Shown here one piece after another: positions 1 to 64,000 of a stretch of DNA of 64,000 bases (position 1 is the stretch's first letter; every line of letters starts with the position of its first letter). Made by a program: the position numbers and the translations under genes. The notes under the pieces were generated by a model. The model did not search any database. It had not been told where the DNA came from and saw only the letters and a list, made by a program, of their open reading frames with translations. The stretch spans positions 434,001 to 498,000 of the forward strand of contig JANFNE010000046.1 of NCBI GenBank assembly GCA_024867545.1, read 5' to 3'. This DNA comes from Phytopythium helicoides (taxonomy: Eukaryota > Oomycota > Peronosporomycetes > Pythiales > Pythiaceae).

Positions 1-1217
1 AACGTTGGCGAGGAGCAGCTGCACGGCCTGTTCCGCCTGCACGAGCTCGTGCGCGTCCATGGGCGCTGGCGGCTCCTGCGGAAGCCGCATCCGTGGCGGA
101 GGCGGCTGGTTGGCCACCGAAGGAGGCGCTCCGCCATGCCAGAAGGCAGACGCTACGGTGGGCGGCAGCGAGCGGCGCCGGAACTGCTCCACCTGGCGGC
201 TCACAGTTAGGAACTGGTCGAGCTCCGGGGCCAGTTCGCCGATGCGAGGCAGCTCGACAGCGCAGAAGTGCAAAAGCTGCGTCATGTAAGCTGCGAGCGC
301 GGAGCGGCGCTTGCCAAGCTGGTCACTCCAATGGTACTTTGGAGGGAAGGCGGGCATGTCGCCGAGCGGCGCCGAGTTCGACTCGCTGCTCCGTCGACTC
401 GAGCGCGCCTTCTTGCGGCCGAAGCGCGCACGCAGCTTGTGGTCGAGCGCCTCGAAGTTGCTGAAGCGCTGCGAGACAAACCACGTCGCGGCGTCCGAGC
501 GCGCGACTCCGAGAGTCTCATCCTCGGGTCGTCGCCGCGGCTCCCACTGGCACAGCAGCACGAACACGTCGAAGCGGCCGCCGCTGCCCGACATGGCCTG
601 CGTGCCATGCATATCGCAGAAGAAGTACCCGTCGTGCACGATGACGCGGTTGGCGCCTGTCCTCGTCCAGGCGGAAGGAGCCCAGCGGCTCCGTGAGCGT
701 GTAGAAGACCTCTCGGTGGCGCGAGTCGCGCTGCGGCGGCGGTGGCACGCCGGGCTGGGCCTGCACCACCGGCACCCTGCTGCGCGCCGCCTGCTCCTGG
801 CACGATGGGGTCGCCGCATACGCTGCAGCGCAGGCCGCGCGCCGTGTCGTTGGCCGATCCGCACGACGGACATCGCAGCGTGACGCCCGCCGCAGCCGAT
901 GCCTCGAGCAGCGCGTAGGGCGACGCGCCGCTCTGGCCGAAGCTCGAGCCGCGGCCCGGCGGCAGTCCGTCGGGCGGCACGCGCTGGTCGCGGCGCAGCA
1001 GGAAGGGCACCAGCTCGTCGTACTCGCGCTGCGCCATGTCTCCGCGCACGAGCGCGTCCGTCAGGCGCTCCAGCTGCGCGCGGTTCTCGGGCGACACGTC
1101 GGGCGGAATGTCCACGGGGTGCACGGAGGAGGCCGAGGACGCGCGGCGCGGCGCGCCAAGCGGCGCCAGCGCCTGCCGAGGCGCCTGCACGTCGTGTGGC
1201 GAGGGCTCGAGGGGCAT
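1..1217 (-). CDS. PX-domain protein with N-terminal zinc ribbon (partial, frameshifted)
   Basis: The first ATG is at 1217 and the C-terminus lies beyond base 1. After a disordered N-terminus and an acidic helical segment, a four-cysteine zinc ribbon (CPSC...CSVC) sits near 890-820. A phox-homology domain follows at about 640-310: GRFDVFVLLCQW, then WFVSQRFSNFEALDHKLR, a basic patch, and a proline-containing FPPKYHW segment. PX domains bind phosphoinositides, so a role on endosomal membranes is inferred. The frame breaks twice, each time by one extra base (near 776 and 660), while the protein reads well on both sides. Either these are sequence errors or the gene is recently broken. The combination with a zinc ribbon is not one I can name. 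Confidence 0.7.
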
Positions 1218-1621
1218 GCGGAGCGCGCGGCGGGCGGCGGAGTGGCGCAGGAAGCGCCTGGAAGGCGCGGCGTTGGACAGCTACGAGGAAGAAGCGGAGA
1301 TGCGCGTGCGAGCGGCGCAAAGGGCCGCGCGGTCGGGCGGAAGCGTCCTGTTTGGAATGGGTTCACGCGAGATGGAATTGTAAACTGAACATTTGGAGAC
1401 GGAAACAATCGGACATAGAGATGATGGGCATGGGTACGTTGGCGTGGCCCACGCGAATTAGTCAAGTTGAAGTGCGTCGGACAGCCACGGCCGACAAAAT
1501 GGCGAGATGGGCTGACGCTGTGCAAAATGTACGCGGCGAGCAACAATTGACCACCACCACCGCCACACGGTCTTCAGGCTCTCACTGTCTAACTTTGGAC
1601 CTCGCCTGCTGATCGAGCGCT

Positions 1622-2128
1622 ATGCCGACCCTGACAAACTCTTCAGTGCACGCCGCCGACGCGCTGCGACGGATCGCGCGCTGCATCTCGCGCTGGGTGA
1701 ATAAGCGACGAAAGAGGCGCGAATGGAGCTGGACTTCGTTTGACGAGTTCATTGAGACAGAAGACGGTATTATGGCGGCAAGCGTTCCGCGTGATGTCGA
1801 AACGCCGAGCGGTGATGGTCGCGAGCAGCATTTGCCTTCTTGGAGGATCAGGGCTAAACACGCCCTCAAAGCGTTAGCAAGTCCTCGCGAGATGCTTCGA
1901 AAGGCTCCAAGCCTGCCTGTTATGGCGCCGCCAGGCCGTGTGCACGAGTCCCGCGGAGGAGTGGCCGCCAAACAACTGGGTCCTTACGCCGTTGTCGAGC
2001 GTCGTATAGACGGACTGCACCAAGGATGTTCTATCCGTCAGAGTAATGCCATTTCCAATTACTTTCGTCTCTCAAAATCTCGGCCTCTACTATTTTTTGT
2101 TGCTTTCTTTCAAATAGAGCATTCCCAT
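1622..2128 (+). CDS. hypothetical protein, short, unassigned
   Basis: A reading frame opens with ATG at 1622 and runs as a basic, unremarkable protein for at least 130 residues with GC-rich third positions. Those positions suggest it is coding at least to about 2050. Beyond 2129 the frame overlaps the antisense end of the TANGO6-like gene and formally stops at 2275, so the true end is uncertain; an intron may remove the tail. No domain, signal peptide or membrane segment is seen. The antisense strand also has a 129-residue open frame here with less convincing composition. Confidence 0.35.
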
Positions 2129-5100
2129 CTACACGATTCGCAGCTTCGACGAGATGCCGAACGCCTCATCCTGTTGTTCCACACGCGGAAAGAGCTCGGC
2201 GCGCATGACCTCGCTGAGAGCATCGAGCGCACCCTGCGCATGGAAAATGACCACGTTGTCTCGATCGGTGCGTGAAACATGCTTCAGCGTCTGATACACA
2301 GATGCCAATTGGTCCGGCAAAATCTCGAGTAGCTTCCACCCGAGAGCTGGATCAAGTACTTGAGCACGAATACAGCGCCTCGGCGAACAGCAATGACGGG
2401 ACTCGGTGCTGGTGGAGGTAGCGAACTCGTTTTCGATTCTGTTTTGGATGCGTTCAAGTCATCCTTGGAGGCAGAAGCATTTGTCAACGTCTTCACTGGC
2501 GTCAATCCAATTGAAGGCTCGCTTGGTGCGTTGTCGAGCTCTAACTGTAAGACTCCGACCACGCACGTGATCACATCGACCGCGAACGGTTGCAAACTCC
2601 ACTGCAGTAGAGCGCAAACTTCCGCCAGATTGGACAGACAGCTTGCACGCAGGGTTGCTTCCTCCATTTGTGAAGCCCCACCAGACGACTCGGCGCTTGC
2701 AAGTGTTTGAGTGGGTGCAGGTGGTGGCTGGGATTGAGCAGATGTATCTGTCTCAGTCTTGCTTGGGATTTCCTGAATCAGGGCAACGCGCTTAGCTGCA
2801 GCCTTCACTTGCTTGGGACTTGCAGTCGGCCGGATACAGTCCAGGTATGCGTACACGAACACCTTGGCATACTTTGGCAACGTCTCACCGCACCGTTTTG
2901 CAGCGAACAACAGTGCTTCGCTCAATTTGATGCGCGTCTCAAGAGTGAACTGCCGTTTTTGGTCCTGTAGAGCAGCAACTAGCAATGGGATCGCCACGTC
3001 TGGGTGGATATCAGCAAGTGTTGACAGGCCTTGAACTGCAGCAAGAAACACGTAGCTCTCTGTATCCTCAATGTGGCGCAAGAAGATCTTGATAAGTAAC
3101 TCGATCCTGGGAGTCCACTCTTGCTCGCCCCTATGAAGCTGGCTGGCTCGTACAAGTTTGGTGAGCGTCACAACCCCTCGAGCCCGCAGTGGCACCAGCG
3201 CACTCTTGAGGTCGTCCTCAGCCCGCTTCAACACCTGAGCAAATGACTCTTGCTTCTGGGACTTGCTCGCAGCATCTTCGGATACTGCGTCGCGACTTAG
3301 AATCCGCACTCGAGCTTCACTTCCCAACTCGGCGATATCAGGCTTTGGGTGATGCGACAACTCTTCCAGAACGGGCAACATGCGCTTCAACTCCGCTTCC
3401 TCACTGGCACTACGATGTGTTGACCCTGCTTCCAGGATTGTCATCACAACTCCCAAACAGATGGTAAGCATCTCCACGCTCTCCTCTTCATCGTCTGCAG
3501 CAAGCGAGTCAGTAGCATCAATCAGCGTTGAGGTATTCTCAACGGAGTCAACTAGCCGAGTGGTTTGTCCACTGAAAGTTGTCAGAACCGTTGCAATGCA
3601 TCGCAATATTGTCTCTGCACTGCGAAGAACAGCTGGACCGAGCGACTCCGTGATAGAAAGGAGCAGCATCAACACCATTTCCACACCGAGCGGCGTTGAA
3701 GGCACCTTTGCAACTTCATAGGCTCGCAGGCTTTCATCCAGCACAGATTTTTCAGACAAAGTCTCTCTCGAATTAGTAGCTCCCGACTTCCTTGTACTCG
3801 TCCGGACGTCCATGTATGTAAGCAGCAGTGATGCAAACAGGTCCCCGACGACTGCAACTGACTCCAGATTTTTTAGAGTCAATAGCTCGACTAGCGGCTC
3901 AATGACAGCTTGCAAGTTGTGTCGAGTTATCGTTTCTTCCTCCTCGTTGGAAGGTGCGATGCGCCGGATCGCTATTCCTCCGTTCCCTCCAGCACAGAAT
4001 TCGTTGCGTAGTGTGGCCGCTTGTGACCCCGATTGCAGATCTTTTCCACTTGTCTTGAATGAGGAGCGATCAGGGAGCTCCACAGGAAGCACAGCAATCT
4101 GGAGGAAGATCGCGGACCAACTGCTCAACTTGATCCATGCTGGGATTTTTGTATCAGTTATGATCGTCAATATTATACTCGATATTATGCAAAAGAAAGA
4201 CTTACCAACGAGAATATCTTGGATAGGCTGCCGGTGGAAGGATTTGCTGTTCGAAGCAAATGCGTACATGTGGATCAGGGGTCGAAAGATTGGCGCAAGA
4301 ATCTGGAGGAGACTTTGCGACGGCGGTGGGCCACAGACCAATAAGTGGGCCAGCGTGACGCATTCCGACAACTCCTCCTCATCCGCAACAATTGCTTGAT
4401 TTCCAGTTGCCTTGTAGTTTTTCGTTTCGTATCGTAGTAGTGGGTCGAATAGCGGCATCAAGAGGTGTAACTCCACAATGTCAGGGACATCGTGATGCAA
4501 GATGGTCGGTAAGCACGACACCCATTTCGCACAGCAGCTTGCTGGCTCGATTTGATGCGGATATAAGTTCTTTGACCTGCCTGCACAACTTCTTGGCGTA
4601 TGTGTTTGGTTCAACTCCACTCGGACATTGGCAAATCTATAGAAGCGACATGATCAGATCACACCCTAACTTTGTGGTCGATAAATTTCAAGCTTACCAG
4701 CGTTGCAACTTGAATTCGCGCCTGGGTATTACCTTCATCGACTCCGCCTAGGAGGATCTCGATAATGGTCATGACACCACCGTCCTCCATCGATAGCTGC
4801 GACATCAGACGACTTCCGCGCTTCATAAACGCCGATGCAGCCGGCGACCGGCCAGTAGACTGGCCCAAGGCAGCTCGCAGACTCCCCATTGTGAGCTTGA
4901 GTGGAAGGGTTTGAATCATTTGGTCCCGCAGTCGCCTGAAATCAGCCTCGGTTTCGACGCGGACGCCAGACTTGACTTCTCCGCCATATATTACCATCGC
5001 GAGGAGCTCAAGCGTGTATTTTGGCAGCAGAATAGGCTGGAACTGCGGGAGATAGAGCACATGCATCATGACTTGCGTGATCCTTAGCAGGTCGTCACCA

Positions 5101-5768
5101 TCGTCGTCTGGCGGCGGTCCTCTTGCACCCCAGCCTAGAACGAACACACTGACTGGGTTTGCCATTGAGAGCGTTAGCAGCGGACCCGTTCGCGCAAACG
5201 TGCAATCAACGCACTTGCTAGCGTGCGTGTAGGCCGGCGCCGCTCAATCGGCGTCAAGATGCCCGACTCCATGCGTGGGTACACTGCCCAGCAGAGCAGA
5301 ATCTCAATCGCGGCCTGCAGCACCGAGTAGTCCCGCAGACTGAGCAGCCCCACAGGGGCCTTGGGCTTGTCTGCGCTCGCCTTGGCCGTTCGCTTGGCCG
5401 CCTGCTGCGCCTGCAGTGTACCGGATCATCACGCGTGAGTCCCGCCAGTCGATGCTCCTGCCATTAGTCAAAGCCTGCTACGCACCTCAATGCGCTCGAG
5501 CCGCTCCATGCAGAGGCAGAGGCGCTGCAGCAGGGGCACAATGCCCGTGCGCCAGGCGTTCTCGAGGCACTGCGCCTCGCTCCAGCGCTCGTCGGGCGCC
5601 TGGCACAGCGCGCGCACCGGCCCGCTGCACCTCGGCGGTCGCCGTGTCGGGCTTCTTGATGTCGCGTAGCGCGTCCACGAACACGCGCAGCGAGCGCATG
5701 ACGGCCTGCTGCTGGCGCGTCTCCTCGGCGGCGGCCACATCGGCGGCGGTGACGGCGGCCTCGGCCAT
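2129..5768 (-). CDS. TANGO6: TANGO6/Rtp1-like HEAT-repeat protein
   Basis: Four exons (introns about 5485-5411, 4697-4637 and 4205-4140) encode a helical-repeat protein of roughly 1,100 residues starting with ATG at 5768. The C-terminal third carries the signature of the Rtp1/TANGO6 family: a stretch ending in ESYVFLAAVQGLSTLAD, then LPKYAKVFVYAYLDCIR, ASCLSNLAEVCALL, and a final segment with SRTDRDNVVIFHAQGALDAL. In yeast, Rtp1 assists assembly and nuclear import of RNA polymerase II; animal TANGO6 was found in a secretion screen. The reading frame breaks by one base near 5619, 5184, 4525 and 2353, and homology resumes in the new frame each time. The last break can be repaired by one missing G. 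Error is the simplest explanation. The start is the first ATG of the conserved frame. Confidence 0.8.
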
Positions 5769-6015
5769 GACTGCGCGGCCAGAGAGACAATCGAGGACTG
5801 GCCGCCGCGAGATCACCGATCCAACGTGTCGCAATCGCTTCTCGACGATCGGAGAGCTCTTCGCGAGGTTGTCCGGTCGTGGTTGGATAACAGGCAACTC
5901 AGATGCGGTATAGTTAGATCAAGTGCGGGCTCATAATGCAATTTTTTTTCTCTCGGATTGTATTTAGGGTAGCTGGACGACACGCACTTGCTGCTTCGAG
6001 CGTGCCTCCGGCTGG

Positions 6016-7119
6016 CTACGAGTGCTTGAGCACCAGCAAGAGCGTCATGATGAAGATCAGGCCTAGCAGCAGGCCGATGCACTTCATGGGACGGCTGCTC
6101 TTCTGGATCTGCTCGGCCTTCTCGAGCTCCACGAGGCCCTTCTCCGTCTGCTCGACGACCTGCTCCATGTTGTAGTCGATGCGGTCGAGGATCGTGCCCT
6201 GGTCGATCACGAGCACGGCCAGCTCCTTAAATATTGTTGCTAGTTCGGTGATGGACTGCGCGATGCGCTGGATCTCCTCGTCGCGCTCGTTGATCAGGTC
6301 CTCCTGGATTTCCATCTCGGTCATCTGTGCCTTGTTGAAGCCCTGCAGATCATTGGCAAGCCGTGTCATTAGGAAAAGCTGGCGCGTCTGCAACTCCACA
6401 GCGTAAGCATAACGCACCATGTCCATCCCTCGACGCGCCTTGGCCTTGTCCTCCTCCAAAAAGTCAAACGCGCCGGGGCCCTGCTTCTGCTTCTTGACGC
6501 GCGCCAGGTACTCCTTCTGCGATTTCCGAAAGTCTCCCGACAGCGTCTGCAGCTGTGTCGCTAATGCTCTGCGTACGTGTCAATGTTAGTGGTGTGCAGC
6601 TACAGCCAAGAGACACTCGACGGCGCGCGTACCGCTGCACGTTCTGCTTGGTCTTGGCGTCGGCGGCCGAGTTGTCTCCCTGGATGTTCTTGGCCATGCG
6701 CTGCAGCCCGCGTTCAGCGAGGCGGAACTCGTCCGTGATCTCCTGCGTGACGTGCTCGATCTCCTGCTCGTGCTGCGACTCGGACCCGTCGAAGCGCACC
6801 ATGAGCCGCTTGGTGTGCAGCTTGCTGAGCTTGTCCACTGCAAACCAAAGGCGCGTCAGCATCATCCAACACAACCGAGCGGCGACCCCATCGAGCGCAC
6901 GGGCCACGCACTCATGTCCTTGATGCGCGCGACGTGCGTGTTGGTCTCTCCCACGACGTCGACCCATCCGGGCGCGACGGCTAGCACGGTGGCGTCCTGC
7001 GCCTTCATGAGCGCGTTGCCCTCGTCCGCGTGGCTCACGATGTTCTTGCGCCGCAGGCTCTTGGCCTTGGCGTCCGCGCGCAGCTGCGCGAACGCGCGCG
7101 TCAGGTCGCGCGTGGCCAT
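6016..7119 (-). CDS. STX16: Syntaxin-16/Tlg2-type Qa-SNARE
   Basis: Three exons (7119-6912, 6837-6633, 6568-6016) give an intact protein of 321 residues. It has an N-terminal region with VDVVGETNTHVARIKDM, an Habc-type helical bundle, the family segment MVRFDGSE, a SNARE helix centred on QSITELATIFKELAVLVIDQGTILDRIDYNMEQ with the central glutamine typical of Qa SNAREs, and a C-terminal membrane anchor (IGLLLGLIFIMTLLLVL). The family acts in endosome-to-trans-Golgi fusion with Sec1/Munc18 partners; VPS33, another SM protein, lies at 47-49 kb. The first intron uses donor GTGCGT, the second GTACGC. No frame break is seen. It lies head to tail with the TANGO6-like gene and divergent from beta-mannosidase. 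Confidence 0.93.
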
Positions 7120-7418
7120 CGCGGGCGCTGGCTCGTCGCTCGCTTGCTCGTCTCTCGCTCAGGCCTCGCTCGAGCCTCGGGCCGACGCGGGTCGCGCCGC
7201 TATTTTCGCCTTCTTCCTCCCCCCGCGGTGCAGGCTGCCTGCCCGTCTATGCTGGGCGTCCGCCGCGCCGCTTTTTGCAATTTCACGAACTTTTGCACCC
7301 GCCAGGAGTGTCGGTCCCGCCGCCATCCACCGGTCCAGCGGTTCCCAGCCGGACCGCGGACCGCGCCGGTTGAAGTTTCCCCCCGCACATCAAAAAGGGG
7401 GGAAAGGCCATCGGATCC

Positions 7419-10400
7419 ATGCTGGCGCTGGTGCTGGCGCTGGCGCTGGCCGCGCTGGGCCGCGGCGATGCGGCGCGCGTCCCGCTCGACGTCTGGAGCC
7501 TGCGCTCGCTCAACGGATCGCTGCGCGTGGCCGAGGCGGCGCTGCCGGGATCGGCGCACACGCTGCTGCAGGCCGCGGGGCTGCTGGAGGACCCGTACCT
7601 GCGCTTCCACGAGCTCGACTACCGCTGGGTGGCCGAGGAGACCTGGGTCTACGAGCGTAACGTGACGCTCGAGGCGCCAGCCGCGCGCGCCAGGCTCGTG
7701 TTCGAGGGCCTCGACGGACCCGCGCAGGTCGTCGTGAACGGACGCACGATCGCGCACACGGCCAACTCCTTCCACCCGTACGCGTTCGACGTCTCGAGTG
7801 TCTTGGAACAGCCGGGAGAGCCCAACTCCATCAAGGTCGTGTTTTCCCCAGCCACCAAGTACGCCCGCGATGCGGTACGGCATGTGTATTTCCTAGGCGG
7901 CACCGTCGACAGGGTTCAATGCTGACGATGACTTACGACTCCTAGGCCGAGGCGTACCCGTACTTTGTGCCGGAGACCGTCAACTACAACGTCTGGGCTG
8001 AGCCGTCTCACCGGTCATTTATCCGCAAGGCGGGCTCGGACTTTGGCTGGGACTGGGGTCCCGCGTACGCGAGCACGGGCATTGCCGGGCGAGTGTATCT
8101 TGAGACAGCGGCGACTTCTGTCGAGCTCCAAAGCATCGACGCGATGGTGCAGTTACACTCAGACGATGCTGACCATTCTGTCGCTACGGTGACGGTCCGG
8201 GTGCCAGTAAATACCCCAAGCTTCACGCTCCACAACGTTACCTTTTCCGCGTTCCTGAACGACGAGCGCCAAGTATCTCTTGTGAGGTCTATTGACGACT
8301 CCTGGACGGACGGAGATTCTATCGAGCTCTCGTGAGTTAACACACCTGGTGGGTGCAGGGACGAATTTGCTGACATTGATTGTTCGCGCGCAGGTTCTCA
8401 GTGAAAAATCCGAGGTTATGGTGGCCCAATGGTTATGGCAAGCCACACCTCTACGATCTTCGTGTAGACGCACACCACCCAACCGGCACTTCTTCTGTTC
8501 ACCACAAGATTGGTTTCCGTCGCGTGGAGCTTGTGCAGTCAGACACAACAGCTGGTAACACTACGGGCAAGACATTCTACTTCAAGGTCAACGGTGTCCC
8601 GATCTTCGCCAAAGGTGGAAATTGGATTCCATCCGACTCGTTCCCGACTCGCACCAACGCAACCATGACGTCACATTTGCTCCGTAGCGCTCACGCTGCG
8701 AACATGAATATGGCGAGTGCGCTCATGAGAACACTGCAAGCTCAACTGTGCAGCTAATATTTCCTCCATCCTCGTGTGTTGTTGCAGGTTCGGGTATGGG
8801 GTGGTGGTCGATACGAATCGGATCACTTCTATCGTGAGTGTGATAGGCTGGGTCTTCTTGTGTGGCAAGAGCTCATGTTTGCGTGCGGAATGTAAGTCAC
8901 GCTGTTTGAATCCTATCAATCCGACGTCACCCAACAACGACCTCACATCACTTTTGCAATCAATGTACAATTGCAGGTATCCTCGCGACACCAAATTCAT
9001 TAAGAGCATCGAGGAAGAGGTGCGGTTCCAACTCACGAGGTTGCGCAAGTACACGAGCATCGCGATCTGGGGAGGCAACAACGAGAATGAGAACATGATG
9101 GAGCAGTTCGTCAACGCGACATTCTTTCCACCTGGAGAGTCCTTCAACCGAGATATCGCTGTCGCTGACTTTTCCAAGCTTTTTGTCGACGTGATCTACC
9201 CGATTGTGAAGTCGCTCGATCCAGCACGGCCGTTCGTGGACACGTCGCCGTCGAACGGTGTGTATTCGTATGACCCCTACGTCAAGCGTTGGGGAGCTAG
9301 CAACAGCGTTGCGTTCGGGTGCGTTGGATTTGAGGATGCGCTTTCCCACTTATGATTCACGTGACTTCAGCGATTGACATTGGTGCTGTTATTTTTTTCT
9401 TCCAGCGATGTCCACTTCTACAACTACGACGGCGATTGCCAGAACTTCCAGATGTACCCGCCTGCGCGGTTCATCTCAGAGTTTGGGTTCCAGAGCGCCC
9501 CTTCTGGTCCAGCATTGCGACGCGTAAGCTCCCCATCGGATTGGAATCCTTTCAGTCGTTCTGGAAGCTACTCAAGTTCCGAGAGCGCCATGAAAACGGC
9601 ACAAGTCAGATGCTAGCTCAGATGGAGCGTCGTTTCCACGTGCCGTTCCCGTTCCGCGATGAGAATTGGTTGGAGCAGCCCTTCGGATTCAACGACGAGG
9701 AGAAGTTTGGCTTCGATATCGCCGAACGCATCGACTCGTACTTGTATCTGACCCAGATCCAGCAGTCTCTTTGTTACCAAACAGCAATCCGAACGTGGCG
9801 ACGCGGAAAGCATCACGACCTGGGTATGACGATGGGGATTCTGTACTGGCAGCTCAACGACATTTGGGAGGGTACGAGCTGGTCGAGCATGGAGTTTTCC
9901 GGTCGGTGGAAGAGCCTACACCACGTTGTTCGACGAGAGTTTGCACCTTTTGTCGTATCGATTTTTGAGCAGCCAGATGGTAGTGCCGTCGGAATCTTTG
10001 GCGTCAGCGATATCAACGCGGATATTGACGTCCGACTCTACTATGAACTTCGGCGTACAACAACCGGTGCTCTTGTGAAGACAATTTTGACCGAGGAGGT
10101 CCAGCTAACGCCGCTGGTACATGCTAAATTTTTGGCAGCTATCACAACTTATTACTATACTAACCTCGCTGCTGTAACCCACTCCAGGAGAGCAAACCGA
10201 TTCGGCAACTTCATATCCAGGCGCTGCTTGATGAGCAGAAGACTGGTTGCACACGACTCTCTTGCTTTCTGTACATCCGCTGCCTTGTTGAGGGATCACC
10301 GGGATGCGAAGATACGTACTATTTCCTTGGGCCGTACAAGAAACTTCGGCTGAGCTCGGGCACCATCAATGCAGTAGTGACACCTGCGGCCGAGCCTACA

Positions 10401-10660
10401 TCTTTTGAAGTTACAATCGAGTCGAGCAACTTCTCGCGCTGTTTGTGGAGCTAGACCTTCCCGGTTGGTGCGGGATTTGGAGTGGAAACTCGTTCCTGAT
10501 GCTTGCAAATTCGACGCGGACGCTGGTGTTTACCCTCACAGACGACAAGGAGCCTGCTCAAGACTCGGATGAAGTTGCTGCAGCATTGGCTGAGGCGTTG
10601 GAGATCCGCTGGCTTCAGCGCATTTACGGCGACGTCGCTATGGAGATCGCTGTTGAGTAA
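7419..10660 (+). CDS. MANBA: Beta-mannosidase, glycoside hydrolase family 2, secreted
   Basis: ATG at 7419 is followed by a hydrophobic, alanine/leucine-rich signal peptide. Seven exons (7419-7874, 7946-8331, 8394-8712, 8788-8891, 8977-9318, 9406-10116, 10188-10660) encode about 840 residues. Landmarks are the sugar-binding N-terminal domain, [22 protein letters not shown], the acid/base glutamate in WGGNNEN and the nucleophile glutamate in SEFGFQS, as in family 2 beta-mannosidases. It would release terminal mannose from N-glycan remnants or plant mannans in the lysosome or outside the cell. The third intron has a GC donor (GCGAGT). The frame breaks near 9553 and 10436, each consistent with one missing base, the first in a run of T. 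The protein is otherwise complete. Confidence 0.9.
8713..8787 (+). other. GC-AG intron in beta-mannosidase gene
   Basis: The exon before ends ...AAT ATG and the next begins GTT CGG GTA TGG, giving the conserved family segment NMNMVRVWGGG. The bases between start GCGAGT and end TTGCAG, with a GCTAAT branch-like site. The nearest GT, four bases further in, would break the reading frame, so a GC donor is the only simple solution. Confidence 0.7.
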
Positions 10661-10782
10661 TTGAAAACGGTTTGAGGGACTTTTGTCCGTCGATTTTTGG
10701 AGTGACCATAATAGCCGTTGTTGATAATCTCGAGCTGTATTGTTCAAGTATTGTACGGGTTGAATAATGGTAATGAGCCACG

Positions 10783-13244
10783 CTAGATAACGTAGACGCC
10801 TGGGAAATTTGACCGGGAATCGAGCCACCTCAGGTGGATTGGCACGGCAGTTGGTTTCACCTTGCAGTAGTGGACAGCAAGCAACGTGTAGCAATAGCTC
10901 ATTTCTTCGGCTTCAAACAAACACACATTCAGTGGCTCCCTAGGGGTTTGCAATACACAGGTAAGACATGACATACCTTGAGTAGCATCGACTCGTACTT
11001 GGCGTTTAAGTAGCGCGTGCGCTTTCCTTCAACCTTGATGGCCCGCCACTGTTGCTTTTGCTGTTGCTCTTGATACTTGCGCCACAGTTTGACTGTTTGG
11101 TAGCGCATAAAATCGCGCCTGCAAAACATGACGACCGTGTTGGCTTCGGGTATCAGCGACGCTTCCGTCTCGATCACCGGCGCACTCGTTGATGTTTCGA
11201 AAGCGTAGGAATTTGCGTCTGATGATGCATCCTGCAGCGTCGACGGTGCTGATGTGTCCTTCGTTTTCGGTCTGGGCATCTCAACGACTTGCTCCGCCGA
11301 CGTGTCCTGTGTGAAGTTAGCATTGTCATCTCTATCAACATCAACGTCGACACCAATGCTTCGTTTTGCCTCGTTCATCTTTATCGTGGCCAGCTTCATC
11401 GCGATTGTGAGCGGTTGCGATCGCCTCGAGTTACGTTGCCTTTTCCTCGCGGTTCGGGGCGGTTGTCCTTGATCAACGACGCTACCTGGGTCGGCAGTTG
11501 CGATCGCATCAGGATCCTCAGAGGCGACTTCTTTGTTCGTGAATGCTGGACGACCAGCAAACGAAAAGTCAAGGCCAGTCTCGTTTCTTTTCGGATGGTG
11601 GTGGTGGTGGTGGCGGTGTGTACCACTTGCTTCGTCCGATGACCAAGTCTTGACACTGTCGTCATCTAACGACGGAGCGTCAATACTTGTTTTGTCTGGT
11701 GTCCCAATGGACTCAATTGTTGATCCAGTGCCTTCCGTCCTCATCGGCTTGCTTTTCTTCTTCACCGGCGAAGTAGATGGAGACGATAACGACGACGAAG
11801 GTACACTTCGCTTTGTTGCCGGAGGATTCGACTTTTCCATTGTAGGGAACTTCAAAATGGGTACACGCAATGGAGTTGTTCCCTTGGTCCTTGCAGTTGT
11901 AATTCTAGCCTCCACAAACGTCGGGCGAAATCCGTTTGAAAGTCGAATGGTAGCAGTTGACACTCTCCGTCCGCTGAGAAGCCCAACTTGTGAGTTCGTG
12001 GTGATTTCATCCTCCAATGTTCTCCTTCGCGGTTGTGGTTCGGTCGTTGGCTTCCTTGAGTATTTCCTCTTTTTCTTGGATAATTTTCCAGGCGAGACAT
12101 CGCTATCGCTGGGCGATCCATTCAGAATATCCGCCATACTTATATGACGGAAGCCCAGCGAGCTCCCGACCACGATTGGAGCTCTCGTCGGTGGCACAGT
12201 GGTGGTACGCAGCCGATCGAACGGCGACGTTGGAGAAGGCGGGGACTCATACTCGGTCAATGTAGTGGAAGACGAGTCGATTTGCTGTCCACAAGCTTGC
12301 TGCGCGATCGAGCTGAGCAGATCCTCCCCGACTGCTGTCCGGCTTGCAACATCGAGAGACGCCTCCATGTGCTCTTTTCTTTCTCTAGAAGTAGCAAGCA
12401 GCTCAACTGGACTAGTGAAGAATGGCAGACCCGTGAGTTGCGTGTTCTGTGGCGGTGGCGCGAACAGGTCGGTCGGTCGTTGATTATACGCAGGAGAGCA
12501 CCACTCCGCTGGGCCAGAGCTGAGCGACATGAACAACCGAGCGGCGGAGAGGGCTTCAGCGTCGTACGCTGGTGGATTGAGCGACTGGTTGTACGCGTGT
12601 AGAGGAGCGGAGAACTGCTGCTGCTGCGGTGCGTGCTGCTGGATGAAGGTTGGAGGGAACGCGACGCTCGCTGCGGCTGTAGCGCCGCCACCCGCCTGAA
12701 AGTTGTGCGGCGCGCCGTTTCGCCTCTGCTCGCTAAACGCCGGCGTGATCATCGCGGCTGCAGGCGACTGGAACACCTCTCTTCTCCACGTCAGGTTCTC
12801 GAACGCGCTCGTCCCAGCGTGCCCGAACGCGAAGCCGTGCCCCGCAGGAGGCTGGCCGTCTTGGCGCTGCCACACGCCGCTACCGGGCCAGTCGCGGCTG
12901 TAGGCCGTGGGCGCGCGCGTGGCGGGGAACGGCACGGCCCCCAGCGCGCCGGTGGGCGGTCGCAGCCCCGCGAGCGGCCGCTCCCCCGCGCCACCGGCGC
13001 TAGCGACCAGCGGCGTGCGCGTCGGCGGCCCGAGCGCCGGCTGCGGCAGCGCGAACGGCGCGAGCGGGAGCAGCCCCTCGCCCGCCGTGCGCCGCCACCG
13101 CGGGTCGTCCGCAGGCGCCGCGACGAGCGCGGGGGCTGGCGGCAGCGCCTGGCGCGCGGGCGTCCACGCGGGCGCCGCCTGCTGCTCCATCCGCGCGCAT
13201 GCCAGAGGTATCAGCTTTGGCGGGCTCGGCGGGGGTATGTGCAT
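10783..13244 (-). CDS. Low-complexity unknown protein with conserved-looking basic C-terminus
   Basis: A long frame starts at ATG 13244 (a second in-frame ATG, at 13190, is also possible). Its first 600 residues are rich in Ala, Pro, Ser and Gln with no fold visible. They include basic clusters such as KKKRKYSRK, which could act as nuclear localisation signals, and a run of histidines near 11600. The last part is different: a charged helical segment (MFCRRDFMRYQTVKLWRKY, then glutamines and basic residues) of the sort under selection. The frame as read stops at 10929, but a GTATGT donor at about 10975 and an open frame ending at 10783 (SNFPGVYVI) suggest one more exon whose border I could not fix. 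A nuclear or RNA-related role is only a guess from composition. Confidence 0.6.
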
Positions 13245-14591
13245 ATCAAATCGAAGAGAGGGCTGTGTGATTTGAAATGCGATGGGAGGCGGATGGCATC
13301 ACATGCGTCGCCACGCGATTGATCATGGGCAGCACGCGACGTTCGCACCGCGGCAGTGTGGTGGAGGAGCACGGACTCGACTTAAGTGCTTTGCTCCACT
13401 TTCTGGGATTCCTACCCACCGATTGGGATGTGAACACAGATTGAGTGTGCAGAAAGTATGCTCCCGGCGTACTGGCGACGCTGCTGAGGACGGTTTGGAG
13501 CCCCCTGGACGCCAGCTACGCAACCATGCGTGGCGTGGTCGCTTGTTGGCTTGGCGTGTGGAGTCTAGCCCAGGGTGCTGGGTGTTGAATGCTTTGCACA
13601 TGCGAGCGAGAGTGTGCTGCAGCGCGTGGCATCTTGAGCTCGTGCACGTCGCAGAACGGCAAGCAGGAGTGGCGAGCGGCGCGTTTACTCCGGTGTGCAA
13701 GTAGACCTTGCCAGTCCACTGTCGCTCGGTTCTTGGCACCGACATCGGCTTCGTAGCGATGTTCTGACGCATGTCGCCGCACAGGAAGAGATCACGCTCT
13801 CGTGGCTAGGCGCCGCCTCTCCATATCCAACTCAACGTGACGAACTGTCACTGACAATCCACTGCGAATGATGAGAGCTCCCACCTCCTGAGACCTCAGC
13901 AAGTCGCACCGACGCAAGCGGGTGGCCCTTGCTCAGCGCTGTGAATCCCCTGAAGCCGGAAGGTCGCAGCAAGTGGAAAAGGAGCTCGCCAATGGTGCGA
14001 ACTGCTAGATTGGAGCTAGGGAGACCTGCCAAGTAGCCGACAGTCATTCATGGCCACGTACGCGCGCTGGATTGCCGCGTCAGGCCGAGCTCAACAGGAC
14101 TGAGCGCGGCTCGCTGGCGCCGCGAGAACGCCCATCTCATCCTGCAGCGCAGTCCGCCGTCGGGCGTGGGACCGCCGCCGTGTCGCTGGCTCTTGCCGTG
14201 CCCCACGAGTGGATTGTGCCGTCGCGGTGAACAGCCAGCCAGCTCCACGGACCGGAGCAGCGTGAGCGCCGCGCCGGAGCCGCTCGACGGCGGACCACCA
14301 CTTCAACCGGGGCTGGCCCATCCCGCCTCTCGATCAGTTTGAAGGGGTTTACCGTCATTCCCTGTTCGACGGATTTTTCGCGCCATCATTCCTCGCTTTC
14401 AGCGTCCCTGACTGTTGGTCGGTGGTTGTTGATTGGTCGAAAACTTGGCTCGCACCCCGCGCTGATTGGGCCAAAACCTGTACCCACTTGCTGCGCGCCA
14501 CCGCATGTCGCGGAGGCAGTCATAACGCGAAGAAGCCGGCGGCCAGCAAGCGCGTCGCCTTCGCCAGTCCCGGACGCCCTCCCCCCGCGCC
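13245..14591 (+). other. Intergenic region, no confident gene
   Basis: About 1.3 kb between the low-complexity gene and the CAMK-type kinase. Several overlapping open frames of 70-150 codons occur on both strands, none with a recognisable domain. A minus-strand stretch around 14358-13832 has readable fragments (for example SWLAVHRDGTIHSWG) split between frames and could be a decayed or error-damaged gene. The right end, 14400-14590, is the kinase promoter and holds two CCAAT-type motifs. Confidence 0.4.
14420..14480 (+). promoter_or_regulatory. CCAAT-type (NF-Y) motifs upstream of kinase
   Basis: Two ATTGG cores (reverse CCAAT) lie about 120-160 bases before the kinase start, one in the context GCGCTGATTGGGCC. 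A nearly identical GCGCTGATTGGTCC lies upstream of adenosine kinase near 44015. The motif is known as an NF-Y site in other eukaryotes; function here is inferred. Confidence 0.4.
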
Positions 14592-16236
14592 ATGACGACC
14601 GCTCTGTGCCCGCCGTCCGTCGCGCCAGTTCCCAACATGGACGCCGCCAGCTACGCGCCCGCCGCGCTGGCTCCTGCGCGCCGCATGCTCAAGCACTACC
14701 GCGTGGAGCACACGCTCGGGTCGGGGCTGCAGGGAAAGGTCAAGCTGGGCATCGACACGGAGACGCAGCAGCCCGTGGCGCTCAAGATCATCGACTGCGC
14801 CAAGCTGAACCGCAAGTCCATGATCAACGTCTACCGCGAGGTCGAGGCCATGTCGCGCGTTGCGCACCCCAACGTGCTGCGCCTGCTCGGCGTGCACGAC
14901 GAGCTCGAGTACGTCAAGAAGGACGGCTCGAGCAAGAAGGTCATCCTGATCGTGCTCGAGCTGGCCACGGGCGGCGAGCTCTTCGACTTCATGATGTACA
15001 CGGGCTGCTTCTCCGAGTCCATTGCGCGCGCCTACTTCCAGCAGCTCGTCACGGGGCTCGAGGAGTGCCACGCGCAGGGCGTCTACCACCGCGATGTCAA
15101 GCCCGAGAACCTGCTGCTCGACGACAACTTTGCGCTCAAGATCGCCGACTTTGGCCTCTCAGGGCTCCGCGAGGCCGACAACGGCGCCATCGTCGAGCTC
15201 TACACGCAGTGCGGCACGCGCTCGTACATGAGTCCTGAGGTGCTGTCGTGCCAGCCGTATGAGGGTGCCCCCGCAGACGTCTGGTCGGCCGGCGTCGTGC
15301 TCTTCATCATGCTCGCGGGCTTCCCGCCCTTCCAGATCGCCACCAGCCAGGACTGGTGGTTCCGCGCCTGCGCATCGAAGCAGTACCAGGCGTTCTGGGC
15401 CGCGCATGCGCGCTCGGCGTCCTTCTCGCCCGGCGCCATGTCGCTCATGTCCAGTATCTTCCGCGTCGACCCCCAGGAGCGGATCACGCTCGAGGAGATC
15501 AAGGCGCACCCGTGGTTCAAGGAGGAGGCCGTGTCCGCCGAGACGCTGCAAGCCGAGCTCATGCGGAGGAAGGTCCAAGTCGACGAGGAGAAGCGCAAGG
15601 AGCGCGAGGAGAAGATGCGAGCTGCGTCCAAGCAGTATGAGATGCAAGACGGTGAGTTTGACCCGTTTTCTCGCGAAGTGAGGCGGTCGGTGGCGTCCTC
15701 GGTGGCGTCGTCATTCATCTCGGAGCCAGGCACTGAGCCGTTCGCGCCCATCTTCCCCAAGTCGAGCGTCGCGATGTACACAAGCTTCCAGTCTGCAAGT
15801 GCGCCCGCGGAGGTGCAAGCCCGCGTCGAGGCGGTGCTGACCGAGTCGTCGGCCCGCGTCGCGCCGCGCAAGAGTCGCTTCAAGACCAAGGTTTCCATGC
15901 CTACTGAGGATGTGGGCTTCACTGTGCGGGTGTACTCGCTCCCCAATGTAAGTCTAGTCGCATAGGATCTCGAAGTGCTTGAGCCCGGTAGCGTGTTGTT
16001 TGGCAACGTACTCACGGTGTGCGATGCTGTCGATGGCGATTTCCACCTGACAGGGCACCGATGGCTGCGTGGTCGAGTTCCGGCGGACGAGCGGATCGTG
16101 CATCCGGTTCCATGAAGTGTACAAGAAGCTGAGCGCGGCAATGGCAGACCACATGTGGGCCGAGGATGCGACGGACGACGAGCAAATCGGCGGCAGCGGC
16201 GAGGAGCTCATTTCGGACGAAGCCATGATGATTTAA
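14592..16236 (+). CDS. CAMK-family serine/threonine kinase with KA1-like C-terminus
   Basis: Two exons (14592-15947, 16054-16236) encode 512 residues without frame breaks. The kinase domain (about residues 35-310) has a glycine loop LGSGLQGKVKLG, the lysine in VALKII, the catalytic loop YHRDVKPENLLL, ADFGLSG and a SPE in place of APE. A charged helical linker and a serine-rich region follow. The spliced C-terminus (FTVRVYSLPN-GTDGCVVEFRRTSG...FHEVYKKL) resembles the KA1-type domain of SNF1-related, CIPK and CHK1 kinases, which binds phospholipids or autoinhibits. I cannot decide between a CHK1-like and a CIPK/SnRK3-like assignment; no clear NAF calcineurin-B-binding motif is seen. The promoter holds CCAAT-type motifs. 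Confidence 0.88.
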
Positions 16237-16768
16237 CCGTTCGAGGTCGGCGTGTCGTGACGTAGGATTAGTTATTCTAAGTGCATGAAAGCAAATTGAC
16301 GCGTGCTGCTTGGCGCGCGCCATGTACAAATTCATCACCACGATTTGTTTTTATTCTTGTCCTTGTTGCTGTCGCTGGCCATGACCAAGCTGGCGTCTAT
16401 AGTACTGCTCCTTGTAGTCTCCAATCTTCGACTTATGGCGCGCCTTGCACTCTTCTATCAAGAATCTACAGTATCCAGGCTGTTGGAGGCGCTCCATACT
16501 CCACAGCAACGGAGACCATTCGTGCCGTCCTTGGCTCTCACTTCAACCCTGCGATCTTTTGTCTTTTCAACTTGTATGCAGTTTGGCGGGCTTGCTCCCC
16601 CTGAACAAGCAACCTGGATTCGCCCATTGTCCATAGACTTGTCCTCGAGATGTGCCAGTTTCCCCTCCGATCCCGCAACCTGCTTCACGCGCTTGAAGCG
16701 GTTGGGGGGCGGGAACCGCAGTGCCCGATCTTCCGCAAGCCGAACAAGGAGAAAGTGCGGGCAGCAGC
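16237..16768 (+). other. Intergenic region between kinase and Argonaute
   Basis: About 530 bases holding the kinase 3' region and the Argonaute promoter/leader. Open frames here are extensions or shadows of the Argonaute gene and show no domain. No regulatory element is recognised. Confidence 0.4.
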
Positions 16769-19700
16769 ATGAGCTACAGCGGCGGCGGCGGTGGCGGCGG
16801 TGGCTACGGCGACCGGCCGCGCGATCGGTCGCGGGAGCGCGGCTACGGCGACCGCCCGGGCAGCAGCGGCGGCTACGGCCAGGGCGGCTACGACCAGCAG
16901 CGCGGCGGGTACGACCAGCAGCGAGGAGGCTACGACCAGCGCGGCGCGAGCGGCGGCTACGGCGGAGGCTACGACTCACGCTCGGGCTCGGGCGGCTACG
17001 ACGAGTACTCGCGCTCGAGCTCGGGCGGCTACGGCTACGGCGGCGGCGGCGGCGGCTACGGGGAGTCGGCGCGCAGCGACTACGCGTCCAGCTCCAGCAG
17101 CCACTACGACCAACGTGGGGGCTACGACCAGCGCGGAGGATACGACCAGCGCGGAGGATACGATCAGCGCGGGGGCAGCGGGTACGGGGCCAGTAGCGGC
17201 GGGTACTCGGGCGGCTACGACCAGCAGCGAGGTGGCTACGACCAGCAGCGGGGCGGCTACGACCAGCAACGAGGCGGCTACGACGACCGTAGCGGCTACG
17301 GCGGAGGCGGAAGCCGCGACTACGGCAGCTCCTCCTCTGGTGGATATGATAGCCGGGGATACGGAGGAAGCAGCGGCAGTGGCGGGTACGACAGCCGCGG
17401 AGGCGGGGGTGGCTACGACCAGCAGCGGAGTGGCTATGATGACCGCTCACGCGGAGGCTACGGCGGCAGCAGTGGCGGTGGAAGCGGTTACGGAGGTAGC
17501 AGCGGCGGCGCAGGAGGTGGTGGCTACGGCGGAGGAGGCTACGGCGGAGGTAGCAGTGGAGGATACGGTGGCGGCGGAGGAGGATACGACAACCGCGCTC
17601 GTGGAGGATACGGAGGTGACAGTCGCGGTGGCCGAGACGACCGTGGCTACGGTGGTGGTGGTGGTCGTGATGATCGCGGAGGTGGTCGCGATGACCGCAG
17701 CTATGGCGGGGGTGGACACGACCGTGGCGGCTACGGCGGCGGCGGTGGTCGTGACGACCGCGATCGTGACCGCGGTGGGTACGGAGGTGGCCGTGGAGGC
17801 GGTGACCGCTTTGGAGGGGGAGGTCGTGGAGGCCGTGGCGGCTTCGGAGGCGGTGGCCCTCGCGGAGAGCAATCGGAGGGTGTGGGTGCTGTTTCCGGTC
17901 ACGGATACGAGTCCATTGGTGAGCCAATTGCGGACCCTCGTGTGCAAGAAGAGTGGACTGGCCGTGCTGGGCCTCGAGATGTTCGTGACGATGACCCTGG
18001 CCTTCTCCAGAACTTCATGATCTGCCGCCGTCCAGCCATCGGCAAGGATGGACGATCGTGCCCTCTGGAAGTGAACTACTTTGGTGTGTCGGTTGATACG
18101 GCTGGACGCGAAATCTTCAAATACCACGTGGATGTGGAGCGCTCACCCGACACAAAGTATGGTCCTGGCCCTGGGCAGGATCACAAGGAGGAAGAGAAGG
18201 ACGTTACAATGGCTGAAGATGTGAAGCAGTCTGAAGACGTTGAGATGGCGGAGTCTTCGGCTCCAGCGAAGCCACAACGACCGGAGCGCGCACTTCCTCG
18301 TTCGCTTGTTCGTGCTATCATCAACGCTGCTCTCCGTCAGTATGAGAGCGAATTCAACGGGATTCGTGTGGTTCACGACGGCATGGCTGCGCTTTATTCG
18401 CCAGCTCAGCTCCCGTGGTTGACGAAAGAGTTCGTCGATGTGAACCCGGATGCTCCTCATGGTGGTGCCGCGCCTCCTCAGCAGCGGGGAGGCCGAGGAC
18501 CAAGCACTTTCATCGTCAAGATGAAGCTTGCGGAGACAATCTCGATGAGTTTGATCGACTCGTACTTTTCGAACCCGGACACCAATGTGATGCCAGTTCT
18601 TCAGGCTCTTGATGTTGCCGCTCGTCACCTTGGAGCTCAAAGGTTTGCCATTCTTTGCATAGACATTGGGAGTGCAGCATGCGGCTGATGCTGATGGCGG
18701 CTTTGTTTTTGCTCAGATTGATCTCTGTTGGTCGCAACTTTTTCACAATGAAGGACACTCACCCGCTGAAGGGTGGCAAAGAACTATGTTGGGGCTACCA
18801 TCAGGCAATCAAGATTGCCGACCGAAAGCTTGTGATGAATGTCGACCAGGCAGCGACGGTCTTTTATGCTCCCGGTCCGTTGATGAATCTAGTGCTGGCA
18901 GCCCTAAAGGTCTCGTCGGCGCGTGACATTCGCACCCTGTCGGACCGTGACACTCGCGGCTTGCTTCGCGTCATCCGAAAGATCCAAGTGACACCGACTC
19001 ACCGAACTGACCGCAAGAAGGCCATCTACAGTATTAGTCCCAAGCCGGCTGATGCGACCATGGTCAATATCAAGGGAACGGAGATGTCTGTCGCTGCGTA
19101 CTTCCAAGATCGCTACAAATTCACGCTCCAATACCCGAACCTACCGCCAGTGAACTTGAGTGGGAGCAAGAAGCCGGGGCGCGAGAATTGGCTTCCGATG
19201 GAGTTGTGTGAAGTCGCAGCGGGTCAGCGCTGTCCTAATATCAACGAGCTCGATACTGCGGAGATCATCCGACAAACCAGTCAACCGCCGAAGGTCCGTC
19301 GTGGCAAGATCATGGACCAGGTTCGCCAGGCTGGATTCGAGAATGACCCATACCTTAGCGCATTCGGATTGAAGGTTGAGCAGCGACTCGAGCAAATCAA
19401 TGCACGCGTCGTTGGCCCGCCAGACGTGCAATACGACAACGTGTCGGAGCGCCCCGTGAACGGTGCCTGGAACTTGCGGGGCAAGAAGTTTGTCCACGGC
19501 GCAACACTGGCAAACTGGGGCGTGGTGATTTCCGCGAACGTTAATGAACGTGCTGTGAGCAACTTCATTCGCACACTGTGCGACACTGCTCGCACCAGTG
19601 GTCTGGACGTGCGCGACGAGAATCCCTACATGATTCACATGGACCATCACCGCGGCGCGCAAGTGGAAGAGCTCATGAACATGTGCGTGAAGGAGCTGGA

Positions 19701-20733
19701 GCGACGTGATAAGGGTCCGCCGCAGCTGATCATGGTCATCAAGCAGGACAAGGGCACTGCTTCGTACGGAGACATCAAGCGTATGTCCGACACCGTGCTT
19801 GGCGTCCCGAGCCAGTGCATTGTGTCTGCCAACATTCCGAAGGCAAACCCCCAGTATTGTGCAAACGTTTGCATGAAGATTAACATGAAGCTGAACGGCA
19901 AGAACTCGATTCTTCGCGAGCCGTTGCCGCTTGTGAGCTCGGCACCTACGATCATCATTGGCGCGGACGTGGAGCATCCCCGCTCAGGTATCGGCTTTCG
20001 TCCGTCGATTGCCTCTGTTGTCGCATCTATCGATCGCTACTCGTCGCGCTACGTCGCTCGAGTCGAGGCGCAAAAGTCGCGTGGTGACATTCTGCAGCTC
20101 CCAGGCATGCTTCGTGACCTGTTCCTGGCTTACTATCACCACACGAACCGAAAGCCTGAGCATGTTGTCTACTTCCGCGACGGTGTGAGCGAAGGTCAGA
20201 TGTTTGATGTCCTCCAAGCAGAGATGCGGTCGCTCCGCAAGGCGTTCAAGATGATCTCCGAGGACTACTGCCCTCCGGTGACGTTCGTGGTGGTTAACAA
20301 GCGCCACCATATGCGCTCATTTGGACTCAACATGTCCGACACGGACCGCAAGGGCAATGTGAACCCAGGCACGATCATTGACACTGGTATCGTGGATACG
20401 CACAAGTTCGACTTCTTCCTGTACGGTCATGCGGGCATTCAGGGAACGAGTGTCCCCGCCCACTACACCGTTCTCCATGATGAGAACAACATGTCGGCAG
20501 ATGACATCCAGCGTCTGACCTACTACCTCGGATACACGTTCTCGCGCTGCACGCGCTCAGTATCGTTCACGACGCCTGTTTACTACGCCCATCTGGCGGC
20601 TGGTCGTGCACGCTTCTTTTTGAACGAAACTTCAGACGGTGCCTCCACGATCGGGTCGTACAACTCGAACTCGTCGAACTTTGACTTCACAGGGCTCCAC
20701 AAGAGCCTCGAGAACTGCATGTTTTACATTTAG
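16769..20733 (+). CDS. AGO1: Argonaute with long RGG/GYDQQR-repeat N-terminus
   Basis: Two exons (16769-18642, 18717-20733) encode 1,296 residues with no frame break. The first 370 residues are glycine, tyrosine, arginine and glutamine-rich, with many GGYDQQRGG-type repeats and terminal RGG/RGRGG clusters. Next come the Argonaute N domain (LPRSLVRAIINAALRQYES), PAZ, MID and PIWI. The PIWI catalytic residues are visible: Asp in IIGADVEHP, Asp in YFRDGVSEG and His in YYAHLAAGRAR. This fits a slicing-competent DEDH enzyme; the glutamate finger was not placed. It ends in the family-typical MFYI. The role is small-RNA-guided silencing; the RGG region likely binds RNA or recruits Tudor or methyltransferase partners. 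The upstream in-frame GTG at 16721 was rejected in favour of ATG 16769. The length exceeds most Argonautes because of the N-terminal extension. Confidence 0.95.
16860..17470 (+). repeat. GYDQQRGG-coding tandem repeats in Argonaute exon 1
   Basis: Runs of a 21-27-base unit coding GGYDQQR or GGYDQR recur at about 16880-16945, 17100-17180 and 17210-17290, with scattered copies to 17430. Between them lie GGYGG and GGYDSR units. Unit length and order vary, as expected for slippage-prone coding repeats. Confidence 0.8.
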
Positions 20734-21092
20734 TGCGGAGTGCACGGCACGAAGCCGGGTGCGTATGGTTTTGACAGTTCGCACCAGCATCGACGAAGAC
20801 TGCCACGACGACAACAAGCTCATTTCTCGGGATGGCGGTTTAAGGCAGTAGTCTTTTGTGCAGCAGCCATTCAGTGCAGACCTCTCCCTTCTCCTTTGGT
20901 TTTGCTTTCAGACTCTCTCTGGCGTCGCTCGACTGTACGACGCTGATCGTGCTCCGAGAGCGCTTGATTAGCGCAATGGAAGAGTTGACAACAGAGAGAA
21001 GAATTACGACGCCCATTAGTGTTATGAATCAAACGACGGCCACTTTTGTTGTTCAGGTTTTTTCGTTCGGGGATGGTTGCTGAATTCGACTC
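20734..21092 (+). other. Convergent intergenic region
   Basis: About 360 bases between the Argonaute stop and the stop of the convergent coiled-coil gene. It is pyrimidine-rich in part and must hold both 3' untranslated regions. No gene, repeat or RNA is recognised. Confidence 0.5.
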
Positions 21093-23792
21093 TTACCATT
21101 CTTTTCTAACTAATTGTGCTTTCAAGTGCTCTGTCGCAACCGGATGCAGCGTCTCCAAGTCTCCATCATCCACCCAAATGATGGGGTTCGCTTCGGCTGG
21201 GATGGCGATACCATCGTTTTCTCCATTTCCGTCTTCACTTTGATCTACTAACCGAGGCAAGCGAACAAGTCGGCGGCCATTCGTACGAACTCCGTAGCAG
21301 GCACGGCGTGTTCTCAAAACTTGAAGTGCATGGAAGACAAATTCCTTTTCACTCACACCACCGATGCAGATGCTTGAGCCCGTGAGCAGAGCTGACGACT
21401 GCATCCGCTTTGTGGCTCGCCGACCTCGCTCCCTCGTTGGTTGCTGCTGCTGTTGCTTCAGCTGCTGAATCTGGTCTAGCTTTGTGGCCAGAAGTTCATT
21501 GAGTGTGTTGCGAAGTTCCTCGAGTGTCCGAAGGGAGAGTGACTCATCGGGAAGGCTAGCGAAAACTCTCATAAGAATCTCGATTGGCGGCGAGGGAGGC
21601 GTCGACTCCGCATTGTGTACGCTCGGCCCCGGTATCTCTGCATCGAGGGATTTTACCACGGTCGTACGGCGTCCACGAATGCCACTGGACGGAGCTTGAG
21701 CCTTTCCTGTGAGCGTTGCAGTCTGCTGCAGTGCGAGCGGAGAGGTAAGCATAAGCTGGCGTCGGAATCCATCACGCAGCTTGGTTGTTAATCGCTGGTC
21801 GTATTCGAGCCACACCACCGAAAACAGCGCCAACAGCACATCAACCGCAACTACAGTGTTCCTAACTGGCGCTGAAAAGCGTTGCTGTGAAAAATCGGAT
21901 GCAAAATTTGCAGACGATCGGCGTTGTTGTGAGTCAATCTGCGACTGCTCTGCTGTAACTAAGTCTGGACCGCTGAGCGACGCAAGACGAGCTGTAGCCT
22001 GAACTAGGGCATCGTGTTCAATATGACCGAGGTGCTGCGTGATCAGTAGAGTCGCGCGGTCGAGGGGGCACCACCACTTCGCGCTTCCAACTTTTTCAAC
22101 ATCGTTCAAACTCGCTATGGACGGGTCGAGCTCGACGATGTCGCCAAGGAGGTCAACTAAGACATTTAAACAGGTTGCGAGTAGATTCCCTGTAGATAGG
22201 ACAGTGGAGGTGGCAGAAGATGCTGCCACATCACTAGCAGAGGAGAGTTCAAATGGCACCAGCTCACACACTCGAGCGAACAATGCAACACGCACGTCGA
22301 CAGAGTCGTGTTGGTGAGGATGCTCCGTCGGTGTGAGTATAGCAAGAAGGCTATCAGCCGTGGTTGGACTGATGGAAGTGTTGACTGCCTTCCGATATTT
22401 CTCATGGTGGAACAGACAGGACTTAATCAGCTCCATGAGGTGATAATCGGCAAGCGATGCAATTCCATACCGCGCGACAAATGCTTGTTTTAGGAATGGA
22501 TGCAGTGCCAATCGTGGTAACTTCTTCCGCACATTTTCGGCGTCCAGGTCTAGCTTCTCAATGTATAATTCAAGAATGAGCTGCGCGACGTCTTGAGCCT
22601 CAAGTACTCGATGAATCTTCGGACGCGAGGACAGCTGCGCACGAAGTGTTGCCGGAATTGCTCGTGTACGGGTAACAACCTCGGCGTGCCCAGATGCGCC
22701 ACTTCCTGTCAATATTCCAGCATCATCGATATCCTCATCACTCTCGTCCTCGCTGTCGTTCTTTTCCCCGTCACTAGCTGCTCCAGTGTCGTGCATGGTG
22801 GCATTTGTGCGCAAGCTATTTCGTCTCCCAATGTTCCAGTCACCTTTGTCGCCCATTGTTTGAGTGCCTGCGTGGCGCATCCGTGTCATGCGCTCCATGA
22901 GCTGGTGTTGTTCCTCGATTGAACCGTACCTCCAGAGTAGGCCGACTGCATTTGAGTTGACAAACCGGTCCATACTATTGAGAATAGTAACATGTTGGGC
23001 TTCGCCATCAACGAGCGCTTGCAGTACATGGTCCAAATCAGCCGCTGCACGCTCAAGTGGATGTGCGGTCTCCATAGCGTCAAGTGCGTCTCCATCAATA
23101 CCATAGAGCTCTTGTTCCTCTGCTGCACCGACTGCCGCAACATCCTCCACAAACTCATTTATGACCCGAGAGCCTCCTGCTGGGAAGGAATGTCTACTTT
23201 CATTTCCTGGTTCCAGCGCCCCGTCAAGAAGATTGCTCAGCACTCGTCGTAGTTGTGTTTTCTCTACCGCCAGCCGGTTCGCTCGCTGTCTAGTTGACTG
23301 CAACTCGGCACGTAGATGCTGTGCCTCGATCCGAAGCTGCTCGCGATCTTTCTCAATCCGTGTGGCTCGTTCAGTCTCTTGCTCAATCCGTTCAGCCTCA
23401 AAGTGCGCTGAATGCTCGCATTGAGCCAACAGTACCTCGTTCTCCGCGAGCGTTGCATGCGCGAGCTGGAGAAGTGCAAACATATTCAGCGACGCAAGAT
23501 CCCAGATTTGAGCCATTAGTCGAGCCAAGCGAGGTGACAGTGGAGAAAGCACAGCGAGCGCCTGCTTGAGCATGACTGAGCATGTTGTATGATACGTTGC
23601 ACAGCGTCCTGGTAGATGAGGGTGGTGATTGTGATGACTGGAACCAATTGCTTTCGTAAATCCAGCAGCTGGAGAATTGCTGGCGAAGGCTGTCACTGGT
23701 TGCAATCGCGGCAATTGTTGTGTACAGTCGTGCACGAAGGCTTCGAGAACGTCCAATTCATGTGCAGCAATGTGAAGAGCATGCGCGTTCAT
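21093..23792 (-). CDS. Large coiled-coil protein, unknown function
   Basis: One uninterrupted exon of about 899 codons starts at ATG 23792; an upstream TTG in frame is not a credible start. Residues of about 120-210 form a coiled coil rich in Glu, Arg and Gln. An acidic linker (about 340-370) follows. A segment then reads LILELYIEKLDLDAENVRKK...LHPFLKQAFVARYG...LMELIKSC...VRVALFARV. This pattern of a short helix-rich module ending in RVALFxR recalls modules I associate with large protist and ciliary proteins, but I cannot name the family. A poly-Gln/Lys stretch lies near 21445. It is convergent with Argonaute and divergent from the next gene. Confidence 0.7.
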   Translation of the reverse strand: MNAHALHIAAHELDVLEAFVHDCTQQLPRLQPVTAFASNSPAAGFTKAIGSSHHNHHPHLPGRCATYHTTCSVMLKQALAVLSPLSPRLARLMAQIWDLASLNMFALLQLAHATLAENEVLLAQCEHSAHFEAERIEQETERATRIEKDREQLRIEAQHLRAELQSTRQRANRLAVEKTQLRRVLSNLLDGALEPGNESRHSFPAGGSRVINEFVEDVAAVGAAEEQELYGIDGDALDAMETAHPLERAAADLDHVLQALVDGEAQHVTILNSMDRFVNSNAVGLLWRYGSIEEQHQLMERMTRMRHAGTQTMGDKGDWNIGRRNSLRTNATMHDTGAASDGEKNDSEDESDEDIDDAGILTGSGASGHAEVVTRTRAIPATLRAQLSSRPKIHRVLEAQDVAQLILELYIEKLDLDAENVRKKLPRLALHPFLKQAFVARYGIASLADYHLMELIKSCLFHHEKYRKAVNTSISPTTADSLLAILTPTEHPHQHDSVDVRVALFARVCELVPFELSSASDVAASSATSTVLSTGNLLATCLNVLVDLLGDIVELDPSIASLNDVEKVGSAKWWCPLDRATLLITQHLGHIEHDALVQATARLASLSGPDLVTAEQSQIDSQQRRSSANFASDFSQQRFSAPVRNTVVAVDVLLALFSVVWLEYDQRLTTKLRDGFRRQLMLTSPLALQQTATLTGKAQAPSSGIRGRRTTVVKSLDAEIPGPSVHNAESTPPSPPIEILMRVFASLPDESLSLRTLEELRNTLNELLATKLDQIQQLKQQQQQPTRERGRRATKRMQSSALLTGSSICIGGVSEKEFVFHALQVLRTRRACYGVRTNGRRLVRLPRLVDQSEDGNGENDGIAIPAEANPIIWVDDGDLETLHPVATEHLKAQLVRKEW

Positions 23793-24109
23793 TACTATTG
23801 GAATCGTCAAAGGAATTGGCGAGATAAAGCAGTGCTCGCAGTGCTCGCTTTCAACACTCCTCTTTCATGAGAGCACTTGCAAGCAATTGTCGCTCCGTGA
23901 ACCACCTTCGCTGAACAAAATGATGAGAAGAAAAAAAAAAGATGAGAATGCTATTTGTAGCCGGTGTTCTCACATTGCTGGATAAGGTCCTGGTGCCGAT
24001 TGAAGCTCGAAAGCTGCGAGTGAAGCTTGCTTGTGGTGGTTCATTGTCGGATCTAAGAGAGCCTTCCAACCACTGAAGGTTCACCAGGAATCCACGACGA
24101 GTTGTGGTC

Positions 24110-25666
24110 ATGGCTCAAAGGGGTCAGGTCCAAGCACCACAGCAGCAACAGCTTCAACTCCAGTGGCTGGATGAATTTCTCGTGGACGCGTCATCACCGT
24201 CGGAATCTTCGAATCAGCAACGAGAGACGAGAGCTCGACAGACTCGCCACGCTGCCGCAAATCCTTCTTCAATAGCTACAACAGTTGTGCAAACAATTGG
24301 AGCGTGTAAGAAGAGCCTGGACGACACCAAGAAAAGCATTCGTGCGACGCACGTGCAGTCAATTGAGTCGCCGGAGATGGATACGATTGGCAACGACAGC
24401 GAAGACGATAGCGATAGTGATGGAGGTCAAAATGACAAAAGTGAGATGGAAAGTGAAGGTGATAGTGGGGAGAGCAGGAGTGATCGCCCGAGGTCAGTTA
24501 TCGACGACGAGGGTGACTGCGACAGCGAGGCGCGTTATTCAAATCACGAACGCGCTCCAATCGGGTCAACAGGCCGTGAAAAAGAGCTCGAGCGACTCGT
24601 GCAGCAGAGTGCGGAGCAGTGTGAGGAGCTCCAGTCGGACCTAGATGTCCTAGCGGCTCACTTGGAGACGATAATGAAAGAGCGAGAAGCAGAACGCACA
24701 GAGATGGCGAGGGAGCGAGAGAGTTTTCGCATTGAGGTCGAAGCCCTGCGTCGAGATAACATGGAGCTCACGACGCGGCATGCGACCTCGACCCAGAAAC
24801 TCGCAGCTGCGATGGAAGCCCATGAGCAGCTGCTGGTGGCCTTGACCGAGCAGCAGCAACAAAACGAGCAGCTCCAGGCTTCTAATCATATCGTTGCACG
24901 AGACCGAGCAACAGCCAAGAAGATGCTTGACACCGCGCAGCTAGCGTGTAGACGACTTGAAGAGGAGCTTGCAATGGCCCACTCGCAGCTTTTGCAGCTC
25001 CAAGATGAGCGGAAAACCCTCGAAGCAGCTCTAAAGTCCGCAGCTCACACCAAAGCAGGCAGCGAGATGACACAACTCCACCTCCAAGATGAAATGATTC
25101 GCAGTCTACGTGCCGACTTGCTGCAGATGGAATTCGAGTTCAAGACCCTACGTGTGGACAAGCAAGCACTCGAAGATAAGGTCGCAAAATTGGAGCGGCG
25201 ACGAGGTGGTGGGCACGGTGCAGGAAGCAGGAGTGGGACGGCTTCGAGTGCAGCATCTGTATCATCTACATTGCTGGTGGCAGACGGTCTCGCGAACTCA
25301 GAGTACGACGTCATTTCGCTCGCAGCAGGACCAGCAAATGGGGCCGCACCACAAGGGAAGAAGCGGACGACCATTCGGCCACTGAAAGCGCGAGACTCAG
25401 CTCGCGGCAGCATGTTTGGCAGTTTGATGGATCTCCCGAACTACGTGGGTGAGCGGCAAGAGTCTTCGGTCGCGCCAACGGTGAAGCAGGTGAAGGCACA
25501 CACTCACCACGATCAGTATCAGGTAGGAGCCGACAGCCGAGGGCACGAGCACAAGGACGGCGAGCGACACGGACGGCACAACCACAGCCATGGACCTGGG
25601 ATCGTGTCACTCATGGCCAAGACGGTCAAGTCAGCCAAGAAGAGGTTTGGTCCAGGCGAGCACTAG
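24110..25666 (+). CDS. Coiled-coil protein, unknown function
   Basis: A single-exon frame of about 518 residues from ATG 24110. The N-terminus is Gln-rich, then acidic and serine-rich (SEDDSDSDGG). Residues of about 150-360 form a long coiled coil full of Glu, Leu and Gln heptads. The tail is Ser/Gly/His-rich and ends in a basic amphipathic segment (SLMAKTVKSAKKRFGPG). No enzyme domain is present. Structural, cytoskeletal or scaffold roles fit but are not shown. It is divergent from the gene at 21.1-23.8 kb across about 317 bases that contain a short poly-A run and nothing else recognised. Confidence 0.65.
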   Translation: MAQRGQVQAPQQQQLQLQWLDEFLVDASSPSESSNQQRETRARQTRHAAANPSSIATTVVQTIGACKKSLDDTKKSIRATHVQSIESPEMDTIGNDSEDDSDSDGGQNDKSEMESEGDSGESRSDRPRSVIDDEGDCDSEARYSNHERAPIGSTGREKELERLVQQSAEQCEELQSDLDVLAAHLETIMKEREAERTEMARERESFRIEVEALRRDNMELTTRHATSTQKLAAAMEAHEQLLVALTEQQQQNEQLQASNHIVARDRATAKKMLDTAQLACRRLEEELAMAHSQLLQLQDERKTLEAALKSAAHTKAGSEMTQLHLQDEMIRSLRADLLQMEFEFKTLRVDKQALEDKVAKLERRRGGGHGAGSRSGTASSAASVSSTLLVADGLANSEYDVISLAAGPANGAAPQGKKRTTIRPLKARDSARGSMFGSLMDLPNYVGERQESSVAPTVKQVKAHTHHDQYQVGADSRGHEHKDGERHGRHNHSHGPGIVSLMAKTVKSAKKRFGPGEH

Positions 25667-25718
25667 CATTAGGTCGATTAGAGCGCGTAATGGGATCGAG
25701 GGCGGTGCCTTTGCCGAC

Positions 25719-26467
25719 TTAGACGGCCTGGATTTCGAGCTCCTTGTCGTTGCCCTCGTCGCTGTCGCTTTGGCTGGCCTCAATCTGGGCGTGACCGACG
25801 TACGAGAGGTACGAGTTCCAGAATAGCCCGACGACGTTGGCGAAGAGCACCTGCAGCGAGGCGGGAACGAACCGGAAGTTGATGAGCTGCGCCGGCACCC
25901 AGACCGTCCAGTTGGCGCAGCACGTGGGCCACCATTCTTGGCGCAGCTTGTCGGGGATGTGCTCGGCCTCCCCCTCGAGCGTGAGCAGCGTCGAGAAGAA
26001 GACGGGCAGGAACGTCGGTGCGAAGGCCAGCTGGTCCATGGCGAGGCGCTTGGCGATGGCCTGTCACGCATGCGTTAGCGATGGTCCTTTAGCGCGCGCT
26101 AGTGGCCACGCAAGTCACCGACCGGCGTGGCCACGCCCGGCACTGCGGCGCCCAGGAAGCGGTACCAGAGGTGGAGCACGGGCGAGACGAGCGCGCCGTT
26201 GAGCGCCGTGAAGATGGCGAGCCGCTTGGCGTCCACCTTGTCAGCTCCCTCAAGCACAAGCTGGCAGCCGAGGTCGCCCGCACCGCCGATGGCGCCACCC
26301 GTCAGCACCTTGGTGGCCAACGGCCGCGTCTCGAGCAGCTCGAGGTACTTTGCCCACACGCCGCGCTTGGCCGACGTGGAAGCCGAAGTCGCCAAGCTCC
26401 GCGAGTTGGCGGCCGTCGGCAGCCGCGAGGCGCGCGCCGTGGAGCGCGAGAGCTGGCGCAGCAGCAT
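25719..26467 (-). CDS. MPV17: Mpv17/PMP22-family membrane protein
   Basis: Two exons (26467-26123, 26060-25719) encode 228 residues. The N-terminal 30 residues are Arg/Ser/Ala-rich without acids, like a mitochondrial targeting peptide. The family signature follows: YLELLETRPLATKVLTGGAIGGAGDLGCQ, then LHLWYRFL, AMDQLAFAPTFLPVFF, and the C-terminal WTVWVPAQLINFRFVPASLQVLFANVVGLFWNSYLS. Mpv17 proteins are small channels or metabolite pores of the mitochondrial inner membrane or peroxisome. The intron donor is GTCGGT. A (CTG)7 run precedes the ATG in the leader. No frame break. It is divergent from MED7 across 250 bases. Confidence 0.93.
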
Positions 26468-26480
26468 CAGCTTCAGTATC

Positions 26481-26501
26481 AGCAGCAGCAGCAGCAGCAG
26501 G
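26481..26501 (+). repeat. (CAG)7 microsatellite in Mpv17 leader
   Basis: Seven perfect CAG units on the plus strand (CTG on the Mpv17 sense strand), 14 bases before the Mpv17 ATG. Trinucleotide slippage would not alter the protein if the start at 26467 is right. Confidence 0.9.
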
Positions 26502-26717
26502 TTGCGCGGCGGGCGGCGGGCGCGTGAGTGGGCGAGCGGCGCGGCGGCGCGGCGAAGCGCGTGGGGCAATCCGCCATTCTCCTCACTTGATGATCAGGTG
26601 AGTGCTTACCACCTTCGAGGTGAGATACCCTCGGCAAGAAGATAGAGGAGACCGTAGCTGCTCGCGGCGGGACCTGCAGCATTTTATCTTTTGCGCTTTG
26701 TCAAGCAACCACCGCCC

Positions 26718-27695
26718 ATGAGCCAGGAGGAGCCCGCGGGCGACGCGCCCGAGATCGTGGCCGAGTTCCCGGCGCCGCCCGCGTTCCTGGCGCTGTACCG
26801 CGATGGGCCAGACGCGGGCCCGCCGCCGCCCGAGCCCATGGCGCCCACGTACCACATGTTCGGCACGCCCTACAGCACGCAGGACGTCGTGCCCGACCTG
26901 CTGCCGGGCGACGGCCGCAAGCTCTACGCGCAGGGCGCGAGCGAGGACGGCAGGGACGTCGACTACAAGGCCGAGATGAAGAAGTGAGGCTGTGCTGCAG
27001 GCTGTGCGAGGTGGAGGCGCGCGGGGCTGACTCGCGCGGTGGATTGGCAGACTCAACCGGTCGCTGCTCGCCAACTTTGTCGAGCTCGTGGACGTGCTCA
27101 TGAAGAACCCCGCGATGTTCAAGTATGGCTGCGCTTGCGACGTTGGGCTGCTACTGGAGAACTAACTGATGCGTTGACGGACGCAGCGCCAAGCTCGACG
27201 ACCTGGAGCTGCTGTTCCTGAACCTGCATAACCTCATCAACGCCTTCCGCCCGCACCAGGCGCGCGAGACCACCATACAGATGCTCAAGACGCAGATTGA
27301 GCAGCGCCGGGAGGCCGCGAGAGAGATCCGGCAAACCATCGACAACTCGCGCCGCGCCGTCGAGCAGGCGCACGCCGAGATGCTCGGCGCAGTCGAAGAC
27401 GCGCCTGCGCTGAGCTCGGCGGCTTCGTCTCCACTCGCAGTCGCGGGCGACGATGGAGACATCAAGATGGAGGACGCGGAGAGCGCGGGCGAATCGGCAA
27501 GTGTGTCCGAGACGAGCGAGACTGCAGTGCTCACGGCTGCGCAGCTCGAGCAAGCAGAGGTATGGGCCGTGATTTGGTTGCGTTGCTCCAATAGGAAGGT
27601 GCTGATGATGGAATGCTTGCGAGTTACAGAAGGCCAAGGAGGCGCAGCGACTGCAGGAGCAGTTCTTCTCGGCGCTAGAGGCGGCTATGGGGTGA
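26718..27695 (+). CDS. MED7: Mediator complex subunit 7
   Basis: Four exons (26718-26983, 27051-27122, 27187-27559, 27630-27695) give an intact 258-residue protein. Exon 1 carries the MED7 hallmark: EFPAPPAFLALY, a proline run, then FGTPYSTQDVVPDL. The following exons give LNRSLLANFVELVDVLMKNP and LFLNLHNLINAFRPHQARET with the coiled-coil IEQRREAAREIRQTI. MED7 pairs with MED21 to form the hinge of the Mediator middle module linking activators to RNA polymerase II. The C-terminal extension is acidic and Ser/Ala-rich. An in-frame TTG upstream was not used as the start. It shares a short divergent promoter with Mpv17. Confidence 0.94.
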
Positions 27696-27869
27696 TAAAG
27701 GCGAGGAAACTATATAACGCGGGCGGAAAGGCCCTCACAGTCCACTTGGATGCAAGGATAAATGATTGCATTTGGTCCATGACACAGACCATCTCCGCTG
27801 CTCCCGCGAGTAGATATGTGGAGGCGACTATCAACACCGTGAAACACCAGGGCGGGTTGACCACGCAGG

Positions 27870-29475
27870 CTAGAGCTTGACGGGAGCGTTCGAGAAGAGT
27901 TGTGAGCCCGTTGGAGCCTGTGGCTGTGGTGCAGCCACTGCAACAGGAGTTGCGTCTGGAGGGTACGGCGGGCCTCCAGGACTTGCTGCACTTGAAACAC
28001 TGGAGCGCATGCCACTTGCATCCATCGAGCCGCGAACATTGCGGTTGAGACCGTTCGCAGGGCTGCCAAGTTCCGTCAGCATTAGTAAGAAAAGCAGTTT
28101 CTCGCCACATCTCAATGCACACAAACACCGCACCTGATCATTGCAGCGTGAAGCGCTTCGTACAGCGGGGTGGCAGCGACGGGTGGAGGCTCGACGCCGT
28201 TAAGCAGCTCAGCCGCCTTGATGTCGCGGCCATAGAACGCGCGGTTGATGTCTGGGCGGGCGAGGATCACAGAGCCCTCCAGCGAAAGCCCCACGAACAG
28301 ACCTTTGGAGTGCGAGTACGAGTAGCACGGTGCAATGTCCATGCCAGCACTGGCCTCGATGTTTCCGGCCGCGACGCGGCCGACCGGACCCGCCGAGATG
28401 CCAAGCTCTGCTCCCATGTTGATTTGTCCCTTGGAGCAGAAGGCGTCGACCGCGCGGCGGTTGTTGAGGATGATGACGAAGTCGGTCAGCTCCCCGCCGA
28501 TCTGCGCACCCCACCCAACTCCCGCGGTCCCGATCGCTGAAGGCGCCGACCAGCGGCCGTCGGGCAGGCGCGAGATGACGAGCCCCGTGCCCACGCGGCC
28601 AGTGAACACGAAGCCAACCTTGATGACTGTCAGGAACTGGTAGTAAAAAAGTCAGCACGGGGTGAAGCCCAGAGCAGGCAGCAATGAGAGGAGCGCACCG
28701 CGATGCCCTTGGCCTGGGTGAGCAGCGGCAGCGGGATGGACTGGTCCTTGATGACGCCCTGGTACATGAAGTTCTTGACGCTGTACGTGGCCTTGCGGAT
28801 CTCCTCGCGCAGCGTGAATGAGTAGGGCATGTTGAGGAAGCGCTGCGCGCCGCTCTCGGGCACGTCGTTCTGCTGCACGGCGTGGCTCATGGTCTCACCT
28901 GGGCGGCAATCGAGCGTTAGTCCGGAGAGCAACCTAGTGCGCGAGGATCGCCGCAGCCGACGACTCACGCAGCTCGGGCTGCTCGGGCTCGAGGCGCGCG
29001 TGGCAGTCGTCGCACACGCGCTGCGGGTTGTGCGCGTTGGCGGGCAAGTACTGTCGCGCGGGGTTGGCGAGGATCTGCTCGGGGCGGATGAGGCTGCGGC
29101 GCATGGTGCACAGGTCGCAGAAGACGCGGCCGCAGTAGCTGCGCACGAGCGTGGTGAGCTGCGCGTGCGGACGCGAGCGAGCGAGCGGCGGACGCACCGG
29201 CAGTGGTGTTTGCGGCGCACCCAGTCGAAGAGCAGGTGGCAGCCCGTGCACAGACTGACCTCCTCGTCCGGGATCCAGCGCACCGTCACGGGCTGGAACG
29301 GCGCGGAGCTCGGCGCTGGCTGCTCGCCGCTCATCATGGCGCTCGAGGTGGCTCGCGGAGGGTCGCCTTCTTCAAGATCCGGCGCTTCTTCTTCTCCTTC
29401 CAAGCCGCGGCGAGAGTCTAGCCGCATGTACTGATGGACGCTTGTCAGAACACAGTACGCGGCATTGACAAGCAT
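27870..29475 (-). CDS. FYVE zinc finger plus SYLF (Ysc84/SH3YL1) lipid-binding protein
   Basis: Five exons (29475-29198, 29138-28969, 28898-28699, 28636-28134, 28062-27870) give an intact frame of 447 residues. If the second in-frame ATG (29427) is used it is 431. The FYVE finger has WIPDEEVSLCTGCHLLF, then RKHHCR joined by a 59-base intron to YCGRVFCDLC, and ends VCDDCHARL. It binds PI3P on endosomes. The C-terminal half is an SYLF domain (GLVISRLPDGRWSAPSAIG...GGELTDFVIILNN...GAELGISAGPVGR), which binds phosphoinositides and actin regulators. FYVE-SYLF fusions occur in some protists and plants. The last intron has a CTAAT branch site. The most upstream ATG overlaps the start codon of the opposite KDO transferase gene. 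Confidence 0.92.
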
Positions 29476-31355
29476 GGCGGCCGCGATGGCGCTCTACCGA
29501 CTCGCGTGGCGCGCGGCGGGGCCGCTGGCGGCGCTGCTGGTGCGGCGGAGGGACGCGCGGCGCGGTGTGCCGGCAGACAGGACGCTCGAGCGCTTCGGCT
29601 GGGGCGAGCGGCCTGGTGCGGGCGGCTGGAGCGCGGCGGATTGGATTGGATTGACCGAGTGGCTGACTGGAGCTGCAGCGCAGTGGGGGGACGCGGGAGC
29701 CACGCTGTGGATCCACGGCGCGTCGGTGGGCGAGTGCCTGTCCGTGCTGCCGCTCGTGGAGCTGGCGCTGGCCGGGCGGCTCACGGCGCAGCCAGACGCG
29801 CGCGTGCTGCTCACGACCACCACGCCGGCGGCGCGCCAGCTGCTCGAGATGCGACTCGCCAGCGTCCCTGAGCACCGTGCGGTCTGCATCTTCGCGCCGC
29901 TGGACCACCCGGCGTGCGTGCAGCGCTTTCTTGAGACGTGGAAACCCAGGTGCGAGCTGCTGGCTGAAGGAGGTCTAGACTTGATGGACGAGCTCACCTA
30001 GATGCTGTGACGCAGTGCTGGCCTCTGGGTCGAGTCGGAGCTCTGGCCGACGCTGATTGACGAGGCGAGCAAGCGGCACTTGGCTATAGGGATCGTGAAC
30101 GCGCGTATGTCGTCGCGGTCCCACCGACTCTGGCAGCTGCCAGGAGCTTCTGGTGTCGCCCACAGACTCTTGAGCAATTTTTCGCTCGTGCTGTGCCAGG
30201 ACGAAGCGGTGAGCAGCACTACTCTTCAGCAGCATTGACGGAGTGTGGTAAATTGTGGATCCTCGTTCTTGACGTAGAACTGTCAGCGATTTCTTGAGCT
30301 TGGTGCGACGCGGGCGGAGTGCGCATCAAACCTGAAGTTTGGTGTGTGTCCATTTGATAGTCTGCCTGTGAAGTGACGACACGCTAATGTCGTCCTGCAT
30401 ACACTACTGTAGCCCAAGCAACCAGCCTCGGAAAACCCAGCAGTATGTCTGAGTCAGCCCAACAAGTGGATGCGATTCGAGCTGCCATCGGACAGCGGCC
30501 AGTGTGGGCTGCAGTGAGTACGCACGAAGGAGAGGAAGAAGTGATGGTGGATGCGCACAAACAGCTACTGGACCAAGTAGGCGATGTCTTGCTCGTCCTT
30601 ATCCCGCGCCACCCTGACCGAGTCCCAGAGATGGCAGAAGATCTGCGTCGAAAGGTAGAATTGGAGCGTTCATCACTTGGAAGTTCCCCCAACCACTCAC
30701 CGACTCCTGCAACAGTTTTCGAGTTTGTCGATCTCCTTTCGCTCAAAGGATGTGGTGCCGACTTTGAGCACAACCATTTTTGTTGTCGACACTTTGGTGC
30801 GTCGTGCACGGGTCTATCGTCGAAGATTGCACCTAGCTGACCTCAGGACGATGCTAATCAAGGGTGAAACGGGTATACTCTTCGAGGTAGTGAAAACCGT
30901 AGTCATGGGTGGTAAGTCTACCTACTGTTTCACTAGCTGTGAACTATGAGCTTCTCACAGAGTGGCACATCTGCAGGAACATTTGTGAAGCGTGGAGGAC
31001 ACAATCCCCTTGAGCCGCTCCGTGCGGGGTACGCCTTCTGTATCAACCACAACACTTTCGAGAGCTCACGCCGCATTGCTGGATTAGGTGTCAAGTCATT
31101 ACCGGTCCGCACATGGAGAACTTTGCCGACATTATGGACGAGCTCCAGCGCAAAGACAGCGGGATTCCTGTCGACGCCATTCAGACGCTGGATCATGCAG
31201 ACCAATCCCAGCTTGCAAATGCCTTGCAATGGAAACTGCGCGGGCTGGTAGATGAAGCAAAAGTGCTCGCGCAGAAGCAATCGCTCGCATCATTGGCAAG
31301 TGTTTCGCTGTCCGTGCACGAGCGGAAATTGCGGACGTGGCTGTCAAGCTCCTAA
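29474..31355 (+). CDS. KDTA: KDO transferase (3-deoxy-manno-octulosonate transferase, WaaA/KDTA)
   Basis: Eight exons (29474-29949, 30016-30208, 30278-30372, 30441-30654, 30716-30796, 30863-30911, 30977-31028, 31088-31355) splice to an intact 475-residue protein. Family motifs are LWIHGASVGE, LLTTTTPAA, APLDHP, WVESELWPTLIDEA, NARMSSRS, SNLKFGV, RPVWAAVSTHEGEEE, VLIPRHPDR, VVDTLGE, and GGTFVKRGGHNPLEP followed by ITGPHMENF. The enzyme adds KDO to lipid A in bacteria. Plants keep a mitochondrial homologue, so an organelle-linked lipid role is possible here. Most intron borders are forced by these motifs; the acceptor at 30862 (AAG) is the least certain. The N-terminus is basic and Ala-rich. 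Confidence 0.93.
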
Positions 31356-31570
31356 TAACGAGTCACTTTGAACCCTAAGCAAATAGTAGGTGCACGCAGT
31401 TTTGTTTATCAAAAGTATGAATGTGCTCAATGGGCAGCTGTACAGTGGCAGGAGGAGATCAGACAAGCTGACTGCCACGATGCGTTCGCAGCTGTCGTCA
31501 ATGAACCCGTCGAACGATTTGAGAACTACGAGTTATGCCTTCCGCCCTTTTGCTCCAACGGCGCTCACCA

Positions 31571-33560
31571 TTAGTACGGGCGGTAACGTTCTGAGCGTCC
31601 GCCAGAAGAAGACTGGTTGCCACCACTGCCGCCACTACCTCCTGGACGATAGCCGCCACCATAGCCGCCGCCGTAACCGCCGCCGTAGCCGCCAGCTCCA
31701 CCCTGACCACCTTGGCCATTCGCGTCTTCATTGAACCCGTCCTCGCCGCCGGCACCGCCGCCTTCGTTCTCACCGCCAGCAGCACCATCGCGACCATCAC
31801 CGCCAGGAGCACCACCTCCATAGCCACCGTAGCCGCCCATGTATCCACCGTAGCCTCCACGGCCACCACCGTAGCCGCCATAGCCACCGTACGGAGCATA
31901 GCCGCCGTATGCTTGCGCGTAGCCGCCGTAGCCGTAGCCACCACCATAGCCGCCGCCGTAGCCACCACCATACCCAGCAGCGCCGTACCCGCCGCCATAG
32001 CCGCCGCCGCCGTAGCCACCACCGCCGTAGCCACCACCACCGTAGCCTCCACGGCCGCCGCCTCCGCCACCGCCGCCACCACGCCAGCCACCACCGCCTC
32101 CGCCTCCACGCCAGCCACCGCCACCGCGGCTGGCAGCAAGCGCGCGGGAGTCCTTTGGTTCGGCGCGCTTGATTTCCACGGGCTTGCCGTGGAGCTCGTG
32201 TGACTTGCTGATCACCTCTGCAACGGATGCCTAATGTTCATCAGAACTGTCAATACTGTGCGGTGTCGTCCCAATTACGCAAGGCAATCATACCTCATCC
32301 TCGAAGGTGATGAATCCAAAGCCTCGGGAGCGTTGGGTCTCGCGGTCGATCATGACGACGGCGTCCGTGATCTTGCCGAACTCCTCGAAATAGCGGCGGA
32401 AGTCGGGTTCGAGCACAGACGGCGCCAGGCCGCCGACGAAAATCTTCTTCGTCTCGATGTAGCTCCCGCTGCCGCCGTAGCCACCGCCGCCGCCGCCGCC
32501 GTAGCTTCCGCCACCGCCGTAGCCTCCACGGCCACCGCCGCCGCTGCCGCCGCCGCCACCACCACCGCCTCCGCGGAAGTCGCTGTATATTCATAGCCGC
32601 CGCACGCAAAAAGGGGGTTAGTTGTGGACTCTGCATGTGGAGCGCAGAAGTTCCAGAAGGAGTTGCGAAAGTGAGAGAGAAGGAGGCGCGGCGGGGAGAG
32701 TACCCGCAACACGCGAGCTCGGGGCGGCTGAGTGATAAACACGAAGCTTCCGTGTTGAACGAATGGAGCGGTGCTTGGCTCCATGATTTTGATCCCTGCC
32801 TTCCTGCCTTCCTGCCTTCCTGCCTGCCTTCCTCCTTGCCCTGGGTACCTCCTGCTCCTTTCTCCTCCTGCTCCTCCTTTCTCTCTCTCTCTCTCCAACC
32901 GCACGGTGCCAACGAGAAACGCAGTACTAACCTATGGCCCGGGGCCGTCCTATCTCTCGGGATGGCGCGCTTCACCTCGATGGAGCGGCCGTCGAGCATG
33001 TGTGACTCCTCTAGCACGCGGTCGATGGCTGCGCGAGCATGCGAACAGAATCGAGCATTAGTGGCCAGTGTGGAGGTGCGTGGCTGCCATCGGGCCTTAC
33101 CCGACGGGTCCGCGAACGTAACGAAGCCGAATCCGCGCGGCTGGCCCGTGTACTTGTCCTTCATGAGTGCGGCGTCCGTGAGCGTGCCGTACTTGCCGAA
33201 GTAGCTGCGCAGCGTGTCTTCGGTCGTGTCCCAGGCCACGCCGCCCACGAACAGCTTGGCCAGCGGCCGGCCCGCGTCCGCGTACCCCGCTCCTCCCTGA
33301 CCCGCGTAGCTCTGCTGCTGTTGCTGCTGCTGCTGCTCCTGCTGCGCCTGGTAGTCGTAGCCGCCGTAGCCGCCGGCCGCCGGCTGCTCCTGCGTCGCTG
33401 AGGCCTGCGGAGGCTCCTGGGCGTCCCCGGAGCCCGCGAGCGCCGCGTCCGGATCCTGCGCCAGCGCGCGCAGCTCCTCGTCGTCCTCCGGCTGCACCGC
33501 GGCGCCCGCGGCCTCAGCCAGCGGCTCCTCCTGCTCGTACACGACGCCCAGCCCGTCCAT
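31571..33560 (-). CDS. Two-RRM glycine-rich RNA-binding protein (hnRNP A/B or Musashi-like)
   Basis: Four exons (33560-33101, 33028-32932, 32582-32294, 32230-31571) encode 501 residues without a break. An acidic, Gln-rich N-terminus precedes RRM1 with RNP2 KLFVGGVAW and RNP1 RGFGFVTF. RRM1 ends in SIEVKRAIPRD, interrupted by intron 2. A glycine-rich linker leads to RRM2 with KIFVGGLAP and RGFGFITF. The last 200 residues are almost entirely Gly, Tyr and Arg with GGYGG repeats. Such proteins bind mRNA and control splicing, transport or translation; the tail favours phase separation. Intron 2 is unusually long (about 350 bases) for this window and holds short tandem repeats. It is divergent from the coiled-coil gene at 33.9 kb. 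Confidence 0.92.
32797..32896 (+). repeat. CCTTCCTG and CT-rich simple repeats in intron
   Basis: Within the long second intron of the two-RRM gene, plus-strand CCTTCCTG units repeat from about 32797 to 32834, followed by a (CT)n run ending at 32896. In the sense orientation these are purine-rich (GGAAGG, GA). They may affect splicing or be simple slippage. Confidence 0.85.
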
Positions 33561-33604
33561 GGCGCTGGCCCTTTCCGCTTTTGGAAGCCTCCCCCCTCCT
33601 GGTC

Positions 33605-33745
33605 CGAGGGATCCGATCGAGGACCGATCGCGATCCGATCGGGGACTGAGTGGCACGGGGTTTGTCGCAGGGGTGGAAGACGAGCACTTTGGGTTTGTAT
33701 AGAGACTGCCTCGATCGGAGTGGGATCGGACCTGCGATCGGATCC
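33605..33745 (+). promoter_or_regulatory. Cluster of GATCGG-type elements in divergent promoter
   Basis: The 347-base gap between the two-RRM gene (-) and the coiled-coil gene (+) contains GATCCGATCG at 33610, GATCCGATCGGGG at 33632-33644, CGATCGGA at 33712, GGGATCGGA at 33722 and CGATCGGATCC at 33735. The same 13-mer and relatives recur in the VPS33/V-ATPase divergent promoter at 48.85 kb. A transcription-factor site is inferred. Confidence 0.5.
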
Positions 33746-33907
33746 ACTTGGGCGCTTCAACGTGATGCAGCCATTGACGCGCATTGACGCCACCAGTGAC
33801 GAGCCGCGCAGCACACGGAAGTGGCGACGCGCGGGAGACGAACGGGCGGCCGACTGTTTGGGTTTTCAGTGCAAGCGACCAACAGGCGACCATTGAGCTC
33901 TTCGTTG

Positions 33908-35722
33908 ATGGACCACGTCGACCGAGTGCCACCGTGCCAGGGCTTTTGTATGTCAAACGACAGTCGAGAGGAGGACGACGGGAACGAGGATGCGAGCAGC
34001 ATGGCGGAGAGCGCTGCCGTGTCCGTGGCACTTTCGGCCATGTCGGCATTCGACGCCGACGTTGTTCCAATCGATAGCGAGCGGTACGCCAATATCTGCG
34101 CCAAAATCGGGCGACTGCAGAGCGCTATCACCAAGAGGGAGGTGAAATTGAGCAAGGCAAAAGCAAAACTACGCGAGCAGCGAAAGCACTTGGAGAGTTT
34201 ATGCAGTAATCTCGATCAAGTGCGCGCAGAGCTGGTCGATATTGGCAATGAACTCGCATGCGAGAGGCGACTAAAAACGGAAGCGATCGAGAAGGCAGCA
34301 GCAGCACTCGATACAAATGAGCTCCTTCGTATTGAGAATGTTGCATTACAGCAGCGCGAGCAAAAGCTTGCCGATCAGCTGAGATCATATCACACGTTGA
34401 CAACTCAAAAGAGCGAAGCCCAGCTAGAGTTTGCCGCACTAGTGCGTGAATTGAAAGACCAGCTTAACACTCAAGAACGCAAACTCCATGAAGCAGATGA
34501 AGAGCGTCAAGTCCTCTTGGGGAAGTTGAAAAAGCATGAAGAGCATGCTGCAGACCTTACTAACCAAAAAAGGATTCTCGAGATGGAGCTTGAAAAGATG
34601 CCTAGTAAAGATGAGCAAATGCAACGAGAACAATCTCAGCAGCAAAAAATTCAGGATGTCGAGGCAGATCGAAGGCAGCTGCTGAAAGCGTTGAATACTG
34701 AACGAGAAGAGAACAAACGTCATTCAGCATATTTGATGAAGGTCATCCTTCAGCTTGAAGCTGAACGTGGGACTGCTCAAACAGCTATCAAACAACAGAA
34801 ACAACAACAAGAAGAGGCACGGGAACTGGGGCTAATGCTGAATGAGGAGATTCAGAGTCAGAATGACCAGGTCTGTCACCTAAAAAGCATGCTGAAGAAG
34901 CAACAGTTACAGCATCAGCAAACAATGGGGCAGTATCAAGAGCTGGCGAAAGAATTTAAAGATCTCGACGCATCACGACGTCGAATGATCAGTGTATTCA
35001 TCCCTACCCGGAAGCACCTCTCATCAATATCTGCAGCGATGTCTCGGCTCTCTGAGGAACTTCACGGGGTTTGCAAAACTGTATCATTGGGTCGCTTCAG
35101 GTAGATTGCATGAGCAGAACAGTAAAAAATATATATGCAAGCTAACAGTTGACTGTGGGAGATGATGTAGAGAAGCTGCGCTCGGGCGAGTACTACGAGA
35201 GTACGGTCGACGGAATCGGGAATTGCAGTCGAGTCTTGGGTTCGCGAAGCAAAAGGTGGGTGTGGCTACACTTTGTTTGTAATTCGTAATTCGTATCGTA
35301 ACAGTTTGTCAGTTGAGAAGTGTGGCGAGTGCGCTGAGAAGCAGCGAGCAGCGCAAAACCGCAGTCATTGCAACCAATGCGAGTCTCAAGCGCGACCTCG
35401 TCACTGAGAAGTGTCAGCGCCTCGAGTACGTGTCTGAATGGGTACCAGTAATCCGATTTGAGGATTCATTTCATGGTGTTATGTATGCAGCCTTTTGCGT
35501 GAGTGCCAGGAGCTGTCTGCATGCCTTGACAAATGTCAAGGTGTTGCGAGCAAGACTCAGGCAAGAGCTGATACTCTCCATGAAGAGAATGATTCACTGC
35601 AACTGGCCGTGCAACAGCTTATAGCATACGCTCAGGTTCTCGCGCAGTCGCAACAGTCACTTGAGCACGAGCTGCGGCAACTTGAGGTAGAAGGATTGCG
35701 AGAGCCTGCTGTATTTGGATAA
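33908..35722 (+). CDS. Long coiled-coil protein, unknown function
   Basis: From ATG 33908 the frame encodes about 400 residues. After 50 acidic or neutral residues almost everything is coiled coil rich in Glu, Gln, Lys and Leu. Further exons continue it: a segment around 35170-35255 (DVEKLRSGEYYE, then LQSSLGFAKQK), one from about 35313 (LRSVASALRSSEQRKTAV) and a last one from about 35490 (LLRECQELSACLDKCQG) ending at 35722. The coiled-coil character persists through all of them. The end of exon 1 near 35060-35100 could not be fixed. A one-base break near 35213 is needed to join the second segment. Centrosomal, flagellar or motor-adaptor roles are possible; none is shown. Confidence 0.7.
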
Positions 35723-35830
35723 AGAATTAGTAGGATTGTCTTAATGACGAAACCCGACCAAAATCGGTACGACCAAGTTTATTCAAAACCAATCTTTTAA
35801 GGTCTCGTTCACTCGATTTTCAAGATGGCT

Positions 35831-37608
35831 TCAGTACGGTAGTTGCCTAGCCAAACCAAGCGCTTTCCAGGCTGCTGGTGAGTCGATTCCCATGAATTTG
35901 CAGCACTCTACCTTCCAATTATGAAGAAGCTGCCCAGCTTCGTCATTGTCGTCCAGTTTTACAAACTCTGCTGCCATGAATTTGTCCAAACGACGATGCA
36001 ATCCGTAGGCTCCAAGAGACATCTCGGTGAAGTGCACTAGGGTGTCTTGGTATTCCACTAACTTTGATATCCTTGACCGGGCTTCTGCCATTAGCAATTG
36101 AAGTCGCGCTTTCGCTACGGCGTCGTCCTCCATGCGCTCCTGGACATCACCAATGCGGCTCCCAAGCAGTTTGTAAGAGTGATAAACTGCACCACGCGGT
36201 CCTGAGTCGCCATCAGAGCTTTTCTCCCATTCAATAATGGTTTGAATTGGCACGAGCTGCCATGAGTCATCCTCTTTCTGAAATGTCATAGATGCTGCCG
36301 TGATCTCGAGTTCACTTGCCATGGGTCCATCGCGCATGTTTGCAAGATCCGCAAGTTCATCCACAACGGTGCACATTCGAATGCGCTCGTTCGGATTGAA
36401 ACGTGTCATCTTCTCAACCAGTTGCCACTGCAAATCACTGCAGCTAGTGGGACGTGGTGGCAGCACGCGACGGCGCATATGGTACTTGACTGCTTCGAAA
36501 CTGAGTGCCATCCACGGAACTCGCGGTGCGAGATTGTCTTTGTTTTGGTGCTCCAGATCGACACCTTCGACGACTCGAAGAGCTTCTATGATACACATCG
36601 CAAACGAGTACACATCCGACGCAAGAGTGGGGAACGAGCTTTCTCCCAACAGTAGTTCTGGTGCTACCCAATTCCACGCGCCACTGATATGCCCACCCTC
36701 CCTTTCGTCCTCACGGTTGCAGCTGAACTGAGTCCAAAGTCCGTTACCTTCGCTTTCTTGTCACTTCCAACCACGATGTTGTTGCACTTCATATCACAGT
36801 GGACGATTCCGCGCTCATGCAAGTACAGCAACCCCAGTGATGCTTCATGTAGCTTTTGCCAAATTTCCTCTGGGTGCTGTGCGAGATATCTCTCCAACGA
36901 TCCGTGGGGAGCGTATTCACATACGAAGAACGGGTTGCCAACGTGGCAAGCACCAAACAGACGGACCACATGAGGATGGCTAAGTTTGAACCAGATATCA
37001 ACCTCCCTCTCAAACATCTTCCGTCTTTGAGCCCGTGCCTTTTCCTTGCTGCCACGAAGACCGTCGACATACGACGATATACCCAACTGATTTGTTGACA
37101 ACGATGACTTACTTGGTTGAATTTGCGACCATGATGACAGGCGAGAGTCCACCATTGACCATACAGTTGACGACGCTGAGCTCTCGTTCTCGGGGATAGT
37201 TGTCTCCAGCCGCTTCACGACCACTTCGGAGTCGAGCCACTTAGCACGATACACATTTCCGAAGCCTCCCTTGCCAAGAGTCTCAAACTCATTCACGACA
37301 AGTTCGTTCCACGGTACAAACCACTCAGGTGTCGTCACTGCAGCTTCTTTATCAGTCATTGTGATTTTCGCTGTGATGTCGTCGTAAGCCTTTTGCATTG
37401 TGGACAGCTGGTCGGAACTGTATCTGTCTTTGTGCGTTGACATTTCTGAATGAAGATAAGCCTGAACAACTCGGCGCTCTTCATCGGTCTCGAGATCCTC
37501 GAGTGCCATGAATGCATCCACATCACGGCTATAAGATGCTGAAGCTCTGTCGACAGCAAGACCAAGACGTCTCTTTACCGCGTCGACTCGATCCTTAAAA
37601 GTTTCCAT
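35831..37608 (-). CDS. Tyrosine-kinase-like protein kinase (probable C-terminal part of the ankyrin-pseudokinase gene)
   Basis: A helical N-terminal stretch leads to a kinase domain at about 37290-36470 with all key parts: glycine loop LGKGGFGNVY, lysine in VVVKRLE, catalytic loop IVHCDMKCNN (HCD for HRD, aspartate kept), TDFGLSS and VAPELLL. It therefore looks active and is TKL-like. One base is missing near 36712 in a GGG run, after which the frame resumes at the activation segment (GGHISGAWNWVAPEL). The C-terminal 150 residues are helical without a known domain. The apparent start, ATG 37608, lies one base after the stop of the upstream ankyrin/pseudokinase frame. The same frame is open upstream across that stop (RQIEPTADD), so a single tandem-kinase protein broken by one error is likely. 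Confidence 0.85.
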
Positions 37609-37609
37609 A

Positions 37610-40600
37610 TCATCTGCGGTCGGCTCGATTTGACGAAAGCTGGAGGGTCAAGTCATCACTAGTGCTATTGAGGAGCACTCTTGAGGCGTCAACCACCAAG
37701 CCGTACATTTCTTCTAGTATGCTTGGGTGATAGGCTGTTGTATGGAGTCGACGGTAAATTGCTTCGAGATCCCTCAAAATCTGCTGTTGTTGTTCATTCA
37801 AGCTGGAAGTGCGAATAGCGTCCCGAAACCTTGTCCATGCTTTTGGCACCTCGTCACCTCGATACTCATCGATCGTGATCAACGGCTCCGGTTCGGGCTG
37901 TGCCTCTTCTAGGGCAGCGAGCTGATAAAACTCATGAACACACGAAGTCGTCGACAATCGAAGTGCTGGATCCTGAGTACACATACGCCCTATCAAATCT
38001 TTTAGATCTTCGGAAAGATTCGAGCTGGACCTCTACTGCCTTTATCGAACGCGTTGATCCAGTGTTCCGGTTTCCAGTCCAATTTATGTTGAACGATGTA
38101 AGAATCGCTTGTGTCATTCCATGGTATTTCGCCTGTCACCACTTCCGCGATGCACACACCCAAAGAATACACGTCTGAAGCCTGAGACGGTCGACTACCT
38201 CTCAGTTGCTCAGGCGATTGCCATCGTTTCGCACCGGCTCCTAACGAACTACCTCGGGATGACTTCTCATCAACATCAGTCGATCCACTCAGTCCAAAGT
38301 CCGAAAGCTTGGCTAGTCCGTCGCTTCCGATTAGAATATTGTTCCCACGAAGATTGCCGTGAATGATTCCTCGCTCATGCAAATAAGCAAGACCCAGTGC
38401 TGCATGATGCAGATATTTCCATGGTCTGCGCACAGCTGGCTCAACCTGAGCAAGGTACTCCATGACTGACCCATTACTTGCATACTCGCAAACGAAAAAG
38501 TGGTGGATAATGTTGCATGCGCCGTACAACTTGATGACATTCGGGTGTCGAAGACGATGCCAAACCCCTACTTCTTCGCCAAAGCTGGAGCTCGAAGCAT
38601 CAGGGACATACAATTTCAAAACGACTTCAGTGTCTAGCCACGTGGCAAGGAATTCGCCTCCAATGGTCGCAGAGTCGACATAACGGCTGACTTGAACATC
38701 AAATGGCGAGATCAACCACCCTGACGTCGTGATATCTGTATCGTTGGGTGAATCTGTTGCCTTCTCACTCGTTGCAGCACGAATGGATGCGTACTGAATC
38801 AGTAGCCGCTGAATATCATGGCGTCCATTTTGAGTTGCAACTGAGAGAGCTGACCTACTATCGACGCTGGTTCGATTGACATCCGAACCATGGTCAAGAA
38901 GGTACTGTACGATCTCCAAGTGACCATTCTCAGCGGCTCGCATTAGTGCTGTTACTCCTTCAGAACCAGTTGCATCAACAAGTGCCCCACGCGCGATGAA
39001 AAGTTGGACAAAGTCCAGCCGTCCCATAGCAGCTGCCAAAATGAGAGGCGTCGATCCTTTCGCATCAACAGCATCAACAGCTGCACCGTTGTCAATGAGG
39101 TACTTCACGATGACAAAATCGTCTTCTTCTTTTGTGTCGTATCGGCTGCTGGTGCTTGTTGCTAGAATCAATGGTGTCGACCCATCTTGAGCGGTGGAAT
39201 TTACATTTGCACCATTGGAAACGAGACACTGAACGATTTCGATGGCGTTTCGGCGCTTTGATATAGCTTGGAGCAATGCGGTTGACTCTCTTCGTATCGG
39301 CGGCGTTCACATTTGCTCCGTTATCGAGAAGAAACTGAGTACTTTTGATGTACCCTTGACGAGCTACTCGCATCAGTGTTGTAGATCCATTTGCATCAGC
39401 GGCGTTCACTTCTGCACCGTGTTCCACAAGGTATCGTGTAGTGTTAATGTTGTCATATTGTTCTTTTGCAGCCAGCATCAGTGGCGTTGTCCCATCGAAC
39501 CTTCGAGCGTTCACATTCGCGCCATTCTCAACCATAACGCAAACTGCTTCGAAACCTGCGCCAGACATCAATGCGGTCGATCCTTCTGAATCAGCTGCGT
39601 TCACATTTGCACCGCTTTGGACTAGAAGCTTGGTCATTGATCCATAGGTGTCGTAGTAAACGCGTTCCATCAGCACAGTTTTCCCGTCATTTTTGCAAGC
39701 ATTCACATCTGCTCCATGCTTGACGAGATACGTGGCGATTTCTAGATTGGCCGTCAGCATCAAAGCTGTTTCTCCTTCGGAATTCGCCGCATTCACATTG
39801 GCTCCACACTTGACGAGGCATTTGATCACATCGAAACGACCTTGTTGGGTCATCGCCATCAGCAATGTCGTTCCGTAGCCGCTCGCTACATTCACATCTG
39901 CACCTTGCTTGAAAAGGAACTCAACAATGTCAATGCGTGGTATTTGCGCCGCCTTTGCCAACGCCGACCAGCCGTACTTGTTTCTAGCGTGAACATCTGC
40001 GCCTTGTTCAACAAGGTGGCGCACAATTCCAAAGTGACCTTCTCCAGCGGCTAGCATCAAAGCCGTCTGCCCGTCTTCGTTTGCGAGATTTACGTCTGCC
40101 CCACATCTAGTAAGGTACTCGACGATCGCCAAGTGACCGTTGTTTGCTGCACGCATCAGGGCTGTCGACCCGTCGTGCAAACACTTCGTGATACTCGCCC
40201 CGGCTTCAACGAAATACTTGACGACTTCCAAATGACCAGTTGCAGCGGCCCTGATCAACACTGTCGAACCGTCTTTTCTGGTAACATTCATATCTGCGCC
40301 GCAGCTGATGAGATACTCAATGACATCCATGTGACCGCTCGCAGCAGCTTTAGTCAAAGCCGTCTCTCCATCCTTTGTAACGGTATTTACCTGCGCGCCG
40401 TGATCAACGAGATACTGAACAGCATCTAGTTGTCCTAAATTTGCCGCTTTGATAAGAGCCGTCATCCCGTCTTCGTCATGGATGTTTGCATCTGCACCGT
40501 GCTGAACGAAAAGCTGAGCAATATCCAGTCTCTTACTGGAGATGGCTTCAATCAAAATTGGTGACCCATACTTTGGAACGACATTCAAATCTGCTCCAGC

Positions 40601-42857
40601 CCGCACAAGATGCCGGACGATACCAAAGTGATTACTGCTCATACCTTGTAGCAATGCAGTCGATCCGTCGCTACTAACAACGTTAATGTTGGCGCCGTGG
40701 TCCACAAGGTATCGAACAACTGACCAGTGACCTTTTTCAGCCGCACACATCAGTGCTGTTGTGTCATCATTCTTGCCAGTGCTTGGGTCTGCTCCGCTGT
40801 TGACGAGATATTGGATGGTATTCACATTCCCGGCTACAGCAGCATACAGCAAAGCTGTGGCGCCATCAATGTCACGAGCACTAATGCTTGCCCCGGTCTC
40901 TACAAGCAGTCGAACGGTCTCTTCATGACCACTCTTGGCAGCAAACATCAGCACTGTCTTCATATTTACATCGCGTGCGTTCACACCAGCTCCAGCTTTT
41001 ATCAGTAGTTGGACAACTTCGTATTGCCCCTTTTCAGCAGCACTCATCAAGGAGGTTTCCTCATTGCTGTTTTGAGCATTGATGTCCGCACCAGATGCAA
41101 TGAGGGTTTCAACAATGTCGTAGTAACCATATTTAGCAGCAAGCATGAGTGCAGTCCCTTGTTGCCAGTTCCGAGCGTCAACGTCTGCTCCAGCCTCGAT
41201 GAGTTGAAGAACAACTCCGCAGTGTCCACTTTCAGCAGCACGCATCAAAGCTGTCTCGCCGGTATCAGAGTAGCTGGTTCCTCCCATACCAAATGAACGT
41301 TTCAAGTCCGTCACGCTTGTATCAGCTCTGCACTCAATCAAGAATTGAACAATCTTCGAATAGCCTCCTGCAGCAGCGCGCACTAGTGCCGAAGATTCGC
41401 AATCTTTGACCACAGCGTTGACGTCTGCTCCGCAACGAACTAGCTCCTTAACAATCTCGTAGTGACCGCCACTGGCGGCCTGCACCAACGCCTTGCAGCC
41501 ACACTCGTTTGCAGCATCCAGCGTCGCCCCACGTTCAGCAAGGTAACGCATCACGTCCAAGTGTCCGCCACCAGCAGCATGCAGAATTGCAGTCGATCCA
41601 TACCAATCTCGGGCGTTCACATCAGCACCATGGCTCACAAGAAACTCAAGTATGTCTTTGTGGCCCGCCTCAGCTGTGTGAACCAAGAGTTTCGAAATAT
41701 TTTCAACAAATGAGTCTTCGTTCACACAGTGAGTCACCACAGCCTTGACAACATCCAAGCGGCCAGCAGCAGCAGCTTGCTCAACCCCTTGCTTCGCGAA
41801 TCCATCGGTTAGACTTAATTTGGCCCCACGCGCAGCGAGGAAATTCATGACGTCGACATGGCGACTAGTGAGGGCTGCTGTAACTGGCGTACTTGCTCGT
41901 ACTTTTGCGTGGGGACTTGCTCCATGGTCGACCAGATATCGAACAACGTCCAAGTGACCGTTCTCCGCGGCAAACATAACACTTGTGTTGCCATCACAAT
42001 CAGTAGCATCCAGGTCGACGCCGCGGTCCACAAAATACTTGACAACATCCAAGTGTCCAAGCTCGGCAGCCCACATCAGCACGGGCTGGTCACTCGAATT
42101 GACAGCACTCATGTCGGCACCACTGTCCAGTAGCAAATGAACAATTTCCAAGTCGCCGTTTGCAGCCGCCCACATCAAACTCGTCTCTCCGCAGGTGCTT
42201 TCCGCGTTCACATCAGCGTTGCTGTTGATGAGCAACTTGGCAACCTCCCCGTGGCCACATTTCAGAGCCAGCATCAATGCTGTTCGTTTGCTCGTGTCTC
42301 TGGCATTCACATCCGCGCCGCTTTCGACAAGAATCTGGACGCTATCCAAGTGACCACTCTCTGCAGCGCGATGCAGTGCCGTTGATCCTTTCTCGTCTCG
42401 AGCATTCACGTTTGCGCCACAGCCCACAAGGTACTGGAGCGCATCTAGACGGCCCTTGATGCGCAGCTTGCACTAACTCTTTACTCCAGTGCTTGCGCGT
42501 TCCTGTCGCCCCCACTCCGCAACCTTCGAGATAGCGAGCAATGTCCAAATTCCCACCCGTAATCGCGTGCATCCAGGCCGTCGCTCGCTTCCCATCCAGA
42601 ATTCTCACGTCCGCGTTACCCTCCACCAGAGTCTTGACAACCAACATGTTCCCACTTTTCGCCGCGCGCATCAACGCCGTGCGGCCGCTCCAGTCCACCG
42701 CGTTTGCGTTCGCTCCTCGCTCGAGCAGCGACCGGACAGCGTCCACCTCGCCGCCCTCTGCTGCTCGCATCAGCGCCGTCTCCCCATTGTCGTCGAGCTC
42801 GTCGATGTCTTGGGCCCCAGCGCGACCAGCTCGGACCGGAGACTCCACCTCCGCCAT
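37610..42857 (-). CDS. Ankyrin-repeat protein with TKL-type pseudokinase domain
   Basis: ATG 42857 starts a protein of about 1,750 residues. From about residue 20 it consists of roughly 40 ankyrin repeats, each close to 33 residues (pattern DxxGxTALMxAAxxGHxxVVxxLVxxGADVN). A kinase-like domain follows at about 38700-38030. It keeps the ATP-site lysine (VVLKLY) and SDFGLS, but the catalytic loop reads HGNLRGNN, so the catalytic aspartate is Asn. The glycine loop is also degenerate (SATIGGEFLATW). It is probably a pseudokinase. A helical tail runs to 37610. Frame breaks by one base occur near 42446, 39283, 38022 and 37637. The protein very likely continues into the active kinase at 35831-37608. 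Ankyrin-TKL proteins are a known expanded class in oomycetes. Confidence 0.85.
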
Positions 42858-43317
42858 CGCTTCCAGTCCGCCGCCTTCCTTTCTCTTCTTGCTGTGCCTG
42901 GCTCGACACCGACATGACTTGCCCGCTGCATCATATATGATGAGGTGATGAGAGGCAGCAGGACCCACAATGGGTACTCTTTTTCTCCATCATCGCGATG
43001 ATCAGCGTGGATCTCGCTGTTGTAGCTCGCGCTCGTACATGCGAGACGATGCCTGTGCTGCCAGTCTATGTTGGCGAAGAGAATAGACCCACCAGCTCCT
43101 CAGCGGCGCGCCAACAAGCCCCATCTCTTCTCATCGTTCAGCGGTCTCCTTCGTGCTGACCTGTGAACTCCTCACCACCTCCTGATACTCTCAAGTCCAT
43201 GCCGCCGGCGTTCTTCAACGCGGTCGGCGGCAGGGCGGCCAGAACTACAGCAATCTCATGCACAAGGTGCGCGTCTCTCGCTTTGGGCGGGCGGTTGTCA
43301 ACTGGCCGCAGGAGGAG

Positions 43318-43662
43318 AAGGCGCCGTGTAAGAAGGAGCTATACAACCTGATGGCATTGGGTGCAAAGCCCAAGTTCTTCGCTTAAGCTGGACCTCGAAG
43401 ATCCAGGGAGAAGCAACTTCAAAACGACTTCTGTATCGAGCCATGGTCGTAGGGCCGAGATAACGGTTGACATCAAATGGCGAGACCAGCGTCTTGACAT
43501 TCACGTAGCTGTGTGAGCATGTTGCCTTTTGAACCACTCGTTCCACCAAGAATGGACGCGCCAAATGCTTGTTTCGGTCTTTACAAGTATCTCTGCTTGG
43601 CAGCAAACATCAGCTCCGTCTGCATGCTTTTCAATCATGTTGAAGTCTGCCATCGGGGGCAT
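43318..43662 (-). pseudogene. Decayed partial copy of the ankyrin/pseudokinase gene
   Basis: Plus-strand bases 43335-43562 match 38530-38792 of the neighbouring gene with many substitutions and small gaps. Shared runs include TTCAAAACGACTTC, ATCAAATGGCGAGA and AAGCTGGA(C/G)CTCGAAG, in the same order. The piece covers the ankyrin-to-kinase junction and the start of the pseudokinase domain. Bases 43590-43662 still resemble an ankyrin repeat (TTGGCAGCAAACATCAGC). Stops and frame changes prevent expression as a kinase. It lies about 0.5 kb upstream of the intact gene's start, on the same strand. Confidence 0.75.
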
Positions 43663-43879
43663 TCTCAAAGTATCTATTGATGATGGCTGCAACGATGGAC
43701 TCGCCCACGGACTCGACACGGAAGTGTTGAAGTACGACGCATATTCATTGCTTTGGACACACGAACGACGGCTTCAACAAGCTCTCGGTTGCGCGTGCAG
43801 ACTGCTGCTGCTAGTTGTGACCGTCGCCAGTGATGATGGTGCCGCACATGGGGCACTTGAAGCGCGTGCAGTACCACTA

Positions 43880-44060
43880 GCCAATCACAATCCGTTATTT
43901 GGAGTACTTTCAGCCAATCGAGTGGTTTCAGTCGCCGCCAATTGACTGGTGCTCAGACCCCGACGGCGCCTCCCACTCTCCTCCCATTGGCCGAAACCCG
44001 CCGCTCCCGCGCGCTGATTGGTCCGCGCGCTCTGACGCACGTCTGCCTCCTCCGTAGCTG
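43880..44060 (+). promoter_or_regulatory. CCAAT-type motifs upstream of adenosine kinase
   Basis: CCAAT occurs in AGCCAATCA (43880s) and CAGCCAATCG (43913), CCAATTG near 43940, and the reverse form in CCATTGGCC (43988) and GCGCTGATTGGTCC (44013). The last matches the motif before the kinase at 14.5 kb. Clustering within 200 bases of the ATG suggests a CCAAT-box promoter. Confidence 0.45.
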
Positions 44061-44092
44061 CTCGCCATTCCGGAAATCCTCCCGCCGCCATC

Positions 44093-45141
44093 ATGAGCGC
44101 CGAGCACGAGCATCTGACGCACGCCATCGTCGGCCTGGGCAACCCGCTGCTGGACATCAGCGCGGACGTGGAGCCCGCGTTCCTGGACAAGTACGGGCTC
44201 AAGCCTGCCGACGCCATCCTGGCGGACGAGACGCACAAGCCCATGTTCGAGGAGCTCACGACGGCCTACAAGCCCGTGTTCGTGGCCGGCGGCGCCACGC
44301 AGAACAGCATCCGCGTGGCCCAGTGGATGCTCAACAAGCACAACGCCAGCGCCACCAGCTTCTTCGGCGCCGTCGGCAAGGACGCGCACGGGAGAGAAGC
44401 TCAAGGAGTGCGCGCAGGCCGACGGCGTCAACGTGCACTACCTCGAGCACGAGACCGTCAAGACCGGCACCTGCGCCTGTCTGCGTCGTCGACACGGAGC
44501 GCTCCATGGTTGCCGACCTGTCGGCCGCCAACGAGTTCCACCACGACCACCTCGAGGACGACCGCAGCAAGGACATCATCAACAAGGGCAAGTTCTTCTA
44601 CTCGGCCGGCTTCCACCTCACCGTCTCGCCGCCCGCTGTCATGAAGCTTGCCGAGCACGCGCACGAGAACAACAAGATCTTCCTGCTCAACTTGTCGGCC
44701 CCCTTCATCGTCGAGTTCTTCAAGGACCCGCTCATGGCCGCCGTTCCCTTCGCCGACTTTGTCTTCGGTAACGAGAACGAGGCCAAGGCCTTCGGCAAGG
44801 TGCACGGCTGGGGCGAGGACCTCCCCGAGATCGCGCTCAAGCTCGCGCGCCTTCCCAAGAACTCGGGCGCGCGCTGCCGCACCGTCGTGTTCACGCAGGG
44901 AGCTGACCCCACGATCGTCGTGTTCCAGGGCGAGCTCTACCAGTTCCCCGTGCCAGCGCTCGCCGCGTCCGAGATTGTCGACACCAACGGTGCCGGCGAC
45001 GCCTTCGTCGGCGGCTTCGTGTCGCGCCTGGCGCTTGGCCGCCCCATTGAGCAGTGCGTCAACGCTGGCCACTGGGCCGCCCAGGTCGTCATCCGCCGCT
45101 CGGGCTGCACCTTCCCCAAGGAGTGCGAGTACACGGACTAA
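44093..45141 (+). CDS. ADK: Adenosine kinase
   Basis: Starts MSAEHEHLTHAIVGLGNPLLDIS and reads as a full-length PfkB-family adenosine kinase of about 349 residues: FVAGGATQNSIRVAQWML, FFGAVGKDAHG, GTCA-VCVVDTERSMVADLSAAN, FVFGNENEAKAFG, and the catalytic/anion-hole motif DTNGAGDAFVGGF. It phosphorylates adenosine to AMP, for purine salvage and methyl-cycle support. The frame is interrupted by two single inserted bases, an A at about 44393 and a T at about 44478. Removing them restores uninterrupted homology, and both flanks are perfectly conserved, so sequence error is more likely than loss of this housekeeping gene. No intron is seen. CCAAT motifs lie upstream. Confidence 0.95.
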
Positions 45142-45581
45142 GCTGTACGCGCGACAAGTCACCAGAATGAGTAGGGGAGAGTGATTAGCGGCGACGCCAC
45201 CAGTCTCGCTCATTGCCCATGGCAAAGAGAGGGCGTAGTTCGCAGGCAAAGCGGTAATGGGGGTCGGCGCCGTCTCTTAGCGATCACTGACAATCGTCAA
45301 GAGACGTCGCCGCCCTCGCTGCTTTCCCTCGATAGGTGAGCCCGCTTCCACCTCTACTTCGTTAACATCTCTTGTTCCTCGAATTGAAAAAGCAATTTGA
45401 TCAAAGCTTTTTGCTGCCTTGGATCCAACTTTTGATCTCGTCACTACCTGGCTGCAACTCGACCGAGCTCCGAAATAGAGCTCATGACCATCTTCGACCC
45501 CACAAATATATCTCGTGCAGTTCTGAGCTCACTTTGCCCAGCTTATCTTTCTTGTGACGCTCGGCTTGCTCAATTGCCACG
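45142..45581 (+). other. Intergenic region
   Basis: About 440 bases between adenosine kinase and the next plus-strand gene. A pyrimidine-rich stretch (45330-45440) may be the leader of the downstream gene. No gene or repeat is recognised. Confidence 0.4.
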
Positions 45582-46694
45582 ATGGCATCGCGCACGACCG
45601 GGTACCAAGGATTCCGGTCATTTGCGGTCCAAGAATGCCCGACTCTTAAGCCCGGCGAGACGTACGAGCAACGGGCGACCAAGTTCTCCAAGATGGGGTC
45701 TCGAATTGTTGCTCCACCGCAACAAAACCGCGTTGGGCGATATACGCACGAATCCATTGTCATGCAGAGCGGCCAGCTCGTTCAGCCTGGTGATTACAAA
45801 GTGCCTGATCGTCGTGGAGTCAGCGCAGGAGAAGTGCTCCCAGAACGCAAGCCATTCATTGCCACAAGCACCTACATTCGAGATTTCTCTTCGGTTGATG
45901 CGGACATGAAGCGTGTGCTCGGATCGTCACTTGAAAATTATGAGCGGGCATTCCTCCTCGTTGGCGGCTCGTCCACCAAGGCAGCACCGGTTTCGCAACC
46001 ACAGATCGAGCATGACATGCCGCAGCAGACGATCGAGCTCGCTGATGTTCCCAGAGTGCTTGAGCTCGCTCTAGGAACTGCTGCTGTTCCGAAAGTGATC
46101 GAGACATTCACAAGCTACCTTGATCGCCGACGCGGCTCCCAGCGTGACCGGATAACGTGGGATTTCTTCTGCCAGGCTGTTGACCATGTCGATGACGTGT
46201 TTGAGCAAGAACTGGGGACTAGGGGGCAGAAGCGATACTCGTTCGGAAGTGGTGCTGACGAGAGTAGCACTTCCGTGGGTTCTCACCCTCACCCTCTTGT
46301 GCCCAAGATCACTCCCAAGAGCACGTATTTGATCGACTATGGTGGGTATGGTGACAACCCACGTGACCGGCCATACATGCGTAAGCGCGGCATGGCCTCG
46401 ACAACTTCGGACTTAAACCCGGGGACTAGTCGCGACACTAACCAGATCCCAGGATATTCTGGCTTCTTACCTCTGTCGTTCAATAATCCCGCAGTTGTCG
46501 AGCACGCGCATGGACCAGAGGATATTGAGTCGCTCCATCCAACGCCTCGCAACACATTGCGTTTGTTCCACAGTGACAATATTCCAGGATATGCTGGCCA
46601 CAAGCCTCTTTGCGTCGGCAATTATCGTGGTGAGTGTCGCGCAGGTAGTGATGCGGATACGACAACTGGTGATAGCTACCGCGCGCACATGTGA
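45582..46694 (+). CDS. Putative axonemal/flagellar protein with IPGYxG motifs
   Basis: An intact single-exon frame of 370 residues. It is Pro, Gly, Arg and Tyr-rich with repeated short motifs: TTGYQGFRSF at the N-terminus, then IPGYSGFLPLSF and IPGYAGHKPLCVGN near the end, and YGGYGDNPRDRPYMRKRGM between. A helical stretch of about 60 residues (DVPRVLELALGTAAVP...TWDFFCQAVDHV) lies in the middle. IPGYxG motifs are typical of ciliary microtubule inner proteins of the FAM166/CIMIP2 type. That would fit a zoospore flagellum, but the assignment rests on the short motif only. No signal peptide or membrane segment. Confidence 0.75.
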   Translation: MASRTTGYQGFRSFAVQECPTLKPGETYEQRATKFSKMGSRIVAPPQQNRVGRYTHESIVMQSGQLVQPGDYKVPDRRGVSAGEVLPERKPFIATSTYIRDFSSVDADMKRVLGSSLENYERAFLLVGGSSTKAAPVSQPQIEHDMPQQTIELADVPRVLELALGTAAVPKVIETFTSYLDRRRGSQRDRITWDFFCQAVDHVDDVFEQELGTRGQKRYSFGSGADESSTSVGSHPHPLVPKITPKSTYLIDYGGYGDNPRDRPYMRKRGMASTTSDLNPGTSRDTNQIPGYSGFLPLSFNNPAVVEHAHGPEDIESLHPTPRNTLRLFHSDNIPGYAGHKPLCVGNYRGECRAGSDADTTTGDSYRAHM

Positions 46695-46819
46695 TAGCTA
46701 CGGCCAGCTTGCTTTGCACAATTCTGTAAGCGGATGATTGCAGAGAGATGTATCAAAAGAAAACCCTCGGTTTATGCTTTTCATTTTGTTTCATTCTCTG
46801 GCCCTTGGCTCTACCCTGA

Positions 46820-48790
46820 TCATCTAGTTACCAAAGGTAAGTGTTCTAATACCTTCGAGATAAACATGTTGCCGTTCTCTACGCTTGTGCTTGCGATAAT
46901 GAGCTCGACTGGATCTGTAAGTGTGGACATATATAGCGGCGTTAAATCTAGGCCCGGTGCATGCCTAATCCATCAAGATTAAAAGTTCAAACTCACAGAA
47001 GGATGCCATCCAGCGGAGCGCCGCAATTTCAAGGTACGTGATGCCTCCCACCAGGAAAACGACTATCACTGGTCTTTTCATTTTTCGATGCTTCTTGTCG
47101 TCTCCTTCTGCGAGGTGGACTTCAGCACGAGGCCCCGGCAACGCGGCCATTGCGTGGTGATACCTCGCCAGTCATGATTTTTTAGAATCTCTTCCACCAG
47201 TCGACAAGTGATTGGAAGATACCCGCCCGTAACGAAAGCTGCACTTGTCGGATGGTGAGCATCGACGTCAATATCGATAGCTCCTAGTAAATTAGCTGCT
47301 CGTTGAAATCCTGAAGTCTCTTCTTGACTCGTCCCATTTGCTTCAGCTGTGGCTCTCGGGGATTCGTATAATAGTCGAAGGCGCTCGAGGTTGTCAAACG
47401 AAAACACTAGCTCGTGGCCGTATGATCTCACGAGGTGCAACTTCATGCGTTCGAGATCGCTTCTCGCTACCCCACCATGTACAATGGAATACAGGCACAG
47501 AACACGAAGAACCTTTAGCAGGGAGTCGTGACGAATAATATTTCTTCAATCCTGTCGATTGTGTCGTCTGCGTTGTCCATGATTGCACGCTCAAGCTGCC
47601 ACAAATCGCGAAATGGCTTGGAAGCCGTCGTTTCTTCGATGGATTCCAGTAGAGCAATATGTTGTTCAAGCTGGCGCTGGACTACTTTCATGTTTGGAAC
47701 CTCTTTCACAAACGCCTGGATCTCCTCTGCAGTCGCACTCGAGCTGTTTCGCTGGAAGCTCGTAAATGACTCCTTTACAGCCGAAGCTCGAGCGTTAAGC
47801 ATGGGTGGAATGGCGCATGTGCTCATACTACGAATCTCGCTTGTAGACCGCATCAGTTGAATTCAGTGCGATCGGAGCTGTTGTAGTATTGTTATCCGAT
47901 TTGATGTGATCTGCTGGCAGAAATCCGTCTTGATGCCAACAAGTTCATCCACAAGTGCCTCATACGTAAGCGGTGTCGACAGTGCTGACGCGTAGTCGGC
48001 GCTTCGATCAATCATAATCAGTGTATTCAGCCGACTAGACTTTCCGCTGGGGTGACTATTATCAAACCCGCTTGTTTCGGCTGTCGGGTTGCTGGAGGCA
48101 TTGCCCGTGCTCGTAGCATTCACTTCCGCAAGGTGGTTCAGAATCCTCATTGAGAGCTCCCCTTTGTACTTGATGTGCTCGAATTTGCCATATAGCCGTT
48201 GTAGCTGATCTATCGCTATCGCAGGCATCTACCAAGCAGCTCGTGTTGCCTCCAATGTGGCAGTCGTACAAGCACCGGTCGAACCCGAGAGTGAGCAGAT
48301 CCGAGTCCAGCGGGACAAACCCGAGCGACAGCGCGCCAATCTGGAAGAACTCGCTCACGCCGTAGCCCTCGAGCACCTGGTCGCTCATGGCCGTCCACTT
48401 GCCAGCTGCGTACAGGTGCAGCTGCGTGGTCATCCCTGGCTCTCGGGCTCTGCGGTGCTCGAGCAGCATGGTCGCGTGCACGGCCACGTCTCGCACCGCG
48501 TCGGCGCTCGCGGGCGTGAGGTACACGACGCACTCGCTGGCGATGGCGGCCACGTCACCCGTGAGCTCTGCACACTCGGCCACGTTCCCCCTCGCGAGTG
48601 TGGCGAGCCCGTCGACGAACACATGCGCGAGCAGCGCGGCCAGGCGCGGACTGACCACGAGCGCCACGCGCGCGCCGTCGCCGCTCGAGGCCCGCGCCAG
48701 CACGCGCTCCACCGCGCGCTCGTACTCTGCGCGCAGTCGCCGGAGCGCCACGGGCCCGCGGGCGAGCGGCGGCAGCGCGCAGCTCGCCAT
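46820..48790 (-). CDS. VPS33: VPS33-like Sec1/Munc18 protein
   Basis: From ATG 48790, fragments in shifting frames line up end to end with VPS33, the SM subunit of the HOPS/CORVET tethering complexes. They include LGFVPLDSDLLTLGFDRCLYD, GGNTSCLVDA, LYGKFEHIKYKGEL, NTLIMIDRSADYASALSTPLTYEALVDEL, a middle helical region, LLKVLRVLCLYSI, PVIVVFLVGGITYLEIAALR, and, after an intron with a GTGAGT donor, LIIASTSVENGNMFISKVL to the stop at 46820. It would act with Qa SNAREs in late endosome or vacuole fusion. Single-base frame breaks occur near 48233, 47870, 47845, 47541 and 47153, the highest density of any gene here. Otherwise the protein appears complete (about 630 residues). Confidence 0.85.
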
Positions 48791-48839
48791 GAGGAGACAG
48801 GCGGCGGCTTGTGGGGCGTGGAGGTTGAAGAGGCGGCTT

Positions 48840-48935
48840 CAACGTCGATCGGGTCGGGGTCGGGATCCGATCGGGGCGGCTCCGATCGGATGCGGCGGGT
48901 TTTGACTTGGGCTACGTATCGACTTCCGATCGGGT
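48840..48935 (+). promoter_or_regulatory. GATCGG-type elements in VPS33/V-ATPase divergent promoter
   Basis: The 251-base gap between VPS33 (-) and V-ATPase B (+) contains CGATCGGG at 48846, GATCCGATCGGGG at 48864-48876, the palindrome TCCGATCGGA at 48881-48890 and TTCCGATCGGG at 48925. The 13-mer is identical to one in the divergent promoter at 33.63 kb. Confidence 0.5.
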
Positions 48936-49041
48936 TGCGATGGGAGTGTGGCCGCGGCTCGATCTTTGCGCCGAGAGAAAGATTTCCTCGGGGGGAAACG
49001 CAGCGAAGACAGGCGGCGGCAACTGGAGCACCGGAGCGAGC

Positions 49042-50963
49042 ATGGTGACGGCCGAGGAGATGTTCCGCACCAACGCGCAGGCGGTGGTGCGCGACTACTT
49101 CGTGGAGCCGCGCATCGGTGCGCCGGCTGAGCTTGCGGGGCCGGGAGGACGCGGGGCTGACGCGCTGTTGCTTGGCCGCAGACTACCGCACCATCTCGGG
49201 CGTGAACGGCCCGCTGGTGATCCTCGAGAGCGTCAAGGTGCGCCGGAGAGCGATGCGCGCGGACCCCAGAGCTGAGCGACCGCGACTGACGCTTGTTTGT
49301 TTCTCGCGCTTGTCGATCTGCAGCTGCCCAAGTTCGCCGAGATTGTGAACCTGACGCTCGCAAACGGCGAGAAGCGCCAGGGCAAGGTGCTGGAGGTGCA
49401 GGGCAGCAAGGCCGTGGTGCAGGTGTTCGAGGGCACGGACGGCATCGACAACCGCAACACGCACTGCGAGTTCACGGGCAGCGTGCTCAAGATGGCCATC
49501 TCGGAGGAGATGCTGGGCCGCGCCTTCAACGGATCGGGCAAGGCCATCGACGGCGCCCCGCCCGTCGTGGCCGAGGACTACCTCGATATTGAGGGCCAGC
49601 CTATCAACCCGTCGTGCCGTGACTACCCGAAGGAGATGATCCAGACGGGCATCTCGGCCATCGATGTGATGAACTCGATCGCTCGTGGACAAAAGATTCC
49701 GCTTTTCTCTGCTGCTGGTCTGCCGCATAACGAGGTAGGTCTTTGTGGTGCAGCGTCTATCAGGAAAAAGGGGATCGTAGGCGCTTACAATCATGTTGCT
49801 TTGCCCTCTCAGATTGCCGCCCAGATTGTGCGCCAGGCTGGTCTGGTCAAGCGCAAGGACGTCATGGACTCGCACGACGACAACTTTGCCATTGTGTTCG
49901 GCGCCATGGGTGTCAACATGGAGACGGCTCGTTTCTTCCGCAACGACTTTGAAGAGAGTGGATCCATGCAGAAGACAGCGCTGTTCATGAACCTCGCCAA
50001 CGACCCGACAATCGAGCGTATCATTACGCCGCGTCTGGCGCTCACGACCGCCGAGTATCTTGCTTATGAGCGTGACATGCACGTGTTGGTCATCTTGACC
50101 GACATGAGTTCCTACGCCGACGCTCTGCGTGAGGTGTCAGCGGCCCGAGAAGAAGTTCCCGGTCGCCGTGGTTACCCCGGTTACATGTACACGGATTTGT
50201 CGACCATCTATGAGCGCGCCGGTCGTGTCACGGGTCGCAACGGCTCAATCACACAGCTGCCCATCCTGACGATGCCGAACGATGACATCACGCATCCGAT
50301 TCCCGATCTCACGGGTTATATTACGGAGGGACAGGCAAGTGGTCGATATCTCTATGTCAAGGATCTGCAAAGCTCGCAGCTAACATGTTTATTGCAGATT
50401 TACGTTGACCGTCAGCTGCACAACCGTCAGATTTTCCCGCCGATCAACGTGCTTCCGTCGCTCTCGCGTTTGATGAAGAGTGCTATTGGTGAGGGTATGA
50501 CTCGCGATGACCACAGTGCCGTGTCCAACCAACTGGTACGATTTGGTGTATGCATGTTCGTGCCGCCGCGAGTTGGCCAACAATTCTCATGCTCTACCTT
50601 TGTGCGATCCATTTTAGTACGCAAGTTACGCGACGGGCAAGGACGTGCAGGCCATGAAGGCTGTTGTGGGTGAAGAAGCGCTTTCGCTGGAGGACCACCT
50701 GTACCTGAAGTTCACAGACAAGTTCGAGGGCAAGTTCATCGCGCAGGGTCCGTACCAGTCGCGCGACATTTACGAGTCGCTCGACTTGGCGTGGTCGCTC
50801 TTCCGCTCATTCCCCAAGGAATTGCTGAAGAAGATCCCCAAGAAGCAGCTCGACACGTACTATGCGCGCCGGACGCAGATGCGCGAGGAGGAGGTGCGTT
50901 GCGTTGATTTTGCGCGTGTGTGGATCCAGCTGATAAAAATACTAAACTTGCGTCATGCAGTAA
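49042..50963 (+). CDS. VMA2: V-type H+-ATPase subunit B
   Basis: Seven exons (49042-49117, 49182-49237, 49324-49734, 49813-50334, 50398-50535, 50618-50893, 50961-50963) give 493 residues of highly conserved V-ATPase B. Landmarks are [92 protein letters not shown] and [35 protein letters not shown]. It is the non-catalytic nucleotide-binding subunit of the V1 sector that acidifies vacuoles and endosomes. The fourth intron is GC-AG, 63 bases, stop-free. The last intron ends directly before TAA, so the final exon is only the stop codon; if that intron is kept, 32 other residues follow. No frame break. Confidence 0.96.
50335..50397 (+). other. GC-AG intron, 63 bases, in V-ATPase B gene
   Basis: Starts GCAAGT and ends TTGCAG with a GCTAAC branch-like site 18 bases before the end. 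Removing it joins YITEGQ to [11 protein letters not shown], as in all V-ATPase B proteins I know. The intron length is a multiple of three without a stop, so retention would insert 21 residues. Confidence 0.85.
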
Positions 50964-51122
50964 ACGCGCTTGGGGAGAAATGTGGATGACGCAGCGACCG
51001 CGAATTTGCCTTGTTGGACTTTTTTTCGCATTCTGAGAGCTGGAGTCGCTGCCAGTTGGAGGGATAGGAGATGCTGAGTAACAATCGATACGTCGGCAGT
51101 GTGAGATCGTGACGCACTGCTT

Positions 51123-53062
51123 CTATTGACGGCTCAACGTAGATGTTTTGGGGTTGCCTCCCTTTTTCGGTTTGCCCCGCCGTGGCGGCGCCTGTGTTGT
51201 TGGTTGCCACTCTGGCGCTGTATGCTGAAGAACGACCCGGCACCGATGCACACTCTGGTGGCACTTTCGGCACGCCTCGCACATGCGCTTGAATCCTGTG
51301 GCTGTGAAGGACAGCAATGGCCTGTGAGTACTTTCAAACTGCAGGCTCTCGCTAAAATGTATGTCCTTACATTCGGCCGTTTGCCTCCTGCTGACGACCG
51401 GAAGAGTCGAGACTGGAGGTCGTGCAGGAGCCACTTGCGTGTCCATCACTGGCGGGACTGGGGGGCCACTGGAACCCAAGACCCGAGATCATTGCGGGGG
51501 TCCAATAAGATTGACGGAGTCACGTGCTTGAGAACCATGCGGCACTCGGTCGCCGTTTTGTTCTGGAGTGCACATACTGGGCAGATAGTCGACAGCTGCA
51601 TTGGCGGATACATGGTCCCCGCAACCGGGTACATGACGTTGACAAGCGACTGCGACGGCGGAAGCGCCATCTTGGTGGTGTTGAGCATCGCGAAAGCGTT
51701 ATTTTCTGGAAGTCCTTGTTCGGCGAGTGCTTCGACGCTGGTGTTGGTTGGGGCTGCCAAGTCCGGCGCTAGCTCCATAGGAACAAGCATCGTTGGTCGC
51801 CACAGGTATCGACGAAGTTCCGACACTTTCTGGGTCAGGAGATGCGAGTGGAGACACTTCCGGTGCACTTGGTATGTCTGTTGCCGGCATGGATCTTCCA
51901 GCTGGGACTTCCGAGGTCAATGGTACAACGTTAGATGCAGGAGAGACGGCTAGTTGGGCTGTCTGCGTCAATACAGCTGCCGAATCGTCCACAGATTCGA
52001 GGCTCGCTCCGGCAACATTTCCCGCTGCGGCAGCCTCTCTATTCTCTGGCATCGCTGTTGAGGGCGTCAGTACTTCCGAATGCGTTGGATCTTGGGTCTC
52101 TGATGCTACTATTGAAGCAACATCTCCAGCCAAATTGGCGCTGGTTGAGGCATTTGCGCTTGAACCAGTTGCCTTGGCGTTTGCTGCTGCCAGTGCACTC
52201 GCTGCAAACGCCGCGAGTGCAGCGGATACCTTTAGCTGGAAGGCCGTCTGTATCGCGAGTGTCTCCGGTGCCACTGTTGGCGCAGGCAGCACTGCCGCCT
52301 TTTTAATTATGCCCGCAGTGACCGTGGCCATCCGCTCCGCAGCCTCGTTCTGGGCTGCTGTTGCTGCCTCTTGCTCACGCACTTGCTCCCGCGCATGCAT
52401 CCACATCTTTTTGCTGCGCTGCTTAATCTTGGCGACCTCGCCCGCTGCCAAGGTCTCGAGCAGCGCGCTTGGAAGAGTTGCCCCAGTGTCTGCCACTCCT
52501 ACATTTGCCTCGTTGTCTTGACGATTGCCTGCAGCAGTCCCTGATACCATGGCGACGCCTCCAGTGTCGGTCTCGTCGGCGCTGTCCGCGACCGGCTCAT
52601 CGTCCACGGACACGTCCGACTCCTCGGACGAGTCCTGCGCCATTGCTCCGATGTCAGACGCGCTGCGTGGCAGCTTGCAAAGCTCAACGCCGCCCCACCG
52701 AGCCATGCGAGTCGTCGCCAGGCTCGCTCCGCGTGTAGACCCCGAAGCGCGCGTCGACGAAGGTGGCCATTTCCACGAGGTTTCGGTGCAGCAGCCGCTG
52801 GTACCTGCGCCAGCGCTTCGTCAGACCGCGCCCCGTTCCGCTCCGCCCCTGCAACTCCCTCACGCGATGGCGCCCTCGACGTCTCCGCGCGCGTGGCACT
52901 CGGCCGCCACGGCCAGCATGTCCTCGTTCACCTCGAGCATCTGCGTCCCCAGTGCGCGTCAGCCCCAACCGCCCGCCGTGAGCCCCGCCGAGAGCCGCGT
53001 ACGCTGCCGAACACGTCGGCGACGGGCGCCGCGCCTCCATCGGCGCCGTCGGTTGGCTGCAT
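51123..53062 (-). CDS. SSXT (SS18/GIF) family transcription coactivator with tandem Cys/His motifs
   Basis: Exons 53062-53003, 52940-52864 and 52804-52741 encode MQPTDGADGG and then the SSXT domain: MLEVNEDMLAVAAECHARGD, then YQRLLHRNLVEMATFVDARF. This is the N-terminal domain of SS18 and plant GIF coactivators that joins SWI/SNF or GRF factors. A fourth exon from about 52677 gives an acidic Ser-rich stretch, a basic helix (IKQRSKKMWMHAREQVREQE) and a long Ala/Ser-rich region. Two frame breaks (near 51800 and 51456) lead into a C-terminal region with two identically spaced motifs, CPVCx9CRMVLKH (51585-51518) and CEACx9CRVVLQH (51283-51211), split by a GTAAGG..CACAG intron at about 51360-51307. 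The tail is Lys/Pro-rich. Confidence 0.8.
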
Positions 53063-53785
53063 TGGAAGATGTGACGTGTTTTTTTTTTGGCGGGAAGGGT
53101 GATATACGCGGTTCTGACTTCTTGGTAGTCAACACACCTTTCCCGCGCCTCTTGATTCGTCTATAACTAGTATTATTAGCCAATCAGAGATGCGGAAACG
53201 GTACATTTTGAGCTGACGACCGAGGGGTCCATTTTGTGACTACCGAGGGTCATGCGAACAGCGAACCACTTCAAAAAGGAGCACCTGCAACGTTGGGGAA
53301 GCGAACACTAGGACGCACCGCCGACGCTATGAGATGGTGCGCGAGATGCTGTTCCTGTATGCGAGTGGATGCTCTTTCGGGGGAGCTCTGGCACGCTTCC
53401 CCTTGATGAAACGCCCTTTGAAAGCCTGTGTGCGCATTGAACGTGCATTCCACGCCGTTCGCATGCTTCACACATGCGCATTCTACATGATCTCGAATCA
53501 TTAGAAAGCTAAGACCCACGCTCCAGAAAATATGGAGGACGCAAAGTTCGGCCGAGCTTTTCCGAGACTCGGAAGACTTCTTGGACCCGGTCGAGTTCCC
53601 GAGAGCCTCTCCACGGTCTTGGTGACCGCGTGGGCGAGCGCGGGCAGCTGCACAACCACCACGTTGGCCGCGAGCAACACGATCTCGAACCGCGCCTCTG
53701 AGCCAGCAGCAACGCGGGCTCGCTGTCGCCCGCCTGCCAGTTATAGCTAGCGGCACATTGCGACTCTTGACGACGTGAGGAAGTG
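53063..53785 (+). other. Intergenic region with CCAAT motif
   Basis: About 720 bases between the SSXT gene (-) and the secreted Cys-rich gene (+). AGCCAATCAGAG near 53178 is a CCAAT-type motif about 115 bases upstream of the SSXT start. Open frames on both strands show no domain. Confidence 0.4.
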
Positions 53786-54210
53786 ATGGAGAGGGTAGCG
53801 CTGCTGTTGATGGTGCTGCTGCTGCGGCTGGCGGGCGACGCGCGCGACATCTGGGCCGACTACGCGCACGCACCGACGAACTGCGAGGTGCCCCAGTGCG
53901 TGGCGGGCGGCTGCCTGTTCGAGAACTGCGAGCGCCCACTATCATGCACCAGCGGGCTCTGTTACTTCCGGTAGGTCTGCTGTTGCTACTGCTGCTGCCC
54001 GCGTGGACTGACGGGAAAAGCGCCGCGACTTTCTCGGTGGCGCTGCGCGCGCGCAACCGCACCGATGGCAAGGATGCGACGTGCGAGGGCCGTGCCTGCC
54101 ACTTCCGCAAGATGCAGACCACGCTGGTCGAGGGGTACTGCACGGGCGGTGGATGCAGACTCGACGAACACGCGCACCCAACCGACTTCTCCGCGACGCT
54201 GAGCGAATGA
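53786..54210 (+). CDS. Small secreted cysteine-rich protein
   Basis: Two exons (53786-53970, 54021-54210) encode 124 residues beginning with a clear signal peptide (MERVALLLMVLLLRLAG). The mature part contains cysteines in short units: CEVPQCVAGGCLFENCERP, SCTSGLCYF, CEGRACHFRK, CTGGGCRLDE. The CxxGxCxF-like unit recurs about four times, suggesting a repeated disulphide fold. The 50-base intron (GTAGGT...AAAAG) starts so that retention gives an immediate stop (TTC CGG TAG) and a 61-residue product. Oomycetes export many small Cys-rich proteins, some acting on hosts or in the wall; no specific function can be given. No RXLR-type motif is seen. Confidence 0.65.
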
Positions 54211-54264
54211 CGAGCGCCGGTAACAAACGAATGAACGAACGTATATTTGCATTCCTCTCGGAGC

Positions 54265-54500
54265 TAGTACTGGATGAGCTGGCTCAGCGGACACGCGCTC
54301 GTCCTCGAGCACAGTCGCAATGGGCGAAGCAAACGCCTCGAGGAGCTCGTCGATGGTCATGGGCTCCTCGCGGCAGAGTAGTGCCAGCACGAGGCTGTTC
54401 GACGGCAGGTACATCTGATCCGGCATGGACAGTTCTCAAGGAACACAACGGCCGTCAAGTCCTGTAGTAGCACGAGTCCCATGGCGTTGAGCTACAGTCT
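54265..54500 (-). CDS. Possible conserved C-terminal coding fragment, unidentified
   Basis: The minus strand reads LNAMGLVLLQDLTAVVFLEN and, one base out of frame, PDQMYLPSNSLVLALLCREE and EEPMTIDELLEAFASPIATV; a further shift gives PLSQLIQY and a stop at about 54265. The hydrophobic-helical texture looks like real protein, but I cannot name it and found no convincing upstream exon. Overlap with the start of the plus-strand DENN gene is unresolved. Confidence 0.3.
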
Positions 54501-56396
54501 GTCCAGCAGCTTAGCTCAGTGCTCCTGCGTGCAGCGCGCGTTGTCGGCCGCCGCGTCCACGACCCTGCCGAGCACCACGGAGCGCAAGAGGCACGCGTCG
54601 GCCCCTGCCGCTGCTCCTGCGTGCGCCTGGGTCCTCGAGCTCCAGCACGTCAGCCAGCGATGGCCCGAGCTACTTTGGCGCGTTGAACGTCGCGCCAGCA
54701 GGCGACGACGGCTCCATCTGCTACGCTTATGCTGCTCTTCAAGGTGAGCAACCTCGACCAATACCGCACATCCAGCCGCTCAACTATTGCTCAGCTCACG
54801 AGGACCACTTTGGCGACGACCAGGGTCGGTGTGGCGCCCGCGCGTGTTCTGCCTGATCTCGAGGCACCCGTTCTTCTCGCTGTTCAAAGAGATTGTCCGG
54901 TGCGCACAGCGATGGAGGAATTGCCGCCAATCCGGATGTAGAGCCTCATGAAGCGCTTTCGATCCCACTCTGGTTGTAGCTGGGCGTATCGGCAACTCAG
55001 TGGACAGAATGAAGAGGCAGCGACGGACGTGCACAACCGCATTGTTCAGGCCTGCGACCATTGCAGCTGGTTTATTTCTCCGCGCCACGGTTCCAGCACG
55101 GTTCAAAACGGGGAAGGGAAGGCTCAACCAAGCTTTGAAGAGGAAGTTAGCGCCGTTCGCGCATCGGCATTCTGCGTCACTGGACCCGAAGAGCTGCCAG
55201 AAAACGACGACTCGCACGAGCAGGTGTATGGCAGGCTAGCCTATCTCATCAAACACGTGAAGCGACCACCCACAGGAAGCGTGCTTCAGCTCCACCTTGC
55301 TGACATCGCTGAGAAAGGCACAAACCAAGAGCAAGCACATCCGCAAGTGCTGCGGTATCACGTCCAGCGAGGCAAGGCACCGCATCTAGACGATCGCTGC
55401 TTCCAGCTGCTCTTTCAGTGTCTGAGCCTTGAGAACGTGGTCTACATCATCAATTGCATGCTGCTCGAGCAGCGTATCCTCATCCATTCCAACGTACGTG
55501 CTAAATGATGATGGTGTGTCCCAATATTCATCCCCACCACTCACTAACTATTGGATGGTGAGTAGCACCTTGGACTCTTGACACCCGTGTGCGAGGCGTT
55601 GTGTGCGCTCATGTATCCGTTTACATGGGAGCACGTCTACATCCCTTTCCTACCAGTGAAGCTTATTGACTATCTTCAGGTTTGTCTGCAAATCGCGCAC
55701 GCGCTCACGGATTCCTAACTAATGTGGCTGCTGCGGAATGGCAGGCTCCTGTTCCGTACATCATTGGGCTACACACCAGTTCGTTGGCAACGCGTGTTGG
55801 GTCACAGATTTTTGCCTCTTGTGTCGTTGTCCACCTGGACAAAAACAAAGTTGTGTCGCCCATCTTTTCTCGAGTGGATGACACTCCAATGGACTTTGCC
55901 ATTCCACACTTGCCATCACGTGAAGTCAATGAGTTGACAAAGACCCTCACTGGGATCGTCCCGAGCCCTGTCGGAAGCACAAAAAGTTCTCAATTGAAGC
56001 GACATCGAGGTCGCAGGATAAAGAAAGGAAGCGACCCAATATCGTCTCCATCGCAAAAGTTATCACCAGTGGTGGCACCTGCCAGCCGATTCATTGAACG
56101 ATCTCATTCTCATGAAGTCGAACTTGCTTTCGGAGAGGGACCGGTGCGTCAGAATATGTGTTACTTTCAGGCATCAGCATCGAAAGACTGATCGACTCGT
56201 TTTGCATGCCACTCAGCTCGGAATCACCTTTGAGTCGACGCACCTCCGCTTATTGGCAGTCAACAATTTCGAGCACGGCACCCAACTGAGTGGATCGGCA
56301 GTCGTCAAGGCGTTACCTCGCTTGCACAATGGAGTCTCGGGACCAGCAGAGCGCTCTACGCTGATGCTCCCACCGACACGGCAATGTCGTTGGTAG
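54482..56396 (+). CDS. DENN-domain protein (5' and 3' ends uncertain)
   Basis: The core is clear. An upstream-DENN piece with RVFCLISRHPFFSLFKEI lies at about 54835-54900. The central DENN domain spans exons ending at 55493 (FQLLFQCLSLENVVYIINCMLLEQRILIHSN), 55566-55679 (HLGLLTPVCEALCALMYPF, then IPFLPVKLIDYLQ) and one from 55745 (APVPYIIGLHTSSLATRV). DENN proteins are guanine-nucleotide exchange factors for Rab GTPases. A basic, Ser-rich linker follows. The start is unknown: ATG 54482 opens one frame, but PSYFGALNVAPAGDDGS at about 54670 lies in another. Frame breaks are needed between the upstream and central DENN parts. The end, near 56190 or 56396, is also unsure; I see no clear downstream-DENN segment. 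Confidence 0.7.
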
Positions 56397-56852
56397 AGAC
56401 ACCGGTGCAAGCTGACCCACTCGACGGAAACGCCACGCCAGAGCTTACGCTCAACACGGACACACTGCCACTCGTCGTCGAGCTCGCGCCACTCGCCACA
56501 CGCACACCGAGGCGCCGGCAGTCGAAGAGCTTGTACCGCCCGACACATTCACGTCGCCACTGACCTCAATCCACCAACGTAGCTTCACCGCAACGCTCGA
56601 AGCCATCGCCAGTGCCTTCCATTGGTCCGACAATTCCATTTCGCCGAGTGGGATTGGCAAAAAAAACGCGAACGCAGCTTCAACTTGTCATCACGTGATA
56701 CCCCATGTGAAAGCGGTCGGCAAGAAAAGGACCATCACGCGCGATCCTTACAAGCCGCGGCACTTCAAGGCGCGGCGCTCGAGCCTCCAGCGGCGCATTC
56801 CGCGATCGTCGGCGTCGCGCGCACCCGCCTCCGCCCTCCGCCCTCCGCCCGC

Positions 56853-59433
56853 ATGTGGCGAGCTCTGCGCTCCCGAGCGGCCAGGCGCGCGCCTCGAGCG
56901 GCCGCGCGCTGCCAGCACACGGTGCGCTACACGCAGGCGTACGAGCGCAGCCTGCAGACGCCCGAGGACTTCTGGGCCGAGCAGGCCGAGGCCGTGCACT
57001 GGTTCCAGCCATGGGAGCGCGTCCTGGACGAGTGCGTGGGCGACTGCGCCGTTGGGGAGAGCGCGGCGGAGAGACTGACCGACTTGCGGTGGCTGAACGC
57101 GCAGGACGGCCCACCCCGTGCCCAAGTGGTTCGCCGGCGGACTGATGAACACGAGCTACAACGCCCTCGACGTGCACGTGGCCGCGGGCAACGGCGACAA
57201 GATCGCGCTCCGCTATGACAGCCCGCTCACCAACACCAAGCGCAGCCTCACGTACAAGGAGCTGCTCGAGCAAGGTGGGTCTACGACTTTGTCGGCTTTC
57301 GGTGGGGTACTTGGTCGCTGACGACGAGGCTGACGTGCAGTCGCGACCTTCGCGGGTGGACTCCAGAAGCTCGGAGTGACCAAGGGCGACCGCGTGCTCA
57401 TCTACATGCCAGCCGTCATCGAGTGCGCCGTCGCCATGCTCGCGTGTGCTCGTCTTGGCGCCATTCACTCCGTTGTCTTTGGCGGGTTCGCAGCTGGAGA
57501 GCTGGCTGCACGCGTGGACGACGCCACACCCAAGGTTATCGTGGCTGCGAGCTGCGGCATTGAGCCCAAGGGCGTGATCAACTACGAGCCGCTTCTGAAC
57601 GAGGCACTCGAGCGCTCCAGCTGGAAGCCGTCCAAGTGCGTCATCTTCCAGCGCGATGCTTGCAAGTTCAACCTCAAGAAGGACCGTGATATCGACTGGA
57701 ACGACCTCGTCGCGCAGAGCTCCCCTGTCGACGCGGTGCCCGTGCTCGCGACCGACCCGCTGTACATCCTGTACACGTCTGGCACAACTGGAAAGGTTGG
57801 TGGCGTGGCTTGTTCATCTCACATAGAAAATGGTGTCTGATCGACTTGGTGTGGACGCAGCCCAAGGGTGTCGTGCGCGACAATGGGGGACACGCAGTCG
57901 CGCTCAAGTGGAGCATGGCGAACGTCATGAACACACACCCGGGCGAAACGTTCTGGGCGGCGTCGGACATGGGCTGGGTTGTTGGCCACTCGTACATCGT
58001 GTACGGTCCGCTGCTTCAGGGCTGCACGGTAGGTGACACATGCATTGCTTGACTTGGATATGAAAGAGCGCGTGCCTCACACGAGGTGCTCTGCAGTCGG
58101 TCATTTACGAGGGAAAACCCGTGGGTACCCCTGATGCAATGGCATTCTGGCGCGTGGTCAGCGAGTATGGAGTCAAAACCATGTTCACGGCTCCAACCGC
58201 GCTGCGTGCAATTCGCAAGGCCGATCCGGATGGAGCTCTCATGCAGAGCATGAAGGCGGCCGTCCACGAGACATTGAAGGCCATGTTCGTGGCGGGCGAG
58301 CGCGGTGACCCGAAGACGCTCAAGTTCTTTGCGGACAAACTGGAGATTCCCATCGTTGATAACTGGTACGGTTGATGATTTCCATTGCACTTGATAGTCG
58401 TCGCCCCGTTGACTCTGGTTGCTATGCGCAGGTGGCAGACAGAGACAGGCTGGCCCATGAGCTCTCAGTGTCTTGGTATCGAGCAGGATTCGCCGTCCGG
58501 ATCGTTCCCTGGAATCAAGTTTGGCTCCGTGTCACGCCCGGTGCCAGGATACAACATCCAGCTCATGAGTGCCGAGAAGCATGAAGACGACCAGCATCAC
58601 GGACATCACCACGACTCGGAAGAGCCCGACAAGGAACTTGTGGTCAAGCTGCCGCTTCCTCCAGGTACAATGTTCAGCGGTCTTGAGTGAATTCTTGTCA
58701 AGACGGCTGATTTATTGAAATGCGACCGCGTGTGTCGACAGGAACCGTGACGACGCTGTACAACAACGAAGAGGAGTTCCATGCCAAGTACTTGCAGCGA
58801 TTCCCAGGATACTACCACACTGGTGACACTGGGCACATTGACGAAGACGGCTACGTCTATGTGGGTCGCTCACTGGATGGACGCCCGATGATGATGGTGG
58901 GTTGCTAACTTGTTGCTTGTCCCTCAGGTCATGTCGCGCACAGACGATGTCATCAACGTAGCGGGGCATCGCCTTTGCACAGGCTCAATCGAAGAAGTGA
59001 TCCAAGTCATCCCGGAAGTTGTCGAGTGCGCCGTGGTACGTCACCATTGAGTGTAGATGATTGAGTAGTTGAACGACTTCGCTCACAATGTGACCCGTAG
59101 TTTGGAGCCTCGGACGCACTCAAGGGCCATGTTCCAGTCGCACTCTTGGTGCTTCGTGACTCCATCGATCGATCGGAGGAAGAGATTGCAGCCCAGGTGA
59201 TTGACGAGGTGCGCGAGCACATTGGCAGCTTCGCCTGTCTCAAGAGTGTGGCCATGGTGCCGGCGCTCCCGAAGACACGCTCTGGCAAGGTCATGCGCGC
59301 CACCATTTCGGCCATTGCGGAATCGCGCCCGTTCAAAGTGCCTGCCACGATCGAGAACCCGGCAGTGCTCGAAGATATCCGCGCCGCTCTCAAAGATTTG
59401 GGCTACGCCCACCACGACTCGCTGCTCAAGTGA
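56853..59433 (+). CDS. ACSS3: Propionate/acetate-CoA ligase (ACSS3/PrpE-like), mitochondrial
   Basis: Nine exons (56853-57031, 57105-57274, 57341-57795, 57861-58028, 58097-58365, 58432-58664, 58742-58860, 58928-59035, 59101-59433) splice to an intact 677-residue enzyme. The Arg/Ala-rich N-terminus looks like a mitochondrial presequence. Family motifs are AYERSLQTPEDFWAEQA, ARLGAIHSVVFGGFAA, the P-loop ILYTSGTTGKPKGVVRDNGG, WAASDMGWVVGHSYIVYGPL, GTPDAMAFWRV, WWQTETGWP, GYYHTGDTG, VMSRTDDVINVAGHRL and the catalytic lysine in KTRSGKVMR. The RDNGGHAVAL signature fits propionyl-CoA synthetases better than classical acetyl-CoA synthetases. A His/Asp-rich insertion lies near 58590. It activates short fatty acids for the methylcitrate pathway or acetyl-CoA pool. 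Confidence 0.94.
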
Positions 59434-60135
59434 ACCTGCTGCAGCTGATTGTCTTGCTGCGGCCGCTGTCGCTGACTGGAGCCCTAGGCCGCTCTTTCAC
59501 ATAACCATCGCGTGGAGAACCATGAGTAAGAATGCTGTCGCCTTTCAATACGACCATTTTCGTCAAAGGAATATCGTTGTCTTGAGCGTCATGCAGCGTC
59601 GATTGCAGTGAAACGAAAGACTGGGGTAGCTTTGCGCAATACGGTGCCGTTTCTGTAGTGCGGGGCGCCGTTGTGGTCGCAATGGGTTCGCCAATCTCGC
59701 CGAAGCGAAACGTGCCGCACGCTCCTGGCCGCGAGGTGATTGGCTGGGTGGTGCGATGCTCAGCCGGTACACTACTCACGGATGAGCTCGCTGGTGAAGG
59801 TTCAACTCTCGACGGTCATCATCGTGAGCGCAATTTCTGTTTGTATTGAATGGTGCAAACAGCAATTCATTCGCAGTTGTTCGACCTACTTGTAGGTGCA
59901 AGCCTACGAGCTAAACGATTGGCGAACTGCGTGAAGCAAATCGTACATCTTCGCTGCCGACTCCAGCGAAAACACGCGTGTTTCTAATATCAACAAGATG
60001 GTGCGCAACAAGAGTAGTCAGTTTCACGATACGCTCGAGCATCGATACGCCATTTACTACTGAACACACCTTCGGATCCTGTTGACAACATGCCACGCAC
60101 TTGGAACTTGTATGCAGTGTCATCGCTGGTGTCGA
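59434..60135 (+). other. Convergent intergenic region
   Basis: About 700 bases between the CoA-ligase stop and the stop of the C1/C2 gene. Short open frames (up to 117 codons, minus strand 59779-59426) lack recognisable features. It probably holds both 3' regions. Confidence 0.4.
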
Positions 60136-63100
60136 TCACTGCGCTCGATCGATCAAACTGCCATCACAACAGGTGTTATCATCGTGACTGAGCACGAGAT
60201 ACGAATAGTAAGCAATCTGTACCAGCAAGATTGAGGAAGCCTGTGAGCCCGCCTCGGCGTCCTCTGCATTTTTCCAGAGCAAAAACCGGAACGGCCGGTA
60301 CACAACGTAGTACGTCTGCAAACACAAAATCGCATAGTCATGGTCACTTGCCTGATAAGATATTGGCTCAGAATGCAATGATGACGCACCTTGTAGTGTC
60401 GATCACCCTCTGCCTTCGACTGGAGGGATCCAGCCCAAAGTCCATTGTGCCGAAGACGCAGCAGCTCTGCCTCCTCCTTCTCTTGGTCTCCTTCATGCAG
60501 TTTTAAAAACACCTTGCGCTGAGGTTCGTATACGTCGATCAGATCCTGGTCTGTTGGGAGCGATGAGATGAAGTTCCACAAAATTTTCCGCAAGTGATTA
60601 CTTGGTGGCAAATCCTCCAAGAACACGGCACCAAACTCTGTGAGTCCAAAGAGTAGCACGATCCATCGACCAGGAATAATGAAGAAAACCAGTGCAGCAA
60701 GCGAAACGCCAGCAAATGCTGCAGCTGTTTTCCACGGGTGCGTCCAGTTAAGCAGATTCTCCGTGCTGGCAACGATGCCGCACGCGCTTTCGATTTCAAT
60801 CTGCAATTTCTTGACAGTATCCTTCACCTTCCAAAACGCATCCAGCAAGTGGCCACCGATGACAGAAGATTTTTCCTTCTCGGCTGTAAACTGTTCCATC
60901 ACCAGCTCTGACAACGAGCGCTCGGCACGAGAGGTTGTCGCAGTCTTCTTTACCAACGGCTGCAATGCGGAATCGCTGTCCTCTCTGGTCGATAGAGTTC
61001 TCAACTCACGCGATCGAGAAGATGGAACGTCGAACTTGACACGAAGCAAAAGGCGATCGTTGCCTGGCTCATCCAAAAGTCTCAGAGCTGAAGCAGTTGT
61101 CGATGGGGAGAAACTCTGTCCAGTTGCTTGGTCGTCAACTTCGGTGTGTTGGATTGGTGTTGTCGAAAGTGGCACAAGCAACTCGTTGCCACCAGCGCCA
61201 TGTTTATTGCTCTTCAACAAAGTTCGGAGCGCCAGGTAGCCAGTCCCGACGACAACATCGGGAGACTCCTTTGCCTCGCCATTGACAGCAACGCAAAGAT
61301 CAAACTTCAAGACTCCAGGATACAATTTCCAAGGAACAACATCCTCAATCCCTGCAAAGTTCTTTCGGCATGCTTGAGGGATTGGAAAGTAGAAAGCATG
61401 GAGATCCATGCCGCATACGGTCATATCGCTGTCACTCGTATCAGACTGATCGCTCGAGAGTGCGCGAGGCTTACTCTCTTGTTTCGTTCGATAGATATCG
61501 CACTGGCCGCAATAGCAAGTAGCTGGATCGTGTTGCCATGATTCGTGAAAGTTCCGGAGCGAAAAGTTTTTTCGCTGCTTCGACACAACGGAGGAGATGC
61601 CGCTAGTGAGCGAAGTCTTCCGCCAAGTGGGAGAGCGACTTTTTTCTGCGATGCTGGTAATTGCTACCGTGGCGTCTTCAAACTCGGAAGGGATGAATAC
61701 TGTTTCTCCTCCGAGCCTGGAGCGCTTCTTATCGTTCGGAATGAACTTGATGCGAACGTAGTATCCGAGTTTTGACGCTGCAACATCCTTCAGTAGCGGT
61801 GATTCCATCAGCAATTGGTCCGTCGACTCGGAGATCCGGGCCTCGTGAACGGCAATGTGCAGCTTTGCTAGCGGACGATACAGCTTGAGCTTATCTTCTT
61901 GCTCGAGGTCGTACTTCGAATAGTCGATCCATCGCATGGTAAAGGCGCCTTCGAGTCGAAGATGAAGCTGGTACACCATGTAAGCCAGAATGCAGAGCAT
62001 TACGTACGCAAGTGCATACTCGAGATCGATAAACAAGCAAGTGTAGATGAAGACGATGAGCACCACTGCTGACTTCTTCTTGTTCTTCCACGAGATGATG
62101 CGTGCATACTCGGCGTCAAACCAGCGGAATGTCATAATTGCTCGGTTCAAACGATCGAACGTGACACGAAGCGACTCAACCGAAAACTCCCTATCTGCAA
62201 TACTTGGTGCCGTGAAGTCTTCCAAATGGCGTGAGCGCAATAACTCGGTTTTGGACTCGATGTACTCCAAGTTGATAATTGCGTACCCACTCGGCTTCCG
62301 TGCGCCGGTGCTCGACGGCTTTGACGCCCCAGATGAAGCAAATAGAGAATATACCTCAACGTTCGACAGTTCAGGAATGTCTGCATGGAAATCGCCCTTC
62401 TCTGACTGCCTGGATGCATCGCTAAGACTCAGGTATTGTAGCGGCTCTCGCAACGTGTTCAGTAGTTCGTTTGTGCGCACAAACTTGTCTGCCTCTCGTT
62501 GCTGCAACTGGTAGAGTGAGGTTGTGAACTCAGCTACGCACTGATCCGTGTTGAAGTCGATTAGCTCGAGATGAAGCGCCGAGTCAGGACGTCCGACCTT
62601 GAAACACACACGCTCCATAAACATCGGGTCAGCGCTTTTCAGCACTGGGCTCGTCTCGTATACAATATCATCGAACGTCAGCCGGCAGTAAAAGTCACCC
62701 TCAAAGATGTTCTTGGCATGAAAGTCGTGCTCGGGGCGACACTGCTTTGTGCACACATGAAGACCCTGAAAATTCACGAAGAGTTCGCCAGTTTTGCGCG
62801 GCGCTCCGTCAGTCAACAGCTTGTAGGCGATACCACGGTGTTTGAGTCTTGAAGAGCTGCTGGAGCCTCGTCTGCCAAGAGTTTTGCTGGATGATGAGTT
62901 TTGTTCAGTCTCCGGGTGTGGTTTGCATTTCCGCTCACTCATTGCTTTCATGATGCACCCCTTGTGTGCGTCAATCCCGCAAGTCTCACACCGATAGCCC
63001 CATGCACCCTTGAGGGCGTTCACAATGACGCGGTCACCTGAACAGTAGCAGCAACAACAACATATTCGTGAGCAATACGACTGTTCAATCAAAAAGATTG

Positions 63101-64000
63101 TCAATCTACGTACAGATGACACAGTTGGGGATGGCAAGTCCAACAGACTTCAGCTGATGCACTCGGAACCGATGTTCGTTTCCCGTTGCGTGGTTTCCAT
63201 CCGTCGGTACGAACCGGATTGAGAGAAGCACCTTGGCTTGTCCCGTGCTTTGTGCGATCAATGAGATCGGGTTTTGGCTGCGAGATGACAGCGCAAACCA
63301 TCGTTTGACTTCGACGTGCGGGTACCGGAGCAGCGGCGTCATGTCGAGAAGTGCACACGCAACTACCTCGTCGGCCAAGTAGTTTGAATTCCAAATATCG
63401 ACTTCGAGTAATGGAATCGGCGTTATGCTTCCGTTGTACATGTGTGAGAATTGCATCACATTGTCATGAGAGTTTTTCCACCCGGGATTCCGGCCTCCGT
63501 TTTCGGACGGCTTTGTCTGCAGTGGCTCCTTCCAAGGAAGCATCGAGAGTTTTGCATACGGTGCTGCAATACCACCAGCCTGCGCTGGAGGCAGATCCAT
63601 AGCGCGATGCACCGTCACGTGAAATGTACCGGAGCGGTTTGCCTCTTTCACATTGGGCATCCCAACAAAATCTTCACGCGACTTGATCTCGGGCGAGCGA
63701 GATAGAATGTCTGATGCGAACTGCGCACACCCATGATGAGCGACGATCCCGAACTTCTTGAGCCGGTACATGGGGGTCCCAGCGTCGTCCGGCCACGAGA
63801 CTTCGCAGACATCGCACTTTGGCTTTTCTGCCTCGCCAAGCCCAGGGATTTCTTCCGCCTCACCGTTCTCAAACACCGGGTCAATGTCGGGAAACTTGTC
63901 GAGCGGGTCCACTTCGTCTGTACGCGGACTTGTGCGGTCGTCAAATGTCTTTTGCATGAATTTGTTGATCGTCGGGTTCGTCGCTCCAATCCGCTTCAGC
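60136..64000 (-). CDS. C2/C1-domain transmembrane protein (MCTP-like), N-terminus outside window
   Basis: The frame is open to the window edge, so the start lies beyond 64000 (an internal ATG is at 63957). In order: a cysteine pair CDVCEVSW; a C2-like domain (GTFHVTVHRAMDLPP...LEVDIWNSN); a C1 finger split by an intron at about 63110-63035 (HRFRVHQLKSVGLAIPNCVIC, then GYRCETCGIDAHKGC); a second C2-like domain (GELFVNFQGLHVC...LHLELIDFN); a hydrophobic pair near 62050-61950; a region with another Cys pair (CYCGQC); and a C-terminal membrane hairpin near 60720-60600. The hairpin leads into LRKILWNFISSLPTDQDL, as in multiple-C2 transmembrane (MCTP) proteins. The last intron is 60389-60316. Such proteins tether membranes and bind Ca2+ or lipid. 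No frame break is seen. Confidence 0.85.

Follow-up and report, generated by a model that had tools for sequence, protein, structure and literature searches.

The window analyzed here is a stretch of 64,000 nucleotides from a contig of Phytopythium helicoides, and all positions are counted from its first letter. Several genes were recognized in it. An Argonaute gene at 18655–20730 (plus strand) is open over 692 codons and encodes PAZ, Mid, and Piwi domains; its product is 91% identical to one database protein, 76% identical to proteins from Nothophytophthora and Phytophthora capsici, and 69% identical to one from Globisporangium ultimum. Taken on their own, these values would point to a member of the Peronosporales other than Phytophthora, perhaps one of Phytopythium. 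At 2284–4620 (minus strand) lies a gene for a protein with ARM_TANGO6 and RTP1_C1 domains. Three further long open frames, at 10929–13244 (minus strand, 771 codons), 21093–23810 (minus strand, 905 codons), and 9352–10353 (plus strand, 333 codons), had no Pfam match at an E-value of 0.001.

The locus studied here consists of 6 collinear open pieces on the minus strand, running from 42857 to 35834 and found among the open frames of the window. Their products were aligned to that of a sister gene elsewhere in the same genome, described below. The N-terminal piece (42345–42857) starts with an ATG at 42857, contains the first ankyrin repeats (3 scored), and aligns to sister residues 46–181. It is followed by the main ankyrin array (39095–42472), which contains 27 repeats scoring above 5 bits, aligns to sister residues 181–1229 with 59% identity, and overlaps its neighbors, which lie in other frames. 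The third piece (38005–39306) encodes the final ankyrin repeats, 4 of which were scored, along with the larger part of a first, degenerate kinase domain. The end of the C-lobe of this domain and the first part of a helical linker are encoded at 37613–38032 (sister residues 1688–1819, 77% identical). The linker is completed at 36667–37647, a piece that also encodes a second kinase domain as far as its activation segment (residues 1823–2132, 68% identical). The remainder of this kinase from the activation segment onwards, with the C-lobe and a C-terminal tail, lies at 35834–36760 (residues 2122–2413, 62% identical).

According to the original prediction, ankyrin repeats precede a degenerate kinase, which is followed by a second kinase whose key motifs are intact; both Pfam matches and motif positions bear this out. 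Pfam detected ankyrin repeats in the open frames at 42989–42345, 42472–39095, and 39306–38005, and a PK_Tyr_Ser-Thr domain in the last of these (E-value 5.9e-35). No domain was detected in the piece at 38032–37613, and the match to the second kinase was split over 37647–36667 (E-value 1e-26) and 36760–35834 (E-value 4e-6). In the first kinase, the motifs IGGEFLATW (from 38664), VVLKL (from 38625), HGNLRGNN (38338–38361), SDFGLS (38287–38304), and QSPEQL (from 38220) follow each other on the minus strand. The catalytic Asp of this domain is replaced by Asn, while the β3 Lys, the αC Glu, and the metal-binding Asp of the DFG motif are retained. The second kinase carries LGKGGFGNVY (from 37278), VVVKRL (from 37224), HCDMKCNN (36801–36778), TDFGLS (from 36744), and, in the next frame piece, VAPELL (from 36667), all on the same strand. 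This domain thus has both catalytic Asp residues and the Lys two positions after the HRD Asp, while the first domain lacks the HRD Asp and this Lys. The PK_Tyr_Ser-Thr match and, in the domain predicted to be active, a catalytic loop of the Ser/Thr type identify the protein as a tyrosine kinase-like (TKL) kinase. The number of ankyrin repeats had been put at about 40, which is a fair estimate, as a simple repeat profile scored 34 in the pieces of the window and 41 in the sister. About 360 codons separate the HGN loop from the glycine loop of the second kinase.

The sister gene is the nearest relative of the window copy in its own genome, which is 49 Mb in size, and is located on another contig. 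It has the same domain order, with the loop HGSLRGNN in the first kinase and HCDLKCNN in the second, and is read without interruption in one frame of 2419 codons, or 2414 from the first Met. The two copies are 71% identical in the ankyrin-pseudokinase piece and 70% identical in the kinase piece. The window copy itself does not have an uninterrupted reading frame, and was therefore filed as a broken member of the family. One such break had been predicted, but we counted 5 frame changes in 7 kb, 2 of which lie within kinase domains. At all 5, the pieces continue collinearly relative to the sister without an intron-sized gap. Introns were rejected as the source of the frame changes, as the gaps at the junctions are far too short.

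One of these breaks could be taken for the border between 2 neighboring genes, one for an ankyrin-pseudokinase protein ending at 37610 and one for a kinase starting at 37608. As predicted, a stop codon (37612–37610) and an ATG are separated there by a single base. The sister is open throughout this region, however, and the ATG aligns with an internal Met of its product, so that it need not be a start codon. In addition, at most of the paired loci in this genome the open frames of the two domains are equally long, proteins with both kinase domains are present in the database (see below), and the 4 other frame changes would each need a separate explanation. Given the sister that reads through, the collinearity of the pieces, and the internal Met, we discarded the division into 2 genes, which is extremely improbable. 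A single chain in the order ankyrin repeats, pseudokinase, kinase is almost certainly the architecture encoded here.

The frame changes themselves could have arisen in the organism or in the assembly. An adenosine kinase (PfkB) gene adjoining the locus, at 44093–45138 (plus strand), is likewise split between frames, with positions 4–67 of the PfkB profile in one frame and 95–298 in another. No second adenosine kinase copy was found in a search of the whole genome. Since the only copy found is frame-split as well, base (indel) errors in the assembly are the simplest cause of the breaks, and those in the window copy look like such errors. Alternatively, the window copy could be a pseudogene: a formerly functional member of the family that frameshifts have disabled and from which no complete protein is made. 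Five frame changes in 7 kb, with the sister intact, would fit this, as would the presence of both domains in frames of different length at 22 of 88 paired loci (window copy included), a pattern expected in a family with many births and deaths. The split adenosine kinase gene speaks against it, and so does a dN/dS of 0.11–0.45 relative to the sister over all pieces, although this ratio is a gauge of past constraint. We consider a pseudogene unlikely, while acknowledging that a copy with 5 frame changes might fail to produce the protein.

The architecture had been called distinctive. It is real, but it is shared by a large oomycete family rather than confined to a single gene. The genome was searched with the pseudokinase, and 97 of 136 matches were used, any further match of a locus being dropped; for the second kinase, 96 of 144 matches were used. 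Loci were paired when a second-kinase match followed on the same strand, no more than 2 kb downstream. At least 88 of the 97 pseudokinase loci could be paired in this way, including the window copy; as the genome searches score only the best candidates, these counts are lower bounds. The 2 matches lay in open frames of equal length, ranging from 930 to 4032 codons, at 66 of the 88 paired loci. Equal length was taken to mean the same frame, and both domains were directly seen in one frame in 33 distinct fetched loci. The loci are clustered on a few contigs, with 11 on C5, 11 on C20, and 9 on C30.

The same tandem was also found in single predicted proteins of other oomycetes, among the best 120 of 206 matches of one protein database search. 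Of 150 database proteins that were fetched, 54 passed a strict completeness filter as tandems. These include proteins of Phytophthora and Nothophytophthora and are about 37% to 48% identical to the sister; ankyrin repeats were detected with the simple profile in 53 of the 54. Reading the locus as one protein, as originally proposed, is thus upheld by the sister, the paired loci, and these database proteins alike. Further proteins (P0034–P0039 and P0042–P0046) contained at least 2 kinase-like domains, with or without ankyrin repeats, and in some of them the first domain was degenerate. No description of an architecture of ankyrin repeats, pseudokinase, and kinase was found among the top matches of our literature searches, which covered few subscription papers, nor was a function for the family described among the top matches of searches of the oomycete literature. 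The architecture defines a large, expanded, and little-described family of oomycete proteins.

Separate elements of this architecture have been reported in oomycetes. In Phytophthora infestans, PITG_06288 has 15 ankyrin repeats ahead of a TKL kinase, and the kinome includes 3 eukaryotic protein kinases (ePKs) with 2 kinase domains, 19 TKLs predicted to be inactive, and 3 tabulated ePK proteins with ankyrin repeats (PMC3019232). In the passages of that paper that were consulted, ankyrin repeats, pseudokinase, and kinase are not described in combination (PMC3019232). For Saprolegnia, a large set of TKLs is reported, as are ankyrin proteins that are induced in germinating cysts (PMC3681718).

To describe the 2 kinase domains across the family, 95 tandems were aligned, comprising the 54 database proteins and 41 loci of the genome itself (the best-scoring of the 88, window copy included). 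In the first domain, 3 tandems have both catalytic Asp residues and 20 have neither; 50 have the HRD Asp alone and 22 the DFG Asp alone, so that 92 of the 95 lack at least one. The second domain has both in all but one tandem (94/95), the exception being a broken-frame locus without the HRD Asp. The Lys two positions after the HRD Asp is present in every second domain and in no first domain, where it is replaced by Arg in 89. The glycine loop was degenerate in the first-domain rows displayed, and the 5 rows nearest to the window copy in the tree have Asn or Ser at the site of the catalytic Asp. On a quick tree calculated with these columns left out, at least 11 changes were counted at the HRD site and at least 9 at the DFG site. 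With both residues almost never present together, this suggests that the lesion moves about within the domain. A test for dependence between the 2 losses, restricted to independent pairs, had no power. Two relatives in the same genome, on C23 near 284217 and on C68 near 1460907 (L026/L035 and L033), have both Asp residues in the first kinase; these may be relicts or may have regained the residues, and offer a useful contrast.

After one inactivating change, the other positions of the domain may simply drift. Drift of the domain as a whole is countered by the presence of the β3 Lys and of the αC Glu in 90 of the 95 first domains each, and by a dN/dS (NG86) of 0.11 between the pseudokinases of the window copy and the sister. 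For the same pair, the ratio was 0.15 over the linker and kinase and 0.25 over the main ankyrin array. Among close paralogue pairs, values for the first domain ranged from 0.12 to 0.68 (17 pairs, 13 of which were at or below 0.40), and those for the second domain from 0 to 0.41 (15 pairs). As judged from these substitution patterns, the first domain is under purifying selection.

Alternatively, the first domain could still be alive, as an enzyme that is weak, needs no metal, or carries out a reaction other than phosphotransfer. One or both catalytic Asp residues are present in 75 of the 95 first domains, and the β3 Lys and αC Glu in 90 each. Active Src-type tyrosine kinases also have Arg at the Lys position of the catalytic loop, so the change from Lys to Arg is in itself no proof of a dead domain, and CASK provides a precedent for a kinase that can retain activity without the DFG Asp. 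In the window copy, however, it is the catalytic Asp itself that has become Asn, and across the family the loss of at least one Asp, the repeated changes in which of the two is lost, and the degenerate glycine loop weigh against activity. We regard a live first domain as improbable, and the residues present indicate that it is very probably a pseudokinase.

A quick tree of 66 kinase domains placed the pseudokinases in one group and the kinases in another. Recent duplication of a single kinase into both domains was disfavored, as pseudokinases and kinases together did not form one clade relative to the others (AU test, p = 1.4e-47, on the quick tree of 66 rows). The nearest neighbors of the pseudokinases were the degenerate first kinases of dual-kinase proteins, including those of Globisporangium (SH-aLRT 92), which suggests that the tandem predates the expansion of the family itself. 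Like the family, these proteins (P0042, P0044, and P0046, with ankyrin repeats, and P0127 and P0142, without listed ankyrin repeats) have 2 kinases of which the first is degenerate; they nevertheless form a separate group, with about 28% to 32% identity to the tandem of the sister.

The linker between the 2 kinases is about 190 residues long. In a predicted structure of the homolog P0070 (962 residues, mean pLDDT 75.7, pTM 0.76), it forms a series of long helices (residues ~392–581). Its evolution was compared across 33 distinct loci (48 fetched entries, of which 15 were duplicates). In the pairs L005/L037, L013/L037, and L005/L013, the early pseudokinase and the kinase are 92% to 100% identical, while identity falls to 54% to 56% over the later pseudokinase and linker, with sharp borders along the sequence; over a longer kinase stretch, one of these comparisons gave 88%. 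L029/L026 resembles these pairs, its diverged stretch being longer. Other pairs in which both flanks are at least 88% identical retain 79% to 94% identity in this region. The later pseudokinase and linker therefore look like a cassette that could have been exchanged between paralogues. For the ankyrin part, dN/dS ranged from 0.19 to 1.17 in 17 close pairs. We make no claim of diversifying selection on the repeats, as the values that exceeded 1 were obtained over 55 and 84 codons and over one stretch that included 81 out-of-phase bases.

JAKs had been cited as having the same domain order, and correctly so. The N-terminal part of JAKs consists of FERM and SH2 domains ahead of the pseudokinase. 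As in the window protein, a pseudokinase precedes an active kinase within a single chain, with an N-terminal binding region ahead of both; the putative binding region of the window protein contained only ankyrin repeats and neither FERM nor SH2 by Pfam. The window family further differs in the Ser/Thr-type HxDxK loop of its second kinase and in the helical linker of about 190 residues. In JH2 of JAKs, HRD is replaced by HGN, the sequence also present in the window copy, and this dead domain binds ATP and regulates signaling (PMC6287396). TYK2 and JAK1 were the top PDB sequence matches of the pseudokinase. No single stretch passed the threshold, however, and the best one mapped towards the C-terminus of those chains, to a region that we take to be JH1; kinship with JAKs on the basis of these matches was rejected as a summing effect over 2 domains. 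When the tandem model of P0070 was compared by Foldseek and VIA-align to look for JAK-like packing of the 2 domains, neither a JAK chain nor a JAK-like arrangement was among the 50 matches listed by each. Those listed were single kinases and one tandem, a kinase-domain duplication of EGFR whose match (rmsd 22.3) is meaningless, and a library of viral structures returned generic kinases only. No tested feature points to common descent with JAKs beyond both being kinases. By analogy, the window protein plausibly works like JAKs.

The comparison with plant tandem-kinase immune proteins held less well, since these are not generally pseudokinase-first: WTK1 was named a kinase-pseudokinase protein (PMC6170490). 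Like the family, plant tandem kinases such as WTK1/Yr15 and RPG1 have their losses concentrated at the 2 Asp residues and the glycine loop (PMC6170490). The 92 plant proteins described there have no further conserved domain and are of polyphyletic origin (PMC6170490), whereas the tandem of the window is preceded by a long ankyrin array and thus falls outside the plant definition.

Taken together, the locus is probably best explained as a frame-broken copy of a single gene, whose product would be one chain of about 2,400 residues with some 40 ankyrin repeats, a dead kinase, the ~190-residue helical linker, and, as the active partner, a TKL kinase whose catalytic loop is of the Ser/Thr type. In the mechanism we propose, the protein would be located inside the cell, where the ankyrin arm would bind a partner or ligand. 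With its β3 Lys, αC Glu, and DFG Asp kept, the pseudokinase could still bind nucleotide, and would relay its state through the helical linker, either holding the second kinase off or switching it on; the second kinase would be the only output. The sister contained no strongly hydrophobic stretch of 19 residues (best mean hydropathy 1.45). That the first domain controls the second kinase is somewhat favored over its not doing so.

A much more speculative reading is that oomycetes hold an intracellular sensor repertoire on the scale of NLRs and on a JAK-like plan, with ankyrin receptors of varying length, a dead-kinase switch with a moving lesion, a conserved kinase output, and a swappable cassette of later pseudokinase and linker, exchanged between paralogues. 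We think this improbable; if true, such a repertoire would be a system for self- or non-self-recognition in oomycetes, which are not known to have one. Beside animal JAKs and plant immune proteins, the family provides a separate instance of pseudokinase-kinase tandems, in oomycetes. Its 88 or more paired loci in one genome serve as natural replicates: the catalytic residues missing from the dead domain vary, while its partner has stayed intact. With these, one can ask what it is about being dead that counts, whether the missing catalytic base, the missing metal binding, or neither of the two. They also put a name to a large signaling family in organisms relevant to crops.
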